Origin: Gordonia heveisoli
Lineage (GTDB): Bacteria; Actinomycetota; Actinomycetes; Mycobacteriales; Mycobacteriaceae
NCBI RefSeq assembly: GCF_030315745.1
Contig: NZ_JASXSH010000022.1
Coordinates: forward strand, 1-64,000
Length of the DNA stretch: 64,000 bases
Reading direction: 5' to 3'
In this document: piece by piece, positions 1 to 64,000 of the stretch
Position numbering within the stretch: the first letter of the stretch is position 1
Layout of the letters: every line of letters starts with the position of its first letter
The notes under the pieces: generated by a model
What the model was told of the DNA's origin: nothing
Database searches by the model: none
Seen by the model: the letters and a program-made list of their open reading frames with translations, nothing else
Position numbers and translations under genes: made by a program

Positions 1-63
1 CCCCCCCCCGGGGGGCCCCCCCCCCCCCCCGCGGGGGGGCCGGCCCCCCCCCCCCCCCCCCCC
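1..63. repeat. low-complexity C/G run at window edge
   Basis: The first 63 bases are almost only C with two blocks of G and no A or T. This is unlike the mixed composition that starts at about 64. It may be an assembly or sequencing artefact at a contig end, or a true homopolymer tract. No gene is claimed here. Confidence 0.8.
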
Positions 64-80
64 GACACCCAGTCCGGGAT

Positions 81-563
81 CTACCCGACGTCACCACTGC
101 AGGTCGCCGAGGCGTACGGCCCGGCGGCGGTCTGGGTGAACCGCACCTGACCGTCGACGAGAATCTCGCAGGTCGATTTGGCGTTGTCGTTCTCGTCGTT
201 GGTCACGGTCAACGATGCGGTCTTGCCGAGCCCGGTGATCACCACCGTCTTCTCCCACGGGAGCTTCGCGTTCGTCTCCTGAGCGATGTTGAAGTCCTTG
301 TCGGTGAACGTGATCGACGCGTTCGCACCGTTTCCGGTCACCCGGTAGACCACCGTGACCTCACGCTTGGACTCCTTGTCGATCTCGTTGGCGGCACCGC
401 CGATCAGCGCGACGCAGCCACCCATGACGAGCAGGAAGACGAGGGTGATGCCGCCGAGAACCCACGGCCACACCCTCTTCTTCTTCGGGAGAACGGGATA
501 CGGCTGGCCGGGATAGGGCTGGGCAGGATACTGCTGGGGTTCGGGATTCTGGGGGTCGGTCAT
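81..563 (-). CDS. MmpS-like membrane-anchored protein
   Basis: This 160-residue protein has a Pro/Gln/Tyr-rich cytoplasmic N-terminus (about 1-28), a KKKR stop-transfer patch, one membrane segment (about 32-55), and an extracytoplasmic beta-rich domain with two cysteines. The pattern V-x-Y-x-V-T-G near 72 and the KLPWEKTV stretch near 101 are typical of the MmpS family. MmpS proteins are accessory partners of MmpL lipid or siderophore exporters. No mmpL gene is adjacent (the one at 16540-18825 is far away), so the partner is unknown or lies to the left. An AAGGAAA ribosome-binding site lies just upstream of the ATG. Family call is fairly firm; substrate is unknown. Confidence 0.75.
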   Translation of the reverse strand: MTDPQNPEPQQYPAQPYPGQPYPVLPKKKRVWPWVLGGITLVFLLVMGGCVALIGGAANEIDKESKREVTVVYRVTGNGANASITFTDKDFNIAQETNAKLPWEKTVVITGLGKTASLTVTNDENDNAKSTCEILVDGQVRFTQTAAGPYASATCSGDVG

Positions 564-803
564 CGGATTTCCTTCTCACTGTGCGGCCCCCGGGAAGTGG
601 CGACCGCTGTGCGAGGAATGGTGCATCGCGGGTATGACAATTTCGGATCCCCTGCGGCACAGCGTCATCCGATCGGACGACACCCCGACCATCGGCGAGA
701 CCGTCGCGTGCGGCCCGCCCTGCGGTCTTCTCGTCACAGCGGTCCTCTCGCCACAGCGACCTCACAGCTATACGACAGTCGCACCGCATCTGGGCACACC
801 ACC

Positions 804-1121
804 ATGGACGACATGAGAATCCACCATCCCCGCCCCGAAGTCACCCTGGTGGTCCTCGACGACGACCCCGCCGTCGCCGACCACGCCCGCGCCCTGTTCG
901 ACGCCGGCCACCCCCTGGCCGTCGTCAGCAATCACTATTCGGCAGTGGTCCCGTTCATGCTCGGCAACAACGGAGACACCGTCGCCCTGGTTGCCGACGT
1001 CGATGACCCGAGCCAGTTCGCCTCCGCCATCGCGACTACCGAACGGCGTCTCGGCACGGTCGCCGAGGTGATCCGCTACCGCACCGATCTGCCCGCCACC
1101 GCACACAACCCGGCCGCCTGA
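804..1121 (+). CDS. small orphan protein resembling half an SDR Rossmann fold
   Basis: The protein has 105 residues from the ATG at 804 (a second ATG at 813 is possible). The TLVVLDDD strand, the ALFDAGHPLAVVS helix-strand and the VALVADVDDPSQF segment resemble the first three beta-alpha units of a short-chain dehydrogenase. The glycine-rich TGxxxGIG loop, the catalytic Tyr-Lys pair and the second half of the fold are missing. It is therefore unlikely to be an active dehydrogenase. It sits alone between the MmpS-like gene (divergent) and the ABC exporter. I do not know a function; conservation in relatives would be the best support that it is a real gene. Confidence 0.6.
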   Translation: MDDMRIHHPRPEVTLVVLDDDPAVADHARALFDAGHPLAVVSNHYSAVVPFMLGNNGDTVALVADVDDPSQFASAIATTERRLGTVAEVIRYRTDLPATAHNPAA

Positions 1122-1225
1122 ACCTGCCGTCGGACCCAGACGCCGGTCGGTCCGCGACAGCGGGTGCCACCGGCACGTAAGCGCATGCAAGCATCACGAC
1201 AGCGCGCCGTCGCATCGTGTACGAC

Positions 1226-2236
1226 ATGACTACGACAACCCTCCCCGACCCGCCTGCGCCGAGTCCGGCCCGCCAGTCCGGCGAGCTCGCGATCTCCGCC
1301 CAGGGCCTGGTCAAACACTTCGGTTCGACGCGCGCTGTCAACGGCGTCGACCTGGCGGTTCCGACCGGATCGGTGTACGGCGTGCTCGGTCCCAACGGTG
1401 CCGGTAAGACCACCACCGTGAGCATGCTCGCCACGCTGCTGCGCCCTGACGCCGGTTCGGCGACCATCTTCGGCCACGACGTGGTGCGCGAATCGGTCGC
1501 CGTACGTTCACTGGTCGGCGTGACCGGCCAGTACGCCTCGGTCGACGAGGACCTCACCGCGACCCAGAATCTCGTCCTGTTCGCGCGACTGCTCGGCTTC
1601 TCCCGACCGGCCGCCCGCTCACGTGCCGAGGAACTGCTCGACCAGTTCTCGCTCACCGAAGCCGCCAACCGTCCGCTGAAGAACTTCTCCGGCGGTATGC
1701 GGCGGCGCCTGGATCTCGCCGCCAGCCTCATCGACACCCCGCCGCTGCTCTTCCTCGACGAGCCAACCACCGGCCTCGATCCGCGGACCCGTGCCCAGAT
1801 GTGGGACACCATCCGCGCGCTCGTCGCCCAGGGTTCTACCGTGCTGCTCACCACGCAGTACCTCGACGAAGCCGATCAGCTCGCCGACCGCATCGCCGTC
1901 ATCGACCGCGGGGTGGTGATCGCCGACGGCACCGCCGACGAACTCAAGCACTCCATCGGGGTGAGCACCCTGCAACTGACACCGACCGACCGCGCCGACG
2001 CCGCCCGAGTGGCCGAGATCGGGCAGCGAATCCTGGCCGAGCACGCGGCCCTCAGCCCCGAGGCCGCCCGCGTCACCATCCCGCTCCATCAACCCGACCT
2101 GGTTCCCGACGTCCTGATCGCCTTGCGCGAGAACGGCATCGGTATCGATGAGATCACCGTGCAGAAGCCCAGCCTCGACGAGGTGTTCCTCACCATCACC
2201 GGCCAGCCCACCGACACCGAGGAGGTCGCTCGATGA
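1226..2236 (+). CDS. DrrA-type ABC exporter ATP-binding protein
   Basis: This ATPase subunit (336 residues from the ATG at 1226; a GTG at 1217 is an alternative) has Walker A GPNGAGKTTT, the signature FSGGMRRRLD, Walker B LLFLDEPTTGLD and the following H-loop region. After the nucleotide-binding domain it carries the C-terminal extension typical of the daunorubicin-resistance DrrA family. It should power export of a hydrophobic compound or lipid together with the permease, whose start overlaps its stop by four bases. No obvious ribosome-binding site precedes the ATG. Substrate cannot be read from sequence; drug resistance and lipid export are both known for this family. Confidence 0.9.
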   Translation: MTTTTLPDPPAPSPARQSGELAISAQGLVKHFGSTRAVNGVDLAVPTGSVYGVLGPNGAGKTTTVSMLATLLRPDAGSATIFGHDVVRESVAVRSLVGVTGQYASVDEDLTATQNLVLFARLLGFSRPAARSRAEELLDQFSLTEAANRPLKNFSGGMRRRLDLAASLIDTPPLLFLDEPTTGLDPRTRAQMWDTIRALVAQGSTVLLTTQYLDEADQLADRIAVIDRGVVIADGTADELKHSIGVSTLQLTPTDRADAARVAEIGQRILAEHAALSPEAARVTIPLHQPDLVPDVLIALRENGIGIDEITVQKPSLDEVFLTITGQPTDTEEVAR

Positions 2237-3060
2237 CCGTCACGACCATCACCCACCCGACCGCCGTCACCACCCGCCCAGTCCGCCCGGCCAAGTCTGC
2301 GGTGAGCGTCGGAGAGTCTGTGCGCCAATCATTCTCGATGGCCTATCGGGGAGTGCTCAAGATCCGGCACAATCCCGAACAACTCTTCGACGTGACCTTC
2401 CAGCCGATCATCTTCACCCTGATGTTCACCTACATCTTCGGCGGTGCGGTGAGCGGTAATGTCCACGACTACCTACCCGTCATCATCCCGGGCATCCTGG
2501 TGCAGACGGTGGTGATGACGTCCATCGTTACCGGCACGCAGCTGCGTGAGGATATGGACAAGGGGGTGTTCGACCGCTTCCGGTCCCTGCCGATCGCACG
2601 GATCAGTCCACTCGCCGGCGCGCTCCTCGCCGACGTGATCCGCTACCTGATCGCCACGGTACTCACCGTGACCGTGGGTATCGCGATGGGCTGGCGACCG
2701 GATGCTCTCGGTGTCGTCGTCTCCGGCGTGCTGATCCTCGTGTGCAGCTTCGCAGTGTCCTGGATCTTTGCCCTGATGGGTTGCCTGATGAGCAAAGCTT
2801 CTGCGGTACAGGGTGTCTCGATGATGATCATGTTCCCCCTCACCTTCATCTCGAACGCGTTCGTCCCGGTTGAGACGATGCCCGGCTGGCTACAGGCCTT
2901 CGTCAAGGTCAACCCGGTCAGCCACCTGGTCAGCGCCGTGCGTGATCTGACCTCGACCGGTCACATCGGAATGCATCTGGTCTGGTCGCTCGTCGGAGCC
3001 GCGGCGATCACCGCGGTATTCGCACCACTCGCCGTCCGCGCCTATATGCGCAACGTCTGA
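2233..3060 (+). CDS. DrrB-type ABC-2 permease
   Basis: The 275-residue protein has an amino-terminal cytoplasmic arm followed by about six hydrophobic segments, with the ABC-2 membrane domain pattern (SMAYRG near the start, FDRFRSLPIAR in the first cytoplasmic loop, SNAFVP late). It is the membrane half of the exporter whose ATPase ends at 2236. The ATGA overlap at 2233-2236 indicates translational coupling. Its last 19 bases overlap the 3' end of the convergent AfsR-like regulator, so the two transcripts run into each other. Assignment to the DrrB family is firm; what it exports is not known. Confidence 0.9.
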   Translation: MTVTTITHPTAVTTRPVRPAKSAVSVGESVRQSFSMAYRGVLKIRHNPEQLFDVTFQPIIFTLMFTYIFGGAVSGNVHDYLPVIIPGILVQTVVMTSIVTGTQLREDMDKGVFDRFRSLPIARISPLAGALLADVIRYLIATVLTVTVGIAMGWRPDALGVVVSGVLILVCSFAVSWIFALMGCLMSKASAVQGVSMMIMFPLTFISNAFVPVETMPGWLQAFVKVNPVSHLVSAVRDLTSTGHIGMHLVWSLVGAAAITAVFAPLAVRAYMRNV

Positions 3061-6000
3061 GGCTGACTACCGTCTCGACCGCCAGTTGTCCACGGCGCCA
3101 GGATGGCCTGCACCTCGCGGGCCGCCTGGCGTCGGGGCATCTCAGCGAAAGGCGCTGTCACCGAAGCCCATTCCGGCGCCGACAACCGGGACCGTTCGGC
3201 CATCTCGCGGTTGACCTCGGCGAAGCCGGGATAGTCTCGGCGCGCCCGCATCCGCCGCGACAGCATCAGCAGCCTAGCCCCGTCACCTCGCGTGGATTCC
3301 TGCGCGCACAGCGCATATCCCGCCGCCAGCGACGCGGTCCCCACCTGCGGAATATCTCCCCAGCCCCGCACCGAGAATGACTCGGCGACCCCGTCGGCAA
3401 GGATCGGGATCGAGGACATCGCCAGGTCAGCACAACCGGCGCGGGTCAATCCGACGACCGCAACCGCGATCATCATCACCACGCCCGGGTCGAGGGCGCC
3501 GAGCGGGTGTTCACGCTTGAGCAGATCGGCCGCGCGTACGTAGCATTGCGCGGCCAATGCCTCGTGACCGCGCGCGAACTCCAGCTCCGCGTGGGCGAGT
3601 ATCACCGCGGCCGACGTTTCCGGTCCGCCCTGCGGGTCCGGCATCGCGGGCGTCCAGCCATTCGCGACCACCGCGAGTTCTTCTGCCGCACTGTCGAGTT
3701 CACCGAGTGCCACCAGGGTTACGACGAGGTAGCACCGGGCCTGCATCTCATCGTCATGCGCTTGCAGTCGAGCAAGATGACCGATACCCGATCGGTAGTG
3801 CTCGACGGCGGGCACCCACCGTTCCTGCTGCCCGTGGATACTCCCGATGCTGACCTCGACCATCGCCGCCATCCACGAATCCCCACCCGATCCGGTGCGG
3901 CCCTGGATGTCGTGTGCATCGCGCAACGCGCCGTCGAGGTCGCCGAAGTTCTCCCGGATGTTCATCCGAATCGACAACGCGGTGACCGCCACCCGCACGT
4001 TGGCGGCCCGCGTCGCGCGCACCACATGCCGGATCGCACCCGGCACCGACCCGCTCAGTACACATGCGGTCACGAGATCCGTTGGTTCCGTGTACATCTG
4101 ATCGGGACGGTACAGAATGCGCAGGTGGTAGCGCCCGATCGCCATGGTGCGCAGGTTGCGGTGCACCATCTGGTGAACGAGTGACGCCAGCACGGTCGCC
4201 GACCACGCCCGGCGCAAGTCGTCGGGAAGATCGCGCGGCGGGGTCGGCAAGACGGCGATGATACGCAGCCCCCAGTTCATGACCTCCGGTTGCAGGCCCC
4301 GCGCCACCCAGTGGCCGGCCAGGACCGGAAACACCCGCACCACGCACGCGACCACATCGTCGACGGCCCCGGTGCGATCGGTTCGATCACGCCGCCCGAG
4401 TTCCTGCAGGCAATCCCGCAACACCCACACCAGGTTCTCCGCATCGGGGATCACCGTTGCGAGCAGATCGTCGTCGGCACCATGGTCATAGCGGTCCATC
4501 ACCGCGGTGGCGAAAGCCGTCGCCCACCGCCGCAGCGCGCTCATGACTGCGGCGCCCTCGTCGGCGGTCAGCTTCTCCTCGCCGAATTCGCGCACCATCT
4601 CCAGCATGCGGTAGCGCACCCGTCCACCGGATTCGCGCACGGTGAGCAGAGACTGGTTGACCAGCGCGGCCAGCGTGTCGTCGAGCCGGAAACTGTCGTC
4701 GCCCAACGCTTCGGCAGCAGCGGCACGGGTGAATCCGCCGGGGAACCGGCACAACCTGCGCAACGCCGATTGTGCATCGTCATCCAGTAGGTCCCAGCTC
4801 CATTCGATGACGGCGTGCAGAGTGCGATGACGATCGGGCGCCGACCGATCCGAACCGCGCAAGAGGGCGAATCGCTCGACCAGCCGCGCGGAGATCTCGC
4901 CGACCGTCATGGTCCGGACCCGCGCCGCCGCCAGTTCGATCGCCAGCGGCAAGCCGTCGAGATGACGACACAGCTCAACCACCGCGTCCGGCGCCAGATC
5001 GGCATCGGGCCGGACCGCTCGGGCACGTTCGGTGAAGAGTCGGACGGCCGGAGCGGCGCCATCGGTAGCGAGAACGTCGAGTTGGTAGATGTACTCGGCG
5101 GCCAACTGCAACGGGGCACGGCTCGTGGTGAGAACGGTGAGTTCCGGGTCGGCGCGCAGCAGGTCGGCGACGACCGCCGCACACCGGTCGACGATCTGCT
5201 CGCAATTGTCCAGGATCAGCAGGGTCGGACGACCACGCAGCGCATCGACCAGACGGTCGGCAAGGTCACCGACCGAGATCCGGGGCCGGCCGCCGGTACC
5301 GATCTCGGCCTCACCGACACCGACCGCCGCCGCGATCGCCGGGACGAGGTCGGCGGGGTCTCGGATCGGCGCCAAGGGGACATAGAAGACATCCCGGCCC
5401 GACTCGACTGCGCGATGGCCCACCCGATTGGCCACGCGCGTCTTGCCGACCCCGCCCGGCCCTTGGACAGTGACCAGCCGATACCGCGACAGCAACCCCG
5501 ACAATCTCTCGATGTCATCGGTGCGTCCGATGAGTTCGGTTGCCTCCGCGAACAATCCACTCATCCGCGACATTCGTCGACCGTCCCCGGCCGGTACCGG
5601 CGTCGCACCGGCGAGCAGTTCGTCATGCAGTGCAGAGATCTGGGCGCCCGGGTCGACGCCGAGTTCGGCGCTCAGCGACCGTCGCAACCGCGCGTAAACC
5701 GACAGCGCATCGGCGGCGCGCCCAGCCGATGCCAGCGCCCGCATCGACGCGAGGTGCGCGGTCTCGTCCAGCGGATCCGCGTCACACAGGTTCTGCGACA
5801 ACGTGATCGCAGTGTCGAAATCGCCGTCGTCGAAAGCGACCGCGATGCGCCGGGAGGTGAGTGCGGCGGCCAGCTTCTCCGCGCGGACCACCAGTTCGGC
5901 CGCCAGTGGCGTGTCCGCACCGAGATCGTCACCGGGAGTACCGCGCCACCACTGCGTGGCGTGGGCCAGCCCGTCGGCAGTTCCGGTCGCGATCAGTTCG

Positions 6001-6392
6001 CCGACGACGTCGAGATCCGTGCGACAGCCGCGCAACCGGTAACCGTTGCCGGACTGTTCGATCGATCCCGCGCCGACGAGTGTCCGCAACCGCGAAATCT
6101 GGGTCTGTAGCGCCGACGACGGGGACCGTGGCGGCTCGTCGCCCCAGACGTCGTCGATCAGCCGGTCCGCGGAGCGAGCACGCCCGTCGGCGAGCACCAG
6201 CGAGGTGAGCAGACGACGTGCGCGGGTTCCGGGCACCTCGATCAGGCTGCGCGGCACCAGTCCATCCGTCGTTGTCACCGCCACCGGCCCCAACACCGCG
6301 AGCACCGGCGTATCCGGTTCTGACACGGTCGGGTTCACCGAGTCGGACTGCGGCGGAGGTGACGAGGACACCAGACCAGCGTAGTCATCCAT
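3042..6392 (-). CDS. AfsR/SARP-like regulator with NB-ARC and TPR-like regions
   Basis: This large protein (1116 residues from the ATG at 6392) has an OmpR-type winged helix (about 30-125), a BTAD domain (about 126-265), and an NTPase domain with P-loop GPGGVGKT (311-318) and Walker B LLILDNCEQ (391-399). A long helical C-terminal part resembles TPR repeats. This is the AfsR layout: nucleotide binding and oligomerisation are thought to control DNA binding by the N-terminus. The frame stays open upstream of 6392, but that start avoids a long overlap with the divergent gene beginning at 6411, only 18 bases away. Targets are unknown; the convergent exporter and the divergent SRPBCC gene are the nearest candidates. 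Confidence 0.88.
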   Translation of the reverse strand: MDDYAGLVSSSPPPQSDSVNPTVSEPDTPVLAVLGPVAVTTTDGLVPRSLIEVPGTRARRLLTSLVLADGRARSADRLIDDVWGDEPPRSPSSALQTQISRLRTLVGAGSIEQSGNGYRLRGCRTDLDVVGELIATGTADGLAHATQWWRGTPGDDLGADTPLAAELVVRAEKLAAALTSRRIAVAFDDGDFDTAITLSQNLCDADPLDETAHLASMRALASAGRAADALSVYARLRRSLSAELGVDPGAQISALHDELLAGATPVPAGDGRRMSRMSGLFAEATELIGRTDDIERLSGLLSRYRLVTVQGPGGVGKTRVANRVGHRAVESGRDVFYVPLAPIRDPADLVPAIAAAVGVGEAEIGTGGRPRISVGDLADRLVDALRGRPTLLILDNCEQIVDRCAAVVADLLRADPELTVLTTSRAPLQLAAEYIYQLDVLATDGAAPAVRLFTERARAVRPDADLAPDAVVELCRHLDGLPLAIELAAARVRTMTVGEISARLVERFALLRGSDRSAPDRHRTLHAVIEWSWDLLDDDAQSALRRLCRFPGGFTRAAAAEALGDDSFRLDDTLAALVNQSLLTVRESGGRVRYRMLEMVREFGEEKLTADEGAAVMSALRRWATAFATAVMDRYDHGADDDLLATVIPDAENLVWVLRDCLQELGRRDRTDRTGAVDDVVACVVRVFPVLAGHWVARGLQPEVMNWGLRIIAVLPTPPRDLPDDLRRAWSATVLASLVHQMVHRNLRTMAIGRYHLRILYRPDQMYTEPTDLVTACVLSGSVPGAIRHVVRATRAANVRVAVTALSIRMNIRENFGDLDGALRDAHDIQGRTGSGGDSWMAAMVEVSIGSIHGQQERWVPAVEHYRSGIGHLARLQAHDDEMQARCYLVVTLVALGELDSAAEELAVVANGWTPAMPDPQGGPETSAAVILAHAELEFARGHEALAAQCYVRAADLLKREHPLGALDPGVVMMIAVAVVGLTRAGCADLAMSSIPILADGVAESFSVRGWGDIPQVGTASLAAGYALCAQESTRGDGARLLMLSRRMRARRDYPGFAEVNREMAERSRLSAPEWASVTAPFAEMPRRQAAREVQAILAPWTTGGRDGSQPQTLRI

Positions 6393-6410
6393 GTTCGCGC
6401 AGAGTGATCC

Positions 6411-6899
6411 ATGTTTGAATGGAGCATGGCACGCAGCTACGCTCTCGAGTCCTTCGAACTCGACTTCTTCGACCGCGCCCCGATCAGCTACCGCATCGAC
6501 GTGCGCATTCCCGTATCCCCGGCACGTGCCTGGGCCGAGCTGACCCGCCAGCACACCCTGGACTGGTGCAAGGCGATCACATCCATCGAGTTCACCGCGC
6601 CGGCACCCTACGGGGTGGGCACCACCCGCACGGCAAAGCTGGCCCGTGGCTTGGCCACCCTGCACGAGGAGTTCTTCAGCTGGACAGCGGATCCCGACAC
6701 CGGTAGGTACCACAATGCCTTTCGGGTTCGAGACGCGAGCGTGCCGGGCATCCGCCGATTCGGCGAACTGACCGAGATCAGCCCGGCCGAGGTGGGTAGC
6801 CGACTAGTCTGGGCTTTCGCCCTGGAACTGCCGTCGTCGGCGCGAGCGGTCACGGCGTTTTCCGCTCCCACCGCGTCGTCGGTGTTCAAGACGGTCTAA
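6411..6899 (+). CDS. SRPBCC (polyketide cyclase-like) protein, early stop
   Basis: The 162-residue product has the START/Bet v 1-type pattern of an SRPBCC small-molecule-binding fold: IDVRIPVSPARAWAEL at the start, a GVGTTRT turn, and a C-terminal helix rich in Ala and Ser. Family members bind hydrophobic ligands or act as cyclases. The start may be 6411 or the ATG at 6426; the gene is divergent from the AfsR-like regulator with only 18 bases between them. The TAA at 6897-6899 is followed in the same frame by 14 sense codons (ADTLRHFAKLDPAT) up to a TGA at 6942, and these look like the normal end of the last helix. A point nonsense mutation or a base-call error is likely. Confidence 0.7.
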   Translation: MFEWSMARSYALESFELDFFDRAPISYRIDVRIPVSPARAWAELTRQHTLDWCKAITSIEFTAPAPYGVGTTRTAKLARGLATLHEEFFSWTADPDTGRYHNAFRVRDASVPGIRRFGELTEISPAEVGSRLVWAFALELPSSARAVTAFSAPTASSVFKTV

Positions 6900-6983
6900 G
6901 CCGACACGCTGCGCCATTTCGCAAAACTCGACCCGGCGACCTGAACGGTTCCGGTCGGTAGCGCGGTTGGGCGACCGCGGTCG

Positions 6984-8186
6984 CTAATCCTCGCGGAGAA
7001 AACCCGCCTCGGCCAGTGCCCGTCGAACCTGTCGCTGATGTTCGACCCCGCGGGTCTCCACACTGACCGTGACGGCAACCTCACCGAGGTAGAGATCGTC
7101 GGCGACGCGGGAATGGACGACATCGACGACACTCGCGCCGTGATCGCGGAGCAGTTCCAGCAAGGCGATCAGTCCGCCCGGCCGGTCCGAGACCACCGCC
7201 GACACAGTCAGGAACCGGCCGGCCGCGGTGAGTCCGTGGGTGGTGACATGGGTCAGCAACAACGGGTCGATATTGCCGCCCGAGGCCACCACGCAGACCG
7301 GTCCGGTGACGTCGAGCGCGCCGCTGCACAACGCCGCAATCCCGGCGACCCCGGCCGGCTCGATCACCAGTTTGGCTCGTTCGAGCATCAGGACCAGCGC
7401 CGAGGACAGCGCCTCCTCAGAGACCGTGACGACCGAATCCACATAGCGGCGAACGTAGTCAAAGGGCACCGTTCCCGGCGTGGCCACCGCGATGCCGTCG
7501 GCCATCGTGTTCATCGACTCGGCCGCAACCGGATATCCGCGTCGCAACGACGCAGGCCACGCTGCGGCCGCCGCGGCCTGCACGCCGACGATGCCGACGT
7601 CGGGTCGGCGCGGTTTGATCGCCGCCGCGATACCGGCCAGCAGCCCGCCCCCACCGGTCGGCACCACGATCGTCGCCACATCGGGCACCTGCTCCATGAT
7701 CTCCGCACCGAGCGTCGCCTGCCCGAGCACGATGTCACGGTGATCGAAAGGATGGATGAGCACCGCACCCGTGTCGTCGGCGTACGCCTGGGCCGCGACC
7801 AGCGCGTCATCGACCGTGGCGCCACCCAGGATCACCTGCGCCCCATAGGCCTTGGTCGCCGCGATCTTGGGCAGCGATGCGCCGGCCGGCATGTACACCC
7901 GGCTGGCGATGCCCAGGTCGGTCGCCGCCCACGCCACCCCTTGTGCGTGATTACCGGCACTCGCGGCCACCACTCCGCGCGACCGTTCCTCGGCACTCAA
8001 CCGGGAAATGCGGAGGTAAGCGCCGCGCGGTTTGAAGGAGCCGGTGCGTTGCAGGTTCTCGCATTTGATCCAGACCTGCGCCCCACAGCGATCCGACAGC
8101 ACGCGCGACGCGATCACCGGGGTGCGGCGCATGACCGGGGCCAGCGCCGTCGCCGCGTCGGCGATCTCCCCTTCGGTGATCAGCAT
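6984..8186 (-). CDS. ilvA: threonine ammonia-lyase (ACT-domain type)
   Basis: This PLP enzyme deaminates threonine (and often serine) to 2-oxobutyrate and ammonia, the entry to isoleucine synthesis. The 400-residue protein shows the lysine loop GSFKPRGA (Schiff-base Lys52), SAGNHAQG, and the phosphate-binding PTGGGGL. A C-terminal ACT-like domain (about 325-400) starts at VSAVVSDRPGG. The length fits the form with a single ACT domain, shorter than the roughly 510-residue E. coli IlvA. It is the last gene of cbs-metB-ilvA, 13 bases after metB, which fits 2-oxobutyrate being shared between transsulfuration and isoleucine synthesis. Whether it is mainly biosynthetic or catabolic is not clear. 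Confidence 0.9.
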   Translation of the reverse strand: MLITEGEIADAATALAPVMRRTPVIASRVLSDRCGAQVWIKCENLQRTGSFKPRGAYLRISRLSAEERSRGVVAASAGNHAQGVAWAATDLGIASRVYMPAGASLPKIAATKAYGAQVILGGATVDDALVAAQAYADDTGAVLIHPFDHRDIVLGQATLGAEIMEQVPDVATIVVPTGGGGLLAGIAAAIKPRRPDVGIVGVQAAAAAAWPASLRRGYPVAAESMNTMADGIAVATPGTVPFDYVRRYVDSVVTVSEEALSSALVLMLERAKLVIEPAGVAGIAALCSGALDVTGPVCVVASGGNIDPLLLTHVTTHGLTAAGRFLTVSAVVSDRPGGLIALLELLRDHGASVVDVVHSRVADDLYLGEVAVTVSVETRGVEHQRQVRRALAEAGFLRED

Positions 8187-8199
8187 GGGTCCACCACAC

Positions 8200-9345
8200 T
8201 CAGCGCAGGGCGTTCTCCAGATCGCCCAGGATGTCGTCGATATCCTCGATGCCCACCGACAGGCGCACCAGGTTGTCGGGGACCTCGAGCAGCGATCCGG
8301 CCGTCGACGCGTGGGTCATCGCACCCGGATGCTCGATCAGGGACTCGATGCCGCCCAGCGACTCGGCCAGGGTGAACACCTCGGTACGGGCACAGAAGTC
8401 CTTGGCCGCATCGATTCCGCCGGCGACCAGGACCGAGATCATGCCACCGAACCGCTTCATCTGCTTGGCCGCAACCTCATGGCCGGGATGGCCGGGAAGT
8501 CCCGGGTAGAGCACCGACTCGATCTTGGCGTGGCCGGACAGGAAGTCGACGACCTTCTCGGCGTTGTCGCAATGGCGGTCCATCCGCACCGCGAGGGTCT
8601 TGATCCCGCGCAAGGTCAGGTAGCCGTCGAACGGCCCCGGCACGGCACCCGCCCCGTTCTGCAGGAAAGCGAAGGCAGCGTCGAGTTCCTCGTCGTCGGT
8701 GACGAGGGCACCGCCGACGACATCGGAATGCCCACCCAGATACTTGGTGGTCGAATGCAGTACGACGTCGGCACCCAGACTCAACGGCTGCTGGAGGTAC
8801 GGCGAGGCGAAGGTGTTGTCCACCACCAGCTTTGCGCCGGCGTCGTGGGCGACACCGGCCAGCGCCTCGATGTCGCCGACGTTGAGCAGCGGGTTCGTGG
8901 GCGTCTCCACCCACACCAGCTTCGTCTCCGGGCGCACCGCGGCTCGCACCGCGTCGATGTCGGTGACCGGGGCAACCGAGTAGGTGATCCCCCACTGCGT
9001 GAAGACCTTGTCGATCAGCCGGAACGTGCCGCCGTAGGCGTCATTCGGGATCACCAGATGGTCGCCGGGCCGCAACGCCGACCGCAACAGCGTGTCGGTG
9101 GCGGCCATACCGGAGGCGAACCCACGCCCGTAGGTGCCGCCTTCGAGGGCGGCGAGGTTCGCTTCGAGGGCCCGTCGGGTCGGGTTGCCGGTGCGCGCGT
9201 ACTCGAATCCGCCGCGCAGTCCACCGACTCCGTCCTGGGCGAAGGTCGAGCTGGCGTAGATCGGCACGTTGACCGCGCCGGTCAGCGGATCGGGCTCATA
9301 TCCGGCGTGGATGGCCCGGGTGGAAAAACCTCGCTGGTCACTCAC
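8200..9345 (-). CDS. metB: cystathionine gamma-synthase
   Basis: The 381-residue protein belongs to the Cys/Met metabolism PLP family. It has the N-terminal STRAIHAGYEPDP, the YARTGNPTRRALE substrate loop, DNTFASPYLQQPL, and the PLP lysine in HSTTKYLGGH (Lys201). It joins an activated homoserine to cysteine to form cystathionine; some homologues also act as cystathionine gamma-lyase, and sequence inspection cannot exclude that. It lies between cbs (gap of 8 bases) and ilvA (gap of 13 bases), so one transcript is expected. The cbs-metB pair also lies together in M. tuberculosis (Rv1077, Rv1079), from memory. Confidence 0.92.
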   Translation of the reverse strand: MSDQRGFSTRAIHAGYEPDPLTGAVNVPIYASSTFAQDGVGGLRGGFEYARTGNPTRRALEANLAALEGGTYGRGFASGMAATDTLLRSALRPGDHLVIPNDAYGGTFRLIDKVFTQWGITYSVAPVTDIDAVRAAVRPETKLVWVETPTNPLLNVGDIEALAGVAHDAGAKLVVDNTFASPYLQQPLSLGADVVLHSTTKYLGGHSDVVGGALVTDDEELDAAFAFLQNGAGAVPGPFDGYLTLRGIKTLAVRMDRHCDNAEKVVDFLSGHAKIESVLYPGLPGHPGHEVAAKQMKRFGGMISVLVAGGIDAAKDFCARTEVFTLAESLGGIESLIEHPGAMTHASTAGSLLEVPDNLVRLSVGIEDIDDILGDLENALR

Positions 9346-9353
9346 GACTACTC

Positions 9354-10748
9354 CTAACCGACGATGGGATGGCTGCTGACGAATGCCAGCAGATCATGAC
9401 GGGTGATGACACCGATGGGCTTGCCGTCCTCGACGACCATCAGCGCGTCGGATTCGCCGAGCGCCTTGGTCGCCGCGGGGACCGGCTCACCGGAACCGAT
9501 CAGCGGGAACGGGGCACCCATGTGGGCGGACACCGGGTCGGCGAGGCTCGCACGTCCCTCGAAGACCGCCGACAGCAGGTCGCGCTCGGTGACCGCGCCT
9601 GCCACCTCACCGGCCATGACCGGCGGTTCGGCCTTGACGACCGGCATCTGCGAGACGCCGTATTCGCGCAGGATCTCGATGGCGTCGCGCAGGGTCTCCT
9701 GCGGGTGGGTGTGCACCAGATCGGGCAGGGCACCGGTCTTGCCGCGCAACACATCTCCGACGAGGGCGTCGGTTGCCTTGCCGCCGAGGGGGCTGCGCAG
9801 GAAGCCGTAGCTGCTCATCCACTCGTCGTTGAAGATCTTCGCCATGTAGCCGCGCCCGCCGTCGGGCAGCAGTACGACGACGACGGCGTCGGGCCCCTCA
9901 CGTTCGGCAACCTGGAGCGCGGCGACGACGGCCATCCCACACGATCCACCCACCAGCAGACCCTCTTCGCGGGCCAGGCGCCGGGTCATGTCGAAGGAGT
10001 CGGCGTCGGAGACCGCGATGATCTCGTCCGGGATCGACGGGTCGTAGGCGTCCGGCCAGAAATCCTCACCCACACCTTCGACGAGGTACGGCCGCCCGGT
10101 GCCGCCGGAGTACACCGATCCCTCGGGATCGACGCCGACGACCTTCACCGCGCCGCCGGACACCTCCTTGAGGTACCGGCCGGTGCCGGTGATGGTGCCG
10201 CCGGTACCGACGCCCGCGACGAAATGCGTCACCGTGCCGTCGGTGTCCCGCCAGATCTCGGGGCCCGTCGTCTCGTAATGGCTCTGCGGCCCGGCCGGGT
10301 TGGCGTACTGATTGGGCTTCCATGCGCCGGGGATCTCCCGGGTGAGCCGGTCGGAGACGTTGTAGTAGCTGTCCGGGTGCGACGGCTCGACCGCGGTCGG
10401 GCACACCACGACCTCCGCGCCGTAGGCACGCAGCACGTTGCGCTTGTCCTCACCCACCTTGTCCGGACACACGAACACGCACTTGTAACCACGCTGCTGG
10501 GCGACGAGCGCCAGTCCCACGCCGGTGTTGCCGGAGGTCGGCTCGACGATGGTGCCGCCCGGCTTGAGCTCACCCGACGCCTCGGCGGCATCGACCATCT
10601 TGACCGCGATACGGTCCTTGCTGCTACCACCCGGATTCAGGTATTCGACCTTGGCCGCGACCAGCCCCGATCCGGGGGTGGTCACCGAGTTGAGCTTGAC
10701 CAGCGGGGTGTTGCCCACCAGGTCGATCACATGATTGGCGATGCGCAT
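9354..10748 (-). CDS. cbs: cystathionine beta-synthase
   Basis: This PLP enzyme condenses homocysteine with serine to give cystathionine, the first step of reverse transsulfuration. The 464-residue protein has the start motif VGNTPLVKLN, the PLP lysine in NPGGSSKDRIAVK (Lys44), PTSGNTGVGLA, the glycine-rich GTGGTITG phosphate loop, and a C-terminal pair of CBS domains (about 335-460). Those domains bind adenosyl compounds in other members. There is no N-terminal haem domain, as is usual in bacteria. It is the first gene of cbs-metB-ilvA and is divergent from the SGNH hydrolase gene; the 92-base space between them should contain both promoters. Confidence 0.93.
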   Translation of the reverse strand: MRIANHVIDLVGNTPLVKLNSVTTPGSGLVAAKVEYLNPGGSSKDRIAVKMVDAAEASGELKPGGTIVEPTSGNTGVGLALVAQQRGYKCVFVCPDKVGEDKRNVLRAYGAEVVVCPTAVEPSHPDSYYNVSDRLTREIPGAWKPNQYANPAGPQSHYETTGPEIWRDTDGTVTHFVAGVGTGGTITGTGRYLKEVSGGAVKVVGVDPEGSVYSGGTGRPYLVEGVGEDFWPDAYDPSIPDEIIAVSDADSFDMTRRLAREEGLLVGGSCGMAVVAALQVAEREGPDAVVVVLLPDGGRGYMAKIFNDEWMSSYGFLRSPLGGKATDALVGDVLRGKTGALPDLVHTHPQETLRDAIEILREYGVSQMPVVKAEPPVMAGEVAGAVTERDLLSAVFEGRASLADPVSAHMGAPFPLIGSGEPVPAATKALGESDALMVVEDGKPIGVITRHDLLAFVSSHPIVG

Positions 10749-10840
10749 ACGTCCATCGTCCCAGAGTCGTCATCGGTGTCCGAAATCCGGTGTCGAGTTG
10801 CACCCGGGATGGGCGATTCTCGCCCTCTAGACTGGACGAC

Positions 10841-11812
10841 GTGGCGACCCCGGACAGCGCACGAGTGCTCAACCCGGCCCTGCGGGTGATGCAGGAGCTA
10901 CGGGACCATCCCACCCTGCGCGACGTCGGCGCCACCGCGGCGGCCACCGCCGCCGCAACCGGCGCATCCTGGGCCTTCTACAACTACCTGCACTATCAGG
11001 CCGCGACCGCACGCACCACGATCCCGCACCGCACCGACAACGCACCCGACGGCGACGGCGTCTACCTCGGCGACGGACAGGGACCGATCCCGCTCGGCCG
11101 CGACGACGTCGTCGACCTGCACCTGACCGTCTTCGGGGATTCGACCGCGGCCGGACTCGGCGCCGACACCGCGGATGAGACCCCGGGCGTCCAACTGGCC
11201 CGGCGCGTGGCCGCCGACACCGGACACCGCGTGCACTACAGCAACAAGGCCATCGTGGGTGCCACCTCGAAGGGGTTGGCCGCCCAGATCGACGCGATGC
11301 TCATCGCCCGACAGCGGCCCGACGTCGCGGTCATCCTGATCGGCGCCAACGATGTCACCGCCAGCAACGGCATCCGGTCGTCGGCGCGCAGGCTCGGGGA
11401 CGCGGTTCGTCGTCTGCGGGAGGTGGACGCACAGGTCGTCGTCGGCACCTGCCCCGACTTCGGGGTGATCACCGCGATCCCGCAGCCGCTTCGATCGGTG
11501 CTGCGCGGATGGGGCCTGCGGCTCGCGGCCGCACAGCGCGGCGCGGTACGGGCCGCGGGCGGACGTGCCGTGCCGATGGCCGATCTGCTGACCAAGGAGT
11601 TCCTCGCCGAACCCGAGAACATGTTCTCCGCCGACAACTATCACCCGTCCGCGGCCGGATACGCCCTGGCCGCCGACATCCTGCTGCCCGAGGTGCTGGC
11701 CGCGATCGGCGAATGGGGACCGGCTCCCCTACCCCAGCCGCCGGAGGTCTCCGAGGCCGCCGAACAGCATCGATTCGGGCATCGGATCCTCGGCCATCTC
11801 GGTGTCGGCTGA
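10841..11812 (+). CDS. SGNH/GDSL-family hydrolase, membrane-anchored
   Basis: The 323-residue protein (GTG at 10841) has block I VFGDSTAAGLG with nucleophile Ser101, block III IGANDVT, and the late D-N-Y-H-P catalytic dyad. A hydrophobic Ala-rich segment near 30-48 may anchor it in the membrane. SGNH hydrolases cleave ester bonds in lipids, acyl-sugars or polysaccharide acetyl groups; this one's substrate is unknown. A TAGACT -10-like hexamer ends about seven bases before the GTG, which would give a leaderless transcript, common in this order. The neighbouring order (cbs, SGNH hydrolase, thiolase) matches the M. tuberculosis Rv1077-Rv1075c-Rv1074c region. Confidence 0.85.
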   Translation: MATPDSARVLNPALRVMQELRDHPTLRDVGATAAATAAATGASWAFYNYLHYQAATARTTIPHRTDNAPDGDGVYLGDGQGPIPLGRDDVVDLHLTVFGDSTAAGLGADTADETPGVQLARRVAADTGHRVHYSNKAIVGATSKGLAAQIDAMLIARQRPDVAVILIGANDVTASNGIRSSARRLGDAVRRLREVDAQVVVGTCPDFGVITAIPQPLRSVLRGWGLRLAAAQRGAVRAAGGRAVPMADLLTKEFLAEPENMFSADNYHPSAAGYALAADILLPEVLAAIGEWGPAPLPQPPEVSEAAEQHRFGHRILGHLGVG

Positions 11813-11842
11813 CCGGTCGCACGCATACCTACCCGACCCGAT

Positions 11843-11860
11843 ACCAAGCACCTGCTTGGT
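11843..11860. promoter_or_regulatory. inverted-repeat operator upstream of thiolase gene
   Basis: Arms ACCAAGCA and TGCTTGGT are perfectly complementary with a CC spacer. A TAATCT -10-like hexamer lies at 11866-11871, and the thiolase ATG follows at 11878, so the palindrome covers the expected -35 region. This suits repression by a TetR-type fatty-acid or acyl-CoA regulator; the regulator's identity is inference. Confidence 0.6.
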
Positions 11861-11877
11861 GGGCGTAATCTATCGCC

Positions 11878-13101
11878 ATGACTGAAGCCGTCATCGTTGC
11901 CCATGCCCGTTCGCCCATCGGTCGTGCCGGAAAGGGGTCCCTCAAGGACGTCCGGCCCGACGAACTCTCCCGCCAGATGGTGGCCGCAGCTCTCGCCAAG
12001 GTGCCCGAACTCGATCCCGCCGACATCGAGGACATCCACTGGGGCATCGGTCAGCCCGGTGGCCAGGGCGGCTACAACATCGCCCGCGTGATCGCCGTCG
12101 AACTCGGTTATGACCACATCCCCGGCGTCACCGTGAACCGCTACTGCTCGTCCTCGCTGCAGACCACCCGCATGGCGCTGCACGCGATCAAGGCGGGCGA
12201 AGCCGACGTGATCATCTCCGGTGGCGTCGAGAGCGTCTCGTCGTTCGGCGTGTCCGGCGGCGCGGACGGTGCACCCGATTCCAAGAACCCGCTCTTCGCC
12301 GACGCCCAGGCCCGCACCGCCAAGGCCACCGAGGGCGGCGCTCCGGCATGGACCGACCCGCGGGCCGCAGGCCTGATCCCCGACGTCTACATCCCGATGG
12401 GCGAGACCGCCGAGAACGTCGCGTCGCTGACCGGCATCTCCCGTGAAGACCAGGACCGCTGGGGTGTGCTCAGCCAGAACCGCGCCGAGAAGGCCATCGC
12501 CGATGGGTTCTTCGCCCGCGAGATCGACCCGATCACGCTCGCCGACGGCACCCAGGTGACCACCGACGACGGTCCGCGCGCCGGTACCACCTACGAGAAG
12601 ATCAGCCAGCTCAAGCCGGTCTTCCGCCCCGACGGCACCATCACCGCGGGTAACGCCTGTCCGCTCAACGACGGTGCCGCCGCCCTGGTGATCATGAGTG
12701 ACACCAAGGCCAAGGCACTCGGCCTGACCCCGCTGGCCCGGGTCGTGGCCACCGCCGCGACCGGTCTGTCCCCCGAGATCATGGGTCTTGGCCCGATCGA
12801 GGCGATCCGCAAGGTGCTCAAGCAGACCGGCATGTCGATCTCGGACATCGACCTGGTGGAGATCAACGAGGCCTTCGCGGTTCAGGTCCTCGGTTCGGCC
12901 AACGAGCTGGGTATCGACCACGACAAGCTGAACGTCTCCGGTGGCGCGATCGCCCTCGGCCACCCGTTCGGCATGACCGGTGCACGCATCACCACCACGC
13001 TGCTCAACAACCTGCGCACCCACGACAAGACATTCGGCATCGAGTCGATGTGCGTCGGCGGTGGCCAGGGTATGGCGATGGTGCTCGAACGTCTCAGCTG
13101 A
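11878..13101 (+). CDS. acetyl-CoA acyltransferase (thiolase, FadA type)
   Basis: The 407-residue enzyme shows the thiolase active site: nucleophile Cys90 in [12 protein letters not shown], the [12 protein letters not shown] histidine loop, and the C-terminal CVGGGQGMA with the second cysteine. It either cleaves 3-ketoacyl-CoA in beta-oxidation or condenses acetyl-CoA. Context resembles M. tuberculosis fadA3 (Rv1074c). The ATG is only six bases beyond a TAATCT hexamer, suggesting a leaderless mRNA, and a palindromic operator covers the -35 region. No other beta-oxidation gene is next to it. A strong hairpin terminator follows the stop codon. Confidence 0.9.
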
Positions 13102-13120
13102 GACGGCTTCACCGACAACA

Positions 13121-13170
13121 CGATCCGGCCCGGCCGACGACCTCTCGTCGGCCGGGCCGGATCGTTTCTT
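13121..13170 (+). terminator. strong hairpin terminator between convergent genes
   Basis: A perfect 20-base-pair stem (13121-13140 with 13145-13164) with a four-base CCTC loop is followed by TTTCTT. It lies 20 bases after the thiolase stop and 12 bases before the 3' end of the convergent exporter gene. It may stop transcription from both sides, though the T-run favours the + strand. Confidence 0.88.
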
Positions 13171-13182
13171 GTTCGCCCGGGG

Positions 13183-14688
13183 TCAACCCACCGGAACCGG
13201 CTGATCGTCGGGGTCGTCGAGTTCCTCGTCGACAACCGGCTCGTCTTCACGCGCGGCCGCCTCCGCCGCGGGCGGACGTCGGACGAGGAGTCCGAGTAGC
13301 ACCAGCACGATGCCGAGCACCCCGGCCACCAGGAAGACCGTGCGCACCCCGTCGGTGTCGGCCTGCAGCGCCGGGACGCCATTCTCCTTCTGGTGAGTCG
13401 ACACCACGGTCATCACCGTGATGAACAGTGCGGTGCCGACCGCGCCCGCCACCTGCTGCAGGGTGCCGACTACCGCGGAACCATACGAATAAAGCTGCGG
13501 CGGCACCGAACTCAGCCCGAGGGTCATCAGCGGAGTGAATGTCGCGGCCAGGCCCAGACACAGCACCAGGTTCGCACCGACCAGCAACCACACCGAGGTA
13601 TCGGTGCTGATCATGGTCAGCATCCACACACCCGACGCGACCAGGATGGTGCCGGGGATGACGAGCACCCTGGGACCGTGCCGATCGTAGACACGCCCGA
13701 TCAGCGGCGCAGCCATACCCATCACCAGTCCGCCGGGCAGAGTGATCAGACCGGTGCGAAAGGCGTCGAGCTCCAACACCGTCTGCGCGTACAACGGCAC
13801 CACGATGAAGGTGCCCATCATCGTCGCCATCCCCGCGAGCATCACGATCAGCGACAGCGAGAACACGCGCGACCGGAACACCCGCAGATCGAGCAGTGCC
13901 CGATCCTCACGTTGGAGTACCAGTTGGCGTGCCACGAAACCGGCCAGCGCGCACGCGCCGACGACGATCGGGATCCACGGTGGCACCGCGACGTCGCCAG
14001 CGGCCGACTCACCGATGCCGACCACGCCGTAGACAACGCCGCCGAAGCCGAGGATCGCCAGCGGGATGGACCAGAAGTCGATCGCCGCCGACGACAGTGC
14101 ACCGGCCGTCGGCTGGATTACCCCGGCGCCCACCGCCAGCGCGATCAGCGCGATCGGCGCCACCACGATGAAGATCGAGCGCCAGCTGAAATGGTCGAGC
14201 AGGAAACCCGACAGCGTCGGACCCAGTGCCGGGGCCACCGCGATCACCACGGAGATGTTGCCCATCATCACGCCCCGGCGATGCTCTGGTACCAGTGTCA
14301 TGACCGTCGTCATCAGCAGTGGCAGCATGATCGCCGTGCCCAGCGCCTGGACGACGCGTGCGATCAGCAGCACGGTGAAACCGGGAGCCACCGCGGCGAC
14401 GATCGTCCCGATGCTGAACAGCGTCATCGCGGCGAGGAACATGGTGCGTGTACCGAAGCGCTGGATGAGGAATCCCGTCAGCGGAATGACGATCGCCATG
14501 GTCAGCATGAAGGCCGTGGTGAGCCACTGGCCGATCGTCGGGTCGACGCCGAGGTGGCTCTGCAACACCGGCAGAGCCACGCTCATGACAGTCTCGTTCA
14601 GGATCACCACGAAGCTGGCGACGAGCAGCGTTCCGATGATGGTGAGGTCGGTTCGCGACAGGCGCGAATCGGGTATGTCGGCGGTCAT
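13183..14688 (-). CDS. DHA2-family (EmrB/QacA-like) multidrug exporter
   Basis: The 501-residue protein has about 14 hydrophobic segments. The DHA2 pattern includes [13 protein letters not shown] in the first segment, [21 protein letters not shown] in the second, and the motif-C-like run [18 protein letters not shown]. Such proton-driven antiporters export cationic or amphipathic drugs. The C-terminal tail (about 470-501) is acidic and proline-containing. It appears monocistronic, ending against the terminator at 13121-13170, and no regulator gene adjoins it. Substrate is not predictable. Confidence 0.88.
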
Positions 14689-14805
14689 TGCTGTAGTCCC
14701 CTCTCAGACGGATTCCCCGGGACAGACTCATGTCACCGACAAAATTCATAAGCGAGGCTACAAACCCGACGGCGGTATGCGCCACTGTTTTTGCGACCCA
14801 AAGGA

Positions 14806-14846
14806 AACTGCGCCCCACCCGATGGGAAATCGGGTGGGGCGCAGTT
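14806..14846 (-). terminator. hairpin downstream of the Bax-inhibitor-1-like gene
   Basis: A perfect 18-base-pair stem (14806-14823 with 14829-14846) encloses a five-base loop. It starts 18 bases after the stop codon of the leftward gene ending at 14865. On that strand it is followed by a short broken T-run, so it probably acts as that gene's terminator. Confidence 0.75.
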
Positions 14847-14864
14847 GGCCGGATCTGTCGTCGG

Positions 14865-15719
14865 CTAGTCCGAATTGAAGTAGGACAGCAGGCGCAGGAT
14901 CTCGATGTACAGCCACACCAGGGTGACGGTCAGGCCGAGCGCGACGCCCCATGCGGCACGGGACGGCGCACCGGCGCGGATCAGATGATCGGCGGCGTCG
15001 AAGTCCAGCAGGAAGCTGAAGGCGGCCAGGCCGATGCAGACCAGCGAGAAGATGATGGCGATGGGTCCGCCGTCGCGCAGGATGCCGACCTCACCGGTGA
15101 ACAGCGAGATCACCAGGTTGCCCAGCATCAGGACCATCACACCGATCAGGCCGGCGAGCAGCATGCGGGTGAACCGCGGGGTGACCCGCACGGCGCCGAC
15201 CTTGTAGACGAACAGCATGCCGAAGAACACACCGAACGTTCCGAGTACCGCCTGGCCGATGAGCGCACCGGCCGAGACCTCGCCGGACACCATCCAGTTG
15301 GCGAATACGTAGGAGATCGATCCGACGAACATGCCCTCGAAGAGGGCGTAGGCGAGGACGATGGCCGGGTTGTCCTGCTTGCGGCCGAAGGAGGCCACCA
15401 GGACGAGCACCAGGCCGACGATCGCACCCAGCGCGGAGAAGACTCCGGCGAGGCCCTCGTTCTGCGACACGAGCGCATAGGTGGCGACCGCCGAGATCGT
15501 CAGCACGCCGAGCGTGATGGCGGTCTTGGTGACCACATCGTCGATCGTCAGCTGCCGCGCGGCGGGCGGCGCCTGGGTGTACGGGTCGACCTGCGGCTGA
15601 CCGTACTGGTTCATCATCGCGGCCTGGCCGGCACCGGCGAAGCCGGCCCCGAAGCCCGCGTATCCGGTCTGGTTGTCGCGGACCACGCCGCGCATAACCG
15701 GATTGCTGCTCTCTCGCAC
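14865..15719 (-). CDS. Bax inhibitor-1/YccA-family membrane protein
   Basis: The 284-residue protein has a cytoplasmic Gly/Pro/Gln/Tyr-rich N-terminus (about 1-75) and seven hydrophobic segments. The C-terminal FLLDFDAADHLIRAGAP region, with paired acidic residues, is typical of the BI-1/YccA family. Members form pH-sensitive ion leak channels or modulate membrane proteases. It stands alone, with a hairpin terminator after it. A similar protein (Rv1072) lies near fadA3 in M. tuberculosis as far as I recall, so this may be part of the same conserved neighbourhood. Its role in actinobacteria is not established. Confidence 0.85.
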   Translation of the reverse strand: MRESSNPVMRGVVRDNQTGYAGFGAGFAGAGQAAMMNQYGQPQVDPYTQAPPAARQLTIDDVVTKTAITLGVLTISAVATYALVSQNEGLAGVFSALGAIVGLVLVLVASFGRKQDNPAIVLAYALFEGMFVGSISYVFANWMVSGEVSAGALIGQAVLGTFGVFFGMLFVYKVGAVRVTPRFTRMLLAGLIGVMVLMLGNLVISLFTGEVGILRDGGPIAIIFSLVCIGLAAFSFLLDFDAADHLIRAGAPSRAAWGVALGLTVTLVWLYIEILRLLSYFNSD

Positions 15720-15863
15720 GAAGCGCTCCTTATCCTGATGGATGTAGTGAATCCGTAGTGGCTGTCGGTCAGAGTATTTCGGTCAAACCTCGATCGACGT
15801 ACATCCTGTGAACGTCGGCGACGTCCCACAGGTTCCGCGATTGAGTCGGCCTCCCTGCAAACT

Positions 15864-16583
15864 TTACCTTCTCTTGACCATCTTGTCGTTCGGCGACTCG
15901 ACGCGCTCCCGCTGTTCGTTCAGCCACCCGCGCGCATACGAGTGGTCGACGCGCGGCCCGAGAACCCCCAAGCCGGCGCGGCCGATGCAGATCGCGCGCA
16001 TCAGGTTCTCCGCGTGGCGCAGGTCGTCATCCCAACCCAGCCCAGGTTTGGTCAGCATCAGCGACGCCACCCCGTGCGCTGCCGCCCACATCTCCAGCAC
16101 GATGTCGTAGACGTCGTCATGGTCAAAGATGCCCTCGTCGGCGAGTTCGCCGACGACCGCGGCAAAACGCCGGTACGCCGACATCGCCAGCACCTCGTCG
16201 ACGAGCAACGACGTCCCGCCCACGACCGGTGCCCGGAAGGCGATCCGGTACAGCACCGGGTTGGCCAGCGCGAATCGCACATAGGCGAGTCCCTGCTGCA
16301 ACCCACGCTCCAGCGGGTCGGCGATATCCACCGACGCATCGGCCATCGCCGAGTCCAGTTGCTCGAAGTAACGTGCACAGACCGCGTCCATCAACGCGTC
16401 CTTGTCGGCGAAGTGCAGATAGATCGACGGCGGGGTCACCCCGACGCGGCCCGCCACCGCCCGGATCGACACCTTCGCATCCCCGTCCTGTTCGACGAGG
16501 AGGTCGCTGGCCGCGACGATGATCTCTTCGGCGAGGATCTCACCGGAGCCGCGCGGCGACCGGGTTCGTCTTCGGGCGTCCAC
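15864..16583 (-). CDS. TetR-family regulator coupled to an MmpL gene
   Basis: The start is set at the GTG at 16583, which has GAGGAGG six bases upstream, giving 239 residues. An N-terminal TetR helix-turn-helix (about 15-60) contains VSIRAVAGRVGVTPPSIYLHFADKD, followed by a C-terminal ligand domain of the WHG type. The gene begins 44 bases inside the 3' end of the MmpL gene, so the two are co-transcribed and probably co-translated. The palindrome at 18904-18926 ahead of the MmpL gene is the likely target, making this an auto-repressing exporter cassette; that link is inference from position. Confidence 0.88.
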   Translation of the reverse strand: MDARRRTRSPRGSGEILAEEIIVAASDLLVEQDGDAKVSIRAVAGRVGVTPPSIYLHFADKDALMDAVCARYFEQLDSAMADASVDIADPLERGLQQGLAYVRFALANPVLYRIAFRAPVVGGTSLLVDEVLAMSAYRRFAAVVGELADEGIFDHDDVYDIVLEMWAAAHGVASLMLTKPGLGWDDDLRHAENLMRAICIGRAGLGVLGPRVDHSYARGWLNEQRERVESPNDKMVKRR

Positions 16584-18825
16584 TGCTGACCTCCTCGCTT
16601 CGGCTTTCCGGTATTTCCTCAGCCAGTCCGATGCGATCGTGTAGACGACGCAGCGGACCGGGGGCCCACCAGTTGGCACGCCCGGCGAGGCGCATGACCG
16701 CCGGTACGAGCAGCATCCGGATGAGCGTGGCGTCCATCAGCACCGCGATCGTCAGTCCGACCCCGAACATCCGCATGAAAGAGACCTCGGACGCGGCGAT
16801 ACCCGCGAACACGATGCTCATCAGCAGGGCGGCCGCCGTGATCACCCGACCGGTCTTGGCCAGCCCGAGAGCCACCGCATGATCGTTGGCGGCCCGGGAG
16901 CGATCCGAGGCCAGCCATTCCTCCCGGATGCGACCGAGCAGGAACACCTCGTAGTCCATCGACAGCCCGAAGGCGATGCAGAACATCAGTACCGGCATCG
17001 TCGCGACCAGATATCCGGTTGCGGTGCTGCCCAATCCGCCAAGGTGTCCGTCCTGGAAGAACCACACCATCGCACCAAAGGTCGCCGACAGCGACAGGAT
17101 GTTGAGCACGAGCGCCTTGATCGGCAGCACCACACTGCCGGTGAACAGGAACAGCAGCACGAAGGTTGCGATGGCGATCACCCCGAGCACCCACGGCAGA
17201 TGTGCGTAGATCGAGCCGACGGTGTCGTCGTTGATGGCCTGCTGCCCGGCGAACTTGACCTCCAGGCCGGGCGGCACGGCGACGTCGCGTAACCGCTGCA
17301 ACTGATCGCTACCGGCATCCGTCATCGGCTGGGCGTCGGTGGCGACGGTGATGAGATGCACCTCCCCCGACGAATCCGCGGGGCTTCCGGGGCCGACCGC
17401 CTTGCCGCCGATGAAGGTCCCCGCCGACGAGGTCACCGAAGTGACGTCGGCGACCTTCGACAAGTCCTGTGCATAGGCACCGACGGAAGCGGTGTCCGCC
17501 GTCCCGGTGACCACGACCGAGATCGTCGAGGACAGGTCACCCTCGAAGTCGGCACGGATCTCTTCCTGGATGACATGCGCCTCCGCAGATTTGGGCAGCA
17601 CCCGATCGTCGGGGAAGCCGAACTTGATCGACAGGAACGGCGCACCGAGGATCAGGAGGAAGATCGTCGCGCCGGCGGCGACCGGCAGCGCACGTCGCAG
17701 CACGCCCTGCACGAACCGATACCACCAGGTGTCCTCGGCCGCCTTCGGCGCAGGCTCCGGCCGGCGCAACAGGCGACGAACCGGTCCGCGCACATCCCAC
17801 GCGTCGATGCGGTCACCGAGCACCATCAGCATCGCCGGCGTGAGGATGAGCGCGGCGAACACCGCGACCGCGACGACGCCGAGGCCCGCGTACGCGAACG
17901 ACCGCAGGAAGTACATCGGGAAGATCGCCAGTGCGCACAGTGCGAGCGCGACGGTCACCGCGGAGAATGCGACCGTCCGACCGGCAGTGGCCAATGTCTT
18001 GACGATGGCATCGGCCCGGTCGCGGCCTCCCGCGACCTCCTCGCGATAGCGCGTGAGCAGCAGCAGCGCATAGTCGATGGCGAGTGCCAACCCCAACGCG
18101 GTGGTCAGGTTGAGGGCGAAGATCGACACCTCGGTGAACTCGGCGATGAAACGCAGCAGGGCGAAGGTCGCCACGATCGACACGATCCCGATGATGATCG
18201 GCAGCGATGCGGCGACAACACCACCGAAGACGACGATGAGGACGAGGAAGCTGATCGGGATCGCGATGCCCTCGGCGATGGCGAGGTCCCGCGAGGTCTG
18301 CTCGTTTACCTGGCTGTAGACCGCACCCTCACCACCGACACGGATGGTGACGCCGGATCGTTCACCGGCGAATCGGTCCGCCAGTTCCTCGGCGTGAGCG
18401 GGCGCCTTGTCCTCACCGCCCGCGAGTCCGACGATGATGAGCGCCGACGTCCGGTCGCTACTGACCAGCGATGTCGCGAGCTGCGGCGTGGTCCAGTACG
18501 ACAGGATCGGTTGCTGCACATAGTCGGTCGTCTTGAGCGCGGTGACCAGCTCATAGGCGACCTCACGGACGGTTGCACTCTGGGTGACATCGGTCGGGGC
18601 GGGTGCGTCGAGTTTGATCACCGCCTGGACGCCGCCACGGTCGAAGGTGTCCGCCAGGACGTCGTTGGCCTGCGAGGATTCCGATTGTGGATCGCTGTAG
18701 CCGCCGGCCAGAAGATGCTGGGCCGCGGTGGCACCATATGCCCCGCACAGCGCCAGGAACAGCACCGCGACGATCAACACACGTTTCGGCATCGCGATGA
18801 TGCGTTTCGTCATCCCAGCCAACAT
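16540..18825 (-). CDS. MmpL/RND-family transporter
   Basis: The 761-residue protein shows the MMPL layout: one membrane segment at the start, a large extracytoplasmic loop, five more segments, a second loop after residue about 395, and six final segments. Proton-relay motifs are visible as FALNLTTALGLALAIDYALLL and AFGLSMDYEVFLLGRIREEW, each with the acid-tyrosine pair. MmpL proteins move lipids or drugs across the inner membrane of mycolate-forming bacteria. The start at 18825 is preceded by a GGGGGAA ribosome-binding site. The gene heads a two-gene unit with the TetR regulator and has a palindromic operator about 80 bases upstream. No mmpS is adjacent. Confidence 0.92.
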   Translation of the reverse strand: MLAGMTKRIIAMPKRVLIVAVLFLALCGAYGATAAQHLLAGGYSDPQSESSQANDVLADTFDRGGVQAVIKLDAPAPTDVTQSATVREVAYELVTALKTTDYVQQPILSYWTTPQLATSLVSSDRTSALIIVGLAGGEDKAPAHAEELADRFAGERSGVTIRVGGEGAVYSQVNEQTSRDLAIAEGIAIPISFLVLIVVFGGVVAASLPIIIGIVSIVATFALLRFIAEFTEVSIFALNLTTALGLALAIDYALLLLTRYREEVAGGRDRADAIVKTLATAGRTVAFSAVTVALALCALAIFPMYFLRSFAYAGLGVVAVAVFAALILTPAMLMVLGDRIDAWDVRGPVRRLLRRPEPAPKAAEDTWWYRFVQGVLRRALPVAAGATIFLLILGAPFLSIKFGFPDDRVLPKSAEAHVIQEEIRADFEGDLSSTISVVVTGTADTASVGAYAQDLSKVADVTSVTSSAGTFIGGKAVGPGSPADSSGEVHLITVATDAQPMTDAGSDQLQRLRDVAVPPGLEVKFAGQQAINDDTVGSIYAHLPWVLGVIAIATFVLLFLFTGSVVLPIKALVLNILSLSATFGAMVWFFQDGHLGGLGSTATGYLVATMPVLMFCIAFGLSMDYEVFLLGRIREEWLASDRSRAANDHAVALGLAKTGRVITAAALLMSIVFAGIAASEVSFMRMFGVGLTIAVLMDATLIRMLLVPAVMRLAGRANWWAPGPLRRLHDRIGLAEEIPESRSEEVSSGRPKTNPVAARLR

Positions 18826-18903
18826 AGAATTCCCCCACCCAGAAGACTATCGATCGATCCACCCCGGTCGGAACCACGAAGCCCCCCGGCCGTCATATCG
18901 GCG

Positions 18904-18926
18904 TTAAGTTATCACCATTAACTTAA
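18904..18926. promoter_or_regulatory. palindromic TetR-type operator upstream of MmpL gene
   Basis: Perfect eight-base arms TTAAGTTA (18904-18911) and TAACTTAA (18919-18926) flank a seven-base spacer. The site is strikingly AT-rich for this genome and lies 79 bases upstream of the MmpL start codon. The downstream TetR gene is the obvious candidate to bind it. Confidence 0.7.
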
Positions 18927-18985
18927 GTGGGGCAACAAGTTCTACACAGGAGCGTCATGACATGCTGTGTACGAATGACAACGAG

Positions 18986-19062
18986 GCCCCTATAGCCCAA
19001 TTGGCAGAGGCAGCGGACTTAAAATCCGCCAAGTGTCGGTTCGAGTCCGACTGGGGGCACCA
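18986..19062 (+). tRNA. tRNA with anticodon UAA (tRNA-Leu by anticodon), short variable loop
   Basis: The cloverleaf has acceptor GCCCCTA pairing with TGGGGGC, an encoded ACCA end, anticodon stem GCGGA/TCCGC with loop CTTAAAA, and a T-arm with TTCGAGT. The anticodon TAA reads the leucine codon UUA, rare in this GC-rich DNA. The D-arm (AATTGGCAGA) and discriminator A resemble bacterial tRNA-Leu. However, the variable loop is only about five bases, whereas bacterial tRNA-Leu normally has a long class II arm. Identity as leucine is taken from the anticodon and is the likely call, but not proven. Confidence 0.9.
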
Positions 19063-19065
19063 TCA

Positions 19066-19179
19066 CACTGAGTTCAAGTACGCGCCCGGAGGGCGCACCG
19101 TCACATCCCTACCGACCTCCGGTCGGCGTGCGCCCACTGAGTTCAAGTACGCGCCCGGAGGGCGCACCGTCACATCCCT
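19066..19179. repeat. two 45-base direct repeats with hairpins, after the tRNA
   Basis: Identical 45-base copies occupy 19066-19110 and 19135-19179, a 69-base period. Each contains GCGCCC-gga-GGGCGC, and the 24-base spacer contains CCGACC-tcc-GGTCGG, so three small hairpins with three-base loops follow one another. The array starts four bases after the tRNA and ends before the convergent TetR gene. It may serve as a terminator or be one copy of a dispersed intergenic repeat. Confidence 0.85.
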
Positions 19180-19192
19180 GCCGCAACGAAAC

Positions 19193-19867
19193 TCAGCCGA
19201 TGAGCCGTCCGTAGGCGGCGACGAACAGATCGACGCTGACGTCGAGGATCTGTTCCATCGGGAAGAGCACCGCATCCGCCGACTCACGACTGATGAACCA
19301 GTCCACGAGTAGCTGGGTCACCGCGCCGACGAGCCCGACCGCCGCCAATCGCTGTGGGGCATCGATATTTTCGTCGGGGCCACGAGCGATGAGCAGGATC
19401 AGTTCAGCCCAGCTGTGGATCGCCTTCATCCGGACCCGCTCGATTTCCGGACTGACGCCGACGACCTCGACGAGCATGACCCGCGCGCGCCGGGGATCGT
19501 CGGCCAGACAGGACATGAACGCGCCCAGCGCGGCGCGTGCGGCAGCCGGGGCGTCGGCGGCGGCAATCCCCCCGGGTGCCGCGTCACCGAGATAGTCGGC
19601 AGCGGCGGTGACGGTGGCCGTACGAACGAAGTCGACGCAGTCGTCGTACACCGCGACCAGCAGGGCAGCCCGATCGGCGAAGGATTCGTAGAAATATCGC
19701 TGGGTCAGCCCGGCGCGTTCACAGATACCCTTGACCGACGTCTTGGGGTATCCCTGCGCGCCGAAGACGTCGAGTCCCGCGTCGATGAGAGCGCGACGAC
19801 GACGCTCGCGACGCTCGTCGGGCGCCGCACCACCGTATCGCCGCCCCTCGGCACCGACCTCCGTCAC
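19193..19867 (-). CDS. TetR-family regulator of the divergent hydroxylase gene
   Basis: The GTG at 19867, with GGAGG nine bases upstream, is chosen as start (224 residues). A longer start at 19921 would run into an operator palindrome. The helix-turn-helix is at about 20-65 (TSVKGICERAGLTQRYFYESFADR), followed by an all-helical ligand domain. It faces the fatty-acid-hydroxylase-like gene, and two identical-class palindromes lie between them, so it most likely represses both itself and that gene. The effector is unknown; a fatty or sterol-like ligand would suit the neighbour. Confidence 0.87.
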   Translation of the reverse strand: MTEVGAEGRRYGGAAPDERRERRRRALIDAGLDVFGAQGYPKTSVKGICERAGLTQRYFYESFADRAALLVAVYDDCVDFVRTATVTAAADYLGDAAPGGIAAADAPAAARAALGAFMSCLADDPRRARVMLVEVVGVSPEIERVRMKAIHSWAELILLIARGPDENIDAPQRLAAVGLVGAVTQLLVDWFISRESADAVLFPMEQILDVSVDLFVAAYGRLIG

Positions 19868-19914
19868 GCCACCTGACCTCCGCTTACGTCGACCACAGTC
19901 TGGACACCCCGCTT

Positions 19915-19962
19915 CTGACACGCTATCTTGTCAGAAGTAGAACTGACATGCGGGCGTGTCAG
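19915..19962. promoter_or_regulatory. two tandem CTGACA-N8-TGTCAG operators
   Basis: Site 1 is 19915-19934 and site 2 is 19943-19962. Both have perfect CTGACA and TGTCAG arms around eight bases, and they are 28 bases apart. They lie between the divergent TetR and hydroxylase genes and are probably the regulator's binding sites. Confidence 0.78.
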
Positions 19963-19983
19963 ATGTTCGAGGAGATGCCGATC

Positions 19984-20949
19984 GTGCTGGACTTCCTACC
20001 CGAGGCGATGCGTGAGCCGACAGTGCTCGCCATCCCATTCTTCGTGACGATGCTCGCGATCGAGGCCTTCGCCGCAACCCGCGCCGACCACGAAGTCGAC
20101 GAAGCATCCGCCACCGAAGGTGCCACCGGAGCGCACGTCTCCAGCCGCGGCACCCCCATCCCGCGGGGCGCCTACGACCGGCGGGACTCGGTGGCGAGCG
20201 TCTCGATGGGACTCGTCTCGATCGCCACTAGCGCCGGATGGAAAGCGTTGGGACTCCTCGTCTATGTGGCGATCTTCGCCTACGTAGCACCCTGGCAATT
20301 ACCCGCCGACCAGTGGTACACCTGGGTGATCGCCTTCCTCGGCGTCGATTTCCTCTTCTACTGGAGCCATCGGATCTCCCATCGGGTCCGCCTCGTATGG
20401 GCCACCCATCAAGCTCACCACTCCAGCGAGTACTTCAACTTCGCCACGGCACTACGCCAGAAGTGGAACAACACCGCGCTACTCGTGATGTGGATGCCAC
20501 TTCCCTTCCTGGGCGTCCCGCCCGCGACGATCCTCGTCGCCTATTCACTGAATCTGATCTACCAGTTCTGGATTCACACCGAACACATCGACAAGATGTG
20601 GCGGCCTTTCGAATTCGTCTTCAACACACCCTCGCACCACCGCGTCCACCACGGCAGCGACCCGGAGTATCTCGACCGCAACTACGGCGGGGTGTTCATC
20701 CTGTGGGACCGCATCTTCGGAAGCTTCACCCCGGAGACGCACCGACCACACTACGGACTCACGAAAGCCGTTGACACCTACAACATCTGGCGCCTACAAA
20801 CCCACGAGTACGCAGCGATCGCGCGGGATGTGTCGGCGGCCGGCAACTGGCGTGCGAAACTGGGCTACATCTTCGGACCGCCGGGTTGGACGCCGACCAC
20901 CACCCCGGTTCCGGCGGAGCGGGCGACCACCACCACAGCGGGAGCCTGA
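19984..20949 (+). CDS. fatty acid hydroxylase/sterol desaturase superfamily protein
   Basis: This integral membrane di-iron enzyme has histidine clusters YWSHRISH (His129, His133), WATHQAHHSS, a middle HTEH, and the late SHHRVHHG. Members oxidise alkyl chains, sterols or related lipids. The GTG at 19984 is chosen because GAGGAG lies nine bases upstream; in-frame starts at 19948, 19963 and 19975 are possible, but 19948 falls inside an operator. The product has 321 residues, with about four membrane segments and a C-terminal Thr-rich tail. It contains a rare TTA codon at 20299. Regulation by the divergent TetR is likely; substrate is unknown. Confidence 0.87.
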   Translation: MLDFLPEAMREPTVLAIPFFVTMLAIEAFAATRADHEVDEASATEGATGAHVSSRGTPIPRGAYDRRDSVASVSMGLVSIATSAGWKALGLLVYVAIFAYVAPWQLPADQWYTWVIAFLGVDFLFYWSHRISHRVRLVWATHQAHHSSEYFNFATALRQKWNNTALLVMWMPLPFLGVPPATILVAYSLNLIYQFWIHTEHIDKMWRPFEFVFNTPSHHRVHHGSDPEYLDRNYGGVFILWDRIFGSFTPETHRPHYGLTKAVDTYNIWRLQTHEYAAIARDVSAAGNWRAKLGYIFGPPGWTPTTTPVPAERATTTTAGA

Positions 20950-20966
20950 CACCTCCGCCAGAACAT

Positions 20967-21007
20967 AACAACAGTTGTTGACACAATAGGCGCGAACCAG
21001 GCATTGT
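20967..21007 (+). promoter_or_regulatory. probable promoter with overlapping palindrome
   Basis: AACAAC-a-GTTGTT (20967-20979) overlaps a consensus TTGACA (20978-20983). Eighteen bases later CATTGT (21002-21007) can act as a weak -10. Transcription would start at about 21014-21015, on the GTG of the next gene, giving a leaderless message. The three-gene membrane module thus may have its own regulated promoter. Confidence 0.5.
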
Positions 21008-21014
21008 TCCTGTT

Positions 21015-22946
21015 GTGGACAACCCAGCTCTCGTGCCGATGCACGGCCTGTACCTCGCCGCCGACGAAGGTGGCGGTGCGGCCCTCGACCAGGTAGCGAT
21101 CATGAGCGCCATCGCCGGCGTCGTCTCGCTCGGCCTGGGGCTCATCGCCTACCTGCATCGCACCCGCCGCATCACCTGGTTGCAGACCTTCGCCGACGCG
21201 GCGGGCAGGCTGTTCAAACGTCCGGCCTGGGTGGCCCTGCCGATGCTGCTGTTCACCACGACGATCCTCACCGCGATGCTCGGCTTCATCTGGGACGTCA
21301 GCCTGCACATCGGGCGTGGACGTGACGAGGGACCGCTGGCCAATCCGGCCCACTACTTCATCCTGTTCGGCCTGTTCTTCCTGTTCATCGGCGGCGTGCT
21401 GGCGATGATCCTGCCGCGCGAGGAGGCGGGCACCGCGCCCGGTTCGCAATCCGGGCGCATCCCGGTCAAGATCACCCGCACCTGGTATGCGCCGACCGGC
21501 GGCATCCTCATCGCCGCGGCGGGGCTCTATGCGCTCATCGGATTCCCTCTCGACGACGTCTGGCACCGGATCTTCGGCCAGGATGTCACCCTCTGGGGCC
21601 CAACCCATCTCATGCTGATCGGTGGCGCAGGACTGTCGCTGCTGGCGATCATCCTGCTCGACTGGGAGGGTTCGGCCGCGCCGCGCCTCAAGCGCACCGA
21701 GGACGGCAATCTGGAACCCGAGGACGAGTCCCTCGCCGGCCGCCGGAGTGCGATGGTCTGGTTCGGCCGCGCGATGACCGCCGCCGGTCTCGTCATCGGC
21801 GTCTCGGTGTATCAGGTCGAATTCGACTTCGGCGTCCAGCAGTTCCGTGCCGTCTTCCATCCGATGCTCATGCTCGCCGCCGGTACCTTCGCGCTGGTCG
21901 TCGCACGTCTGCTCGTCGGTCGCGGCACCGCCTTGTTCGCCGTCGCCGCCGCAGCGATCATCCGCGAGATCATCGCCTGGCTGGTGTGGGGTCCGCTCGA
22001 AGCCCCGCACAGCGTCTTCCCGCTGTATCTGGGCATCGCGATCATCGTCGAGGTGCTGGGTCTGACCCCGCTGGCCCGGCACCGACTGTGGTTCGGCACC
22101 GTTGCCGGTCTGCTCGCGGGCACGGTCGGCTTCTTCGCCGAACGTCTGTGGGTCAACGCCGTCTTCCCCATCGGGTGGCATTCCGGCTTCACCACCGAGG
22201 CGCTACTCATGTCGGTTCCGGCAGCGATCGCCGCCGGTCTCGTCGGCGCGTTGTTCGCCGTCGCGGTGCGCGGGGAACCGTTGCCGCGGCCGGCCATTCG
22301 TCGTTCGATCATGGTCGGTTTCGTCATCGTCGCCGGACTCGTCACCGCGAACGGGTTGAGCTATCACACCCCCGATCTCACCGCGACGATGCAGATCGCG
22401 CCCGCCCCCGACGACGACGGCAACACCATGCGGACCGCGACCATCACCCTGAACCGGGAGATCCCCGACGACGCCGAGTGGGTGCAGCTGATGGCCTGGC
22501 AGGGCGGCAAGAGCGATCTCGACGGCCTGCACATCGACGAATTGCGCAAGACCGGACCCACCACCTACGAGACGACCAAACCCTTTCCGGTCGGCGGCTC
22601 GTGGAAGACCCTGATTCGTGTGCAGAACGGCAAGGAGATGGGGGCCGTCCCCTTGTACCTGCCCGCGGACGAGGGCATCGGTGCGGCCGAGGTGCGCGCC
22701 GAATCCGATCAGCCGTACGGCTTCCAGCAGGAACTCAAAATCCTGCAGCGCGAACGTAAGGACGATTCGCCTGCCCTCGCCTTCGGCCTGGCGTCACTCG
22801 TCGTCCTGGCGTGCACGCTCGCCTTCATCTGGCTGCTGAGCTGGGGTGCGGTGCGCGTCAACCGGGCGCTGCGGGAGCAGGCCGCCGAGGCGGTTGCCGT
22901 TCCACACGCCGACGCCACCGCCTCCGCCTCGGCACGCCGAGGGTGA
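21015..22946 (+). CDS. unrecognised multi-spanning membrane protein with W-D-x3-H/R-D/P-A-H motif
   Basis: The 643-residue protein has about 12 hydrophobic segments. An extracytoplasmic beta-like domain follows (about 450-585), then a last membrane segment (about 595-615). Polar residues sit in or near membrane segments: Trp93-Asp94, His98, Arg103-Asp104, Pro111-Ala112-His113, then G-P-T-H, F-H-P and G-W-H. Such clustered histidines suggest a metal or haem centre, but this is inference. The start is a GTG with no ribosome-binding site, fitting the leaderless promoter seen just upstream. It is first of three consecutive membrane genes. I do not recognise a characterised family. Confidence 0.8.
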   Translation: MDNPALVPMHGLYLAADEGGGAALDQVAIMSAIAGVVSLGLGLIAYLHRTRRITWLQTFADAAGRLFKRPAWVALPMLLFTTTILTAMLGFIWDVSLHIGRGRDEGPLANPAHYFILFGLFFLFIGGVLAMILPREEAGTAPGSQSGRIPVKITRTWYAPTGGILIAAAGLYALIGFPLDDVWHRIFGQDVTLWGPTHLMLIGGAGLSLLAIILLDWEGSAAPRLKRTEDGNLEPEDESLAGRRSAMVWFGRAMTAAGLVIGVSVYQVEFDFGVQQFRAVFHPMLMLAAGTFALVVARLLVGRGTALFAVAAAAIIREIIAWLVWGPLEAPHSVFPLYLGIAIIVEVLGLTPLARHRLWFGTVAGLLAGTVGFFAERLWVNAVFPIGWHSGFTTEALLMSVPAAIAAGLVGALFAVAVRGEPLPRPAIRRSIMVGFVIVAGLVTANGLSYHTPDLTATMQIAPAPDDDGNTMRTATITLNREIPDDAEWVQLMAWQGGKSDLDGLHIDELRKTGPTTYETTKPFPVGGSWKTLIRVQNGKEMGAVPLYLPADEGIGAAEVRAESDQPYGFQQELKILQRERKDDSPALAFGLASLVVLACTLAFIWLLSWGAVRVNRALREQAAEAVAVPHADATASASARRG

Positions 22947-22956
22947 GGCACACACG

Positions 22957-23187
22957 TTGACCGCTCCACCGTCGGACACCGTCTACGTAGCCGACCATTC
23001 GGTCCTGCTTGCCATTCCGGCACTGCTGCCGGTCGCGGTGATCGTCGTCGTGATCCTGGTGATCGTGATCCGTGACCGTCGGGCCGAGGCACGCGAGAAC
23101 GCGATGGCACATGAGTCGATAACGGATCCGGAGACGGAACCCTACGACACCCCGGACAACACGAACGACGAGAACAGGACCGACTGA
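22957..23187 (+). CDS. small single-span membrane protein
   Basis: A 76-residue protein can start at the TTG at 22957, with GTGAGG upstream. It has a short exterior N-terminus, one strongly hydrophobic segment (about 19-40, Val/Ile/Leu-rich) and a charged acidic cytoplasmic tail. The TTG start is uncertain and an upstream start within the previous gene's end is possible. It lies 10 bases after one membrane protein and 7 bases before the next, so it is probably a small subunit or assembly factor of whatever they form. No family recognised. Confidence 0.6.
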   Translation: MTAPPSDTVYVADHSVLLAIPALLPVAVIVVVILVIVIRDRRAEARENAMAHESITDPETEPYDTPDNTNDENRTD

Positions 23188-23194
23188 CCCGCCG

Positions 23195-24502
23195 ATGGAT
23201 CTCGTTGTCGCACACGGGACGGGCGGCGCCGCCGACCTACCGGTCCCGTTCACCTATGCCCTGATCGGCGGCGCCTGGGCGCTCACGCTGTCCTTCGTCA
23301 TCACCATCGTGATCTGGAAGACGCCGCGGCTGGATCCCGAGCGGGTCGGGCACGCGCTGCCGCGCCGCCTGGCGGCCCTCTCCGACGACAAGCGGATGCG
23401 TTCGCTGCTTCGCGCGCTCACCCTCGTCGTCCTCGGGTGGGTCGCGATCGCCGCCGTCGCCGGATCATCCGAGACCGCGCAGAACCCGCTTCCCGGCGTC
23501 CTCTACGTCCTGGTGTGGGTCGGGCTGGTACCGGCCACACTGCTCCTCGGACCGTTCTGGCGGGTGCTGTCGCCGTGGCGAACGCTGCACCGCTTCGTTT
23601 TTCGGGACCGGCCCGCACCACTGACGCTGCCGGCCCGAGTCGGCGTCTGGCCCGGTGCCATCGGCCTGTTCGCGTTCGCCTGGCTCGAACTCGCCGCATC
23701 CAGCGGCGATCAGGTGTGGGCGGTGAAAGCCTGGCTGATCGGCTATGTGTCGGTCGTCGTGGTCGGTTCGATCCTCTTCGGACGTTCGTGGTGTGCAGCG
23801 GCCGACCCGTTCGAGGTCTACAGCTCGCTCGTCGCCCATCTGGCGATCGTCGGCCGTGGCCCGGACGGCAGACTGGCCTGGCGCAACCCACTCGATGCGC
23901 TCGGCGGCCTGGTCCCGGTTCCCGGAATCGTCACCGTCGTCGCGGTCCTGTTGGGTTCCACCGCCTTCGACAGCTTCAACGCGTTCCCCGGCTGGACCGA
24001 GTTCGTCGACGACTCCGGGCACGAACAGCTATGGCGCACCATCGGATTGGGGTGTGCGGTGGCGATCGTCGCGTCGACCTATCTGGTCGCGACGCAACTC
24101 GTCGGCGGCATGTCGCGAACGCAGCGACGGGCGCTGCCCGGCTTGCTGGTGCACTCGATCGTGCCGATCGTCGTCGGCTACATCTTCGCCCACTATCTGT
24201 CGTACCTCGTCGAGAACGGCCAGACCACCCTGATCCTGCTGGCCGATCCGGCCGACGCCGGGTGGAACCCGCTGGGCATCTCGGATCTGTCGGCATCCTT
24301 CGTCCTCTCCGAACATCAGGGGCTGCTCGCCACTCTCAAGGTGATGTTCGTCCTGACCGGCCATGTCATCGGTGTCATCGCCGCCCACGACCGGGCGCTG
24401 CGCGTCCTGCCGAAAGGACATCAGCTCAGCGGACAGCTCGGCCTCATCGTGGTGATGGTGGCCTACACCTTTGGCGGTCTATACCTGCTGTTCGGCGGCT
24501 GA
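23195..24502 (+). CDS. unrecognised multi-spanning membrane protein
   Basis: The 435-residue product has about 10 hydrophobic segments and a central extramembrane loop with GRSWCAAADPFEVYSSLVAHL followed by GPDGRLAWRNPLDAL. I recall similar loops from uncharacterised actinobacterial membrane proteins but no known function. Late histidines (HYL, EHQG, TGHVIG, AAHDR) lie near membrane boundaries. It is the third gene of the module; spacing of 7 bases from the small protein implies one transcript. A partner role with the 643-residue protein is inferred from the arrangement only. Confidence 0.8.
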   Translation: MDLVVAHGTGGAADLPVPFTYALIGGAWALTLSFVITIVIWKTPRLDPERVGHALPRRLAALSDDKRMRSLLRALTLVVLGWVAIAAVAGSSETAQNPLPGVLYVLVWVGLVPATLLLGPFWRVLSPWRTLHRFVFRDRPAPLTLPARVGVWPGAIGLFAFAWLELAASSGDQVWAVKAWLIGYVSVVVVGSILFGRSWCAAADPFEVYSSLVAHLAIVGRGPDGRLAWRNPLDALGGLVPVPGIVTVVAVLLGSTAFDSFNAFPGWTEFVDDSGHEQLWRTIGLGCAVAIVASTYLVATQLVGGMSRTQRRALPGLLVHSIVPIVVGYIFAHYLSYLVENGQTTLILLADPADAGWNPLGISDLSASFVLSEHQGLLATLKVMFVLTGHVIGVIAAHDRALRVLPKGHQLSGQLGLIVVMVAYTFGGLYLLFGG

Positions 24503-24539
24503 CTGCAGGCGCGTCGGGTGCGGATGGTGTACTCGGTTC

Positions 24540-24764
24540 ATGCCCACCACCGCGATCCTCGCCGACGACAGCGCCTCCGACGCAGCACTGCTCACCCTGG
24601 GCATCTCGCTGTACGCGGCGGTCATCCTGGTGTGCATCGGCGTCGGCATCAGTGCCGCGCGCAGTCGGCGCCGACGATTGGCCATCATCATGGCGTGGGT
24701 CGTCGGGGCGTTGACGCTGGGCGGTCTGGCCATCGCCATCTACAGCAGCGTCACCGGCGGCTAG
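24540..24764 (+). CDS. small two-span membrane protein
   Basis: The ATG at 24540 opens a 74-residue protein with hydrophobic segments at about 16-38 and 48-68, separated by an Arg-rich turn (ARSRRRR) that should be cytoplasmic. It follows the three-gene membrane module by 37 bases and may belong to it. Its last 14 bases overlap the end of the convergent broken SDR gene. No clear ribosome-binding site is seen. Function unknown. Confidence 0.55.
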   Translation: MPTTAILADDSASDAALLTLGISLYAAVILVCIGVGISAARSRRRRLAIIMAWVVGALTLGGLAIAIYSSVTGG

Positions 24765-25678
24765 GCTCATCGTCGGTCGCCGTCAGCCGGGCGCGCTGCT
24801 GGTCGACGAACCGCCGCGACATCCGGTCCATCAGGCCAGGTGCGAGTCGGGCGAACCGCCACGCCATCCGCGCCTGTGCGGGTACCACCAGCAGCGGCTT
24901 GTCCGCAGCGAGCGCGGCCAATACCTGGGCGGCGAGCCGGTCGGGATCATAGGCACGCGAAACCCCTTGTCCCGACAGGTAATAGTCGCGGCCGACAAAT
25001 CCACCCACACTGCCCTTGTCCAGAATCGGCGTCTCCACCGCGGCCGGGCAGATCGCCATGACACCGACACCGTGTGCGGCCGCCTCCGCGGCGCAACGCG
25101 AGGGTGAGTCCGACGACCGCATGTTTGGTCATCACATAGCTGGTGATGAGGCCTGCCGCCGTCAGCCCGCCCATCGACGCGGTGTTGATGATGTGGCCGT
25201 GCCGCTGCGCGATCATCTGCGGGTAGGCGGCCGCCACCCCATGTACGACGCCACGGATGTTCACGTCGATGATCGCATTCCACTGTTCCAGGGTGAGCTG
25301 TTCGGTCGGCCCGCCCCACGTGATGCCCGCGTTGTTGAACATCAGGTCGAGGTGTCCGGCACGGTCGACGACCTCGGCGACCACCCCGGCGACCGCATCC
25401 GCGTCGGTCACATCAAGCGGCACCGCGCGGATCGTGCCGACGACCGACCGACCGTCTGGCCGGGTGCCTGCCTGCGACGCGACCCGCTGCGCGGCGGCGA
25501 GATCGATGTCGGCGCACACCACATCCGCCCCAGCCGCAGCCAACGCCCTGGTCAGCGCGGCGCCGATCCCCGAGCCGCCGCCGGTGACGATCGCCTGTCG
25601 GCCGCCGAGCACCTCACCTCGGAGTCGCCGGTCACCGGTCATCGACAACGACAGTCGCGGGCTGATCATGTCCCGCAC
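24751..25678 (-). pseudogene. short-chain dehydrogenase/reductase gene with one frameshift
   Basis: The 5' part reads as a normal SDR: cofactor loop TGGGSGIG, NNAG, NTASMGG with the catalytic serine, and SYVMTKH (Tyr-x3-Lys). Near 25090, in a run of CGCCGCG on the coding strand, one extra C shifts the frame. The other frame then continues with AEAAAHGVGVMAICPAAVETPI, the usual SDR sequence after the active site, to a stop at 24751. Restoring the frame gives about 309 residues. Either the gene is recently inactivated or one base is miscalled; without correction the protein loses its substrate-binding end. Confidence 0.85.
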
Positions 25679-25832
25679 CTTAGGTCAGATCGGTGTAGCG
25701 GAACCCTCGATCGGAGATTCATCGGAGCGCCGTGCGCGGGAGGCATAGAGTGTGAAACAGACAACACATGTCACCACTTCGCGGCCGAAGTCATGCCGCG
25801 ACCATCAAGCGGTCGATCACTCAGGAGGCACC

Positions 25833-27257
25833 ATGCGTGAGATCACGAAGTTCTACATCGACGGCCAGTGGGTGGAACCCGCGGAACTGAATCTGCTCGA
25901 CGTCATCAACCCGGCGACCGAGAAGGCCGCCGGTCACGTGGCACTCGGGACCGCCGCCGACGTCGACGCCGCGGTCGCCGCGGCCCGCCGCGCCTTCGCC
26001 ACCTGGGGACACTCCACCGTCGCCGAACGTGTCGACCTCCTCAACGCCATCGTCGCCGAATACTCCAAGCGAATCCCCGATCTGGAGGCGGCGGTGACCG
26101 AGGAGATGGGTTCCCCGGCCGGGCTGACCAGTGCCGCGCAGGTCCCGATCGGACTCGGTCATCTGATGACGGCGGCCGCCCAGCTGCCCGGCTTCAGCTT
26201 CAGCGAGGACCGCGGTAACCATCGCATCGTCAAGGAGCCGATCGGTGTGTGCGGATTCATCACCCCATGGAACTGGCCGCTGAACCAGGTCATGTGCAAG
26301 GTCGCACCGGCGCTCGCAACCGGATGCACCATGGTGCTCAAGCCGTCGGAGGTCGCCCCGTTCAGCGCCGCCATCGTCGCCGAGATCTTCGATGCCGCAG
26401 GCGTTCCCGCCGGCGTATTCAATCTCGTCAACGGTGATGGACCCGGGGTCGGATCGGCGCTCGCCGCCCACCCCGACATCGACATGGTGTCCTTCACCGG
26501 GTCGACCCGCGCCGGCATCGAGGTCGCCAAGACGGCGGCACCGAGCGTCAAGCGCGTCGCCCAGGAACTGGGCGGCAAGAGCCCGAACATCATCCTCGAC
26601 GACGACGACTTCGCGAAGAATGTCGCCGGCGGTATCGCGGCCATGTTCGTCAACTCCGGACAGTCCTGTAACGCGCCGAGCCGCATGCTGGTCCCCGCGG
26701 CCCGCGTCGCCGAGGTCGCCGAGATCGCCAAGTCGGTGGAACCCAACTTCGTCGTCGGCGACCCGACCGGCAGCGCTGTACTGGGCCCAGTGGTCTCCGC
26801 ACCGCAGTTCGAGAAGATCCAGGGTCTGATCGAGCGTGCCATCGCCGACGGCGCTCAGCCGGTCATCGGCGGCGCCGGCCGACCCGACGACCTGCCCACC
26901 GGCTACTACGTGAAGCCGACGGTGTTCACCAATGTCACCAACGACATGGAGATCGCCCGGACCGAGGTCTTCGGCCCGGTACTCGTCGTCATCGGCTACG
27001 ACTCGGTCGACGAGGCCATCAAGATCGGCAACGACACCGAGTACGGCCTGGCCGGATACGTCTCCGGAAAGGACATCGACGAGGTGCGTCGCATCGGCGG
27101 GCTGATCCGCGCCGGCTCCATCGGACTCAACGGTGTCGGCGTCGACCCGGTCGCACCGTTCGGCGGCTACAAGAAGAGCGGTAACGGCCGCGAGTGGGGC
27201 GACTACGCCTTCGACGAATTCCTCGAGGTCAAGTCGCTGCTCGGCTTCGGCGCCTGA
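25833..27257 (+). CDS. NAD(P)-dependent aldehyde dehydrogenase
   Basis: The start at 25833 has AGGAGG four bases upstream; the product is 474 residues. The ALDH family is shown by FITPWNWPLNQ, the glutamate motif QELGGKSPN, the nucleophile Cys279 in NSGQSCNAPSR, and the C-terminal PFGGYKKSGNGREWG. It oxidises an aldehyde to the acid with NAD(P). Length and motifs fit the broad betaine-, coniferyl- or aliphatic-aldehyde group; the substrate cannot be assigned. It is divergent from the frameshifted SDR gene, and an SDR-ALDH pair could form an alcohol-to-acid route. A strong terminator follows it. Confidence 0.92.
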   Translation: MREITKFYIDGQWVEPAELNLLDVINPATEKAAGHVALGTAADVDAAVAAARRAFATWGHSTVAERVDLLNAIVAEYSKRIPDLEAAVTEEMGSPAGLTSAAQVPIGLGHLMTAAAQLPGFSFSEDRGNHRIVKEPIGVCGFITPWNWPLNQVMCKVAPALATGCTMVLKPSEVAPFSAAIVAEIFDAAGVPAGVFNLVNGDGPGVGSALAAHPDIDMVSFTGSTRAGIEVAKTAAPSVKRVAQELGGKSPNIILDDDDFAKNVAGGIAAMFVNSGQSCNAPSRMLVPAARVAEVAEIAKSVEPNFVVGDPTGSAVLGPVVSAPQFEKIQGLIERAIADGAQPVIGGAGRPDDLPTGYYVKPTVFTNVTNDMEIARTEVFGPVLVVIGYDSVDEAIKIGNDTEYGLAGYVSGKDIDEVRRIGGLIRAGSIGLNGVGVDPVAPFGGYKKSGNGREWGDYAFDEFLEVKSLLGFGA

Positions 27258-27271
27258 TCGGTCCCGCGATA

Positions 27272-27320
27272 GCGGCCCGTCGCCTGGGTGAACATCCCAG
27301 GCGACGGGCCGCTCCCGGTT
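27272..27320 (+). terminator. hairpin terminator after aldehyde dehydrogenase gene
   Basis: A perfect 17-base-pair stem (27272-27288 with 27296-27312) and seven-base loop lie 14 bases after the stop codon. They are followed by TCCCGGTTTTCC, whose T-run is short and begins a few bases away. Confidence 0.85.
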
Positions 27321-27421
27321 TTCCGGGCCGGTAACGTTGTCGCCTCGCCGAGCGACATTCCGTGCATCGGGCATCGCTGGATTCACAGCTGTCGAATTTT
27401 GCCCCGCATGTCAGGAGTTCC

Positions 27422-29020
27422 ATGTCCGCGACCGACGATTTCGCGCCCCTCGATGAAGCATCTGTCGTTGCCTACCCGGCCGACGATCAACCCACCATCG
27501 CCGATGTGGACGCGAAGTCTGGGTCGCGACGTGCAGTCGGCCGACGCCGCCGGTTGCTGACGACGGTGGCCGCAGTCGCCTCGCTGACCCTGGCCTTGTT
27601 CGCCGTCAGCTCGTTGTTCCTGGCAGGCAACCAGGCCAACGCGCTCTCCGGACATCCCGAAATCCTGCGTAAGGGCTGCACCTGGGACAAGTCCGGCAAC
27701 TACGTGCAGAACTGCAAGGTGTGGTCGGAATCCCAGCAGCGCGAGGTGATCGTCCAGATCCGCGCATCCAACGGGAGCGACCAGGGTGTGTACCTACTCG
27801 ACGGGATGCGGGCCGCCGAGGATCGTTCCGCCTGGACGACCGATGTGCAGGCGGCCAAGGTGTACGACGGTTCTACCGACACCACCCTGGTGATGCCCGT
27901 CGGCGGCGCGTCGTCCTTCTACACCGACTGGGACGGCGGGGCGGGTGCCGGCAACAAGACCATCAAGCAGGAGACCTTCCTGACCTCCGAGCTTCCGGCC
28001 TACCTGTCGGAGAACTTCGGCGTGAGCCCGCACAACAACGCGATCGTGGGTCTGTCGATGTCGGGTGGCCCGGCGGTGACCCTCGCCGAGCGTCATCCCG
28101 ACCAGTTCAAGGTTGTGCAGGCGATGTCGGGGTACTACCAGACCGACAACCCCATCGGGAACGCCGGCGTCCTCGCGACGCAGACGATGGTGTCGAACTA
28201 CACCAACGGCATCATCAACATGTGGGGTGCACCGGGCAGTGCACGCTGGACCGAGAACGATCCGTCCAAGAACGTGAACAAGCTCAAGGAGAACGGCCAG
28301 ACCCTCATCATCTCGTCGGGCAACGGCTTCCTGACCAAGAGCGAGATGGCCAAGCTGTCGCAGCAGGACCAGATCAGCGCGATGCTGCTGGAAATGCTGT
28401 CGGCGGTGTCGACGGTCCTGTTCCAGCTCCAGGCGGCACAGAGCGGCGCGAATGTGATCTCACTGCCCAACTACGGCGGCCACACCTGGGAGAACTGGGG
28501 GCGGGCACTCAACGACGGCAAGAGCCATGTGCTCAAGGCGCTGCGCGAGACTCCCCCGATCACCGAGAAGACCCAGGTGGTCTCCGCCGAGGGAAGCCCC
28601 GACCCCGATGGCCAGTCCCATGCGACGATCGCGGCCAAGAAGGCGGCCGCCATCGCACCGTCGCTGACCCCCGAGGTGCTCGCCACGGTGGCGGCCGAGG
28701 ACGACGGCAGCACCGAGGCCGCGGCGCCGACGTTCCCGAACCCGGTCGAGCCGACCACGGTCGACGAGTCCACCGTGCCATCGGCGCCGGGCGGTGACAC
28801 CACCGAGACCACCCCGCCGGTCCCCACCGATCCGCATGCCTCCGATGCCACCGAGGTCCCGACCCCCGAAGAATCCAATACCGAGACGCCGACTACCACG
28901 ACGCCGGAAGCCACGACGCCGGAAGCCACGAGCACCAATCCGCCGTCCACCGTGGTCCCCTTGGCGCCGACCGGTGCCGTCACACCGACGTCGACACCCC
29001 CGACGACACCGGTGCGCTGA
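27422..29020 (+). CDS. antigen-85-like mycolyltransferase with long Pro/Thr tail
   Basis: The start at 27422 has AGGAG four bases upstream; the product is 532 residues. An unusual cytoplasmic N-terminus (1-45, ending RRRR) leads into a signal-anchor (about 47-69). The alpha/beta-hydrolase domain of the esterase/antigen-85 group follows, with nucleophile Ser212 in GLSMSGG and the late histidine in GGHTWENW. Such enzymes move mycolic acids between trehalose and arabinogalactan in the cell envelope. From about 390 the protein is a low-complexity Thr/Pro/Glu-rich tail, probably wall-spanning. The call is mycolyltransferase-like; the absence of a standard signal peptide leaves secretion versus anchoring open. 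Confidence 0.85.
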   Translation: MSATDDFAPLDEASVVAYPADDQPTIADVDAKSGSRRAVGRRRRLLTTVAAVASLTLALFAVSSLFLAGNQANALSGHPEILRKGCTWDKSGNYVQNCKVWSESQQREVIVQIRASNGSDQGVYLLDGMRAAEDRSAWTTDVQAAKVYDGSTDTTLVMPVGGASSFYTDWDGGAGAGNKTIKQETFLTSELPAYLSENFGVSPHNNAIVGLSMSGGPAVTLAERHPDQFKVVQAMSGYYQTDNPIGNAGVLATQTMVSNYTNGIINMWGAPGSARWTENDPSKNVNKLKENGQTLIISSGNGFLTKSEMAKLSQQDQISAMLLEMLSAVSTVLFQLQAAQSGANVISLPNYGGHTWENWGRALNDGKSHVLKALRETPPITEKTQVVSAEGSPDPDGQSHATIAAKKAAAIAPSLTPEVLATVAAEDDGSTEAAAPTFPNPVEPTTVDESTVPSAPGGDTTETTPPVPTDPHASDATEVPTPEESNTETPTTTTPEATTPEATSTNPPSTVVPLAPTGAVTPTSTPPTTPVR

Positions 29021-29075
29021 CGCGCGGGCGGCGTGACCGCTGACCGTGGTTGCCATACGCGGATCCCGATACGCC

Positions 29076-29906
29076 TCAATCCAGATGAGCGCCGATCCAG
29101 TCGAGAACGGTCGCGATGACGTCATCGCCCTCGGGTTCGTTGAAGATCTCGTGGTAGTAGCCGTCGTAGACGATCAGCGTCTTGTCCGCCGAACCGGCGA
29201 GTCGGTCGACGAGTTCGCTACCGGCCGGCGATGTGAGCGCGTCGGCTCCCCCGTGGAGCACCAGCAGCGGAACGCGCAGCCCGGGTAGCCGCTGCGGGAA
29301 AGTTCCCATCGTCGTCAGCAGTGCGCCGCCCAGACCCGCCGGAATCCGTCCCCGACTGACCAGCGGATCGGCATCGTAGGCCGCGACGACGGCCGGGTCA
29401 CGCGAGATCATCGCGGAGTCGAGTTGGGTCGTCGGCAGCCCGGGCGCGATGCGTCCGAGTACCCCGGCGACCTTGACCGCCGCCGCGGGCAGGTCGTCTC
29501 CCGGAACCACGGCAGCGCCGGAGAGCACCAGTCCGTCGACCCGATCCTGGTGGCGCAGTACGTAGTCGAGCGCAATGGCACCACCCATGCTGTGTCCGAT
29601 GACGAAGGTCGGCAGCCCATCGACGGCCACCTGTTCGCGAACGGTCTCGAAATCGTCGGTGAAGTCCGCGAACCGGTTGACCCGCAGGCGCTTGCCCTCC
29701 GAGCGACCATGTCCCAGGTGATCGGGCACTGCGACGAGATACCCGGCGTCCAGCAGTCGCTGCGCGACGTGGTCGTAGCGACGACCGTGTTCGGCGAGTC
29801 CGTGCGCGATCAGCACGACGGCGCGCGGCTCATCGGCCGGCCGATACACGTGGTAGACGATCGACTTTCCGTGCGCACCGACGAAGGTGCGCTCCTCGGG
29901 TGACAT
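29076..29906 (-). CDS. alpha/beta hydrolase, monoacylglycerol-lipase type
   Basis: The start at 29906 is chosen because GGAGG lies nine bases upstream; a start at 29930 would overlap the previous stop as ATGA. The 276-residue product has the monoglyceride-lipase signature HGLAEHGRRYDHVA, nucleophile serine in GHSMGGA, catalytic aspartate in HGGADALT, and histidine in YYHEIFNE. It should hydrolyse monoacylglycerols, like M. tuberculosis Rv0183. It is likely co-transcribed with the small coiled-coil gene before it. No signal peptide is present, although homologues can be cell-wall associated. Confidence 0.88.
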   Translation of the reverse strand: MSPEERTFVGAHGKSIVYHVYRPADEPRAVVLIAHGLAEHGRRYDHVAQRLLDAGYLVAVPDHLGHGRSEGKRLRVNRFADFTDDFETVREQVAVDGLPTFVIGHSMGGAIALDYVLRHQDRVDGLVLSGAAVVPGDDLPAAAVKVAGVLGRIAPGLPTTQLDSAMISRDPAVVAAYDADPLVSRGRIPAGLGGALLTTMGTFPQRLPGLRVPLLVLHGGADALTSPAGSELVDRLAGSADKTLIVYDGYYHEIFNEPEGDDVIATVLDWIGAHLD

Positions 29907-29926
29907 CTGCGACTTCCTCCCCATTC

Positions 29927-30304
29927 TCATTTCAAACCGAGTCGTCCGGCGACGCTACGGCCCACCGATTCCAGTGCGCCGAGCGGCCGTATCGCGACCT
30001 CACCGATATCCACGATCGCCTCCACCCGGCCGACCACGCGCTCCATCCGGACCACGACGTCGTTCATCCGGGCGGCGATGAGATCCACCTGATCGAGTGT
30101 CTCCGACATCCGGGTGAGGGTCTCGTCGAGGCTCGCGATGGTCACATTCATCCCGTCCACCGTCTGGCCGACGCCTTCGAGGGTGTCACCCATGTCGACG
30201 ATGATCGTGGTGAGCTGATCAACGGTGACATCGGCGTTCAGCGCCGCCTGTGCCAGCTTGCGGATACGTTGCCGCTCCGGTTTGGGATCCCCGCGTTCGA
30301 CCAT
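29927..30304 (-). CDS. small helical (coiled-coil) protein of unknown function
   Basis: This 125-residue protein has a basic N-terminus (KPERQRIRKLAQ). A long heptad-like helix follows (about 28-105), rich in Val, Met, Asp and Glu (VDQLTTIIVDMGDTL, MSETLDQVDLIAARMN). Such proteins often oligomerise or resemble phasin-like or apolipoprotein-like helices; no family is recognised. It precedes the lipase gene on the same transcript, so a lipid-body or lipase-associated role is possible but unproven. Confidence 0.65.
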   Translation of the reverse strand: MVERGDPKPERQRIRKLAQAALNADVTVDQLTTIIVDMGDTLEGVGQTVDGMNVTIASLDETLTRMSETLDQVDLIAARMNDVVVRMERVVGRVEAIVDIGEVAIRPLGALESVGRSVAGRLGLK

Positions 30305-30374
30305 GGGTCGAGATTAGGTCACCGGGCCGGAGATGTGTGGCCCGTCACCGCATACTCCCCTCAGCCGCGGAATT

Positions 30375-30394
30375 AACCGGACCATAGTCCGGTT
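30375..30394. promoter_or_regulatory. palindrome upstream of pirin gene
   Basis: AACCGGAC-CATA-GTCCGGTT is a 20-base near-perfect palindrome 41 bases ahead of the pirin start codon. Its position between the divergent coiled-coil gene and the pirin gene suits an operator for either. The regulator is unknown. Confidence 0.6.
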
Positions 30395-30434
30395 GTTTCG
30401 GGTAGCACAAGCACCCAGCACGGGGAGGTACTCA

Positions 30435-31190
30435 ATGTCGACACCGCACACCACCGGCACGATCCGCGTCGTACGTGCCGCGGACCGCCATCACTGGCGG
30501 AGCGCATGGCTGGATTCGTGGCAGTCCTTCCCCGCGACCGGAAACTTCGACCTGACGGCCGGGGCACACGGAATGCTGTTGGTCCACAACGACGATCTGG
30601 TGGACGCGGGTGAAGGTTTCGACACCCATCAGCACAATGACGCCGAGATCGTCACCTGGGTCCTCGACGGTGAGCTGACGCACCGGGATTCGACGGGATT
30701 GACCGGAACGCTACGACCTGGCGTCGTGCAATCGATGACCGCCGGACGCGGCATCTCCCATTCCGAGGTCAACGGTTCCGCCTACAGCTCACGCTCGCCA
30801 CTGCGGGTCGTACAGATGTGGCTCGCCCCGGAGCGCACCGGACTCGACCCACGCTATGCCGAAGCCGATTTCACCGAAGAACTGGATTCCGGCGAGTTGG
30901 TCACGGTGGCGTCTGGACGCGCCGAGCACGCGTCGTCGAAGGCGGTGCCGATCGCCAACCCCTACGCCGCACTGCACGTTGCCAGGATGCGGCCGCAGTC
31001 ATCGGTCATCGTGCCCGCAGCACCATACGGCCACCTCTACGTCGCGCGCGGATCGGCCGCGCTGCCCGACGGTACGTCGCTGGCACAGGGCGACGCGGTG
31101 CGCACCACGGCCACCGACGCGATCGAACTGTCGACTGCCGACGGCGCGGAGGTGCTGTTCTGGGAGAACTACGCGACCTACGAAGACTGA
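30435..31190 (+). CDS. pirin-family protein
   Basis: The 251-residue cupin protein (ATG at 30435, GGGGAGG upstream) has the pirin N-terminal metal-binding pattern HQHNDAEIVTWVLDGELTHRD and the GRGISHSE motif with its histidine and glutamate. The C-terminal half is a second cupin barrel. Pirins are iron proteins; some act as quercetinase-like dioxygenases, others bind transcription factors. It appears monocistronic. Which pirin activity applies cannot be read here. Confidence 0.9.
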   Translation: MSTPHTTGTIRVVRAADRHHWRSAWLDSWQSFPATGNFDLTAGAHGMLLVHNDDLVDAGEGFDTHQHNDAEIVTWVLDGELTHRDSTGLTGTLRPGVVQSMTAGRGISHSEVNGSAYSSRSPLRVVQMWLAPERTGLDPRYAEADFTEELDSGELVTVASGRAEHASSKAVPIANPYAALHVARMRPQSSVIVPAAPYGHLYVARGSAALPDGTSLAQGDAVRTTATDAIELSTADGAEVLFWENYATYED

Positions 31191-31205
31191 ACCGCCGCGG
31201 GCGGC

Positions 31206-32135
31206 CTAATTCAGTTGCCGGGCAACGGTATCGGCGACCAATTCCAGATGGTCGATGTCGTCGAGATCGAGTGTCTGCAGATAGAAGCGCTCGATGCCCA
31301 ACTCGCGATAACGCTCGATTGCCGCCACCACCTCGTCGGGCGTCCCGGCGGCACCGTTGCGGCGCAGTTCCGCAGGCTCACGGCCGATAGCGCCGGCGCG
31401 CCGGGCGAATTCGGCCTCGTCACGTCCGCAGCAGAGCACCAGCGCCGCGGAGAAGGCGATCTCCTCGGCGGCCCGTCCGACGGTCGCGGCCGCCGCGCGC
31501 ACGCGGTCGATCTGATCACGAGCCTCCTCGACCGGGGCGAAGACCACATTGAACTCGTCGGCGTATCGCGCCGCGATCTCCGGTGTGCGGCGCTTTCCCT
31601 TGCCGCCCACGATAATCGGTGGACGTGGTGACTGCACCGGCTTGGGCAACGCCGGGGAGTCGGTCAGGCGGTAGTGCTTGCCGTCGTGATCGAAGGTATC
31701 CCCCAGCGGCGTCGACCACAGCCCGGTGATGATCGCCAGACTCTCCTCGAAGCGATCGAAGCGGTCACGCAAGGTGGGGAACGGGATGCCGTAGGCCTCG
31801 TGCTCACGCTCGAACCAGCCCGCCCCCAAACCCAATTCGACACGGCCGCCACTCATCTGGTCCACCTGGGCCACCTCGATGGCCAGTTGGCCAGGATGCC
31901 GGAAGGTGGCCGAGGTGACGAGGGTGCCCAGCCGGATCCGCGACGTCTCGCGCGCCAGCGCGGCGAGGGTCAGCCACGCGTCGGTCGGGCCGGGGCGGCC
32001 GTCGACATTCATCGCGACATAGTGATCCGAGCGGAAGAAGGCGTCGAAGCCCAACTGCTCGGCGGCTTGGGCAACCCGGAGTAGATCGTCGTAGGTCGCG
32101 CCCTGCTGCGGTTCGGTGAAGATGCGAAGGTCCAC
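31206..32135 (-). CDS. LLM-class flavin-dependent oxidoreductase
   Basis: Starting at the GTG at 32135 (309 residues), the luciferase-like TIM barrel shows the early FDAFFRSDHY, SGGRVELGLGAGWF and PIIVGGKGKRRTPEIAARYADEFN. These are features of F420- or FMN-dependent oxidoreductases. The cofactor is not fixed by sequence; the mycobacterial-type pattern favours F420. It lies 10 bases after the DinB-like gene and is probably in the same operon. Its substrate is unknown, and a role in the neighbouring sulfone/sulfonate chemistry is only suggested by gene neighbourhood. Confidence 0.83.
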   Translation of the reverse strand: MDLRIFTEPQQGATYDDLLRVAQAAEQLGFDAFFRSDHYVAMNVDGRPGPTDAWLTLAALARETSRIRLGTLVTSATFRHPGQLAIEVAQVDQMSGGRVELGLGAGWFEREHEAYGIPFPTLRDRFDRFEESLAIITGLWSTPLGDTFDHDGKHYRLTDSPALPKPVQSPRPPIIVGGKGKRRTPEIAARYADEFNVVFAPVEEARDQIDRVRAAAATVGRAAEEIAFSAALVLCCGRDEAEFARRAGAIGREPAELRRNGAAGTPDEVVAAIERYRELGIERFYLQTLDLDDIDHLELVADTVARQLN

Positions 32136-32145
32136 CGCCCCCAAC

Positions 32146-32649
32146 TTACGCGAGTACGCCTTTGAGGTAGGCGGCCTGGCCGACGTGCTGGGCGTCATCG
32201 TCGATGATGCTCACCAGCCGAACACCGAGAGTGACCGGCGGGTCCCAGTTCTCGTCGACGATCCGATCGAGTTCCGAATCAGACAACGCCGCAAGGTAGT
32301 CGACACTGGCCCGATGCGTGGCATCGTAATAGCCGGCCAGCAGCGCGGGGTCGGCTACGTGGAACCGGGCCAGATCCTCGGCCGTCTGGCCGTATCCGGT
32401 CGCCGTATCGGGAAAGGGCAGGTCGAACCGCCCGGCCCACCCGTCGGTCAGCCAGATCTCCGATGCGCCTGCGACGTCGGCGATCTGCGCGTCCTGAACC
32501 CTCGCGAGATGCCAGACGAGCCAACCGATGGTGTTGGCACCCGGCGCCGGGGCGATGTTGAGGAGCCGTTCGTCGAGCCCGTCGAGAACGGCATCCACGT
32601 TCTCGGCGACCCGGCCGAGTGAGTCGAGCAGGATGTCCACAGCACGCAT
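32146..32649 (-). CDS. DinB/DUF664-family protein
   Basis: This 167-residue four-helix protein has NTIGWLVWHLARVQDAQ near the start and a DDDAQHVGQAAYLKG end. These two conserved histidines, with one in the middle (YYDATH), form the metal site of the DinB superfamily. Members include mycothiol-dependent transferases such as maleylpyruvate isomerases. In a mycothiol-making actinobacterium, a thiol-dependent role is plausible but not shown. It precedes the LLM oxidoreductase gene by 10 bases. Confidence 0.82.
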   Translation of the reverse strand: MRAVDILLDSLGRVAENVDAVLDGLDERLLNIAPAPGANTIGWLVWHLARVQDAQIADVAGASEIWLTDGWAGRFDLPFPDTATGYGQTAEDLARFHVADPALLAGYYDATHRASVDYLAALSDSELDRIVDENWDPPVTLGVRLVSIIDDDAQHVGQAAYLKGVLA

Positions 32650-32670
32650 GCGATCCAGTTTAGGTTCGCG

Positions 32671-34185
32671 GTGAGTTCAACCGTGGCCGCTTCACGTCAT
32701 CGTCGCCATTCTCTCCTGGTGCCCGATTCCAGTAGCAGCGCTGTGCCCGGCAGCCGTAAGAAGATCCGTTTCAACGCCTTCGACATGAACTGCGTCGCCC
32801 ACCAGTCCCCTGGCCTGTGGCGACACCCCGACGACCGGTCGTGGGACTACAACACGCTCGACTACTGGGTGAACCTCGCGACGCTGCTCGAATCCGGCGG
32901 CTTCGACGGCCTGTTCATCGCCGATGTGCTCGGCACCTACGACGTGTACGCCGGCAACGACGAGGCGGCGATCCGTCAGGGCGCCCAGATCCCGGTCAAC
33001 GATCCGCTACTGCTGGTGTCGGCGATGGCGCACGCGACCGAGAACCTCGGCTTCGGCATCACCACCGGCACCGGTTTCGAACATCCGTATCCGTTCGCCC
33101 GGCGCCTGTCGACGCTCGATCACCTCACCAGGGGCCGTCTCGGCTGGAATGTCGTCACCGGCTACCTCCCCGCGGCCGCCCGCAATATGGGTGACGAGGA
33201 ACACCTCGAACACGACGCCCGCTACGACCACGCCGACGAGTACCTGACCGTGCTGTACAAGCTGTGGGAGGGCTCCTGGGAACGCGATGCGGTCCGACGT
33301 GACCGCGCGGCGGGCGTCTTCGCCGATCCGGCCAAGGTCCATCACATCGGTCATCAGGGCAAGCATTTCAGCGTTCCCGGCATCCACCTGTCCGAGCCGT
33401 CTCCGCAGGGTTCGCCGGTCATCTACCAGGCGGGGGCGTCCCCGCGAGGTCGGCGATTCGCCGCCGAGAACGCCGAGGCGATCTTCGTCGCCGCCCCGAC
33501 CAAGGCGATCCTGCGCGAGATCGTCGCCAACACACGCGAAGAGCTGGTACGCGCCGGGCGTGACCCCTACGACGCCCGGATCTACACCCTGCTCACCATC
33601 ATCACCGACGCCACACCGGAGGCGGCCCGCGCCAAGGCCGAGGCCTACCGGGCCTACGCCAGCGAGGAGGGCTCGCTGGTGTTCATGTCGGGCTGGATGG
33701 GAATCGACCTGTCCACGTACAGCATCGACGAGCCGATCGGCAATGTGCACAGCAACGCCATCCAGTCCGCGGTCGCCGCGTTCAGCCAGGCCGACGAATC
33801 CGGCGAGGAGTGGCGGGTCCGCGACATCGCCGCGTGGGGTGGTATCGGCGGCATGGGTCCGGTCCTCATCGGTTCCGGCGACGAGGTCGCCGCCCAACTG
33901 CAGGAATGGGTCGACGAGACCGACGTCGACGGATTCAACGTCGCATACGCCGTGACCCCCGGATCGTTCGAGGACATCGTCACCCATGTGGTGCCCGCAC
34001 TGGAACAACGCGGCCTCTACGACCGTGCTTACACCCCGGGAACGTTGCGCCACAAGCTCTTCGGCCGCGGCAACCTCCTGCCCGACAACCATCGCGGCTC
34101 GACCTTCCGACCCGGCGGCCCGGGTTCGACGATCGACGACTCGCCGCGGCGGCAGCATTCGCTGACCGGTGCCGGGGTGCGCTGA
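32671..34185 (+). CDS. NtaA/SnaA/DszA-type FMNH2-dependent monooxygenase
   Basis: The frame from the GTG at 32671 gives 504 residues; a GTG at 32719 would better match the usual start just before KKIRFNAFDMN. Family features are HQSPGLWRHPDD, the GLFIADVLGTYDVY stretch, GRLGWNVVTGYLP, and YQAGASPRGRRFAAENAEAIFVAAPT. Members oxidise nitrilotriacetate, dibenzothiophene sulfone or dimethyl sulfide using FMNH2 from a separate reductase. No reductase gene is adjacent. The neighbourhood with sfn and ssu genes favours an organosulfur substrate, but that is inference. Confidence 0.85.
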   Translation: MSSTVAASRHRRHSLLVPDSSSSAVPGSRKKIRFNAFDMNCVAHQSPGLWRHPDDRSWDYNTLDYWVNLATLLESGGFDGLFIADVLGTYDVYAGNDEAAIRQGAQIPVNDPLLLVSAMAHATENLGFGITTGTGFEHPYPFARRLSTLDHLTRGRLGWNVVTGYLPAAARNMGDEEHLEHDARYDHADEYLTVLYKLWEGSWERDAVRRDRAAGVFADPAKVHHIGHQGKHFSVPGIHLSEPSPQGSPVIYQAGASPRGRRFAAENAEAIFVAAPTKAILREIVANTREELVRAGRDPYDARIYTLLTIITDATPEAARAKAEAYRAYASEEGSLVFMSGWMGIDLSTYSIDEPIGNVHSNAIQSAVAAFSQADESGEEWRVRDIAAWGGIGGMGPVLIGSGDEVAAQLQEWVDETDVDGFNVAYAVTPGSFEDIVTHVVPALEQRGLYDRAYTPGTLRHKLFGRGNLLPDNHRGSTFRPGGPGSTIDDSPRRQHSLTGAGVR

Positions 34186-34243
34186 CGCAGCCATTCGGCC
34201 AACGCTGCTGGTGCCCGATGATTCCTCAGCATAGGGTGGCTGC

Positions 34244-35812
34244 GTGAATCGAGAGTCCTTGTCGCGTCTACGCAAGTCCTCGGGTGATCGCGTCGGTGGA
34301 GCCGACGCCACTCGCAGTGGGCAGTCACACGGGCACGGGCACTCGCACGGACACGGGCATTCACACGGCCATGGGTTGACCGACATCGCGCATCTGCTGT
34401 CACCGATGACGAAGTGGATCGTCATCGGCGTCCTGTCCATCGCCGGCCTTGCCGTGACCATCGGCGCGGTGGCGCTGTGGCCGACGAAATCCGACCATCC
34501 CATCCCGATCCTGTTCCAGTCCTCGGACGGCAAGGCGATCGAGACGGTCGACGGTGAGGTCGTCGACCAGTTTCGGGCCAACTGCCTGAACTCGGTCTCC
34601 GGCGAGGTACAGGAGACCGCCGACATTCCGGTGAATCCGGTACCGGGCGGCCCGTGCATCCTCAGTACCGTCCGACTGGACTCGGGTCCGTCGCAGGGCC
34701 GTTACACGGTGCTCGAGGTGCCGACCGGCCGCGCGGGCGGAGCCACCGGACCCGGCGCACCCCGACCCGACCCCAACGCGCTCGACGAACCGATGCCGGG
34801 CCAGCCGACACTGAAGATCGGTGACGCCATCCGGTTGTCGACGGTGCCCGGTGTCGACGGCACCCAGCGGTATACCTTCTTCGATTTCCAGCGTGGAACC
34901 GCGCTGCTCATCTGGGCATTGTTGTTCGTCGGCGCCGTCGTGCTCGTGGCAGCCTGGCGAGGTCTACGGTCGATCATCGGTCTGGCCTTCGCCTTCCTCG
35001 TGCTCGGTGTCTTCACCCTGCCCGCGATCCTGGAGGGGTCGTCGCCGGTGGCGGTCGCGCTGGTCTCCTCCGCTGCGATTCTGTTCGTCGTGCTCTATCT
35101 GGCGCACGGCGTCAGCCTGCGCACGAGTTCGGCATTGCTCGGCACACTGACCTCCCTGGTGATGGCCGCAATACTCAGCAAGGTCGCCATCGACACCATG
35201 AAGCTGACCGGGATGTCCGGCGAGCAGACCGCGAATCTGCAGATCTATCAGGGCACCATCTCGGTCAGCGGGTTGCTGCTCGCGGGCTTCATCATCGGCA
35301 CACTCGGTGTGCTCAACGACGTCACGATCACCCAGGCGTCGGCGGCTTTCGAACTCGCCGCGGCGGGCGAACCGACGCGATTGGCCACCTTCCGTGCGGC
35401 GATGCGAGTCGGTCGCGATCACATCGCGAGCACGGTGTACACGCTGGTTTTCGCCTACGCGGGCAGCGCGCTGCCCTTGCTGTTGCTGTTCTCGGTCGCC
35501 CAGCAGCCGTTCGGCTCGCTCGTCACCACCGAGACCGTCGCGGTGGAGTTGGCCCGCACTTTTGTCGGCGGCATCGCCATCGCACTGTCGGTCCCGCTGA
35601 CCACCGCGATCGCCGCAGCACTCGTCGCCCCTACGGGCGCGGCGCCAATGCCGGCCACGACCGCGACGCCCGCACCGGCGCGCCCGCGCCCGAAGCAGAC
35701 ACCTCAGGGCCGGCCCACACCGACCCCGGCGACTGCGGCCCCACCGGTTCCCGCACCCCCACCGACCACGGACATCCCCGTCTCGCGATCACGGCACGCA
35801 CGGCCCGACTGA
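34244..35812 (+). CDS. YibE/F-like membrane protein with His-rich N-terminus
   Basis: The 522-residue protein (GTG start) carries alternating His-Gly/Ser residues at about 29-44. One membrane segment (about 57-78), an extracytoplasmic domain (about 80-215) and a YibE/F-type block of six to seven segments follow; that block holds GVLNDVTITQASAAFELA. The tail is Pro/Ala/Thr-rich. The YibE/F function is unestablished. The histidine cluster could bind Zn, Ni or Cu, so a metal-linked transport role is possible. It lies between unrelated genes and seems to have its own promoter; its 3' end meets that of the convergent SxxK protein gene. Confidence 0.8.
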   Translation: MNRESLSRLRKSSGDRVGGADATRSGQSHGHGHSHGHGHSHGHGLTDIAHLLSPMTKWIVIGVLSIAGLAVTIGAVALWPTKSDHPIPILFQSSDGKAIETVDGEVVDQFRANCLNSVSGEVQETADIPVNPVPGGPCILSTVRLDSGPSQGRYTVLEVPTGRAGGATGPGAPRPDPNALDEPMPGQPTLKIGDAIRLSTVPGVDGTQRYTFFDFQRGTALLIWALLFVGAVVLVAAWRGLRSIIGLAFAFLVLGVFTLPAILEGSSPVAVALVSSAAILFVVLYLAHGVSLRTSSALLGTLTSLVMAAILSKVAIDTMKLTGMSGEQTANLQIYQGTISVSGLLLAGFIIGTLGVLNDVTITQASAAFELAAAGEPTRLATFRAAMRVGRDHIASTVYTLVFAYAGSALPLLLLFSVAQQPFGSLVTTETVAVELARTFVGGIAIALSVPLTTAIAAALVAPTGAAPMPATTATPAPARPRPKQTPQGRPTPTPATAAPPVPAPPPTTDIPVSRSRHARPD

Positions 35813-35830
35813 TGGTGCGGGAGCACTAGC

Positions 35831-36721
35831 TCAGCAGCGGCCGACCGGCAGTTGCGCGTAGTACTTGCCGAGCCATCTGCCCATCCGGTTGAGCATGGCA
35901 ATGCCGTCCTGGAACCGGCCGCTGCGCGGTACGGCGGCCAGGGACACCGCGACCTGTCCACGCCGCGTCGAGACGATCGCGACCTGCCGAACGAGGTAGC
36001 CCACCGATGCCGACGTGGCGGGACCCCAACCGCCTTTGACCGCCGAGATCGCACCCGACGACCTGCCGACGCCGGCCACTCCCCACTGCTGATTGGGGGC
36101 GACCGCGCTCATCAGGCGGATCACCTGCTCACTGCCGTCCATACAGGGCAGATGCGCGGCGAACCGCGCCTGATCGGCCAGCGCCCACGCGGTATGACCG
36201 GGGTAGGACTTGGGGACGTCGACCTCCGACGAGACCCGCGTGCGCGGATCGTGTCCCTCCCGCAGGACTGCGGTCACCGCGTCGACCGAGGCGACGCCAC
36301 CGCCCAGGAAGCCCCACAGGTCACCGGCGGCGTCGTTGTCGGACAGCGTGATCGCCTTATTCTCCAGGGCAGCCACGTCCGGGCCGCCCTTGCGCTGGGC
36401 GGCCAGCGACACCGGCACCTTCAGCGTCGACCACGCGCGGCCCGTCTTCAACGGCCCCAGGGAGATGGCGCGATCACCGCCGATCGGCACGATGGCCATC
36501 CCCATCCGGCCGGGTAGCGATTTCCGCATCGACTTCTGCAGTGCGGCGAAACCCTTCGACAGCTTCCCGTCCACCGGGGTCGGCGGGGTGAGGATCTCGG
36601 CGAGGGGCTGTGCCAGTGGAAGCCCGGCCAGACCGGGGGCGCCGAAGGCAGTCCCGACGCCGGCCACGAGACAGCAGGCGAAAGTCACGGTCACCACGAA
36701 TACACGTTTAACAATTGTCAC
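35831..36721 (-). CDS. secreted beta-lactamase-fold protein (SxxK, SDN, KGG)
   Basis: The 296-residue protein has a signal peptide (about 1-27, cleavage near AFGA). The serine-enzyme motifs are Ser98-T-L-Lys101, Ser127-Asp-Asn129 and Lys229-Gly-Gly, the three boxes of class A beta-lactamases and penicillin-binding proteins. I see no clear Glu166-equivalent, so hydrolysis of beta-lactams is doubtful; a carboxypeptidase, esterase or sensor role fits too. Cys193 and the C-terminal Cys296 are shared with the upstream paralogue and may form a disulfide. It is third in a kinase operon, 132 bases after the lipoprotein paralogue. Confidence 0.82.
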   Translation of the reverse strand: MTIVKRVFVVTVTFACCLVAGVGTAFGAPGLAGLPLAQPLAEILTPPTPVDGKLSKGFAALQKSMRKSLPGRMGMAIVPIGGDRAISLGPLKTGRAWSTLKVPVSLAAQRKGGPDVAALENKAITLSDNDAAGDLWGFLGGGVASVDAVTAVLREGHDPRTRVSSEVDVPKSYPGHTAWALADQARFAAHLPCMDGSEQVIRLMSAVAPNQQWGVAGVGRSSGAISAVKGGWGPATSASVGYLVRQVAIVSTRRGQVAVSLAAVPRSGRFQDGIAMLNRMGRWLGKYYAQLPVGRC

Positions 36722-36853
36722 TTCTGCCCCTTTTGCAACAGAGGCTTCTGACGCTAACGACTCGTCCGCCGAGCCGCCAACCCGGTTACGGAATCGGAAT
36801 CAGCCCGCGACCCGATGCAGATACAACAGTCACGGCGGGACAGTCGGCGCACC

Positions 36854-37807
36854 TCAAGCCGGGCATCGTCCCCGCGGCAAGGACCGCAGGTGACGTGACA
36901 ACCAGTTCGCGACCGCATTGAGGGCCGCAACACCTCCCGACATCGATCCGGCAAGCGCGCTCATCGCGACGGCCGTCGCCCGTCCGTCGCCGAAGGTGAT
37001 GATGCCGATCTGGCGGACCAGATAGCCCGACGATTCGCCCGGCCCCCACCCGCCCTTGACCGCCGTCGACGTCGGCGCACGCATGATCTCCACACCCCAC
37101 TGCTGATTGCCCGCCACACGCCCCATCAACCCGCGCACATGATCGGTGCCGGGCATACAGGGCAGATGCGCGGTGAAGGTGGCCGCGGCCGAAAGCGACC
37201 ACCGCGTCTGCCCGAAGATGGTGTACCCGGCCCGGCGTTGCCGTGCAGGCACCACCGACGTCTGGTCGCCACCCTCGCGAAGGACCGACGTGACCGCTTG
37301 CGCGGCAGCCGCATCCGAGCCGAGCGACGACCACAACGTCTGGGCCGCATCGTTGTCGGAGTCGATGATGGCGGCGGTCTCGGCGGCCGACGGGCCGTTC
37401 ACCCGCTCGGCGGCGACGGCCAACGGCACCTTGATCGTGGACCAGGCGACCCGGTCGGTCCGATCGCCGAGGGTCAGGGCGGCGACCGCGTCACCGCCAA
37501 CCGGCGCCATCGCGACCCCGACGGTCGCACCCGTGACGGACACCGCAGCCGTGAAGCTGTCGCGCAGCCCCGGATAGTCCGCCCCCCGCGTCGTCGGCAC
37601 CGACGACGAACCAGATTCCACACCCGGCGGTGACGACCCGATGGTCGAGGTCACCGTGACGGTGGCGGCGGGCTGATCGGCCTCCGGCGACGAACATCCG
37701 GCCAGCACACCCGGACCCACCAGCACGACACCCACCAGCGCCACCGCCCGAACCCACGACCTGCGGCGCAACCCGCCTCCGATGACCCTCACCGATGCGA
37801 CCCCCAT
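36854..37807 (-). CDS. lipoprotein paralogue with beta-lactamase-type motifs
   Basis: The 317-residue product has a lipobox LAGC (lipidated Cys38), a Thr/Ser/Pro-rich linker (about 40-75) and an SxxK domain: Ser123-T-I-Lys126, Ser150-Asp-Asn152, Lys251-Gly-Gly. It aligns along its length with the secreted protein downstream (CMPG/CMDG, NQQWGV, VKGGWGP, GYLVRQ), so the pair arose by duplication. Cys217 and Cys315 match the other copy's cysteines. Its ATG overlaps the kinase stop as TGATG, pointing to translational coupling with the receptor kinase. Substrate and activity are unknown. Confidence 0.85.
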   Translation of the reverse strand: MGVASVRVIGGGLRRRSWVRAVALVGVVLVGPGVLAGCSSPEADQPAATVTVTSTIGSSPPGVESGSSSVPTTRGADYPGLRDSFTAAVSVTGATVGVAMAPVGGDAVAALTLGDRTDRVAWSTIKVPLAVAAERVNGPSAAETAAIIDSDNDAAQTLWSSLGSDAAAAQAVTSVLREGGDQTSVVPARQRRAGYTIFGQTRWSLSAAATFTAHLPCMPGTDHVRGLMGRVAGNQQWGVEIMRAPTSTAVKGGWGPGESSGYLVRQIGIITFGDGRATAVAMSALAGSMSGGVAALNAVANWLSRHLRSLPRGRCPA

Positions 37808-39321
37808 CAGTAGATGTGTACCACCGCGTCGTTACCTCCCCGGCAGATCACGATGCCGGATTCCGGTGCGCACGACATCTGATACGACTGGCTGGTGACC
37901 GGGCTGTAGGCGGTCACCACCCGGGCGGTACCCTTCGGCCCCGACCGCAGGTATGCATCGCGGACGGCCGCCGCGAACGAACAACTCGTCACCTGGGTAC
38001 CGATCCCGACCGTCGAATCGCAGGGCACCGATCCAGGTGGCGGGGTGACCGGGGTCACCGGCGATTCAGAGGCCGGGGTCGACGGAGTCTCGCCACCCGG
38101 GACCACCTTGGTCACCGTCGAGGTGCTCGCGGCGGGAGTATCCGACGAATCGTCGCCACCACGACCGAAGAGCAGGATGCCGCCGAGCACCACCACCCCG
38201 ATGATCGCCACTGCGATCACCCCGAACAGTATCGGCATCACCGGCGAATTCTTTTGCCGTGCAGGGGGATACGACGACGGCGGTGGCGGATACCCGACCG
38301 GCCCGGAGGCCGTCGGGACCCCGGCGGCCGGGGTCACCGTACGCGGCGGAAGCCCGGGCACGCGCAGCGTCGGATCAGAACCGGTCTGTTGCGGCCATGC
38401 CTGCCCCGCGGGTGCCGCGGTGACGGTCGGCGGGGCCGGGTTGATGGACGGCCGGGCCGGGGTGATGGTCGGCGGAGCCGACACCGGCTGCGTCGGCGCC
38501 ACCAGCGCGGCGTGCGCGGCGCGCGCGAGATCACTCGCCCGGTGAAACCGTTGAGCCGGATCGAGGGCGAGACCCCGGCCGATGACCGGGTCGAAGGCCG
38601 CGGGCACGTCGACGTTGACCGAGCTCGGAGCCGGGGGCGGACCGGACAGCGCCGCCATCAGCGACGCACTGACCGAATCGGCCGGATGCGGGACCTGCCC
38701 GGTCAGGCACTCGAACAACACACAGGACAGCGCGTAGATGTCGGCGGCCGCGGTGATCTCGGCGTCGTCGAAGAGTTCGGGTGCCATATACGCGACGGAA
38801 CCGATCGCGGTGCCGGCCTGGGTGAGGTGGGTGTCGTCGGCGGCGTGGGCGATACCGAAATCGACGAGGTAGGCGAAATCATCCGCGCCGACCAGGATGT
38901 TCTCCGGCTTCACGTCACGGTGCACGAGCCGTTGTGCATGCGCCGCATCCAGCGCGGAAGCCACCTGCGCGACGATGGCGACCGCACGCGAAGGATCGAG
39001 ACGGTGCTCGCGTTTGAGGAGCGCGCGCAGGTCCTCCCCCTCGACCAGGCGCATGTCGATGAACAGCACGCCGTCGATCTGACCCCAGTCGTGGATCGGG
39101 ATCACATGCGGCTCACCAAGTCTGGCGGCGGCATGCGACTCGCGGCGGAACCGCTCCTGGTACATCGAATCGGTCGCCAGTCCGGCGTTGAGCAACTTCA
39201 GCGCGACGACCCGATCCTTGACCGTGTCGTAGGCGCGATACACCTCGCCCATCCCGCCGCGACCCAGCAGCTTGTCCAGCCGGTACGGGCCGAACTGCCT
39301 GGTGACGCGCTCATCGGACAT
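37807..39321 (-). CDS. receptor-type Ser/Thr protein kinase
   Basis: From the ATG at 39321 the protein has 504 residues. The kinase domain (about 11-275) shows GRGGMGEVY, ATP-binding Lys42, HRDVKPEN with catalytic Asp136, and DFG at 154-156. A Pro/Thr-rich linker, one membrane segment (about 362-386), a second linker and a small exterior domain (about 430-504) with four cysteines (434, 447, 484, 493) follow. The exterior domain has no PASTA repeats; its YSPVT and CRGGN patterns occur, as I recall, in actinobacterial secreted proteins. It is first in a three-gene operon with two beta-lactamase-fold proteins, which may act as ligand sensors or targets; this is inference. Confidence 0.92.
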   Translation of the reverse strand: MSDERVTRQFGPYRLDKLLGRGGMGEVYRAYDTVKDRVVALKLLNAGLATDSMYQERFRRESHAAARLGEPHVIPIHDWGQIDGVLFIDMRLVEGEDLRALLKREHRLDPSRAVAIVAQVASALDAAHAQRLVHRDVKPENILVGADDFAYLVDFGIAHAADDTHLTQAGTAIGSVAYMAPELFDDAEITAAADIYALSCVLFECLTGQVPHPADSVSASLMAALSGPPPAPSSVNVDVPAAFDPVIGRGLALDPAQRFHRASDLARAAHAALVAPTQPVSAPPTITPARPSINPAPPTVTAAPAGQAWPQQTGSDPTLRVPGLPPRTVTPAAGVPTASGPVGYPPPPSSYPPARQKNSPVMPILFGVIAVAIIGVVVLGGILLFGRGGDDSSDTPAASTSTVTKVVPGGETPSTPASESPVTPVTPPPGSVPCDSTVGIGTQVTSCSFAAAVRDAYLRSGPKGTARVVTAYSPVTSQSYQMSCAPESGIVICRGGNDAVVHIY

Positions 39322-39397
39322 GTCACCGAGCTTAGGCTGCCACATCCGCCACCACATGCCGTCGGCAGCAGGATCGCCCAAAGAGACGACGTCGCCG

Positions 39398-40624
39398 TCA
39401 GATCACCCCATGCAACGGCGGCCGTTCACCTACCAAGGCATACCGGCCGATACGTTGTAGCTTCCACCGCACCGGATCGTGCAGCGTATGGGTGCGACCG
39501 TCGCGCCAGTACCGGTCCAGACCGTCACCCCCGACTGCGCTGCGGGTACCGCCGACCTCGAACAGCGCCGACGACACGGCCGTCACCACCCGATCGGCCA
39601 CGACTTTTCCGGTCGCCACCGCAATCGACGCCCGTGCGACCGCGTCGGCGGATTCGGCATCTGCCCGGTGGGCAACCGCCTCGTCCACGCGCCGACCGGC
39701 CTCGGCGAGTACCGCCTCGGCCGTCGCTACCTCGACCGCGAGTTCGCCGAACCGCTGCACCAACAACGGATCGTCGGTGGCCTGATCCACCCCGGCCTCG
39801 AACCACGGCCGCGACTTCGTGCGGACGAACTCCCCCGCCGCCGCCAGCGCCCCGCGGGCGATGCCCACGTCGATCGCGACGTGCAGCAGTTGCGCGAATG
39901 CTCCGTAGCCGGTGGGCGCCGAGACCGCACCGGCGCGCGCCACCAGGTCGGCCGAGGACACCGCCACCTCGGTCAGGCGCACCGTCCCCGATCCGGTGGT
40001 CCGCTGCCCCAGGGCATTCCAGTCGTCGATCACCTCGACGCCGGGAGCGTCGGCCTGGATGAACGCGATGTACTCGCCCGACGCCAGCCCGACCGCAGGC
40101 TCGTCGAGGCGGGCCAGGACGGCCAGGGTGTGTGCAAACAGCGAACCGGTGCAGTAGAACTTCTCACCGTTCAGGACGAATCCGCCGTCGGCGGCCGGTG
40201 TCAGCCGGGTGGTGATGTCGGCGATCGTCTTACCGCCACGCTCGGATTGGGCGTTGGCGACCCGGCCACCATCGAGGACGGCACCGAAGATCCGTGCCGA
40301 CAGGTCGCCGTCACCGACCAGCCGGAGCAGGTTCAGATAGACGAAATGACTGTGCGGAATCTGCGCGATACTCGGATCGGCCGCGGCCAGGATGGCGATC
40401 ACCTCGGCGACCACGCTCGGTGGCAGATCGGCGCCACCGAACTCGGCAGGCACGGTCAGTGCGAGCAGACCGGCCGCCGACAATCGATCGATCTCGTCGT
40501 GGGGCAGCCGGCGCCGCCGATCGCGGTCGGCGGCCCCGGCGGCGAATTCCACCGCCAGGGTGCGCGCCGATTCCAGCGCCTGCGCTGCCGAGGTGATGCG
40601 AATTGCGGGTGACGCGAGGGTCAT
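39398..40624 (-). CDS. sfnB: acyl-CoA-dehydrogenase-family flavoprotein, SfnB-like
   Basis: The 408-residue protein has the acyl-CoA dehydrogenase layout, with IPHSHFVYLNLLR, GEKFYCTGSLFA and a late RYWRDGRTHTLHDP region. The latter replaces the usual catalytic motif and marks the SfnB/DszC-like monooxygenase group. SfnB is linked to growth on dimethyl sulfone, with FMN-dependent oxygen chemistry proposed. Its ATG overlaps the sfnG stop by four bases (40621-40624), so the two are co-translated. A partner flavin reductase is not encoded nearby. Confidence 0.83.
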   Translation of the reverse strand: MTLASPAIRITSAAQALESARTLAVEFAAGAADRDRRRRLPHDEIDRLSAAGLLALTVPAEFGGADLPPSVVAEVIAILAAADPSIAQIPHSHFVYLNLLRLVGDGDLSARIFGAVLDGGRVANAQSERGGKTIADITTRLTPAADGGFVLNGEKFYCTGSLFAHTLAVLARLDEPAVGLASGEYIAFIQADAPGVEVIDDWNALGQRTTGSGTVRLTEVAVSSADLVARAGAVSAPTGYGAFAQLLHVAIDVGIARGALAAAGEFVRTKSRPWFEAGVDQATDDPLLVQRFGELAVEVATAEAVLAEAGRRVDEAVAHRADAESADAVARASIAVATGKVVADRVVTAVSSALFEVGGTRSAVGGDGLDRYWRDGRTHTLHDPVRWKLQRIGRYALVGERPPLHGVI

Positions 40625-41733
40625 GCGACACCGGCGGGAGCTTCGGCGGCCTCCAGCTCACGTACGAGCGGCAGCACCTTCTCGCCGAAGTACTCGATCT
40701 CCTCCTGGAAGTGCAGGAAGCCGCCGAGGATGAGGTCGACGCCGAGACGCTTGTAGGCGACGATTCGCTCCGCAACCTGCTCGGGCGTCCCGATCAGCTG
40801 CGTGCGGAATCCGTCGTTGTACTGGACGAGATCCTCGAAGGTCGAATCCGCCCACATGCCCTGCTTGTCCCCGGTGGAGTTGCCTGCCTGTTGCACCGCA
40901 CTCCGGAATCCTTCCACTGCTGGACGATTCGCCTTCTCCACGATCTCGCGGAGAGTGTCGCGAGCCTCCTTCTCGGTGTCGCGGGCGATGATGAAGCCGT
41001 TGAGTCCGAATTTGACCGACCGGTCGTGTGCCCGGGCGACCGCACGCAGGTCGTCGAGTTGCTCGGTGACGCCGTCGAAATCCTTGCCGTTGGAGAAGTA
41101 CCAGTCGGCGTAGCGGCCACCGTTGTTGCGGGCAGCCGTCGAGTTGCCGCCCTGGAAGAGTTCGGGGTTGGGCCGTTCCGGGGTGTTGAGCGGCTTGGGC
41201 TTCAGTGTGAAGTCGTGGATGCGGTAGAAGTCACCGCTGAACTCGACGTCGTCCTCTGTCCAGATCTTGCGGATCGCCTGCAGGAACTCGCCGCTGCGGC
41301 GGTAGCGCTCGTCGTGCTCGAGCCACTGCTCGCCGAGGTGGATGAACTCGTCCTTGAACCAGCCGCTGACGACGTTGATCGCGAAGCGTCCGTTGGACAG
41401 GTGGTCGGCGGTGGCGCCGAACTTCGCCAGCACGGCCGGGTGCCACAGCCCCGGATGGACGGCGGCGATCACCTTGAGCCGCTGCGTCGCGAGTAGCAGC
41501 GCGAGGCTGAAACTGGTGGACTCATGCTGGAATTCGGCACCGTAGCTGGCCTCGTAGCGCACCTGCGAGAGGGCATATTCGAAGCCGTTGTTCTCCGCGG
41601 TCTGTGCGAGCTTGACGTTGTACTCGTAGTCCCAGCTCGTGCGCTGTTCGATGTCACTGGTGACCAGGCCCCCACTGACGTTGGGCACCCAGTAGGCGAA
41701 CTTGATCTGATCGGCGATGGATTCGGTGGACAT
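40621..41733 (-). CDS. sfnG: dimethyl sulfone monooxygenase SfnG
   Basis: The 370-residue luciferase-like protein has KFAYWVPNVSGGLVTSDIEQRT near the start, HPGLWHPAVLAKFGATADHLSNGR, GWFKDEFIHLGEQWLEHDERYRR and FQGGNSTAARNNGGRYADWYF. These are characteristic of the SfnG group. SfnG uses FMNH2 and oxygen to turn dimethyl sulfone into methanesulfinate. It has a good GGAGG ribosome-binding site before the ATG, is coupled to sfnB, and lies 89 bases after ssuD, so ssuD-sfnG-sfnB is a likely sulfur-scavenging operon. Induction under sulfate limitation is expected from homologues. Confidence 0.88.
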   Translation of the reverse strand: MSTESIADQIKFAYWVPNVSGGLVTSDIEQRTSWDYEYNVKLAQTAENNGFEYALSQVRYEASYGAEFQHESTSFSLALLLATQRLKVIAAVHPGLWHPAVLAKFGATADHLSNGRFAINVVSGWFKDEFIHLGEQWLEHDERYRRSGEFLQAIRKIWTEDDVEFSGDFYRIHDFTLKPKPLNTPERPNPELFQGGNSTAARNNGGRYADWYFSNGKDFDGVTEQLDDLRAVARAHDRSVKFGLNGFIIARDTEKEARDTLREIVEKANRPAVEGFRSAVQQAGNSTGDKQGMWADSTFEDLVQYNDGFRTQLIGTPEQVAERIVAYKRLGVDLILGGFLHFQEEIEYFGEKVLPLVRELEAAEAPAGVA

Positions 41734-41759
41734 GATTACCTCCGGTGAGAGCGGTCGGA

Positions 41760-41771
41760 CGGACCGGTCCG
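41760..41771. promoter_or_regulatory. CGGACC/GGTCCG palindrome before sfnG
   Basis: The perfect 12-base palindrome CGGACCGGTCCG sits 27 bases before the sfnG start, between ssuD and sfnG. The same half-site appears, with a seven-base spacer, in the hairpin before ssuD. A shared operator is possible; short GC palindromes are common by chance here. Confidence 0.35.
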
Positions 41772-41822
41772 CTCGTGATGACGTGTGTATGTGGTGGGAG
41801 ACGAGATCGGGCGTCGGCCGGA

Positions 41823-42998
41823 TCAGGACGAGGCGGCCTGCAGGGTGGGCAGGAACGCGCCGCGCACCGGCTCCTGGCCGGCCTCATCGTCGTCGAGCAA
41901 GCCCAGTCGAGCCAGCGCCGGACGGACACCCTCGCCGAAGTGATAGGCCTCCTCCAGATGCGGATAGCCCGACAGCACAAAGTGTTCGAGGCCCAGCGCG
42001 GAGTACTCGGCGATCAGCTCGGCGACCTCGTCATAGGAACCGACGAGCGCGGTACCGGCTCCGCCGCGGACCAGACCGACACCCGACCACACGCCGGGGT
42101 GGATCTGCAGCGAACGGGGGTCTGCGCCATTGGCGAATCCGGCACCGCGATTGTGCAGTTCCGACATCCGCCGCTGCCCTTCGGATTCCGATTGGGCCAG
42201 GTTCTGCTGGGCCGCGGCAACCGTCGCCGGATCGAGATTGGACAGCAACCGCTCCGCCTCGGTCCACGCCTGCGCGGAGGTCTCGCGGGCAATCACGTGG
42301 AACCGAATCCCGTGCGAGACATCGCGGGCACGCTCCGCGGCGAGACCGTTGATCCAGTTGATCTTGTCGGCCACCGCGTCCGGACGCTCACCCCAGGTGA
42401 GGTAGACGTCGGCGTATTCGGCGGCGACGTCACCGGCGGCAGGCGACGAACCGCCGAAGAAGACCTGCGGCACCGGATCGGGCCGTCGACCGAGGGTCGC
42501 ACCCTCCACCCGCAGGTGCTTTCCGACGACGTCGACGGGTTCGTCCGAGGTCCACAACCGCCGGACGATGTCGAGGTACTCCCCGCACCGCTCGTACCGC
42601 GCGTTCTTCGCCAGGAAATCCCCGAAGGCACGCTGCTCGGAGGACTCCCCACCGGTCACGACGTTGACCAGCAGACGCCCCTGCGAGTGGTACTGGAAGG
42701 TGGTGGCCATCTGCGCGGCCAGGGTCGGACTCAGCAGCCCTGGGCGGAAGGCCACCAGGAACTTCAGCGTCTCGGTCGCATCGATCAGCGCAGCGGTGGT
42801 CAACCAGGCGTCCTCACACCACAATCCGGCGGGTGTCAGCACTGCTTCGAATCCATTGATCTCGGCCGCGCCGGCCAGTTGCTTCAGGTAACGCAGGTCG
42901 GCGGGACGATCACCGGTCATCTGGCTGCCGTGGCCACCCGCAATCAGATTGCGCGAATCACCGTACGTGGGCAGAAACCAGTGGAAGTGCAGAGACAC
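41823..42998 (-). CDS. ssuD: FMNH2-dependent alkanesulfonate monooxygenase
   Basis: The GTG at 42998, with AAGGAAAGG upstream, starts a 391-residue luciferase-like protein. SsuD features include FHWFLPTYGDSR, the substrate-pocket stretch LTPAGLWCEDAWL, FQYHSQGRLLVNVVTGG and VFFGGSSPAAGDVAAEYADVYLTWGE. It desulfonates alkanesulfonates to aldehyde and sulfite using FMNH2 and oxygen. No ssuE reductase or SsuABC transporter is nearby, so these must be encoded elsewhere. It heads the ssuD-sfnG-sfnB group; methanesulfinate from SfnG can, after oxidation to methanesulfonate, be a substrate of this family. Confidence 0.9.
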   Translation of the reverse strand: MSLHFHWFLPTYGDSRNLIAGGHGSQMTGDRPADLRYLKQLAGAAEINGFEAVLTPAGLWCEDAWLTTAALIDATETLKFLVAFRPGLLSPTLAAQMATTFQYHSQGRLLVNVVTGGESSEQRAFGDFLAKNARYERCGEYLDIVRRLWTSDEPVDVVGKHLRVEGATLGRRPDPVPQVFFGGSSPAAGDVAAEYADVYLTWGERPDAVADKINWINGLAAERARDVSHGIRFHVIARETSAQAWTEAERLLSNLDPATVAAAQQNLAQSESEGQRRMSELHNRGAGFANGADPRSLQIHPGVWSGVGLVRGGAGTALVGSYDEVAELIAEYSALGLEHFVLSGYPHLEEAYHFGEGVRPALARLGLLDDDEAGQEPVRGAFLPTLQAASS

Positions 42999-43022
42999 CG
43001 GACACCTTTCCTTCTGAGACAG

Positions 43023-43047
43023 CATCGGACCGCGATCGGGTCCGATG
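43023..43047. promoter_or_regulatory. hairpin in the leader of ssuD
   Basis: Nine-base arms CATCGGACC and GGTCCGATG surround a seven-base spacer, 25 bases upstream of the ssuD start. It could be an operator or an RNA hairpin. It does not match a riboswitch known to me. Confidence 0.5.
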
Positions 43048-43171
43048 GCAGTGTGCCCGCGAGCTACTTCTCAACCCACCATTGAAATCGTGATGGCTCG
43101 AAGTCGACAGAATGCGCCCGGCCCCGGTATCGCGGCACGCGAAGCCGGTCGACCCCGACGGCGAGGTGCGG

Positions 43172-43834
43172 CTATTCGGTTCCGCTGCGCCAACGACCCA
43201 TGCCGAGGAACACCATCACGAGCTGACGCTCGGTTCGGGTGACGACATCGGATTCCCAATCACGGCCGCGTCGGTCGCCGTCGAGGAGTTCGGCGACGGC
43301 GGTGAGCATGATGGTGACGATCAGGTCGGCGGCGAGTTCGAGATCTTCGGCCTCCCACCGGGCGAGGTCGGGTAGCCGCGCCAGGTCGATCGCGAGTTCC
43401 TTGGCGAACAACCGCAATTCGGTGTCGATCGCCCGTCGGATCTCGGTCACTCCCCCATGTTGCTCACGAATCAGGAATCGGAACTGCGACTCGTTGTCGC
43501 GGACGTGCCGCATCAGGATTTCCAGCGAGATCCGTGCGGTGGGCAACACCTGCCGCGAGGCGAGGTCGCGGCGCCCTTCGCGCAATGTCCGCCGCAGGAC
43601 CCGCATCGAATCCTCGACGAGGGTCACACCGAGGTCTTCCATAGAGGCGAAATGGCGGTAGAAGGCCGTCGGGACGATTCCCGCACCGCGCGCCACCTCG
43701 CGCAGGCTGATGCTGCCGAAACTCCGTTCGGCGACCAGTTCCATGGTGGTGTCCAGCAGCGCCTGCCGGGTCTGATTCTTGCGGTCAGCCCGCGACTGCG
43801 TCTCACGCTGGCTCGAGTGTCGAGTCCGGGTCAC
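43172..43834 (-). CDS. TetR-family regulator of the desaturase operon
   Basis: This 220-residue repressor (GTG start at 43834) has an N-terminal helix-turn-helix with ISLREVARGAGIVPTAFYRHFASMEDLG (about 43-70) and a helical C-terminal domain. It is divergent from the reductase-desaturase genes; the 177 bases between contain two operator-like palindromes. In mycobacteria, DesA3/reductase genes are controlled by TetR proteins sensing acyl-CoAs, so this is the probable local regulator. It is not certain whether it also acts on ssuD downstream. Confidence 0.87.
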   Translation of the reverse strand: MTRTRHSSQRETQSRADRKNQTRQALLDTTMELVAERSFGSISLREVARGAGIVPTAFYRHFASMEDLGVTLVEDSMRVLRRTLREGRRDLASRQVLPTARISLEILMRHVRDNESQFRFLIREQHGGVTEIRRAIDTELRLFAKELAIDLARLPDLARWEAEDLELAADLIVTIMLTAVAELLDGDRRGRDWESDVVTRTERQLVMVFLGMGRWRSGTE

Positions 43835-43958
43835 GCACCGAGTCTAGGCGTCAGGAGGCACGCCCCCGGACCGAACCCACCCCCATTGGTGACGGCGGTC
43901 ACGAAATTCTCCCTTGACGCCGCACCGAGAACATATGCCACACTTGTTTGTGTACAGT

Positions 43959-43990
43959 TGTTCACTGAAACATCGTTGTTCACTGGAACA
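43959..43990. promoter_or_regulatory. two tandem TGTTC-type palindromes before the reductase-desaturase genes
   Basis: Sites 43959-43972 (TGTTCACTGAAACA) and 43977-43990 (TGTTCACTGGAACA) differ at one base. The second has perfect TGTTC/GAACA arms. The starts are 18 bases apart and the nearer one ends 21 bases before the start codon at 44012. The divergent TetR gene at 43172-43834 is the likely source of the binding protein. Confidence 0.7.
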
Positions 43991-44011
43991 GCATCCGAAG
44001 GGAGCCAGCCC

Positions 44012-45085
44012 ATGAGCATCCTGAACCGATGGATCGGCTCGGTCGTCGAGGCCACCGTGACACCCCACCCGCTCGACCGCTACCTCGAGCTGGTCGACCC
44101 CATGCTGACCTGGCGCGATATGCGCGCCCGCGTCGTCGCCATCAACCACCCCACCCCGCGCACCGTGCGCCTGCGACTGCGGCCCACCCGCCAGTGGCGC
44201 GGCCACCGGGCCGGACAGTTCGTACAGCTCGGCGTCGTTATCGACGGCGTTCGGCACACGCGCTGCTTCTCGCCGGCCAACGCCGCCTGCGACGCGCACA
44301 GCGACATCGAATTGCTCGTGACCAGCCACGACGACGGGTTCGTGTCCCGCCACCTGGCACACGACGCCAGAGTGGGTGATGTCCTACAGCTGTCGCAGGC
44401 CGGCGGAGATTTCCACCTGCCAAGCATCGACCCGACCTCGATCGTTCTCGTCAGCGGTGGGAGTGGGATTACACCTGTACTCTCAATCCTGCGAACACTT
44501 GTCGCGAGTCACTACGGAGGACGCATCACGTTCGTGCACTATGTGCCGAGCGCCGCCGACCTCGCCTATCGCGCCGAACTCACCGCCCTGGCTGCCCTGG
44601 AACCCAATCTCGACCTACGGATCCACTACACCCGGGCCGGCGGTGGGCACTTCACCGGCGACCATCTCGACGGAATCGACGATCTTGCCACCGCAGACGT
44701 ATTCGTCTGCGGCCCACCGTCGCTGATGGACGCCGTCGAAACCTTCCACCACGATGCCGAACTCCTCGGCCCGCTGCACCGCGAGGCATTCACCGCCGCG
44801 GCGCCGATCAGCGTCGACCCCGATCAGCCGGTGAGCGGGGACCTATCGTTCTCCGCGTCGTCGACCGCCGTCGCCAACGACGGTCGCACCATCCTCGACC
44901 AGGCCGAATCGGCGGGCCTGCGTCCCGAATTCGGTTGCCGTATGGGGATCTGCTTCTCCTGCACCGCAACCAAGGTCTCCGGATGCACCCGCAACGTGCT
45001 CACCGGCGAGACCGACTCCGAAGCCGACACCCAGATCCAGCTCTGCGTCAACGCCCCCGTGGGCGACGTGGACATCCGCATCTAG
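44012..45085 (+). CDS. ferredoxin/flavodoxin-NADPH-type reductase for DesA3
   Basis: The 357-residue protein (ATG at 44012, AAGGGAG upstream) has an FAD-binding domain with GQFVQLG and RCFSPA (here HTRCFSPAN), an NADPH-binding domain with VSGGSGITP, and a C-terminal plant-type [2Fe-2S] domain. The cluster cysteines are 309, 314, 317 and 345 (CRMGICFSC and QLC). It should pass electrons from NADPH to the desaturase 75 bases downstream, as Rv3230c does for DesA3 in M. tuberculosis. Its stop codon lies within a threefold 15-base repeat. Confidence 0.92.
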   Translation: MSILNRWIGSVVEATVTPHPLDRYLELVDPMLTWRDMRARVVAINHPTPRTVRLRLRPTRQWRGHRAGQFVQLGVVIDGVRHTRCFSPANAACDAHSDIELLVTSHDDGFVSRHLAHDARVGDVLQLSQAGGDFHLPSIDPTSIVLVSGGSGITPVLSILRTLVASHYGGRITFVHYVPSAADLAYRAELTALAALEPNLDLRIHYTRAGGGHFTGDHLDGIDDLATADVFVCGPPSLMDAVETFHHDAELLGPLHREAFTAAAPISVDPDQPVSGDLSFSASSTAVANDGRTILDQAESAGLRPEFGCRMGICFSCTATKVSGCTRNVLTGETDSEADTQIQLCVNAPVGDVDIRI

Positions 45086-45120
45086 CCCAGCCGCATCTGG
45101 CCCAGCCGCATCTAGCCCAG
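45076..45120. repeat. three tandem 15-base repeats spanning a stop codon
   Basis: The unit CCGCATCTRGCCCAG is repeated three times (45076-45090, 45091-45105, 45106-45120); the middle copy has G where the others have A. The TAG in the first copy is the stop of the reductase gene. Because the unit is five codons long, the later copies stay in frame, and loss or mutation of the first TAG would add only about 10 residues before the third copy's TAG. Confidence 0.9.
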
Positions 45121-45159
45121 CCGTCCGGCCCACCCCTACATCGAAGGAGGAACCACGCC

Positions 45160-46377
45160 ATGACGCTCGACATCCCCCAGACCCGCCCGGCCCATCTCCC
45201 GCAGATCCTCGAACCGGCCGCCACCCGCGACCCCGGTACCGATCCGACCGCCACCGACTCGACGACCATCGTGCTGTCCTATGAGCAGGTCGAGGAACTC
45301 GGTCGCGAGCTCGACGCCCTGCGCGCCCGGGTCGTCGCCGATCTCGGCGAATCCGACCGCGAGTACCTGTACTCGATCATCCGCGCCCAACGCGGGTTCG
45401 AGGTGGCCGGCCGCGCACTGATGTATCTCGGCTTCTTCCCGCCCGCCTGGATCGCCGCGGTCGGCGCACTCTCGGTGTCGAAGATCCTCGACAACATGGA
45501 GATCGGCCACAATGTGATGCACGGCCAGTACGACTGGATGCGTGAGGACACCTACAACTCACGCGAATTCGAGTGGGACACCGTGTGTCCGGCCGATCAG
45601 TGGCGCCACAGTCACAACTACCTGCACCACACCTTCACCAACATCCTCGGCCAGGACCGCGACATCGGCTACGGCATCCTCCGGATGGCCCGCGACCAGA
45701 AGTGGAATCCCTACTACCTCGGCAATCTCGGGTACGCGACCGCACTGATGCTGCTGTTCGAGTGGGGCGTGATGCTCCACGACCTCGAGACCGAGAACAT
45801 CATCGCCGGTAAGCGCAAGTGGAGCGACGTCAAAGGTCTACTGAAAGGCATGTGGCGCAAGGCCCGTCGTCAGGTCGTCAAGGACTACGTCGTCTTCCCA
45901 GCACTGACCGGACCGCTGTTCATCCCTACACTGGTGGGCAATGCCACCGCCAATCTGGTGCGCAACGTCTGGACGTACTCCATCATCTTCTGCGGCCACT
46001 TCCCTTCGGGTGCACAGACATTCACCCCAGAGGAATGTGCCGAGGAGACTCGCGGCCAGTGGTACCTGCGGCAGATGCTCGGGTCGGCGAATATCACCGG
46101 CAGCCCGCTGTTCCACGTCATGAGCGGCAATCTGTCCCACCAGATCGAACATCACCTGTTCCCCGATCTGCCGGCCAGCCGCTATCCGGCGATCGCCGGT
46201 GAGGTTCGCGAGATCTGCGAACGCCACGGCCTGCCGTACAACACGGGTTCGCTGACCAAACAGCTGACGTCGACGTGGAAGAAGATCGCGAAGCTGTCGC
46301 TACCCAATTTCATGACCCGTGACGACGACGATCTGGTGGTCATCGTCGAACGCACCAAACCCGCGGCCACAGCCTGA
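45160..46377 (+). CDS. desA3: acyl-CoA delta-9 (stearoyl-CoA) desaturase
   Basis: The start is the ATG at 45160 with AAGGAGG upstream; the product is 405 residues. The three histidine boxes of membrane di-iron desaturases are present: GHNVMHGQ, WRHSHNYLHH and QIEHHLFPD. Hydrophobic segments flank them. It should insert a cis double bond into stearoyl-CoA, giving oleate for membrane lipids, with the reductase just upstream. Gene pairing and sequence resemble Rv3230c-desA3 of M. tuberculosis. A TetR gene and twin operators precede the pair. Confidence 0.9.
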   Translation: MTLDIPQTRPAHLPQILEPAATRDPGTDPTATDSTTIVLSYEQVEELGRELDALRARVVADLGESDREYLYSIIRAQRGFEVAGRALMYLGFFPPAWIAAVGALSVSKILDNMEIGHNVMHGQYDWMREDTYNSREFEWDTVCPADQWRHSHNYLHHTFTNILGQDRDIGYGILRMARDQKWNPYYLGNLGYATALMLLFEWGVMLHDLETENIIAGKRKWSDVKGLLKGMWRKARRQVVKDYVVFPALTGPLFIPTLVGNATANLVRNVWTYSIIFCGHFPSGAQTFTPEECAEETRGQWYLRQMLGSANITGSPLFHVMSGNLSHQIEHHLFPDLPASRYPAIAGEVREICERHGLPYNTGSLTKQLTSTWKKIAKLSLPNFMTRDDDDLVVIVERTKPAATA

Positions 46378-46475
46378 GCCTCGCGCGGCGATGACGATTG
46401 GCTGCTGCCGGGTGGTGTGCGGTGCAGGTATCCTCACAGCACACCACCCGACCGCCACGCCGAGGAGCCCCGACG

Positions 46476-46754
46476 ATGGTCGAACGCATCGAACGCAACA
46501 AGGATCTCGTTCAGGAACTCGTGGAATCGACCGCGACGCACGTAGGTCAGATCGCGACCATCATCACCGGCGCCGTCGTCGACGTCGCCCGCGAGGTGGG
46601 TGAGATCTTCACCGACGGATTCGAGATGCGGGAGGCGGCGCAGCGAGCGGCGGTCGACGGCGGCTCCGACACCCCGGCGACAGCCGAGTCCGATGGCGAC
46701 GCAGATGCCGACATCGTCACACCCGATTCGATCGAGCCAGGTCAGACAGACTAG
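46476..46754 (+). CDS. small acidic helical protein, unknown function
   Basis: The ATG at 46476, with GAGGAG upstream, opens a 92-residue protein. The first 60 residues form a predicted long helix (VERIERNKDLVQELVEST, VGQIATIITGAVVDVAREVGEIF), and the tail is acidic with Ser, Thr and Asp. It is 98 bases after the desaturase and may be transcribed with it, but it has its own ribosome-binding site. No known family is recognised. Confidence 0.65.
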   Translation: MVERIERNKDLVQELVESTATHVGQIATIITGAVVDVAREVGEIFTDGFEMREAAQRAAVDGGSDTPATAESDGDADADIVTPDSIEPGQTD

Positions 46755-46842
46755 TTTTCCTCCGCCTGCGTGCAACCTTTGCCATCAGGCCGACCCCGTC
46801 GTAGCTTGGTCGTGTTTGCTCAGCACGTCAGGAGTCCGACCC

Positions 46843-47346
46843 ATGCCCGCACCGTCGGTGTTCACCTTCCCCAACCCGGTCAACGAATACGCTGCCCGCT
46901 CCACTGCGGGACTCGTCGTGGTGCTGGCGCTCGTGTCGGTGATCGTCAATCAGCCGTGGCTGTACGCGATCCTCGCGCTCGGCTTCTTGCTGCGCGTGCT
47001 GTCGGGACCCAAGCTGTCGCCGTTCGGCCAGTTGTCCGTCCGCGTGATCGCGCCCAAGATCTGGCGCAAGAGCAAGCTGGTGCCGGGACCCCCGAAGCGG
47101 TTCGCCCAAACCATCGGCCTCATCTTCAGTACCACCGCGCTGGTGCTCAGCCTGCTCGGCCTCGGGTTGGCCGCGCAGATCGTCACCGGGCTGCTGATCG
47201 CCGCCGCCACGCTCGAATCGGTATTCGGCTTCTGCCTCGGCTGCGTCATCTTCGGCTTCCTGCAGCGCCGCGGCGTCATCCCGGAGACGGTGTGCGAGGC
47301 GTGCAACAACATCAGCCTGCGTAATCCGGTGGCCGCGAACTCCTGA
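46843..47346 (+). CDS. DUF4395-type membrane protein
   Basis: The 167-residue protein (ATG at 46843) has four hydrophobic segments. Its beginning, TFPNPVNEYAARSTAG, and its ESVFGFCLGCVIFG segment, with the Cys pair, match DUF4395 integral membrane proteins. Two more cysteines occur near the end (CEAC). Family genes are often next to thiosulfate sulfurtransferase or thioredoxin-like genes, hinting at sulfur or redox roles, but none is adjacent here. The 3' end faces the exopolyphosphatase gene. Confidence 0.8.
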   Translation: MPAPSVFTFPNPVNEYAARSTAGLVVVLALVSVIVNQPWLYAILALGFLLRVLSGPKLSPFGQLSVRVIAPKIWRKSKLVPGPPKRFAQTIGLIFSTTALVLSLLGLGLAAQIVTGLLIAAATLESVFGFCLGCVIFGFLQRRGVIPETVCEACNNISLRNPVAANS

Positions 47347-47428
47347 TTCTCGTCGACCGGCCGAGGGTCTCCGCATACGCACACTCCAGCCGGCTGCGGG
47401 CGTCACCACATCTCGGAAGAACTGACGG

Positions 47429-48385
47429 TTACCCCGCGTCGTCGACGAGGCCGAGCGCGATGCCGTCGAGAATGTCGTGTTCGGAGACCACCAATTCGGC
47501 GATCGCCGCCCGCGCGGCGAATTCCTCGGCCAGCTTCAGCGACACCAGCGCGCCGCCACCGATCACATCGACGCGGCCGGGATGCATCGGGCCCAGGGCC
47601 GCGCGCTCCGACCTCGGCATCGCAACGACTGCGCGACAGAGCTTTTCGAAGTCGTCCAGGGGCGTCCGGGACAGATGGATGATGTCCGAGTCGTAGGTGT
47701 CCAGTCCGACGTCGAGGGCGGCGAGCGTCGTCATCGTCCCCGCGACCCCGACCCAGGTGCGAGCCGATTCGAGCGGCACCGCGGCGAATGCGGGCGCCAG
47801 CCGTTCGGCGATGAAGCTCTCCGCCGCGGTCACCTCGGCGGCGGTGGGCGGATCGGAGTGCAACGCACGTTCGGTGGTCCGGACACATCCGATGTCGGCG
47901 GAGTAGGCTGCCGTGACGCCGTGCTCGTCACCCAGCACGACCTCGGTCGAGCCACCGCCCAGGTCGGTCACCACGAACGGCCCCTGGGCGGGATCGAGTT
48001 CACCGACCGCACCGCGGAAGGACAGTCGGGCCTCCTCGTCGCCGCTGATGACCTCGGCGCACGCGCCGGGCACCACGCGGCCGAGCAGCTCTGCTGTCAT
48101 GGCGAAGAAGTCGTCACGATTGGCGGCGTCGCGTGTCGCCGAGGTCGCGACCATCCGCACGCGCGTCACGCCGGCCGCGACCATCGTGTCGACATAGTCG
48201 GCGAGGGCGACCCGCGTTCGGTCGATCGCTTCGGCGGCCAGACGACCGGTGGCGTCGACGCCCTGTCCGAGCCGGACGACCCGCATCTCCCGATGCACGT
48301 CGGTCAGCCGGCCCGCAACGCCGGGCGTCGCGATCAGCAGGCGGATCGAGTTGGTGCCGCAGTCGACCGCCCCGACGACCGTCAC
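47429..48385 (-). CDS. ppx: exopolyphosphatase/guanosine pentaphosphate phosphohydrolase
   Basis: The 318-residue protein of the Ppx/GppA family shows the N-terminal phosphate motif AVDCGTNSIRLLIA, DLGGGSTEVVLG, and a late VIGGGALVS. It lacks the long C-terminal HD-type extension of E. coli Ppx, fitting the short actinobacterial form (Rv1026 type). It removes phosphate from polyphosphate or pppGpp; homologues of this short form vary in preference. Its GTG overlaps the stop of the DUF501 gene by four bases, and it is last in the eno-ftsB-DUF501-ppx series. Confidence 0.88.
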   Translation of the reverse strand: MTVVGAVDCGTNSIRLLIATPGVAGRLTDVHREMRVVRLGQGVDATGRLAAEAIDRTRVALADYVDTMVAAGVTRVRMVATSATRDAANRDDFFAMTAELLGRVVPGACAEVISGDEEARLSFRGAVGELDPAQGPFVVTDLGGGSTEVVLGDEHGVTAAYSADIGCVRTTERALHSDPPTAAEVTAAESFIAERLAPAFAAVPLESARTWVGVAGTMTTLAALDVGLDTYDSDIIHLSRTPLDDFEKLCRAVVAMPRSERAALGPMHPGRVDVIGGGALVSLKLAEEFAARAAIAELVVSEHDILDGIALGLVDDAG

Positions 48386-48930
48386 GGTGTGTCGGGGGTG
48401 TTCGGCGCGTCGCCTGCGGCCTCATCGGAGCCACGCGCACGGGGCCAGTCGTCGGGAATCGCGGTCCCTCGCAGACCGGAGTCGGCCGCCAGTGCGACGG
48501 CCTCGTCCCCGAGCGGATTGAGTCCGGGCCCCTTGGCCAGTGAGTGCGCGATCAGCACGTGCAGGCACTTGACTCGGTCCGGCATACCGCCACCGGTGAA
48601 ATCGGTACCCAGCGACTCGATCGCGTCGCGTTCGGCGAGGTAGTCCTCATGTGCGCGACGATAGGCGGCCGCGAGTTCGGGATCGGTGGCCAGCCGCTCG
48701 GTCATCTCGCGCATCACCCCGGCCGATTCCTGCCTGCTGGCCTCGGCGGTCAGCCGCGGATCGGTGAGGTAGTAGAGCGTGGGGAAAGGCGTCCCGTCGG
48801 GCAGCCGCGGCGCAGTCTTGACCACGGCGGGCCGCCCATCGGGGGTGCGGTAACTGATCTCCAGGACCCCGCGCGGTTCGCGCCCCAGCTGGGCGGCGAC
48901 CGTCGCCAGATCCTCTTCCAACGAGCTCAC
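48382..48930 (-). CDS. DUF501-family protein
   Basis: The GTG at 48930 overlaps the previous stop as GTGA, giving 182 residues; the frame stays open further upstream, inside the FtsB-like gene. The DUF501 pattern includes QLGREPRGVLEISYRTPDGRPAV, the PTLYYLTDPRL segment, a DGTPFPTL loop, and a C-terminal VKCLHVLIAHSLAKGPG with conserved Cys and His. Function is unknown; the gene is conserved between ftsB/divIC and ppx in actinobacteria (Rv1025 in M. tuberculosis). Confidence 0.87.
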   Translation of the reverse strand: MSSLEEDLATVAAQLGREPRGVLEISYRTPDGRPAVVKTAPRLPDGTPFPTLYYLTDPRLTAEASRQESAGVMREMTERLATDPELAAAYRRAHEDYLAERDAIESLGTDFTGGGMPDRVKCLHVLIAHSLAKGPGLNPLGDEAVALAADSGLRGTAIPDDWPRARGSDEAAGDAPNTPDTP

Positions 48931-49646
48931 TTGACTCCCGGCGGTGTTGCTATCGATTCGAAAAGGTTGCCGTACCACGGTGCGCGCGCACGCTTTTCGG
49001 CTTCTTCGGCGGCGGCCTTACGGGCTTCGTCCCCGGGGAACATCATCACCAGCGGGGTCTCTCCCGGCTTGACGAAGAGTAGTTCCGATCGGGCCTTCGC
49101 CTCGATGTAGGCCGGATCGTTCTGTTCGTTGACCTTCTGCTGATAGTCGACGACCTGGCGTCGTTTCTCGGCGTTGGAGGCCGTCAGATCGTTGAGCTCG
49201 GCGCGCTGTTCGAAGTAGGTGCGCACCGGCATCGCCAGGGTCAGGGAGACCACACTGATGACCAAGGCCAGCACCACGGCGCGTTTGGCGTCGACCCGCT
49301 GTGCGCGGGCCAGGAGCCGCTCTCCTAAGGATGGGCCGCCGAGGTCGCGACGAGCCCGGGTCGATGCAGAACGGATCGGCCTGGCGGTGCGCTCGACGGC
49401 CGCTTCGGCGGCCCCGTCAGCGGTCGCGTCCGGTCCGGGTTCGGCGTCGACCAGCCGGGCGGCCGTATCGAACCGATCGTCGACGCCGCTGCCGTCGCGG
49501 AGTTCGTGTTCGCCGGTCTCGGTTGTCGAGACCGGCGAACCACGACGAGCCCCGGGCTGCGAACGGCGGCGCGTCGCACGAGCGCGTTCACGGGTACGCG
49601 AATCCAACCGCGTGTCCCGCGCCCGCCGACGTCCATCCGATGCCAT
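48927..49646 (-). CDS. FtsB/DivIC-family septum protein
   Basis: The 239-residue protein has an Arg-rich and acidic disordered cytoplasmic N-terminus (about 1-118), one membrane segment (about 121-142), and a short coiled coil (about 143-180, FEQRAELNDLTASNAEKRRQ). The usual FtsB/DivIC end follows, with DPAYIEAKARSELLFVKPGET. It should join the FtsQ-FtsL cell-division complex at the septum. It lies 13 bases after eno and overlaps DUF501, as in M. tuberculosis Rv1024. The long basic N-terminus is typical of the actinobacterial form. Confidence 0.88.
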   Translation of the reverse strand: MASDGRRRARDTRLDSRTRERARATRRRSQPGARRGSPVSTTETGEHELRDGSGVDDRFDTAARLVDAEPGPDATADGAAEAAVERTARPIRSASTRARRDLGGPSLGERLLARAQRVDAKRAVVLALVISVVSLTLAMPVRTYFEQRAELNDLTASNAEKRRQVVDYQQKVNEQNDPAYIEAKARSELLFVKPGETPLVMMFPGDEARKAAAEEAEKRARAPWYGNLFESIATPPGVK

Positions 49647-49659
49647 GGGTTTCAGCTAA

Positions 49660-50958
<1,299 letters not shown>

Positions 50959-51095
50959 CTATCTCGGTGGAAGGGTCGGCATTGCCGGCCGACCACACGT
51001 ACGCGACAAAGCCTAATGGCTGCCGTCGCAGCACATGTAGCAAGGGATCGTCCAAGCGCCTGCGGACACCGGCGACAGCGCAGGGCGAAGTGCGT

Positions 51096-51854
51096 TCAGT
51101 AGCGGACGTTCACCGAATAGGCGTTGGCGTGATCACGGACATCGAGCACGTAGGCCATCGAGTTGTTGTAGACCTTGACGGCCTTCTCCCAGCCCGCCGG
51201 GGTGGTCATGTCACCGCCGGAGGAAACACACAGGTAGCGGGCCGCGGACAGCGCCGCGTCGTCGATGTTGTCCGGATCGACCTTGCCGTCACCATTGGCG
51301 TCGACACCGAATCGCGTCCAGGTCTCGGGGATGAACTGAAACGGCCCCATCGCCCGGTCGTGCGTCGCGTCGCCGTCCAGACGCCCGCCGTCGGTGTCGT
51401 GGATCTTCATATTTCCGCGGGTACCGTCCAGCGCGACCCCGCGAATGGACGGAGATGTGTCGCCGTTGGCGGCGACCCGGGTCCCGCGGTAGGTGCCGTG
51501 TTTGCTCTCCACACCGGCGATCCCGGCCAGTGTCGTCCAGGTGATACCGCATTCGGGATGCTGCTGACGCTGGATTTCCGCGGCATTTCCGTAGGCCTCG
51601 AGTGCGACCAGTCCGATACCCGTCGACTTGGCGATCGGCGTGGCCCAGCCACGCATCTTCTCGGCGGTCCGCCCGGGCGCGTTGATGTCGATATAGGGCT
51701 GCGGGATCCCGGCGCCGGGCGGCAGTCCGTCAGGGATGTCGGGCCGGTCGAGCGAGGGGATGTCGATACAGCCGGCAAGGCTGACCACCGTCGCGGCGGC
51801 AACCACACCCATCGCCACACCACGCACCCACGACCGTTGCCCAGCCACGCTCAT
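51096..51854 (-). CDS. lpqU: LpqU-like lipoprotein lytic transglycosylase
   Basis: The 252-residue protein has a lipobox LAGC (Cys29) after a twin hydrophobic signal, and a transglycosylase domain. That domain has TLAGIAGVESKHGTYRG with the catalytic Glu, RAMGPFQFIPETW, and VDANGDGKVDP, a loop found in MltB-type enzymes. It should cleave peptidoglycan strands from the outer face of the membrane. Gene order beside eno matches M. tuberculosis lpqU (Rv1022). In that genome the next gene is mazG; here about nine kilobases of other genes intervene. Confidence 0.88.
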   Translation of the reverse strand: MSVAGQRSWVRGVAMGVVAAATVVSLAGCIDIPSLDRPDIPDGLPPGAGIPQPYIDINAPGRTAEKMRGWATPIAKSTGIGLVALEAYGNAAEIQRQQHPECGITWTTLAGIAGVESKHGTYRGTRVAANGDTSPSIRGVALDGTRGNMKIHDTDGGRLDGDATHDRAMGPFQFIPETWTRFGVDANGDGKVDPDNIDDAALSAARYLCVSSGGDMTTPAGWEKAVKVYNNSMAYVLDVRDHANAYSVNVRY

Positions 51855-52003
51855 ACCCTCCGCAATTCCTCAGTCGATACCTCGGCCGATCGGGCCGCTC
51901 GCGCGACCTATGTGATCCGGCCGAGCAACACCCTCTCACCTTGGGTCCTTGGACCCCAATCTCCTACTCAACTCGCCGGGTCGGCATTCAGTTCCCCCTT
52001 CCG

Positions 52004-52022
52004 GCAGGCTAGGCTTACCTGC
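52004..52022. promoter_or_regulatory. IdeR/DtxR-like iron box before efeU
   Basis: The 19-base site GCAGGCTAGGCTTACCTGC matches the IdeR consensus at 13 positions, including the core GG-TAGGC-T-ACCT layout, and has palindromic ends. It lies 41 bases upstream of the efeU start, a fitting place for iron-dependent repression. Confidence 0.7.
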
Positions 52023-52063
52023 TGAAGCAGTCGGTGTGTAACAGCCACCGACGCGCACCAGAA

Positions 52064-53074
52064 ATGAGTTCCGTGGAGATCCTCGCCTCGGGCGGCACCC
52101 CGTCAGTGTTCGCCCAAATGTTCGGCAGCGGCCTCATCGGCCTTCGCGAAGGCCTCGAAACGGGCATTGTGGTCATGGTTCTGGTCGCCTTCGTCACCCG
52201 CAGCGGCCGTCGCGACGCCCTCAAATGGATCTGGACCGGAGTCGGGATCGCCGTGGCGATGGTGTTCGCGGTCTTCGCGATCATCCATTTCGGTACCTCG
52301 ACGATGACACCGCTGGCAGCCGAGACGATCGCCGGCGTCGCCTCCCTGGTCGCCGTCGTCATCGTCACGTTCATGGTCCTGTGGATGAGCAAGGCATCGG
52401 CGCACATCTCCGCCGACCTCAAGGAGGGGATGTCGGAGGCGCTGGTCGCGGGCAGCCTCTCGATCCTGGGCCTGTCCTTCGTCGCGGTCGGCCGTGAAGG
52501 CTTCGAGACCGCGCTGCTCATGGTCGGCTACGCCGAGAGCGTGTCGGGCGGATGGTGGCCACTACTGGGCCTGCTGCTCGGCGTCCTCACGGCCGTCGTC
52601 GTGACCATCGCGCTCTACCAGGGCGCGATCCGCTTGAACTTCCATCGGTTCTTCCTCTACACCGGCGCCTTCCTCATCGTCGTCGCGGCGGGCATCCTCG
52701 CCTACGCCGTGCACGCCCTGCAGACCGTCGACTGGCTACCCGGCCGGGAGAACATCGCCTTCGACATCTCGGCCCAGTACGACCAGTCGTCGTGGTACGG
52801 AACGATCTTCGCGGGCATCTTCAACTTCCGGCCCGAACCGACCTGGCTGCAGGTCATCGCCTGGCTCGCCTACATCGCCATCGTGATGCCCCTGTTCCTC
52901 TACGCGAATCTGGCCAAACGCCCTCCGGCGCCGGCCAAGGCACCGGCATCCGATCAGCCTGCCGACGACCAGCCGGCCACCGATGACGAAACCACCGACG
53001 CGGCCGTCTCCCCCGGCGCGAACACGAGCCATCCAGTCACTGTTCATCCGGCCACCCCCGACGCCGGTTCCTGA
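52064..53074 (+). CDS. efeU: ferrous iron permease EfeU (FTR1 family)
   Basis: The start at 52064 gives 336 residues with seven hydrophobic segments and the two FTR1 iron motifs, REGLE (28-32) and REGFE (144-148). The final third is a Pro/Asp/Thr-rich cytoplasmic tail without known role. EfeU moves iron across the inner membrane with EfeO and EfeB. The next gene starts 16 bases after its stop. An IdeR-like box before it suggests repression by iron. Confidence 0.93.
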   Translation: MSSVEILASGGTPSVFAQMFGSGLIGLREGLETGIVVMVLVAFVTRSGRRDALKWIWTGVGIAVAMVFAVFAIIHFGTSTMTPLAAETIAGVASLVAVVIVTFMVLWMSKASAHISADLKEGMSEALVAGSLSILGLSFVAVGREGFETALLMVGYAESVSGGWWPLLGLLLGVLTAVVVTIALYQGAIRLNFHRFFLYTGAFLIVVAAGILAYAVHALQTVDWLPGRENIAFDISAQYDQSSWYGTIFAGIFNFRPEPTWLQVIAWLAYIAIVMPLFLYANLAKRPPAPAKAPASDQPADDQPATDDETTDAAVSPGANTSHPVTVHPATPDAGS

Positions 53075-53090
53075 AAGGAAGAATCCCAAG

Positions 53091-54299
53091 GTGCATCGCT
53101 TCACCACCTGCGCGGGCGCGGTCGTGCTGACCGTGGCCACTCCCCTGCTCCTCGCGGGCTGTACGTCGAAGGCAGATTCGGAGGGCGCCATCAGCGTCAC
53201 CTCGACCGAATCGGCGTGCGACCTCGACAGCACCGACGCGCAGACCGGCCAGGTCGACTTCGCCGTCACCAACAACGGCAACAAGGTCACCGAGTTCTAC
53301 GTGTACGGCAACAACAACCGGGTTCTCGGCGAGGTGGAGAACATCGGCCCCGGCGTGACCGGCAACCTGACCGTGGAGATCGTCGAACCCGGCACCTACA
53401 CCGTCGCCTGCAAGCCGGGCATGGTCGGCACCGGCATCCGCAGTGAGCTGAAGGTGTCCGGCGATGCCAAGGACAAGACCGAGGTGCCCGCCGACGTGAA
53501 TGCGGCGAAGAAGGCCTACATCGAGTACGTCCGCAATCAGCTGAACACCCTGGTCTCGCAGACCACCGTCTTCGTCGACAACATCAAGAGCGGCAACCTC
53601 GACGCCGCCCGCAGCCAGTTCGGACTCGCCCGCACCCCGTACGAGCGCATCGAGCCGGTCGCCGAATCCTTCGCCGACCTCGATCCGCGGATCGACATGC
53701 GCTGGGACGACACCGAGGGCGGGACGCAGCCGTTCACCGGATTCCACCGCCTCGAACGCTTCCTGTGGCCGCCGCAGCCCAACGAGATCGGCGACGCCGA
53801 AGGCCAGATCACGCCCGATGACGCGGCCAACGCCAAGACCGCGGACACGAAGGCTGCCATCGACAAGGTCGCCGACGAACTGCTCGCCGACGTCATCAAG
53901 CTTCGCGACGAGGTCGCCCGCCCCACCTTCGACTTCGAGACCCGCTCCTTCGTGCAGGGCCCGCAGGCACTCGTCGACGAGATCGCCGCGACCAAGGTGA
54001 CCGGTGAAGAAGACCGTTACTCCCACACCGACCTGTGGGATATCGCGGCCAACCTGGACGGCTCCGAGACCGCGATCGCGACCATGCAGCCGATCATCGC
54101 CAAGAAGAACCAGGCGCTGATGGACAAGATCACCCAGCAGTTCACCGAGGCCCGCAACGCGGTCAACGCCTTCCGTGAGGGCGACGGCTACGTCTCCTAT
54201 ACCAAGGTGACCCCGGAACAGCGCCGCGATCTGTCCAACAAGATCGACGCCCTGTCGGCCACCCTCTCCCAGGTGCCCGGCCTGGTGCTGGCCCCCTGA
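53091..54299 (+). CDS. efeO: EfeO iron-uptake lipoprotein (cupredoxin-imelysin)
   Basis: The GTG at 53091 has GAAAGGAAG upstream; the product is 402 residues. A lipobox LAGC (about residue 21) is followed by a cupredoxin-like domain (about 30-125, with CKPGM) and an imelysin (M75) domain with HRLE at 219-222. EfeO captures iron outside the membrane and passes it to EfeU. The lipid anchor is typical of Gram-positive homologues. Spacing of 13 bases to efeB supports one operon. Confidence 0.92.
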   Translation: MHRFTTCAGAVVLTVATPLLLAGCTSKADSEGAISVTSTESACDLDSTDAQTGQVDFAVTNNGNKVTEFYVYGNNNRVLGEVENIGPGVTGNLTVEIVEPGTYTVACKPGMVGTGIRSELKVSGDAKDKTEVPADVNAAKKAYIEYVRNQLNTLVSQTTVFVDNIKSGNLDAARSQFGLARTPYERIEPVAESFADLDPRIDMRWDDTEGGTQPFTGFHRLERFLWPPQPNEIGDAEGQITPDDAANAKTADTKAAIDKVADELLADVIKLRDEVARPTFDFETRSFVQGPQALVDEIAATKVTGEEDRYSHTDLWDIAANLDGSETAIATMQPIIAKKNQALMDKITQQFTEARNAVNAFREGDGYVSYTKVTPEQRRDLSNKIDALSATLSQVPGLVLAP

Positions 54300-54312
54300 G
54301 AGAGGTGACGGC

Positions 54313-55644
54313 ATGACCGACGCGACCCCCGAAGCGGCAGACAACGATTCCACTCCCGGCAAGCGGGCCGGACGTGGCGCATTCTCGCGCCGCACCGTGC
54401 TCGGTACCGTCGGGGTCGGGGTCGCGGCCGCCGCGGGTGGTGTCGCGATCGGTCGTGCCGGGGCCGGTGAACAGACTCCCGCCGACACCGAGGTCGTCGC
54501 CTTCCGCGGCACCCATCAGGCCGGGATCGTGACCGCGGCGCAGGATCGTCTGCATTTCGTCGCCTTCGATGTCACCACTGACTCCCGCGATGAACTCGTC
54601 GCGTTACTCAAGCGGTGGACGGCCGCCGCCGAGCGGATGACCCGCGGCGAGGAAACCGAACCGGGCGGTGCGACCGGGCTCGGCGATTACACCCCGCCCA
54701 CCGACACCGGCGAAGCTCTCGACCTGCATCCGGCGCGCTTGACGCTGACGATCGGATTCGGCCCCGGCCTGTTCGGACCCAGCGTCGCCTATCCGGACCG
54801 TCCAGATCGATTCGGCATCGCCGACCGTAAACCCGCTGTCTTGCAAGACCTGCCGATGTTCGCCGGGGAGAAGATCGATCCCGGTCGCTCCTACGGCGAC
54901 ATCTGCGTCCAGGCCTGCGCCGACGATCCGCAGGTCGCCGTGCATGCCATCCGTAACCTCGCCCGGCTCGGCATGGGGGTGGTCGCGGTGCGCTGGTCGC
55001 AGCTCGGCTTCGGCCGCACCTCGGCCACCACGAAAGCCCAGCAGACCCCGCGCAACATGTTCGGTTTCAAGGACGGCACAGCGAATGTGCGCGCCGAGGA
55101 GACCGACCTGCTGGACAAGTGGGTGTGGGTCGAGGGTGCCGACAATCCGGCAGGCGCACAGTGGATGACCGGCGGCACCTATCTGGTCACCCGCCGCATC
55201 CGGATGGATATCGAGGCGTGGGACCGCACCCATCTCCTCGAGCAGGAGGTCGTCATCGGCCGAGACAAGCGTGTGGGCGCCCCGCTCGGACAGAAGAACG
55301 AGTTCGACGAACCCGACTTCCAGATCACCTCGTATGGCGCCCCGCTGATTCCGCGCAACGCCCATGTGCGGCTGGCACATCCGGACAATCTCGGCGGGAT
55401 CCAGATCCTGCGGCGGGGTTACAACTTCACCGATGGTTCCGACGGCTTCGGCCACCTCGACGCCGGCCTCTTCTTCATCGCGTTCAACCGCGACCCGAAG
55501 AAGCAGTTCATCCCGATGCAGCAGACGCTGTCCCGCCAGGACGCGATGAACGAGTACATCAGCCCCAACGGTTCAGCCGTCTTCGCCGTGCCCGCCGGTC
55601 TCGCCGACGGCGAATGGTGGGGTCAGCACCTGTTCTCCGGCTAG
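54313..55644 (+). CDS. efeB: EfeB, Tat-exported DyP-type haem peroxidase
   Basis: The 443-residue protein has a Tat signal SRRTVLG (25-31) with a hydrophobic stretch after it. DyP peroxidase marks are FGFKDGTANV (the GxxDG distal loop) and the proximal haem histidine in NAHVRLAHPDN. EfeB oxidises ferrous iron or extracts iron from haem in the EfeUOB system. It contains a rare TTA codon at 54604. It ends 24 bases from the convergent cysNC gene. Confidence 0.93.
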   Translation: MTDATPEAADNDSTPGKRAGRGAFSRRTVLGTVGVGVAAAAGGVAIGRAGAGEQTPADTEVVAFRGTHQAGIVTAAQDRLHFVAFDVTTDSRDELVALLKRWTAAAERMTRGEETEPGGATGLGDYTPPTDTGEALDLHPARLTLTIGFGPGLFGPSVAYPDRPDRFGIADRKPAVLQDLPMFAGEKIDPGRSYGDICVQACADDPQVAVHAIRNLARLGMGVVAVRWSQLGFGRTSATTKAQQTPRNMFGFKDGTANVRAEETDLLDKWVWVEGADNPAGAQWMTGGTYLVTRRIRMDIEAWDRTHLLEQEVVIGRDKRVGAPLGQKNEFDEPDFQITSYGAPLIPRNAHVRLAHPDNLGGIQILRRGYNFTDGSDGFGHLDAGLFFIAFNRDPKKQFIPMQQTLSRQDAMNEYISPNGSAVFAVPAGLADGEWWGQHLFSG

Positions 55645-55668
55645 CCTCACCGCATCACGAAGCCCGGC

Positions 55669-57609
55669 TCACCCCTCGATGATCCCGCGGTCCATCAGCG
55701 CACCGAGTACCAGCGACGCCAGCGTGTCGATGTCGGCGCCGGTGGTGTCGAATCGCAGATCCGGGTGTTCAGGATGCTCGTACGGTGCATCCACCCCGGT
55801 CAACCCACGCAACTGTCCCGACCGGGCCCGCTGGTAGAGCCCCTTCGGGTCGCGGCGCTCGCATTCGGAAACCGGTGTGCTGACGTGAACCTCGATGAAC
55901 TCCAGCTCGGCGGCCTGATGCAGTTCTCGGGCGATCTCACGATCCGACCGCAGCGGGGAGACCATCGACGCGATCGCGATCACCCCGGCGTCGGCGAACA
56001 ACCGGGCCAGATGGCCGACCCGACGGATGTTCTCGGCGCGGTCACCCGGCGAGAACCCGAGATCGTCGGAGATACCGTGCCTGATGTTGTCTCCGTCGAG
56101 CAGGTAGGCGACCCGCCCGCGCGCGACGACGGCACGTTCGAGGGCCACCGCCACCGTCGACTTTCCCGACGCGGGTAGCCCGGTCAGCCACACCGTCGCA
56201 CCCCGCTGACCGGTGTAGGCCCACCGTTCGGCCCTGGCCAGGGAACTGGGATGCCACTTGATGTCGTTGCGGGTGACCTGTCCGGGGATGACCGCACGCG
56301 GCTCCAGGATGGTGCCCGCGCCGACGGTGTCGTTGGACGCCTCGTCGATGAGGATGAAGGCGCCGGTGTCCCGGTTGTCGCGGTAGCGATCGGCGGGCAC
56401 CACCGACGAGGTGCGCAGGGTGATCGTGCCGACGTCGTTGAGTTCCAACTTGCTGGGACCGACGTGTTCGATCAACGTGTCCGGGTCCAGGCGCCGCTCG
56501 ATGGAGCCGACGGTGGCCCGCACCGTCGACGCACCGTGTTTGAACGCCACCCGGTCCCCCGCCCGCAGCGGCGTCCCCGACAACCAGCAGACATGGGCAT
56601 CGATCTCACGGGCCAGCACCGGTAGATGCGCGCCGTCGGCCGCGCTCACGATCACGTCGCCGCGCGCGACATCGATGTCGTCGGCCAGTTCCACCGACAC
56701 CGACAGCGGCGCGACCGCGACGCTCCGCTCCGGATCGAGGGTGTCCAGTGCGGTGACCACACTGGTACTGCCCGAAGGCAATACGCGAATCTCGTCGCCG
56801 ACGCGCAGCGTGCCCGCGGCCAGCCGGCCGGTGTAGGTCCGCCGTTGGTCGTCCGTCGGCCGCGATACCCACTGCACCGGCAGACGCAGTTCGCCTGCGA
56901 CGGGATCGGGTGCCACGAGTTCGACACCTTCGAGGTATTCCAGCAGCGTGGGGCCTTCGTACCACGGTGTGTTCGCGGAGCGGTGCACGACGTTGTCGCC
57001 GTGTTTGGCGGCGATCGGGATGGCGTCGATGGTTCCGATACCCAGCTGTGTCGCCAGATCGTCGAGGTCGGACTTGATCTCGGCGAACCGCGACTCCGAG
57101 TAGTCGGTCAGGTCGATCTTGTTGACCGCGGCGATCACGTGGGGCACCCCGACCAGGGTCGCGATCCGTGCGTGCCGCCGCGTCTGGCGGGCGAGACCGT
57201 TATGGGCGTCGATGAGCAGGATGGCCACATGCGCGTTGGACGCACCGGTGAACATGTTGCGGGTGTAACGCTCGTGACCGGGGGTGTCGGCGAGCACGTA
57301 GCTGCGGGTCTCGGTGCCGAAGAAGCGGTAGGCGACATCGATGGTGATGCCCTGTTCCCGCTCGGCACGCAGCCCGTCGGACAGCGCGGCGAGGTCGACG
57401 TCTCCGTCGCCGTTGGTCACCGCGGACAGATGATCTGTCGGCAGGCTGCCGGTGTCGTGCAGAATCCGTCCGATCAGCGTCGACTTGCCGTCGTCGACGC
57501 TGCCTGCGGTGGCGATGCGCAGGAACTGCCGTCCATGCGAAAGGTCGTCCGGTGCAGATACTTCCGTACCCGTTGCGGCCGCGCCGGAGGTGGTGTCGGT
57601 GAGAGTCAT
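55669..57609 (-). CDS. cysNC: sulfate adenylyltransferase subunit 1/APS kinase fusion
   Basis: The 646-residue fusion begins with an EF-Tu-like GTPase, CysN: P-loop AGSVDDGKST (35-44), DTPGHERYTRN and NKIDL, followed by two beta-barrel domains. It ends with an APS kinase, CysC, from about residue 465: TGLPASGKST, LDGDNIRHG and VSTPVSECERRDPKGLY. With CysD it makes APS from sulfate and ATP, then phosphorylates it to PAPS. Its start overlaps the cysD stop (TGATG). The fused form is usual in mycobacteria. PAPS is the donor for the sulfotransferase encoded first in this operon. Confidence 0.95.
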   Translation of the reverse strand: MTLTDTTSGAAATGTEVSAPDDLSHGRQFLRIATAGSVDDGKSTLIGRILHDTGSLPTDHLSAVTNGDGDVDLAALSDGLRAEREQGITIDVAYRFFGTETRSYVLADTPGHERYTRNMFTGASNAHVAILLIDAHNGLARQTRRHARIATLVGVPHVIAAVNKIDLTDYSESRFAEIKSDLDDLATQLGIGTIDAIPIAAKHGDNVVHRSANTPWYEGPTLLEYLEGVELVAPDPVAGELRLPVQWVSRPTDDQRRTYTGRLAAGTLRVGDEIRVLPSGSTSVVTALDTLDPERSVAVAPLSVSVELADDIDVARGDVIVSAADGAHLPVLAREIDAHVCWLSGTPLRAGDRVAFKHGASTVRATVGSIERRLDPDTLIEHVGPSKLELNDVGTITLRTSSVVPADRYRDNRDTGAFILIDEASNDTVGAGTILEPRAVIPGQVTRNDIKWHPSSLARAERWAYTGQRGATVWLTGLPASGKSTVAVALERAVVARGRVAYLLDGDNIRHGISDDLGFSPGDRAENIRRVGHLARLFADAGVIAIASMVSPLRSDREIARELHQAAELEFIEVHVSTPVSECERRDPKGLYQRARSGQLRGLTGVDAPYEHPEHPDLRFDTTGADIDTLASLVLGALMDRGIIEG

Positions 57610-58571
57610 CAGAAGTATCCTTCGCGCTTGCGGTCTTCCATCGCGGCACTTGAGGTGCGGTCGTCGGCGCGCGTCTCGCCGCGCTCGGACACCGTCGACG
57701 CACTGATTTCGGTGATGATCTCGGGGATGGTGGTTGCCCGCGACCGGACCGCGCCGGTGATCGTCAGGTCGCCGACGGTGCGGTAACGCACCCATTCGGT
57801 GGTGATCGAGTCCCCCTCGCGCGGCTGCGAATACGGCGACACGGCAAGCAGGATTCCGTCCCGGTCGAAGACCTCGCGCTGGGACGCGAAGTAGATCGAG
57901 GGTAGTTCGAGATTCTCCAGTTCGATGTAGCGCCAGATGTCGACCTCGGTCCAGTTCGACAGCGGGAAGACCCGCACCGATTCGCCTTTGCGGATCCGGC
58001 CGTTGTACAGCGACCACGGTTCGGGACGCTGCGCACGCGGATCCCACTGACCGAATTCGTCACGGAAGCTGAACACCCGTTCCTTGGCCCGGGCCCGGTC
58101 CTCGTCGCGGCGGGCACCGCCGAAGGCGGCATCGAATTCGCCTTCCTCCAGCGCGTCGAGCAGGGTGCGGGTCTGCAGCCGATTGCGCGATCCGGACGGG
58201 TCGGTGGTCTCGGCGACGCGCCCGGAGTCGATGGACTCCTGAACGGACGCGACGATCAGTTTGATGCCGTCGGGGTTTTGCGGCGTCGGGGCTACCCGCC
58301 GGTCCCGGAAGTCGATGACCTCGTCGAAGTTGTGTCCGGTGTCCACGTGCAGGATCGGGAACGGCAGCGGCGCGGGCCGGAATGCCTTCTCCGCCAATCG
58401 GAGCAGGACGATGGAGTCCTTGCCGCCGGAGAACAGCAGCACCGGCCGTTCGAGTTCGGCGGCCACCTCCCGGATGATGTGGACGGCCTCGGCCTCCAGC
58501 ACCCGGATGGCGGCCACGTGGTCGACGTCTCCGGTCGGGTTCGCCGGGGTCGTCTCGGCTGGTGCGGTCAT
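57609..58571 (-). CDS. cysD: sulfate adenylyltransferase subunit 2
   Basis: The 320-residue protein belongs to the ATP pyrophosphatase fold. The PP-loop is SGGKDS (48-53), and family motifs are HVDTGHNFDEVI, GGARRDEDRARAKER and SNWTEVDIWRYIE. It forms APS from sulfate and ATP in complex with CysN. The ATG overlaps the sulfotransferase stop (ATGA, 58568-58571) and its own stop overlaps cysNC, so stf-cysD-cysNC is translationally coupled. No sulfate transporter or APS reductase gene is nearby. Confidence 0.95.
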   Translation of the reverse strand: MTAPAETTPANPTGDVDHVAAIRVLEAEAVHIIREVAAELERPVLLFSGGKDSIVLLRLAEKAFRPAPLPFPILHVDTGHNFDEVIDFRDRRVAPTPQNPDGIKLIVASVQESIDSGRVAETTDPSGSRNRLQTRTLLDALEEGEFDAAFGGARRDEDRARAKERVFSFRDEFGQWDPRAQRPEPWSLYNGRIRKGESVRVFPLSNWTEVDIWRYIELENLELPSIYFASQREVFDRDGILLAVSPYSQPREGDSITTEWVRYRTVGDLTITGAVRSRATTIPEIITEISASTVSERGETRADDRTSSAAMEDRKREGYF

Positions 58572-59359
58572 TGCGGGTATCCGTTCCGTGTGGCGTCGTC
58601 TCGGTAGCGTGCCGCCCACTCCTTGGAGCGGGCGTTGGACTGCGGTTTCAGTGGCGGGGGCGGTGCCAGCGCCGGATCCTGACCGATCGCCTCCAGCACT
58701 CGCGCGGTGGCTTTCGTGGGATCTTTGACCAGTTCCACGAATTCGATGTCGAGCGGCTCGATCTCCTCGGCCGCGAACCAGTCCCGCCATGCGCGTTCCT
58801 GTGCGGCGAGAATGCCTGCCAGGTGCGCGATACCGCCCGCGTGGTAGACGGCGCCGTCCTCGGCGTCGGTGGCGTGTCCGGCGTCGCGCCAGACCCGGGT
58901 CTGCACCGCCCGCCACATCGACACCGCCTGCGCGACCACGTCATTGCGGTAGACGTGCACGAATACGGGGTCCTGGCCGTCGAACAGGGTACGGATAGCG
59001 GTGCGTAACGATCCGGTGGCCACATGCGTGCGAGAGATGAGCAGCGGGGTCTGATTCCACATCAGCTTGCCACCCCACACCCCGTTGCCGGTCTGCCCGG
59101 CGGCGAGGATGTCGCTACGCCATTGCCGGGCGTCGCGGGTGTCCACGGTGCCGCGATCGAGCGGATCGAGAAGGTCGAGGATCTCGGGGTCGGTGACCCC
59201 GCTGAACCATTCGCGCGGCTGCGGCGCCTGCGAGGACGACGCGTAGTACTGGAAGTACTCCTCCGGACGTCCCGCGACGCCGGTCTGCGCCAGCGACTCG
59301 ACGAGCAGCGTGCTACCACTGCGCTGACTCGCGCAGACGATGTAGTTCCCCGATGACAT
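58568..59359 (-). CDS. Stf0-type PAPS sulfotransferase
   Basis: The ATG at 59359 gives 263 residues. The PAPS 5'-phosphosulfate loop is CASQRSGSTLLVES at the N-terminus, followed by RPEEYFQYYAS, PREWF, NGVWGGKLMWNQTPLL, AVSMWRAVQTRVWR and an EYHAG-like VYHAGGIAHL. These match trehalose 2-sulfotransferase Stf0 (Rv0295c) along the whole length. Stf0 makes trehalose-2-sulfate, the core of sulfolipid-1 in M. tuberculosis. Here the gene is first in an operon with cysD and cysNC, which make its donor. The acceptor is inferred from similarity and could differ. Confidence 0.88.
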   Translation of the reverse strand: MSSGNYIVCASQRSGSTLLVESLAQTGVAGRPEEYFQYYASSSQAPQPREWFSGVTDPEILDLLDPLDRGTVDTRDARQWRSDILAAGQTGNGVWGGKLMWNQTPLLISRTHVATGSLRTAIRTLFDGQDPVFVHVYRNDVVAQAVSMWRAVQTRVWRDAGHATDAEDGAVYHAGGIAHLAGILAAQERAWRDWFAAEEIEPLDIEFVELVKDPTKATARVLEAIGQDPALAPPPPLKPQSNARSKEWAARYRDDATRNGYPQ

Positions 59360-59467
59360 GAGAAGGGAGTGTAGCGACCGAAATACCCTGTGCAACTTGG
59401 GCAATTATCGGATCTGTGAGCGTATTTCTTTACTTTTCATCCGGGATGTGCCGAGGTCTCGTAACGG

Positions 59468-60910
59468 TCAACGCGCGCCGCTGCGGATCTCCCCGGCAAG
59501 CTCACGCCGAGCACCTTGCGGGCGGCGGGACGGCAACGCCTCCTCATCCGGTGCGACCCTCGCGGCCTTGCTGAGATAGGCGTCCATGAAGGCCTGCGCG
59601 ACCGCGGTACCCTCCGCCTCCGCAGGCAGATCGTCGCCGGTCGCCGATCGCCAGCGGGCCAGCTCGGCGCTCAGTTCCGCGGCCACCTCGGCGTGGTCGG
59701 GATCGTCGGCGAGGTTGTTGCGTTCGTGCGGATCCGCCTGCAGGTCATACAGTTCGGCATGCGCCCGGCGGACGACCCGCACCCGTTCGTCGATCGACAC
59801 CGCCGACAGGCTGTCGGCGATGTCAAGCGGCAGAAGCAGTTCGGGCCGGTCCGCGTAATTCTCGATGTAGCTGTACCGTTTGGTCCGAACCGCCCGGATC
59901 GGGTCGTAGGCGTCGTGGTAGGTCTTCTCGGTGAACAGCTGCCCGCGGACCGGTTCCCCCTCCGGTTCCTCGTCCGCGACCAGCGCTGGCGCATGTGAGT
60001 AGCCGTCGACATCGAGTTCGGCTGTCACACCGAGGAGTTCGAGCAGCGTCGGCGCGAGGTCGACACCGGAGAACAGGTCGTCGTAGACGCGTGGCGCGAT
60101 ATTTCGCGCGGTCGGCGGACGGATGATCAGTGCGACACCAGTGCCCTCGGCGTACAGCGTTGACTTCGCCCGGGGGAAGGCGAGTCCGTGGTCGGTGACG
60201 AAGACGATCCAGGTGTTCTGTGCCAGACCTAGTTCGGACACCGACGCCAGCAGCCTGCCCACCGCGTCGTCGGCAGCGGTGATACTGCCGTGCAGGCCGG
60301 CGAGATCGGCGCGCACCTCCGGAGTGTCGGGCAGGAAACCCGGCACGCCCAGCGTGTCGGGGTCGGCCGGGGTGTATTCGTCTGCCGGATAGGGCCGGTG
60401 GGTTTCGAAGAACCCGGCGGTCAGGAAGAAGGGACGGTCGGGTTCGTCGGCGACATGGTCGGCCAGCCACTCCTGCGATTTCTCCACGACGTAGTCACAA
60501 CGCGACTCGGTGACGTCGACCAGATCGAAGCCGAGCGAGCCCGGGTCCGTGCTCTCATGCTGCATCCCGAACAGCACGCTGCGATATCCGGCGTCGCCGA
60601 GCAGCGACGGTAGCGTCCGCACCCCCGGGTGGTAGGCAAAGCCGTGGTGAGCGAGCCCGACCAGGCCGTTGCGGTGCGGATACTGTCCGGTGAACAGCGA
60701 TCCGCGCGCGGGAGAACACAGCGGTGCCGTGGCGTGCGCGTCGGCGAATCGGATGCCGTCGGCCGCAAGCGCGTCCATGTTGGGGCTCTGCACACCGTGC
60801 GCGCCGTAACAGGCCAGATGCCGGCCGAGATCATGCCAATGGATGAGGATGACATTCTCGCGTGCGGGCCGCGATTCCTGCGGCGGCCGTCGCGCACCAG
60901 TGTGAACCAT
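59468..60910 (-). CDS. sulfatase-family hydrolase
   Basis: The 481-residue protein has the type I sulfatase site CSPARGSLFTGQ, whose Cys65 is turned into formylglycine, and later HGLAFPRAKSTLYAEG and LFTEKTYHDAYDP. The N-terminal metal strand reads ILIHWHDLGRH with a single Asp instead of the common double Asp, as in some N-sulfatase-like subgroups. No signal peptide is evident, so it may act in the cytoplasm. It is upstream of stf0 on the same strand, with a 108-base gap. Substrate is unknown; a formylglycine-generating enzyme must be encoded elsewhere. Confidence 0.85.
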   Translation of the reverse strand: MVHTGARRPPQESRPARENVILIHWHDLGRHLACYGAHGVQSPNMDALAADGIRFADAHATAPLCSPARGSLFTGQYPHRNGLVGLAHHGFAYHPGVRTLPSLLGDAGYRSVLFGMQHESTDPGSLGFDLVDVTESRCDYVVEKSQEWLADHVADEPDRPFFLTAGFFETHRPYPADEYTPADPDTLGVPGFLPDTPEVRADLAGLHGSITAADDAVGRLLASVSELGLAQNTWIVFVTDHGLAFPRAKSTLYAEGTGVALIIRPPTARNIAPRVYDDLFSGVDLAPTLLELLGVTAELDVDGYSHAPALVADEEPEGEPVRGQLFTEKTYHDAYDPIRAVRTKRYSYIENYADRPELLLPLDIADSLSAVSIDERVRVVRRAHAELYDLQADPHERNNLADDPDHAEVAAELSAELARWRSATGDDLPAEAEGTAVAQAFMDAYLSKAARVAPDEEALPSRRPQGARRELAGEIRSGAR

Positions 60911-61031
60911 CTGTCCATGATGCACCGCGAGTGGCCTGCGACCGGGTTCGGCCCGCGACAGTCGGCACCGGCGAATCCCGGACACTCCGGGCACGCGGGG
61001 TTTCGATCAGCGTGAGCGCAACAGCGCCCGA

Positions 61032-62042
61032 TCAAGCCGGATTGACTGATTCGAGATCTTCGGCTTTCGGCCCACCGACGACATCGACCTGTTCGTCGGG
61101 CCCCGGCGCGGCCTGGTCGCGCTCACCCGGCTCCGTGTGTTCGGTTGCCCCGTCCAGGGCGGCGACCCATGCCGCCCGGGTGTCCAACGTCAGTCCCACC
61201 GCGCGCGCATGGCGCTCCGCGCCCCGCACCTGCTCGATGAGCTTCAGTGCGCGCTGCCGGGCACGATCCTCGATACTGTCGTCGCCCGCGATGACGACGA
61301 TGGTCAGTAGTGCCGGATCGATCAGATCGACCGGGAAGGCGGCCGCGGTCAGACGCTCGAGGATCTTCTGGGTCAGGGCCAATGCCGGCTGGGTGGTCGC
61401 CACCCCGTCGAGCACCGAACCGCGTTGCTTCTCGGCAGCCTTACGTTCTTCCCATTCCCGGATCTGGGTCTCCAGATCCGCATGCGCACCCGAGAGCACG
61501 CCAGGCGTGCGTCCGCTGACTTTGGCGGTGAACCCGCGCGCGACGTCGTCGATGTCGAAGGGTTCGTCGGGGCGGTCGGCGGCGATGCGGGCGTGGAAGA
61601 GCACCTGCAATAGCAGGTCGCCGAGTTCTTCGGCCAGTTCCCGCGGGTCGTCGGCGTCGATGGCGTCGAGGAGTTCGTAGACCTCCTCCAACAGATAGCG
61701 TCGCAGCGAGGTGTGGGTCTGTCTGCTCTCCCACGGACCGTTGCGGCGCAATGTGTCCATCAGCGCCACGGCTTCGAGCAGCGCCGATCCCGACGGCACC
61801 GGGACGGCGATCAGCTCATCGCCACGGGCGAGTGCGGTGCGCACGAGACGATGGTGCGGATCGGTACTGACCAGTGCCATATCGCGGTCGATGTTGTCGT
61901 CGGTGGCCGGTTCGACGTGATCGAGCGCCCACAGGATGGCGGCCGGGACGTCCTCGGTGACCAGCACGGTGCCCGCCAGCAGGCGACGGGCACGGATCGG
62001 AATCAGGTCCGGTCGGGTGGGATCGAGGAGAACCACGGTCAT
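61032..62042 (-). CDS. mazG: MazG nucleoside triphosphate pyrophosphohydrolase
   Basis: The 336-residue protein has an N-terminal domain (about 1-95) resembling a reduced tetrapyrrole-methylase fold. A single MazG domain holds the metal ligands EEVYELLDAI and EELGDLLLQVLFHARIA (about 118-155). Its C-terminal part is acidic. It hydrolyses damaged or non-canonical NTPs; the M. tuberculosis enzyme removes oxidised dCTP. Placement near mfd and lpqU agrees with the Rv1020-Rv1022 order, interrupted here by other genes. Confidence 0.92.
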   Translation of the reverse strand: MTVVLLDPTRPDLIPIRARRLLAGTVLVTEDVPAAILWALDHVEPATDDNIDRDMALVSTDPHHRLVRTALARGDELIAVPVPSGSALLEAVALMDTLRRNGPWESRQTHTSLRRYLLEEVYELLDAIDADDPRELAEELGDLLLQVLFHARIAADRPDEPFDIDDVARGFTAKVSGRTPGVLSGAHADLETQIREWEERKAAEKQRGSVLDGVATTQPALALTQKILERLTAAAFPVDLIDPALLTIVVIAGDDSIEDRARQRALKLIEQVRGAERHARAVGLTLDTRAAWVAALDGATEHTEPGERDQAAPGPDEQVDVVGGPKAEDLESVNPA

Positions 62043-62227
62043 CTCGGTTGCTCATCCTTTCGTCTCCCCCGGTGATGTGTTCAAACCTATCGCCATGACG
62101 ATGTCGGGGGTGGGTTCGGCGGGTCGTCGCGGGTGTCGGACGCGCGAACGACGTAGTGACCATCCTGACGGAGTCATTCGCTAGTCTGCAGATCAGTCTC
62201 GACGATATGAACCGGGGGGTTCCACAG

Positions 62228-63298
62228 ATGACGACAGTTCCCGCGCAGGTTCGCGCCCGCTTTCCGGAGATCAGTAGCCGCACCTGGGAACATCCCGCCG
62301 ATCGCACCGCGCTCACCGCGATGCGCAAGCTGACCGGATTCGACCAGATCCTCAAGACGCTGTCCGGACTGCTGCGTGAACGTCAGCACCGGTTGCTCTA
62401 CCTCGCGAGTTCGGCGCGGGTGAACGACCGCCAGTTCGCCGACCTCGATGCCTTGCTGACGGAGTGTGTGGAGATCCTCGACTCTCCGGTGACCCCGGAG
62501 CTGTATGTGATGCAGTCACCGATGGTCAACGCATTCTGCATCGGTATGGACCGGCCGTTCATCGTGATCACCTCCGCGCTGTACGACCTGATGGACCACG
62601 ACGAACTACGTTTCATCGTCGGCCACGAACTCGGCCACGCCCTGTCCGGGCATGCGGTGTACCGCACCATGCTCATGCACCTGAGCCGCCTGGCCGCCTC
62701 GATCGGGTTCATCCCACTCGGCGGGTGGGCGTTACGCGCACTGGTCGCCGCGCTCATGGAATGGCAGCGCAAGGCCGAACTCTCCGGTGACCGGGCCGGG
62801 TTGTTGTGCTGCCAGGACCTCGACACCGCGCTGCGGGTGGAGCTCAAACTCGCCGGCGGCCGACACCTCGACCAGATGGACACGCAGGCGTTCATCGCGC
62901 AGGCAAAGGAATACGAACGCACCGGTGACCTGCGTGACGGCGTGCTCAAGCTGCTGAACCTGGAGATGCGCTCACACCCCTTCTCCGTGCTGCGTGCCGC
63001 CGAACTCAACCGCTGGGTCGATCGCGGTGAATACGGACGTGTCCTCGCCGGGCTCTATCCGCGACGCGACGACGACTCGAACGCACGGGTCGCCGACGAC
63101 GCGGGTGCCGCGGCCAAGGCCTACCGCGACAACTTCGACGAATCCGAGGACCCGCTCGTGCGCAGCATCCGGGACGGGCTCGGCGGGTTCGTCGACGGAG
63201 TCGGGCAGACCGCCTTCGACGTCGCCGAGAACGTCAACCGCAAGTTCGCCGACTGGCGCGCCACCGCCAAGGCCCGGTACGACGAGGAGAACGGCTGA
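62228..63298 (+). CDS. M48-family metalloprotease
   Basis: The ATG at 62228 with a GGGGGG-containing leader is preferred over a GTG at 62156 or an ATG at 62207; it gives 356 residues. The zinc motif HELGH is at 133-137, with the third ligand in the KAELSGDRAG segment. Hydrophobic stretches (about 145-180) could be membrane-associated. M48 proteases trim misfolded membrane proteins or resemble Ste24/HtpX. A TTA codon is at 62732. It lies between divergent mazG and convergent mfd, alone on this strand. Confidence 0.85.
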   Translation: MTTVPAQVRARFPEISSRTWEHPADRTALTAMRKLTGFDQILKTLSGLLRERQHRLLYLASSARVNDRQFADLDALLTECVEILDSPVTPELYVMQSPMVNAFCIGMDRPFIVITSALYDLMDHDELRFIVGHELGHALSGHAVYRTMLMHLSRLAASIGFIPLGGWALRALVAALMEWQRKAELSGDRAGLLCCQDLDTALRVELKLAGGRHLDQMDTQAFIAQAKEYERTGDLRDGVLKLLNLEMRSHPFSVLRAAELNRWVDRGEYGRVLAGLYPRRDDDSNARVADDAGAAAKAYRDNFDESEDPLVRSIRDGLGGFVDGVGQTAFDVAENVNRKFADWRATAKARYDEENG

Positions 63299-63368
63299 GC
63301 CTACCCCGCGCCCGCAGCACCCAGGCCCACTCCGCTCGCCGCATCACCCGCAGTTCGGGACAGGACGG

Positions 63369-64000
63369 CTAATCGACATTCGGCTTGAGCTGGGTGAGGA
63401 ACGTCGTCAGGTAGTCGATGAGTTCGTCGTCGCGCAACCGCTCCGAACCGACACCGCCGGTCCGCGGGATCGGCAGGGTGATCACCGAGGTCGTGGCCCG
63501 GTAGGTCGCCGACGAGTACAGGCGCTTGAGTCGGACCTGCTCGCTGTCGAGTAGGTGCAGCGGCGCGATCTTGACGCCGGTACCGGCCAGCCCGATCTCG
63601 GCGACGCCCCGCTCGCGGCACCGCAGACGCAGCCGGGCGATCGACGCCAGGCGGGTCGTCTCGATGGGAGGTTCGCCGTAGCGGTCGTTGAGTTCGGCCA
63701 GAACCGCGTCGACCGCAGCCTCGTCGGTAGCAGACGCCAGTTTGCGATAGCCCTCCAGGCGTAGCCGGTCGGAGTCGACATACTCGACGGGAATGTGGGC
63801 ATCCACCGGAAGGTCGATGCGAACCTCCCCGGTTTCATTGGCCGCCACCGGTTTTCCGTCCGCGGCCGCGCGGAAGGCCTCCACCGCCTCACCGACGAGA
63901 CGGACGTACAGGTCGAAGCCGACACCGGCGACGTGGCCGGACTGTTCGGCACCGAGCACATTGCCCGCGCCGCGCAGTTCGAGGTCCTTGAGCGCCACTG
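63369..64000 (-). CDS. mfd: transcription-repair coupling factor, C-terminal part
   Basis: The window holds the last 210 or so residues; the gene continues past 64000. [23 protein letters not shown], the end of the translocase TRG region, is followed by the C-terminal D7 domain ([35 protein letters not shown]). Mfd removes RNA polymerase stalled at DNA damage and recruits UvrA. mazG-mfd closeness matches M. tuberculosis Rv1021-Rv1020, with the M48 gene in between here. The missing 5' end is due to the window edge. Confidence 0.95.

What the first reader, a model, noticed from the sequence alone, without database searches (positions are those of the whole stretch)
35831..39321. Receptor kinase coupled to two beta-lactamase-fold paralogues
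A Ser/Thr kinase with an exterior domain is translationally coupled (TGATG) to a lipoprotein with SxxK, SDN and KGG motifs, followed by a secreted paralogue. Each paralogue also has a shared Cys pair and no obvious Glu166. Co-expression suggests a system that senses or alters cell-wall intermediates or beta-lactams and signals through the kinase. I know of no described system of this form.
Basis: partly seen in the sequence, partly recalled or inferred. Interest (0 to 1): 0.7.

Follow-up and report, generated by a model that had tools for sequence, protein, structure and literature searches.

The report
Kinase receptor paired with beta-lactamase-like protein
A membrane kinase sits beside a membrane-tethered relative of beta-lactamases in many actinobacteria, and the small outside domain of the kinase (often without the kinase) is the constant partner, which suggests an undescribed cell-wall sensing or regulating pair.

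Summary
A Ser/Thr kinase (37807-39321, minus) overlaps by one base a lipoprotein (BLA1, 36854-37807), followed by a 45% identical exported paralogue (BLA2, 35831-36721). Both belong to the class A beta-lactamase fold, with SxxK, SDN and KGG motifs and a Cys pair, but no Glu at the sequence-aligned Glu166 column.

The constant unit is not kinase-SxxK-SxxK but the kinase's small four-Cys exterior domain (here SENS) plus a BLA. In 59 genomes of the window's genus, 45 have SENS, each with a BLA1-type hit; the other 14 have only weaker, mostly BLA2-type hits. BLA2 is separable. In relatives SENS lies beside BLA in four relative orientations, on a PknB/StpK7-like kinase, on one very divergent kinase, or without a kinase, also on plasmids and once outside the order. 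Catalytic residues are nearly invariant. SENS has no Pfam or significant PDB match.

Best reading: a split envelope receptor in which an acyl-serine protein binds cell-wall peptides or beta-lactams, SENS contacts it, and kinase output is optional. Pairing is well supported; ligand, contact and signalling are inferred. Ten open-access paper searches found no description.

The parts
38467..39321 (-). Ser/Thr kinase catalytic domain (glycine-rich loop, HRD, DFG read by eye); gene start ATG at 39321, alternative TTG at 39381
   Evidence: Pfam Pkinase E 3.8e-42; closest NCBIfam StpK7, kinase domain only, 373.8 bits, below its 900-bit cut-off; translation
38167..38241 (-). Predicted transmembrane segment of the kinase (approximate, by eye)
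   Evidence: hydrophobic stretch; helix in the low-confidence part of the model
37810..38040 (-). SENS: exterior four-Cys domain of the kinase, one helix and four main strands
   Evidence: C77, C90, C127, C136 of the 147-residue stretch invariant in 38 and in 41 rows; AlphaFold2 block means pLDDT 87-96 for residues 71-147
37805..37809 (-). TGATG stop/start overlap joining kinase and BLA1
   Evidence: sequence
36854..37807 (-). BLA1: lipoprotein of class A beta-lactamase fold
37694..37705 (-). BLA1 lipobox LAGC (residues 35-38)
   Evidence: translation, by eye
37430..37441 (-). BLA1 SxxK (S123-K126)
   Evidence: S and K in 209 of 210 frames, the other a gap
37352..37360 (-). BLA1 SDN (150-152)
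   Evidence: S 208, D 209, N 208 of 210
37049..37057 (-). BLA1 KGG (251-253)
   Evidence: K 209, G 206, G 209 of 210
37157..37159 (-). BLA1 Cys217, paired with Cys315 (36863-36865) by inference
   Evidence: Cys in 208 and 206 of 210 frames
35831..36721 (-). BLA2: exported paralogue, same fold by homology; separable from the kinase
   Evidence: 45% identity to BLA1; BLA1 and BLA2 clades of the genus are sisters, support 85
36419..36430 (-). BLA2 SxxK (98-101)
   Evidence: translation and alignment
36335..36343 (-). BLA2 SDN (127-129)
   Evidence: translation and alignment
36029..36037 (-). BLA2 KGG (229-231)
   Evidence: translation and alignment

Best explanation
A split envelope receptor. BLA1 is a membrane-tethered, class A-fold acyl-serine protein that reacts with a D-alanyl peptide of the cell wall or a beta-lactam through Ser123-Lys126 but is not built to hydrolyse the adduct fast (inferred from the missing Glu166). 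The kinase's SENS domain binds BLA1 beside the membrane (inferred from adjacency, joint absence and tethering) and, where a kinase domain is attached, passes the occupancy of BLA1 to the cytoplasm by a change in kinase pairing (inferred). Shown here: homology, nearly invariant catalytic residues, SENS-BLA pairing across genera and gene orders, membrane tethering of the paired BLA. Not shown: ligand, acylation, contact, signalling. The kinase is one of several outputs bolted on to the SENS-BLA pair; loci without a kinase must do something the kinase is not needed for, such as holding or regulating a DD-peptidase.
For: Genus: SENS in 45 of 59 genomes, each of the 45 with a hit to BLA1 of 204.6 bits or more, the 14 SENS-negative genomes at 190.1 or less (the dividing score was chosen after looking); 50 of 56 SENS hits have a BLA close downstream on the same strand. 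Family: both in 89, BLA only 12, SENS only 14, neither 86 of 201 genomes, Fisher p 3.6e-28, not corrected for kinship. Four relative orientations: SENS then BLA, BLA then kinase-SENS, convergent, divergent (one locus). SENS sits on PknB/StpK7-like kinases, on a very divergent kinase on a Rhodococcus ruber plasmid (Pfam Pkinase E 1.5e-8; far outside the others) and on kinase-less membrane proteins; 6 of 7 plasmid BLAs have SENS just upstream; one actinobacterium outside the order has the kinase-less pair. Of 116 BLA frames within 700 bases of SENS (repeats included), 105 score a lipobox, 2 more look like one by eye, 8 look TM-anchored, 1 is cut by a contig end. Catalytic residues and R265-Q266 in 209 of 210 frames.
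Against: Kinase-less SENS proteins show no recognisable output domain (three scanned), so sensing through a kinase cannot be the only job. A distance-matrix (mirror-tree) test was not specific: over 65 loci SENS-BLA r 0.58, SENS-KIN 0.59, BLA-KIN 0.72, partial SENS-BLA given KIN 0.28. BLA without SENS exists: 18 of 113 loci within the stretch fetched, 12 of 201 genomes, BLA2, and extra genus copies of 186-211 bits, two of which I examined and which look TM-anchored (L121, L123); so tethering is not peculiar to SENS partners, and 16 of 34 BLAs without SENS in the stretch score a lipobox. SENS without BLA exists: 14 of 201 genomes (possibly BLA misses, as 5 candidates a genome were scored), 5 of 113 loci. 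Some family members have an acidic residue one before or four after the Glu166 column, so hydrolysis in them, and in BLA2, is not excluded. No binding, acylation or phosphorylation datum exists.
Confidence: 0.42

Rival explanations
1. SENS is an anchor or regulator of an enzyme, not a sensor: BLA is a DD-carboxypeptidase or endopeptidase of the wall and SENS recruits, activates or inhibits it; the kinase, where present, is controlled together with it or tunes it rather than reading its ligand.
For: Kinase-less SENS beside BLA in 29 of 113 loci (28 upstream, 1 divergent; a few repeats and one possibly incomplete frame included) and on 4 of 7 plasmid records; catalytic residues in 209 of 210 frames; paired BLAs tethered to the membrane.
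Against: SENS has joined two very different kinase domains, which suggests that signalling from it is useful; no peptidase activity is known to me for this family.
Confidence: 0.33
2. BLA1 and BLA2 are working beta-lactamases (intrinsic resistance) and the kinase regulates or responds to them.
For: Class A fold and SxxK/SDN; window BLA2 has a Glu next to the aligned Glu166 column, and many relatives have an acidic residue four positions later; one plasmid member is annotated serine hydrolase with a beta-lactam catabolism term.
Against: The Glu166 column is Glu in 2 of 65 and 0 of 52 rows; window proteins reach 17.9 and 19.1 bits against a 22-bit Pfam cut-off and miss the NCBIfam class A cut-offs by far; a soil class A-fold protein without Glu166, LRA-5, gives no resistance (PMC12777564, abstract).
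Confidence: 0.12
3. A shared operon without a shared mechanism: envelope-stress genes that happen to be inherited side by side.
For: Much of the co-occurrence is inherited and not corrected for kinship; distance-matrix test not specific.
Against: Four relative orientations, plasmid copies, one copy outside the order, and joint absence in the genus.
Confidence: 0.1

Closest known systems
Class A beta-lactamases, e.g. BlaC (Pfam PF13354)
   Different: 16-24% identity in the structural alignments shown; no Glu at the sequence-aligned Glu166 column; KGGW and VRQ motifs; a Cys pair; lipid or TM tether; SENS partner
LRA-5, a soil class A-fold protein without Glu166 (PDB 8EO5; PMC12777564, abstract read)
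   Same: Class A fold without Glu166; found by the BLA profile at E 4.4e-7
   Different: No partner domain or kinase mentioned in the abstract; I read no further
PknB/PASTA kinases of Gram-positive bacteria
   Same: Cytoplasmic kinase, one TM, exterior wall-facing part (PASTA role recalled)
   Different: Misses the PASTA-kinase equivalog cut-off (292 of 450 bits); no PASTA hit; SENS instead
StpK7 (MSMEG_1200) kinase
   Same: Nearest NCBIfam kinase domain, 373.8 bits
   Different: Below the 900-bit cut-off; only residues 8-280, the kinase domain, align; StpK7 is described in a phage-resistance island (passages of PMC13355554)
BlaR1/MecR1 beta-lactam receptors (recalled)
   Same: Logic: an acylated beta-lactamase-fold sensor outside, a signal inside
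   Different: Those fuse the sensor to a membrane protease in one chain; here the fold is class A, separate, with a kinase
BLIP, beta-lactamase inhibitory protein (recalled)
   Same: Small alpha+beta domain that would dock on a class A fold; helix plus four strands
   Different: Not among the fold matches listed; relation untested

Membership tests
Class A beta-lactamase | Class A fold | tested here: met
Class A beta-lactamase | SxxK, SDN, K-T/S-G | tested here: met
   SxxK and SDN nearly invariant; third motif is KGG, a variant
Class A beta-lactamase | Glu166 deacylating base | tested here: not met
   2 of 65 and 0 of 52 rows at the sequence-aligned column; acidic residues one before (BLA2) or four after (many relatives, neither window protein) leave the structural question open
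Class A beta-lactamase | Hydrolysis of beta-lactams | not testable with these tools
   needs enzyme assay
Pfam PF13354 Beta-lactamase2 | Gathering score 22 | tested here: inconclusive
   window proteins 17.9 and 19.1 bits; relative L074 27.8 bits; 18 of 18 members of A3, the two window proteins included, hit at E up to 1
PASTA kinase (PknB/Stk1) | Equivalog cut-off 450 and PASTA exterior | tested here: not met
   292 bits; no PASTA hit
StpK7 | NCBIfam cut-off 900 | tested here: not met
   373.8 bits, kinase domain only
Bacterial Ser/Thr kinase | Kinase fold with catalytic motifs | tested here: met
   Pkinase E 3.8e-42; HRD and DFG read in the translation
BlaR1/MecR1 | Sensor and membrane protease in one chain | tested here: not met
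   no protease domain among Pfam hits of the three proteins; separate chains
BLIP fold | BLIP-like alpha+beta domain | tested here: inconclusive
DD-peptidase | Cleavage of D-Ala-D-Ala peptides | not testable with these tools
   needs assay

The most novel reading that the evidence does not exclude
A new kind of receptor: a class A beta-lactamase-fold protein that has given up fast hydrolysis serves as the tethered ligand-binding subunit, and a previously undescribed four-Cys domain reads it and has been fused independently to different kinase domains, so that Ser/Thr phosphorylation in Nocardia, Mycobacterium, Tsukamurella, a Rhodococcus plasmid and the window's genus reports the state of cell-wall peptides or beta-lactams.
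Probability: 0.3. Interest if true: 0.85.

Novelty: new variant of a known kind. Interest (0 to 1): 0.62.

Why it matters
The ligands of most bacterial receptor kinases are unknown (recalled). Here a kinase exterior domain comes with a partner whose active site is nearly invariant and could be labelled with fluorescent penicillin, so both the ligand and the sensing step become directly testable. The pair is in Mycobacterium and Nocardia species as well as soil genera; of the 7 plasmid members, 5 are annotated only as hypothetical protein. It would also show a class A fold used as a receptor subunit, and a small exterior domain of no family that I could find.

Tried and rejected

Dropped or biased before counts: the 80 named loci came from a motif scan ([AS]WSTxKVP), so their W, S and K are not independent evidence; of 426 relatives only the best 80 were kept by the tool. 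Searches count frames without removing repeat genomes. Seven repeat loci were dropped and at least three genomes still appear twice there (L074/L124, L076/L127, L078/L193). L203 is called kinase-less there but its frame may be incomplete. One search skipped frames without WS[TS]xK silently (they were left out of alignments A4 and A5 only); one search did not use that filter. The extra loci L121-L123 were left out of the tallies.
Full report
1. What is there. On the minus strand of the window lie three genes: a Ser/Thr kinase (37807-39321; an upstream TTG at 39381 is also possible), a lipoprotein (BLA1, 36854-37807) and an exported paralogue (BLA2, 35831-36721). Kinase stop and BLA1 start share one base (TGATG). 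The gap from BLA1 to BLA2 is 132 bases. The kinase domain is an ordinary bacterial one with HRD and DFG; its nearest named relative is the kinase domain of StpK7, far below that family's cut-off. BLA1 and BLA2 are 45% identical.

3. Glu166 (recalled numbering). The column that the profile aligns with it is Glu in 2 of 65 (A1) and 0 of 52 (A5) rows. The column before is Glu in 23 of 65 and 8 of 52; in A1, 13 of those 23 carry the WSTLK of the genus BLA2 type, and window BLA2 is one. A column four residues later is Asp or Glu in 22 of 65 and 46 of 52 rows, but in neither window protein. I infer an acyl-serine protein that is not a good beta-lactamase for BLA1, with less certainty for BLA2 and for relatives with the later acid. 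The invariant Arg265 is a candidate for binding the carboxylate of a peptide or beta-lactam (inference).

5. Pairing in the genus. Of 59 genomes, 45 have SENS; their best hits to BLA1 are 204.6 bits or more, while the 14 without SENS reach at most 190.1 (G131) and 189.7 (G003). The dividing score was chosen after looking, and a few extra BLAs of 200-211 bits in SENS-positive genomes lie away from SENS, so score alone does not define the type. Of 56 SENS hits, 50 are followed on the same strand by a BLA. In 37 genomes examined as loci, kinase-SENS lies beside a BLA1 in 28 (in one, L108, with a kinase-less SENS gene between), kinase-less SENS in 2 (L092, L099), and 7 show no SENS in the stretch, two of them on short or ending contigs. 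Kinase, BLA1 and BLA2 lie within about 2.7 kb in 21 of 37, in L093 and L103 with another gene between. BLA2 alone remains in five genomes (L086, L101, L109, L111, L120). So kinase-SENS and BLA1 come and go together and BLA2 is separable.

6. Pairing beyond the genus. BLA was found in 250 of 401 genomes of the family, 21 of 31 genera; SENS in 103 of 201, 19 of 31 genera. On the 201 shared genomes: both 89, BLA only 12, SENS only 14, neither 86 (kinship not corrected). Named loci include Nocardia, Rhodococcus, Mycobacterium, Mycolicibacterium, Antrihabitans, Williamsia, Aldersonia and Skermania. In 113 loci outside the genus, judged within the stretch fetched: 38 kinase-SENS then BLA, 28 kinase-less SENS then BLA, 8 SENS cut by a contig end then BLA, 8 convergent kinase-SENS and BLA, 4 BLA then kinase-SENS, 1 divergent kinase-less, 3 SENS more than 2.5 kb away, 18 BLA without SENS, 5 SENS without BLA. 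The convergent and BLA-first records are titled Mycobacterium or Mycolicibacterium, except one titled only Mycobacteriaceae (L137) and one Bifidobacterium MAG (L156). SENS in 249 genomes of the order: 25, all listed ones in the same family. In 246 genomes of the class one outside the order, G778, has a strong BLA (230 bits), and it too has a kinase-less SENS protein next to it. Other class hits outside the family are below 75 bits.

7. Different outputs. In the kinase tree 50 of 51 SENS kinases fall in one group of 55 rows with five other kinases. The exception is on a conjugative Rhodococcus ruber megaplasmid, where SENS ends a very divergent kinase (Pfam Pkinase E 1.5e-8), downstream of PP2C phosphatase and VWA genes. 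Of 7 plasmid records with a BLA, 6 have SENS just upstream: two on kinases (R. ruber, Tsukamurella), four without a kinase hit. In the BLA tree kinase-less SENS partners fill the outer lineages and also reappear inside the genus (midpoint root, long branches), which fits a kinase-free origin with later kinase fusion and at least one loss, but does not prove it.

8. Location. Of 116 BLA frames within 700 bases of a SENS domain, 105 score a lipobox, two more look like one by eye, eight (Mycobacterium type) have an uncleaved-looking TM segment, one is cut. By contrast the BLA2 proteins of the genus and four orphan BLAs of genus g50 (L070, L072, L073, L079) read as ordinary signal peptides. SENS partners are thus tethered where a membrane-anchored SENS could touch them. 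Tethering is not peculiar to them: 16 of 34 BLAs without SENS in the stretch score a lipobox, 13 of those beside another Nocardia kinase, which in the three of that family whose tails I read next to a BLA (L157, L191, L133) has a different exterior domain, and L121 and L123 look TM-anchored.

9. How it may work. Pairing, tethering and an intact acylation site are shown by comparison; contact, ligand, acylation and signalling are inferred. I prefer a split receptor (0.42), with a SENS-regulated wall enzyme close behind (0.33). Kinase-less pairs are the main difficulty for the receptor reading.

10. Known or new. Ten searches of open PMC papers gave no description; subscription papers are not held. 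The BLA and kinase belong to known superfamilies; the pairing, and SENS, belong to nothing I could find.

Noticed in passing
L250 (Rhodococcus ruber plasmid pmega_2) 124-4645: VWA protein, PP2C phosphatase, divergent kinase ending in SENS, and BLA in a row on a conjugative megaplasmid.
   Followed up: partly
L242 (G778, another order) 1034-7907: Kinase-less SENS protein plus BLA beside genes that read by eye as gyrA and gyrB; the only BLA above 75 bits outside the family among 246 genomes of the class.
   Followed up: partly
L137 3815-5623 (Mycobacteriaceae MAG): A kinase whose exterior part reads by eye like a periplasmic amino-acid-binding protein, next to BLA and the SENS kinase.
   Followed up: no
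L157 3649-5586, L191 3588-5606, L133 4022-5710 (Nocardia): A second kinase family with another exterior domain, divergent from a lipoprotein BLA that has no SENS next to it.
   Followed up: partly
L092 11048-11304 (G009): The SENS domain is split over two frames in this genome, beside a BLA1; no kinase domain was found in the 17-kb stretch.
   Followed up: no
L108 6914-9055 (G024): A kinase-less SENS gene and a kinase-SENS gene in tandem before one BLA.
   Followed up: no
G268:C151, G320:C167, G381:C194 (SENS hits): Open frames of 252-289 residues around SENS suggest three more kinase-less forms in the genus.
   Followed up: no
L156 (record titled Bifidobacterium breve MAG): Its BLA and SENS kinase group with Mycobacterium in both trees; probably a binning error.
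   Followed up: no
window 34244-35812 (+): YibE/F-like membrane protein (Pfam E 3.8e-66) convergent with BLA2, next to BLA2 in many genus loci.
   Followed up: partly
window 39398-43025 (-) and 32671-34185 (+): Acyl-CoA dehydrogenase-like gene (Pfam) and others that look like FMN monooxygenases of a sulfur-source cluster (recalled, not tested).
   Followed up: no
window 43457-46377 (+): Ferredoxin-reductase-like and fatty-acid desaturase-like genes (by eye), also near the kinase locus in two other genera (L064, L075, L078).
   Followed up: no
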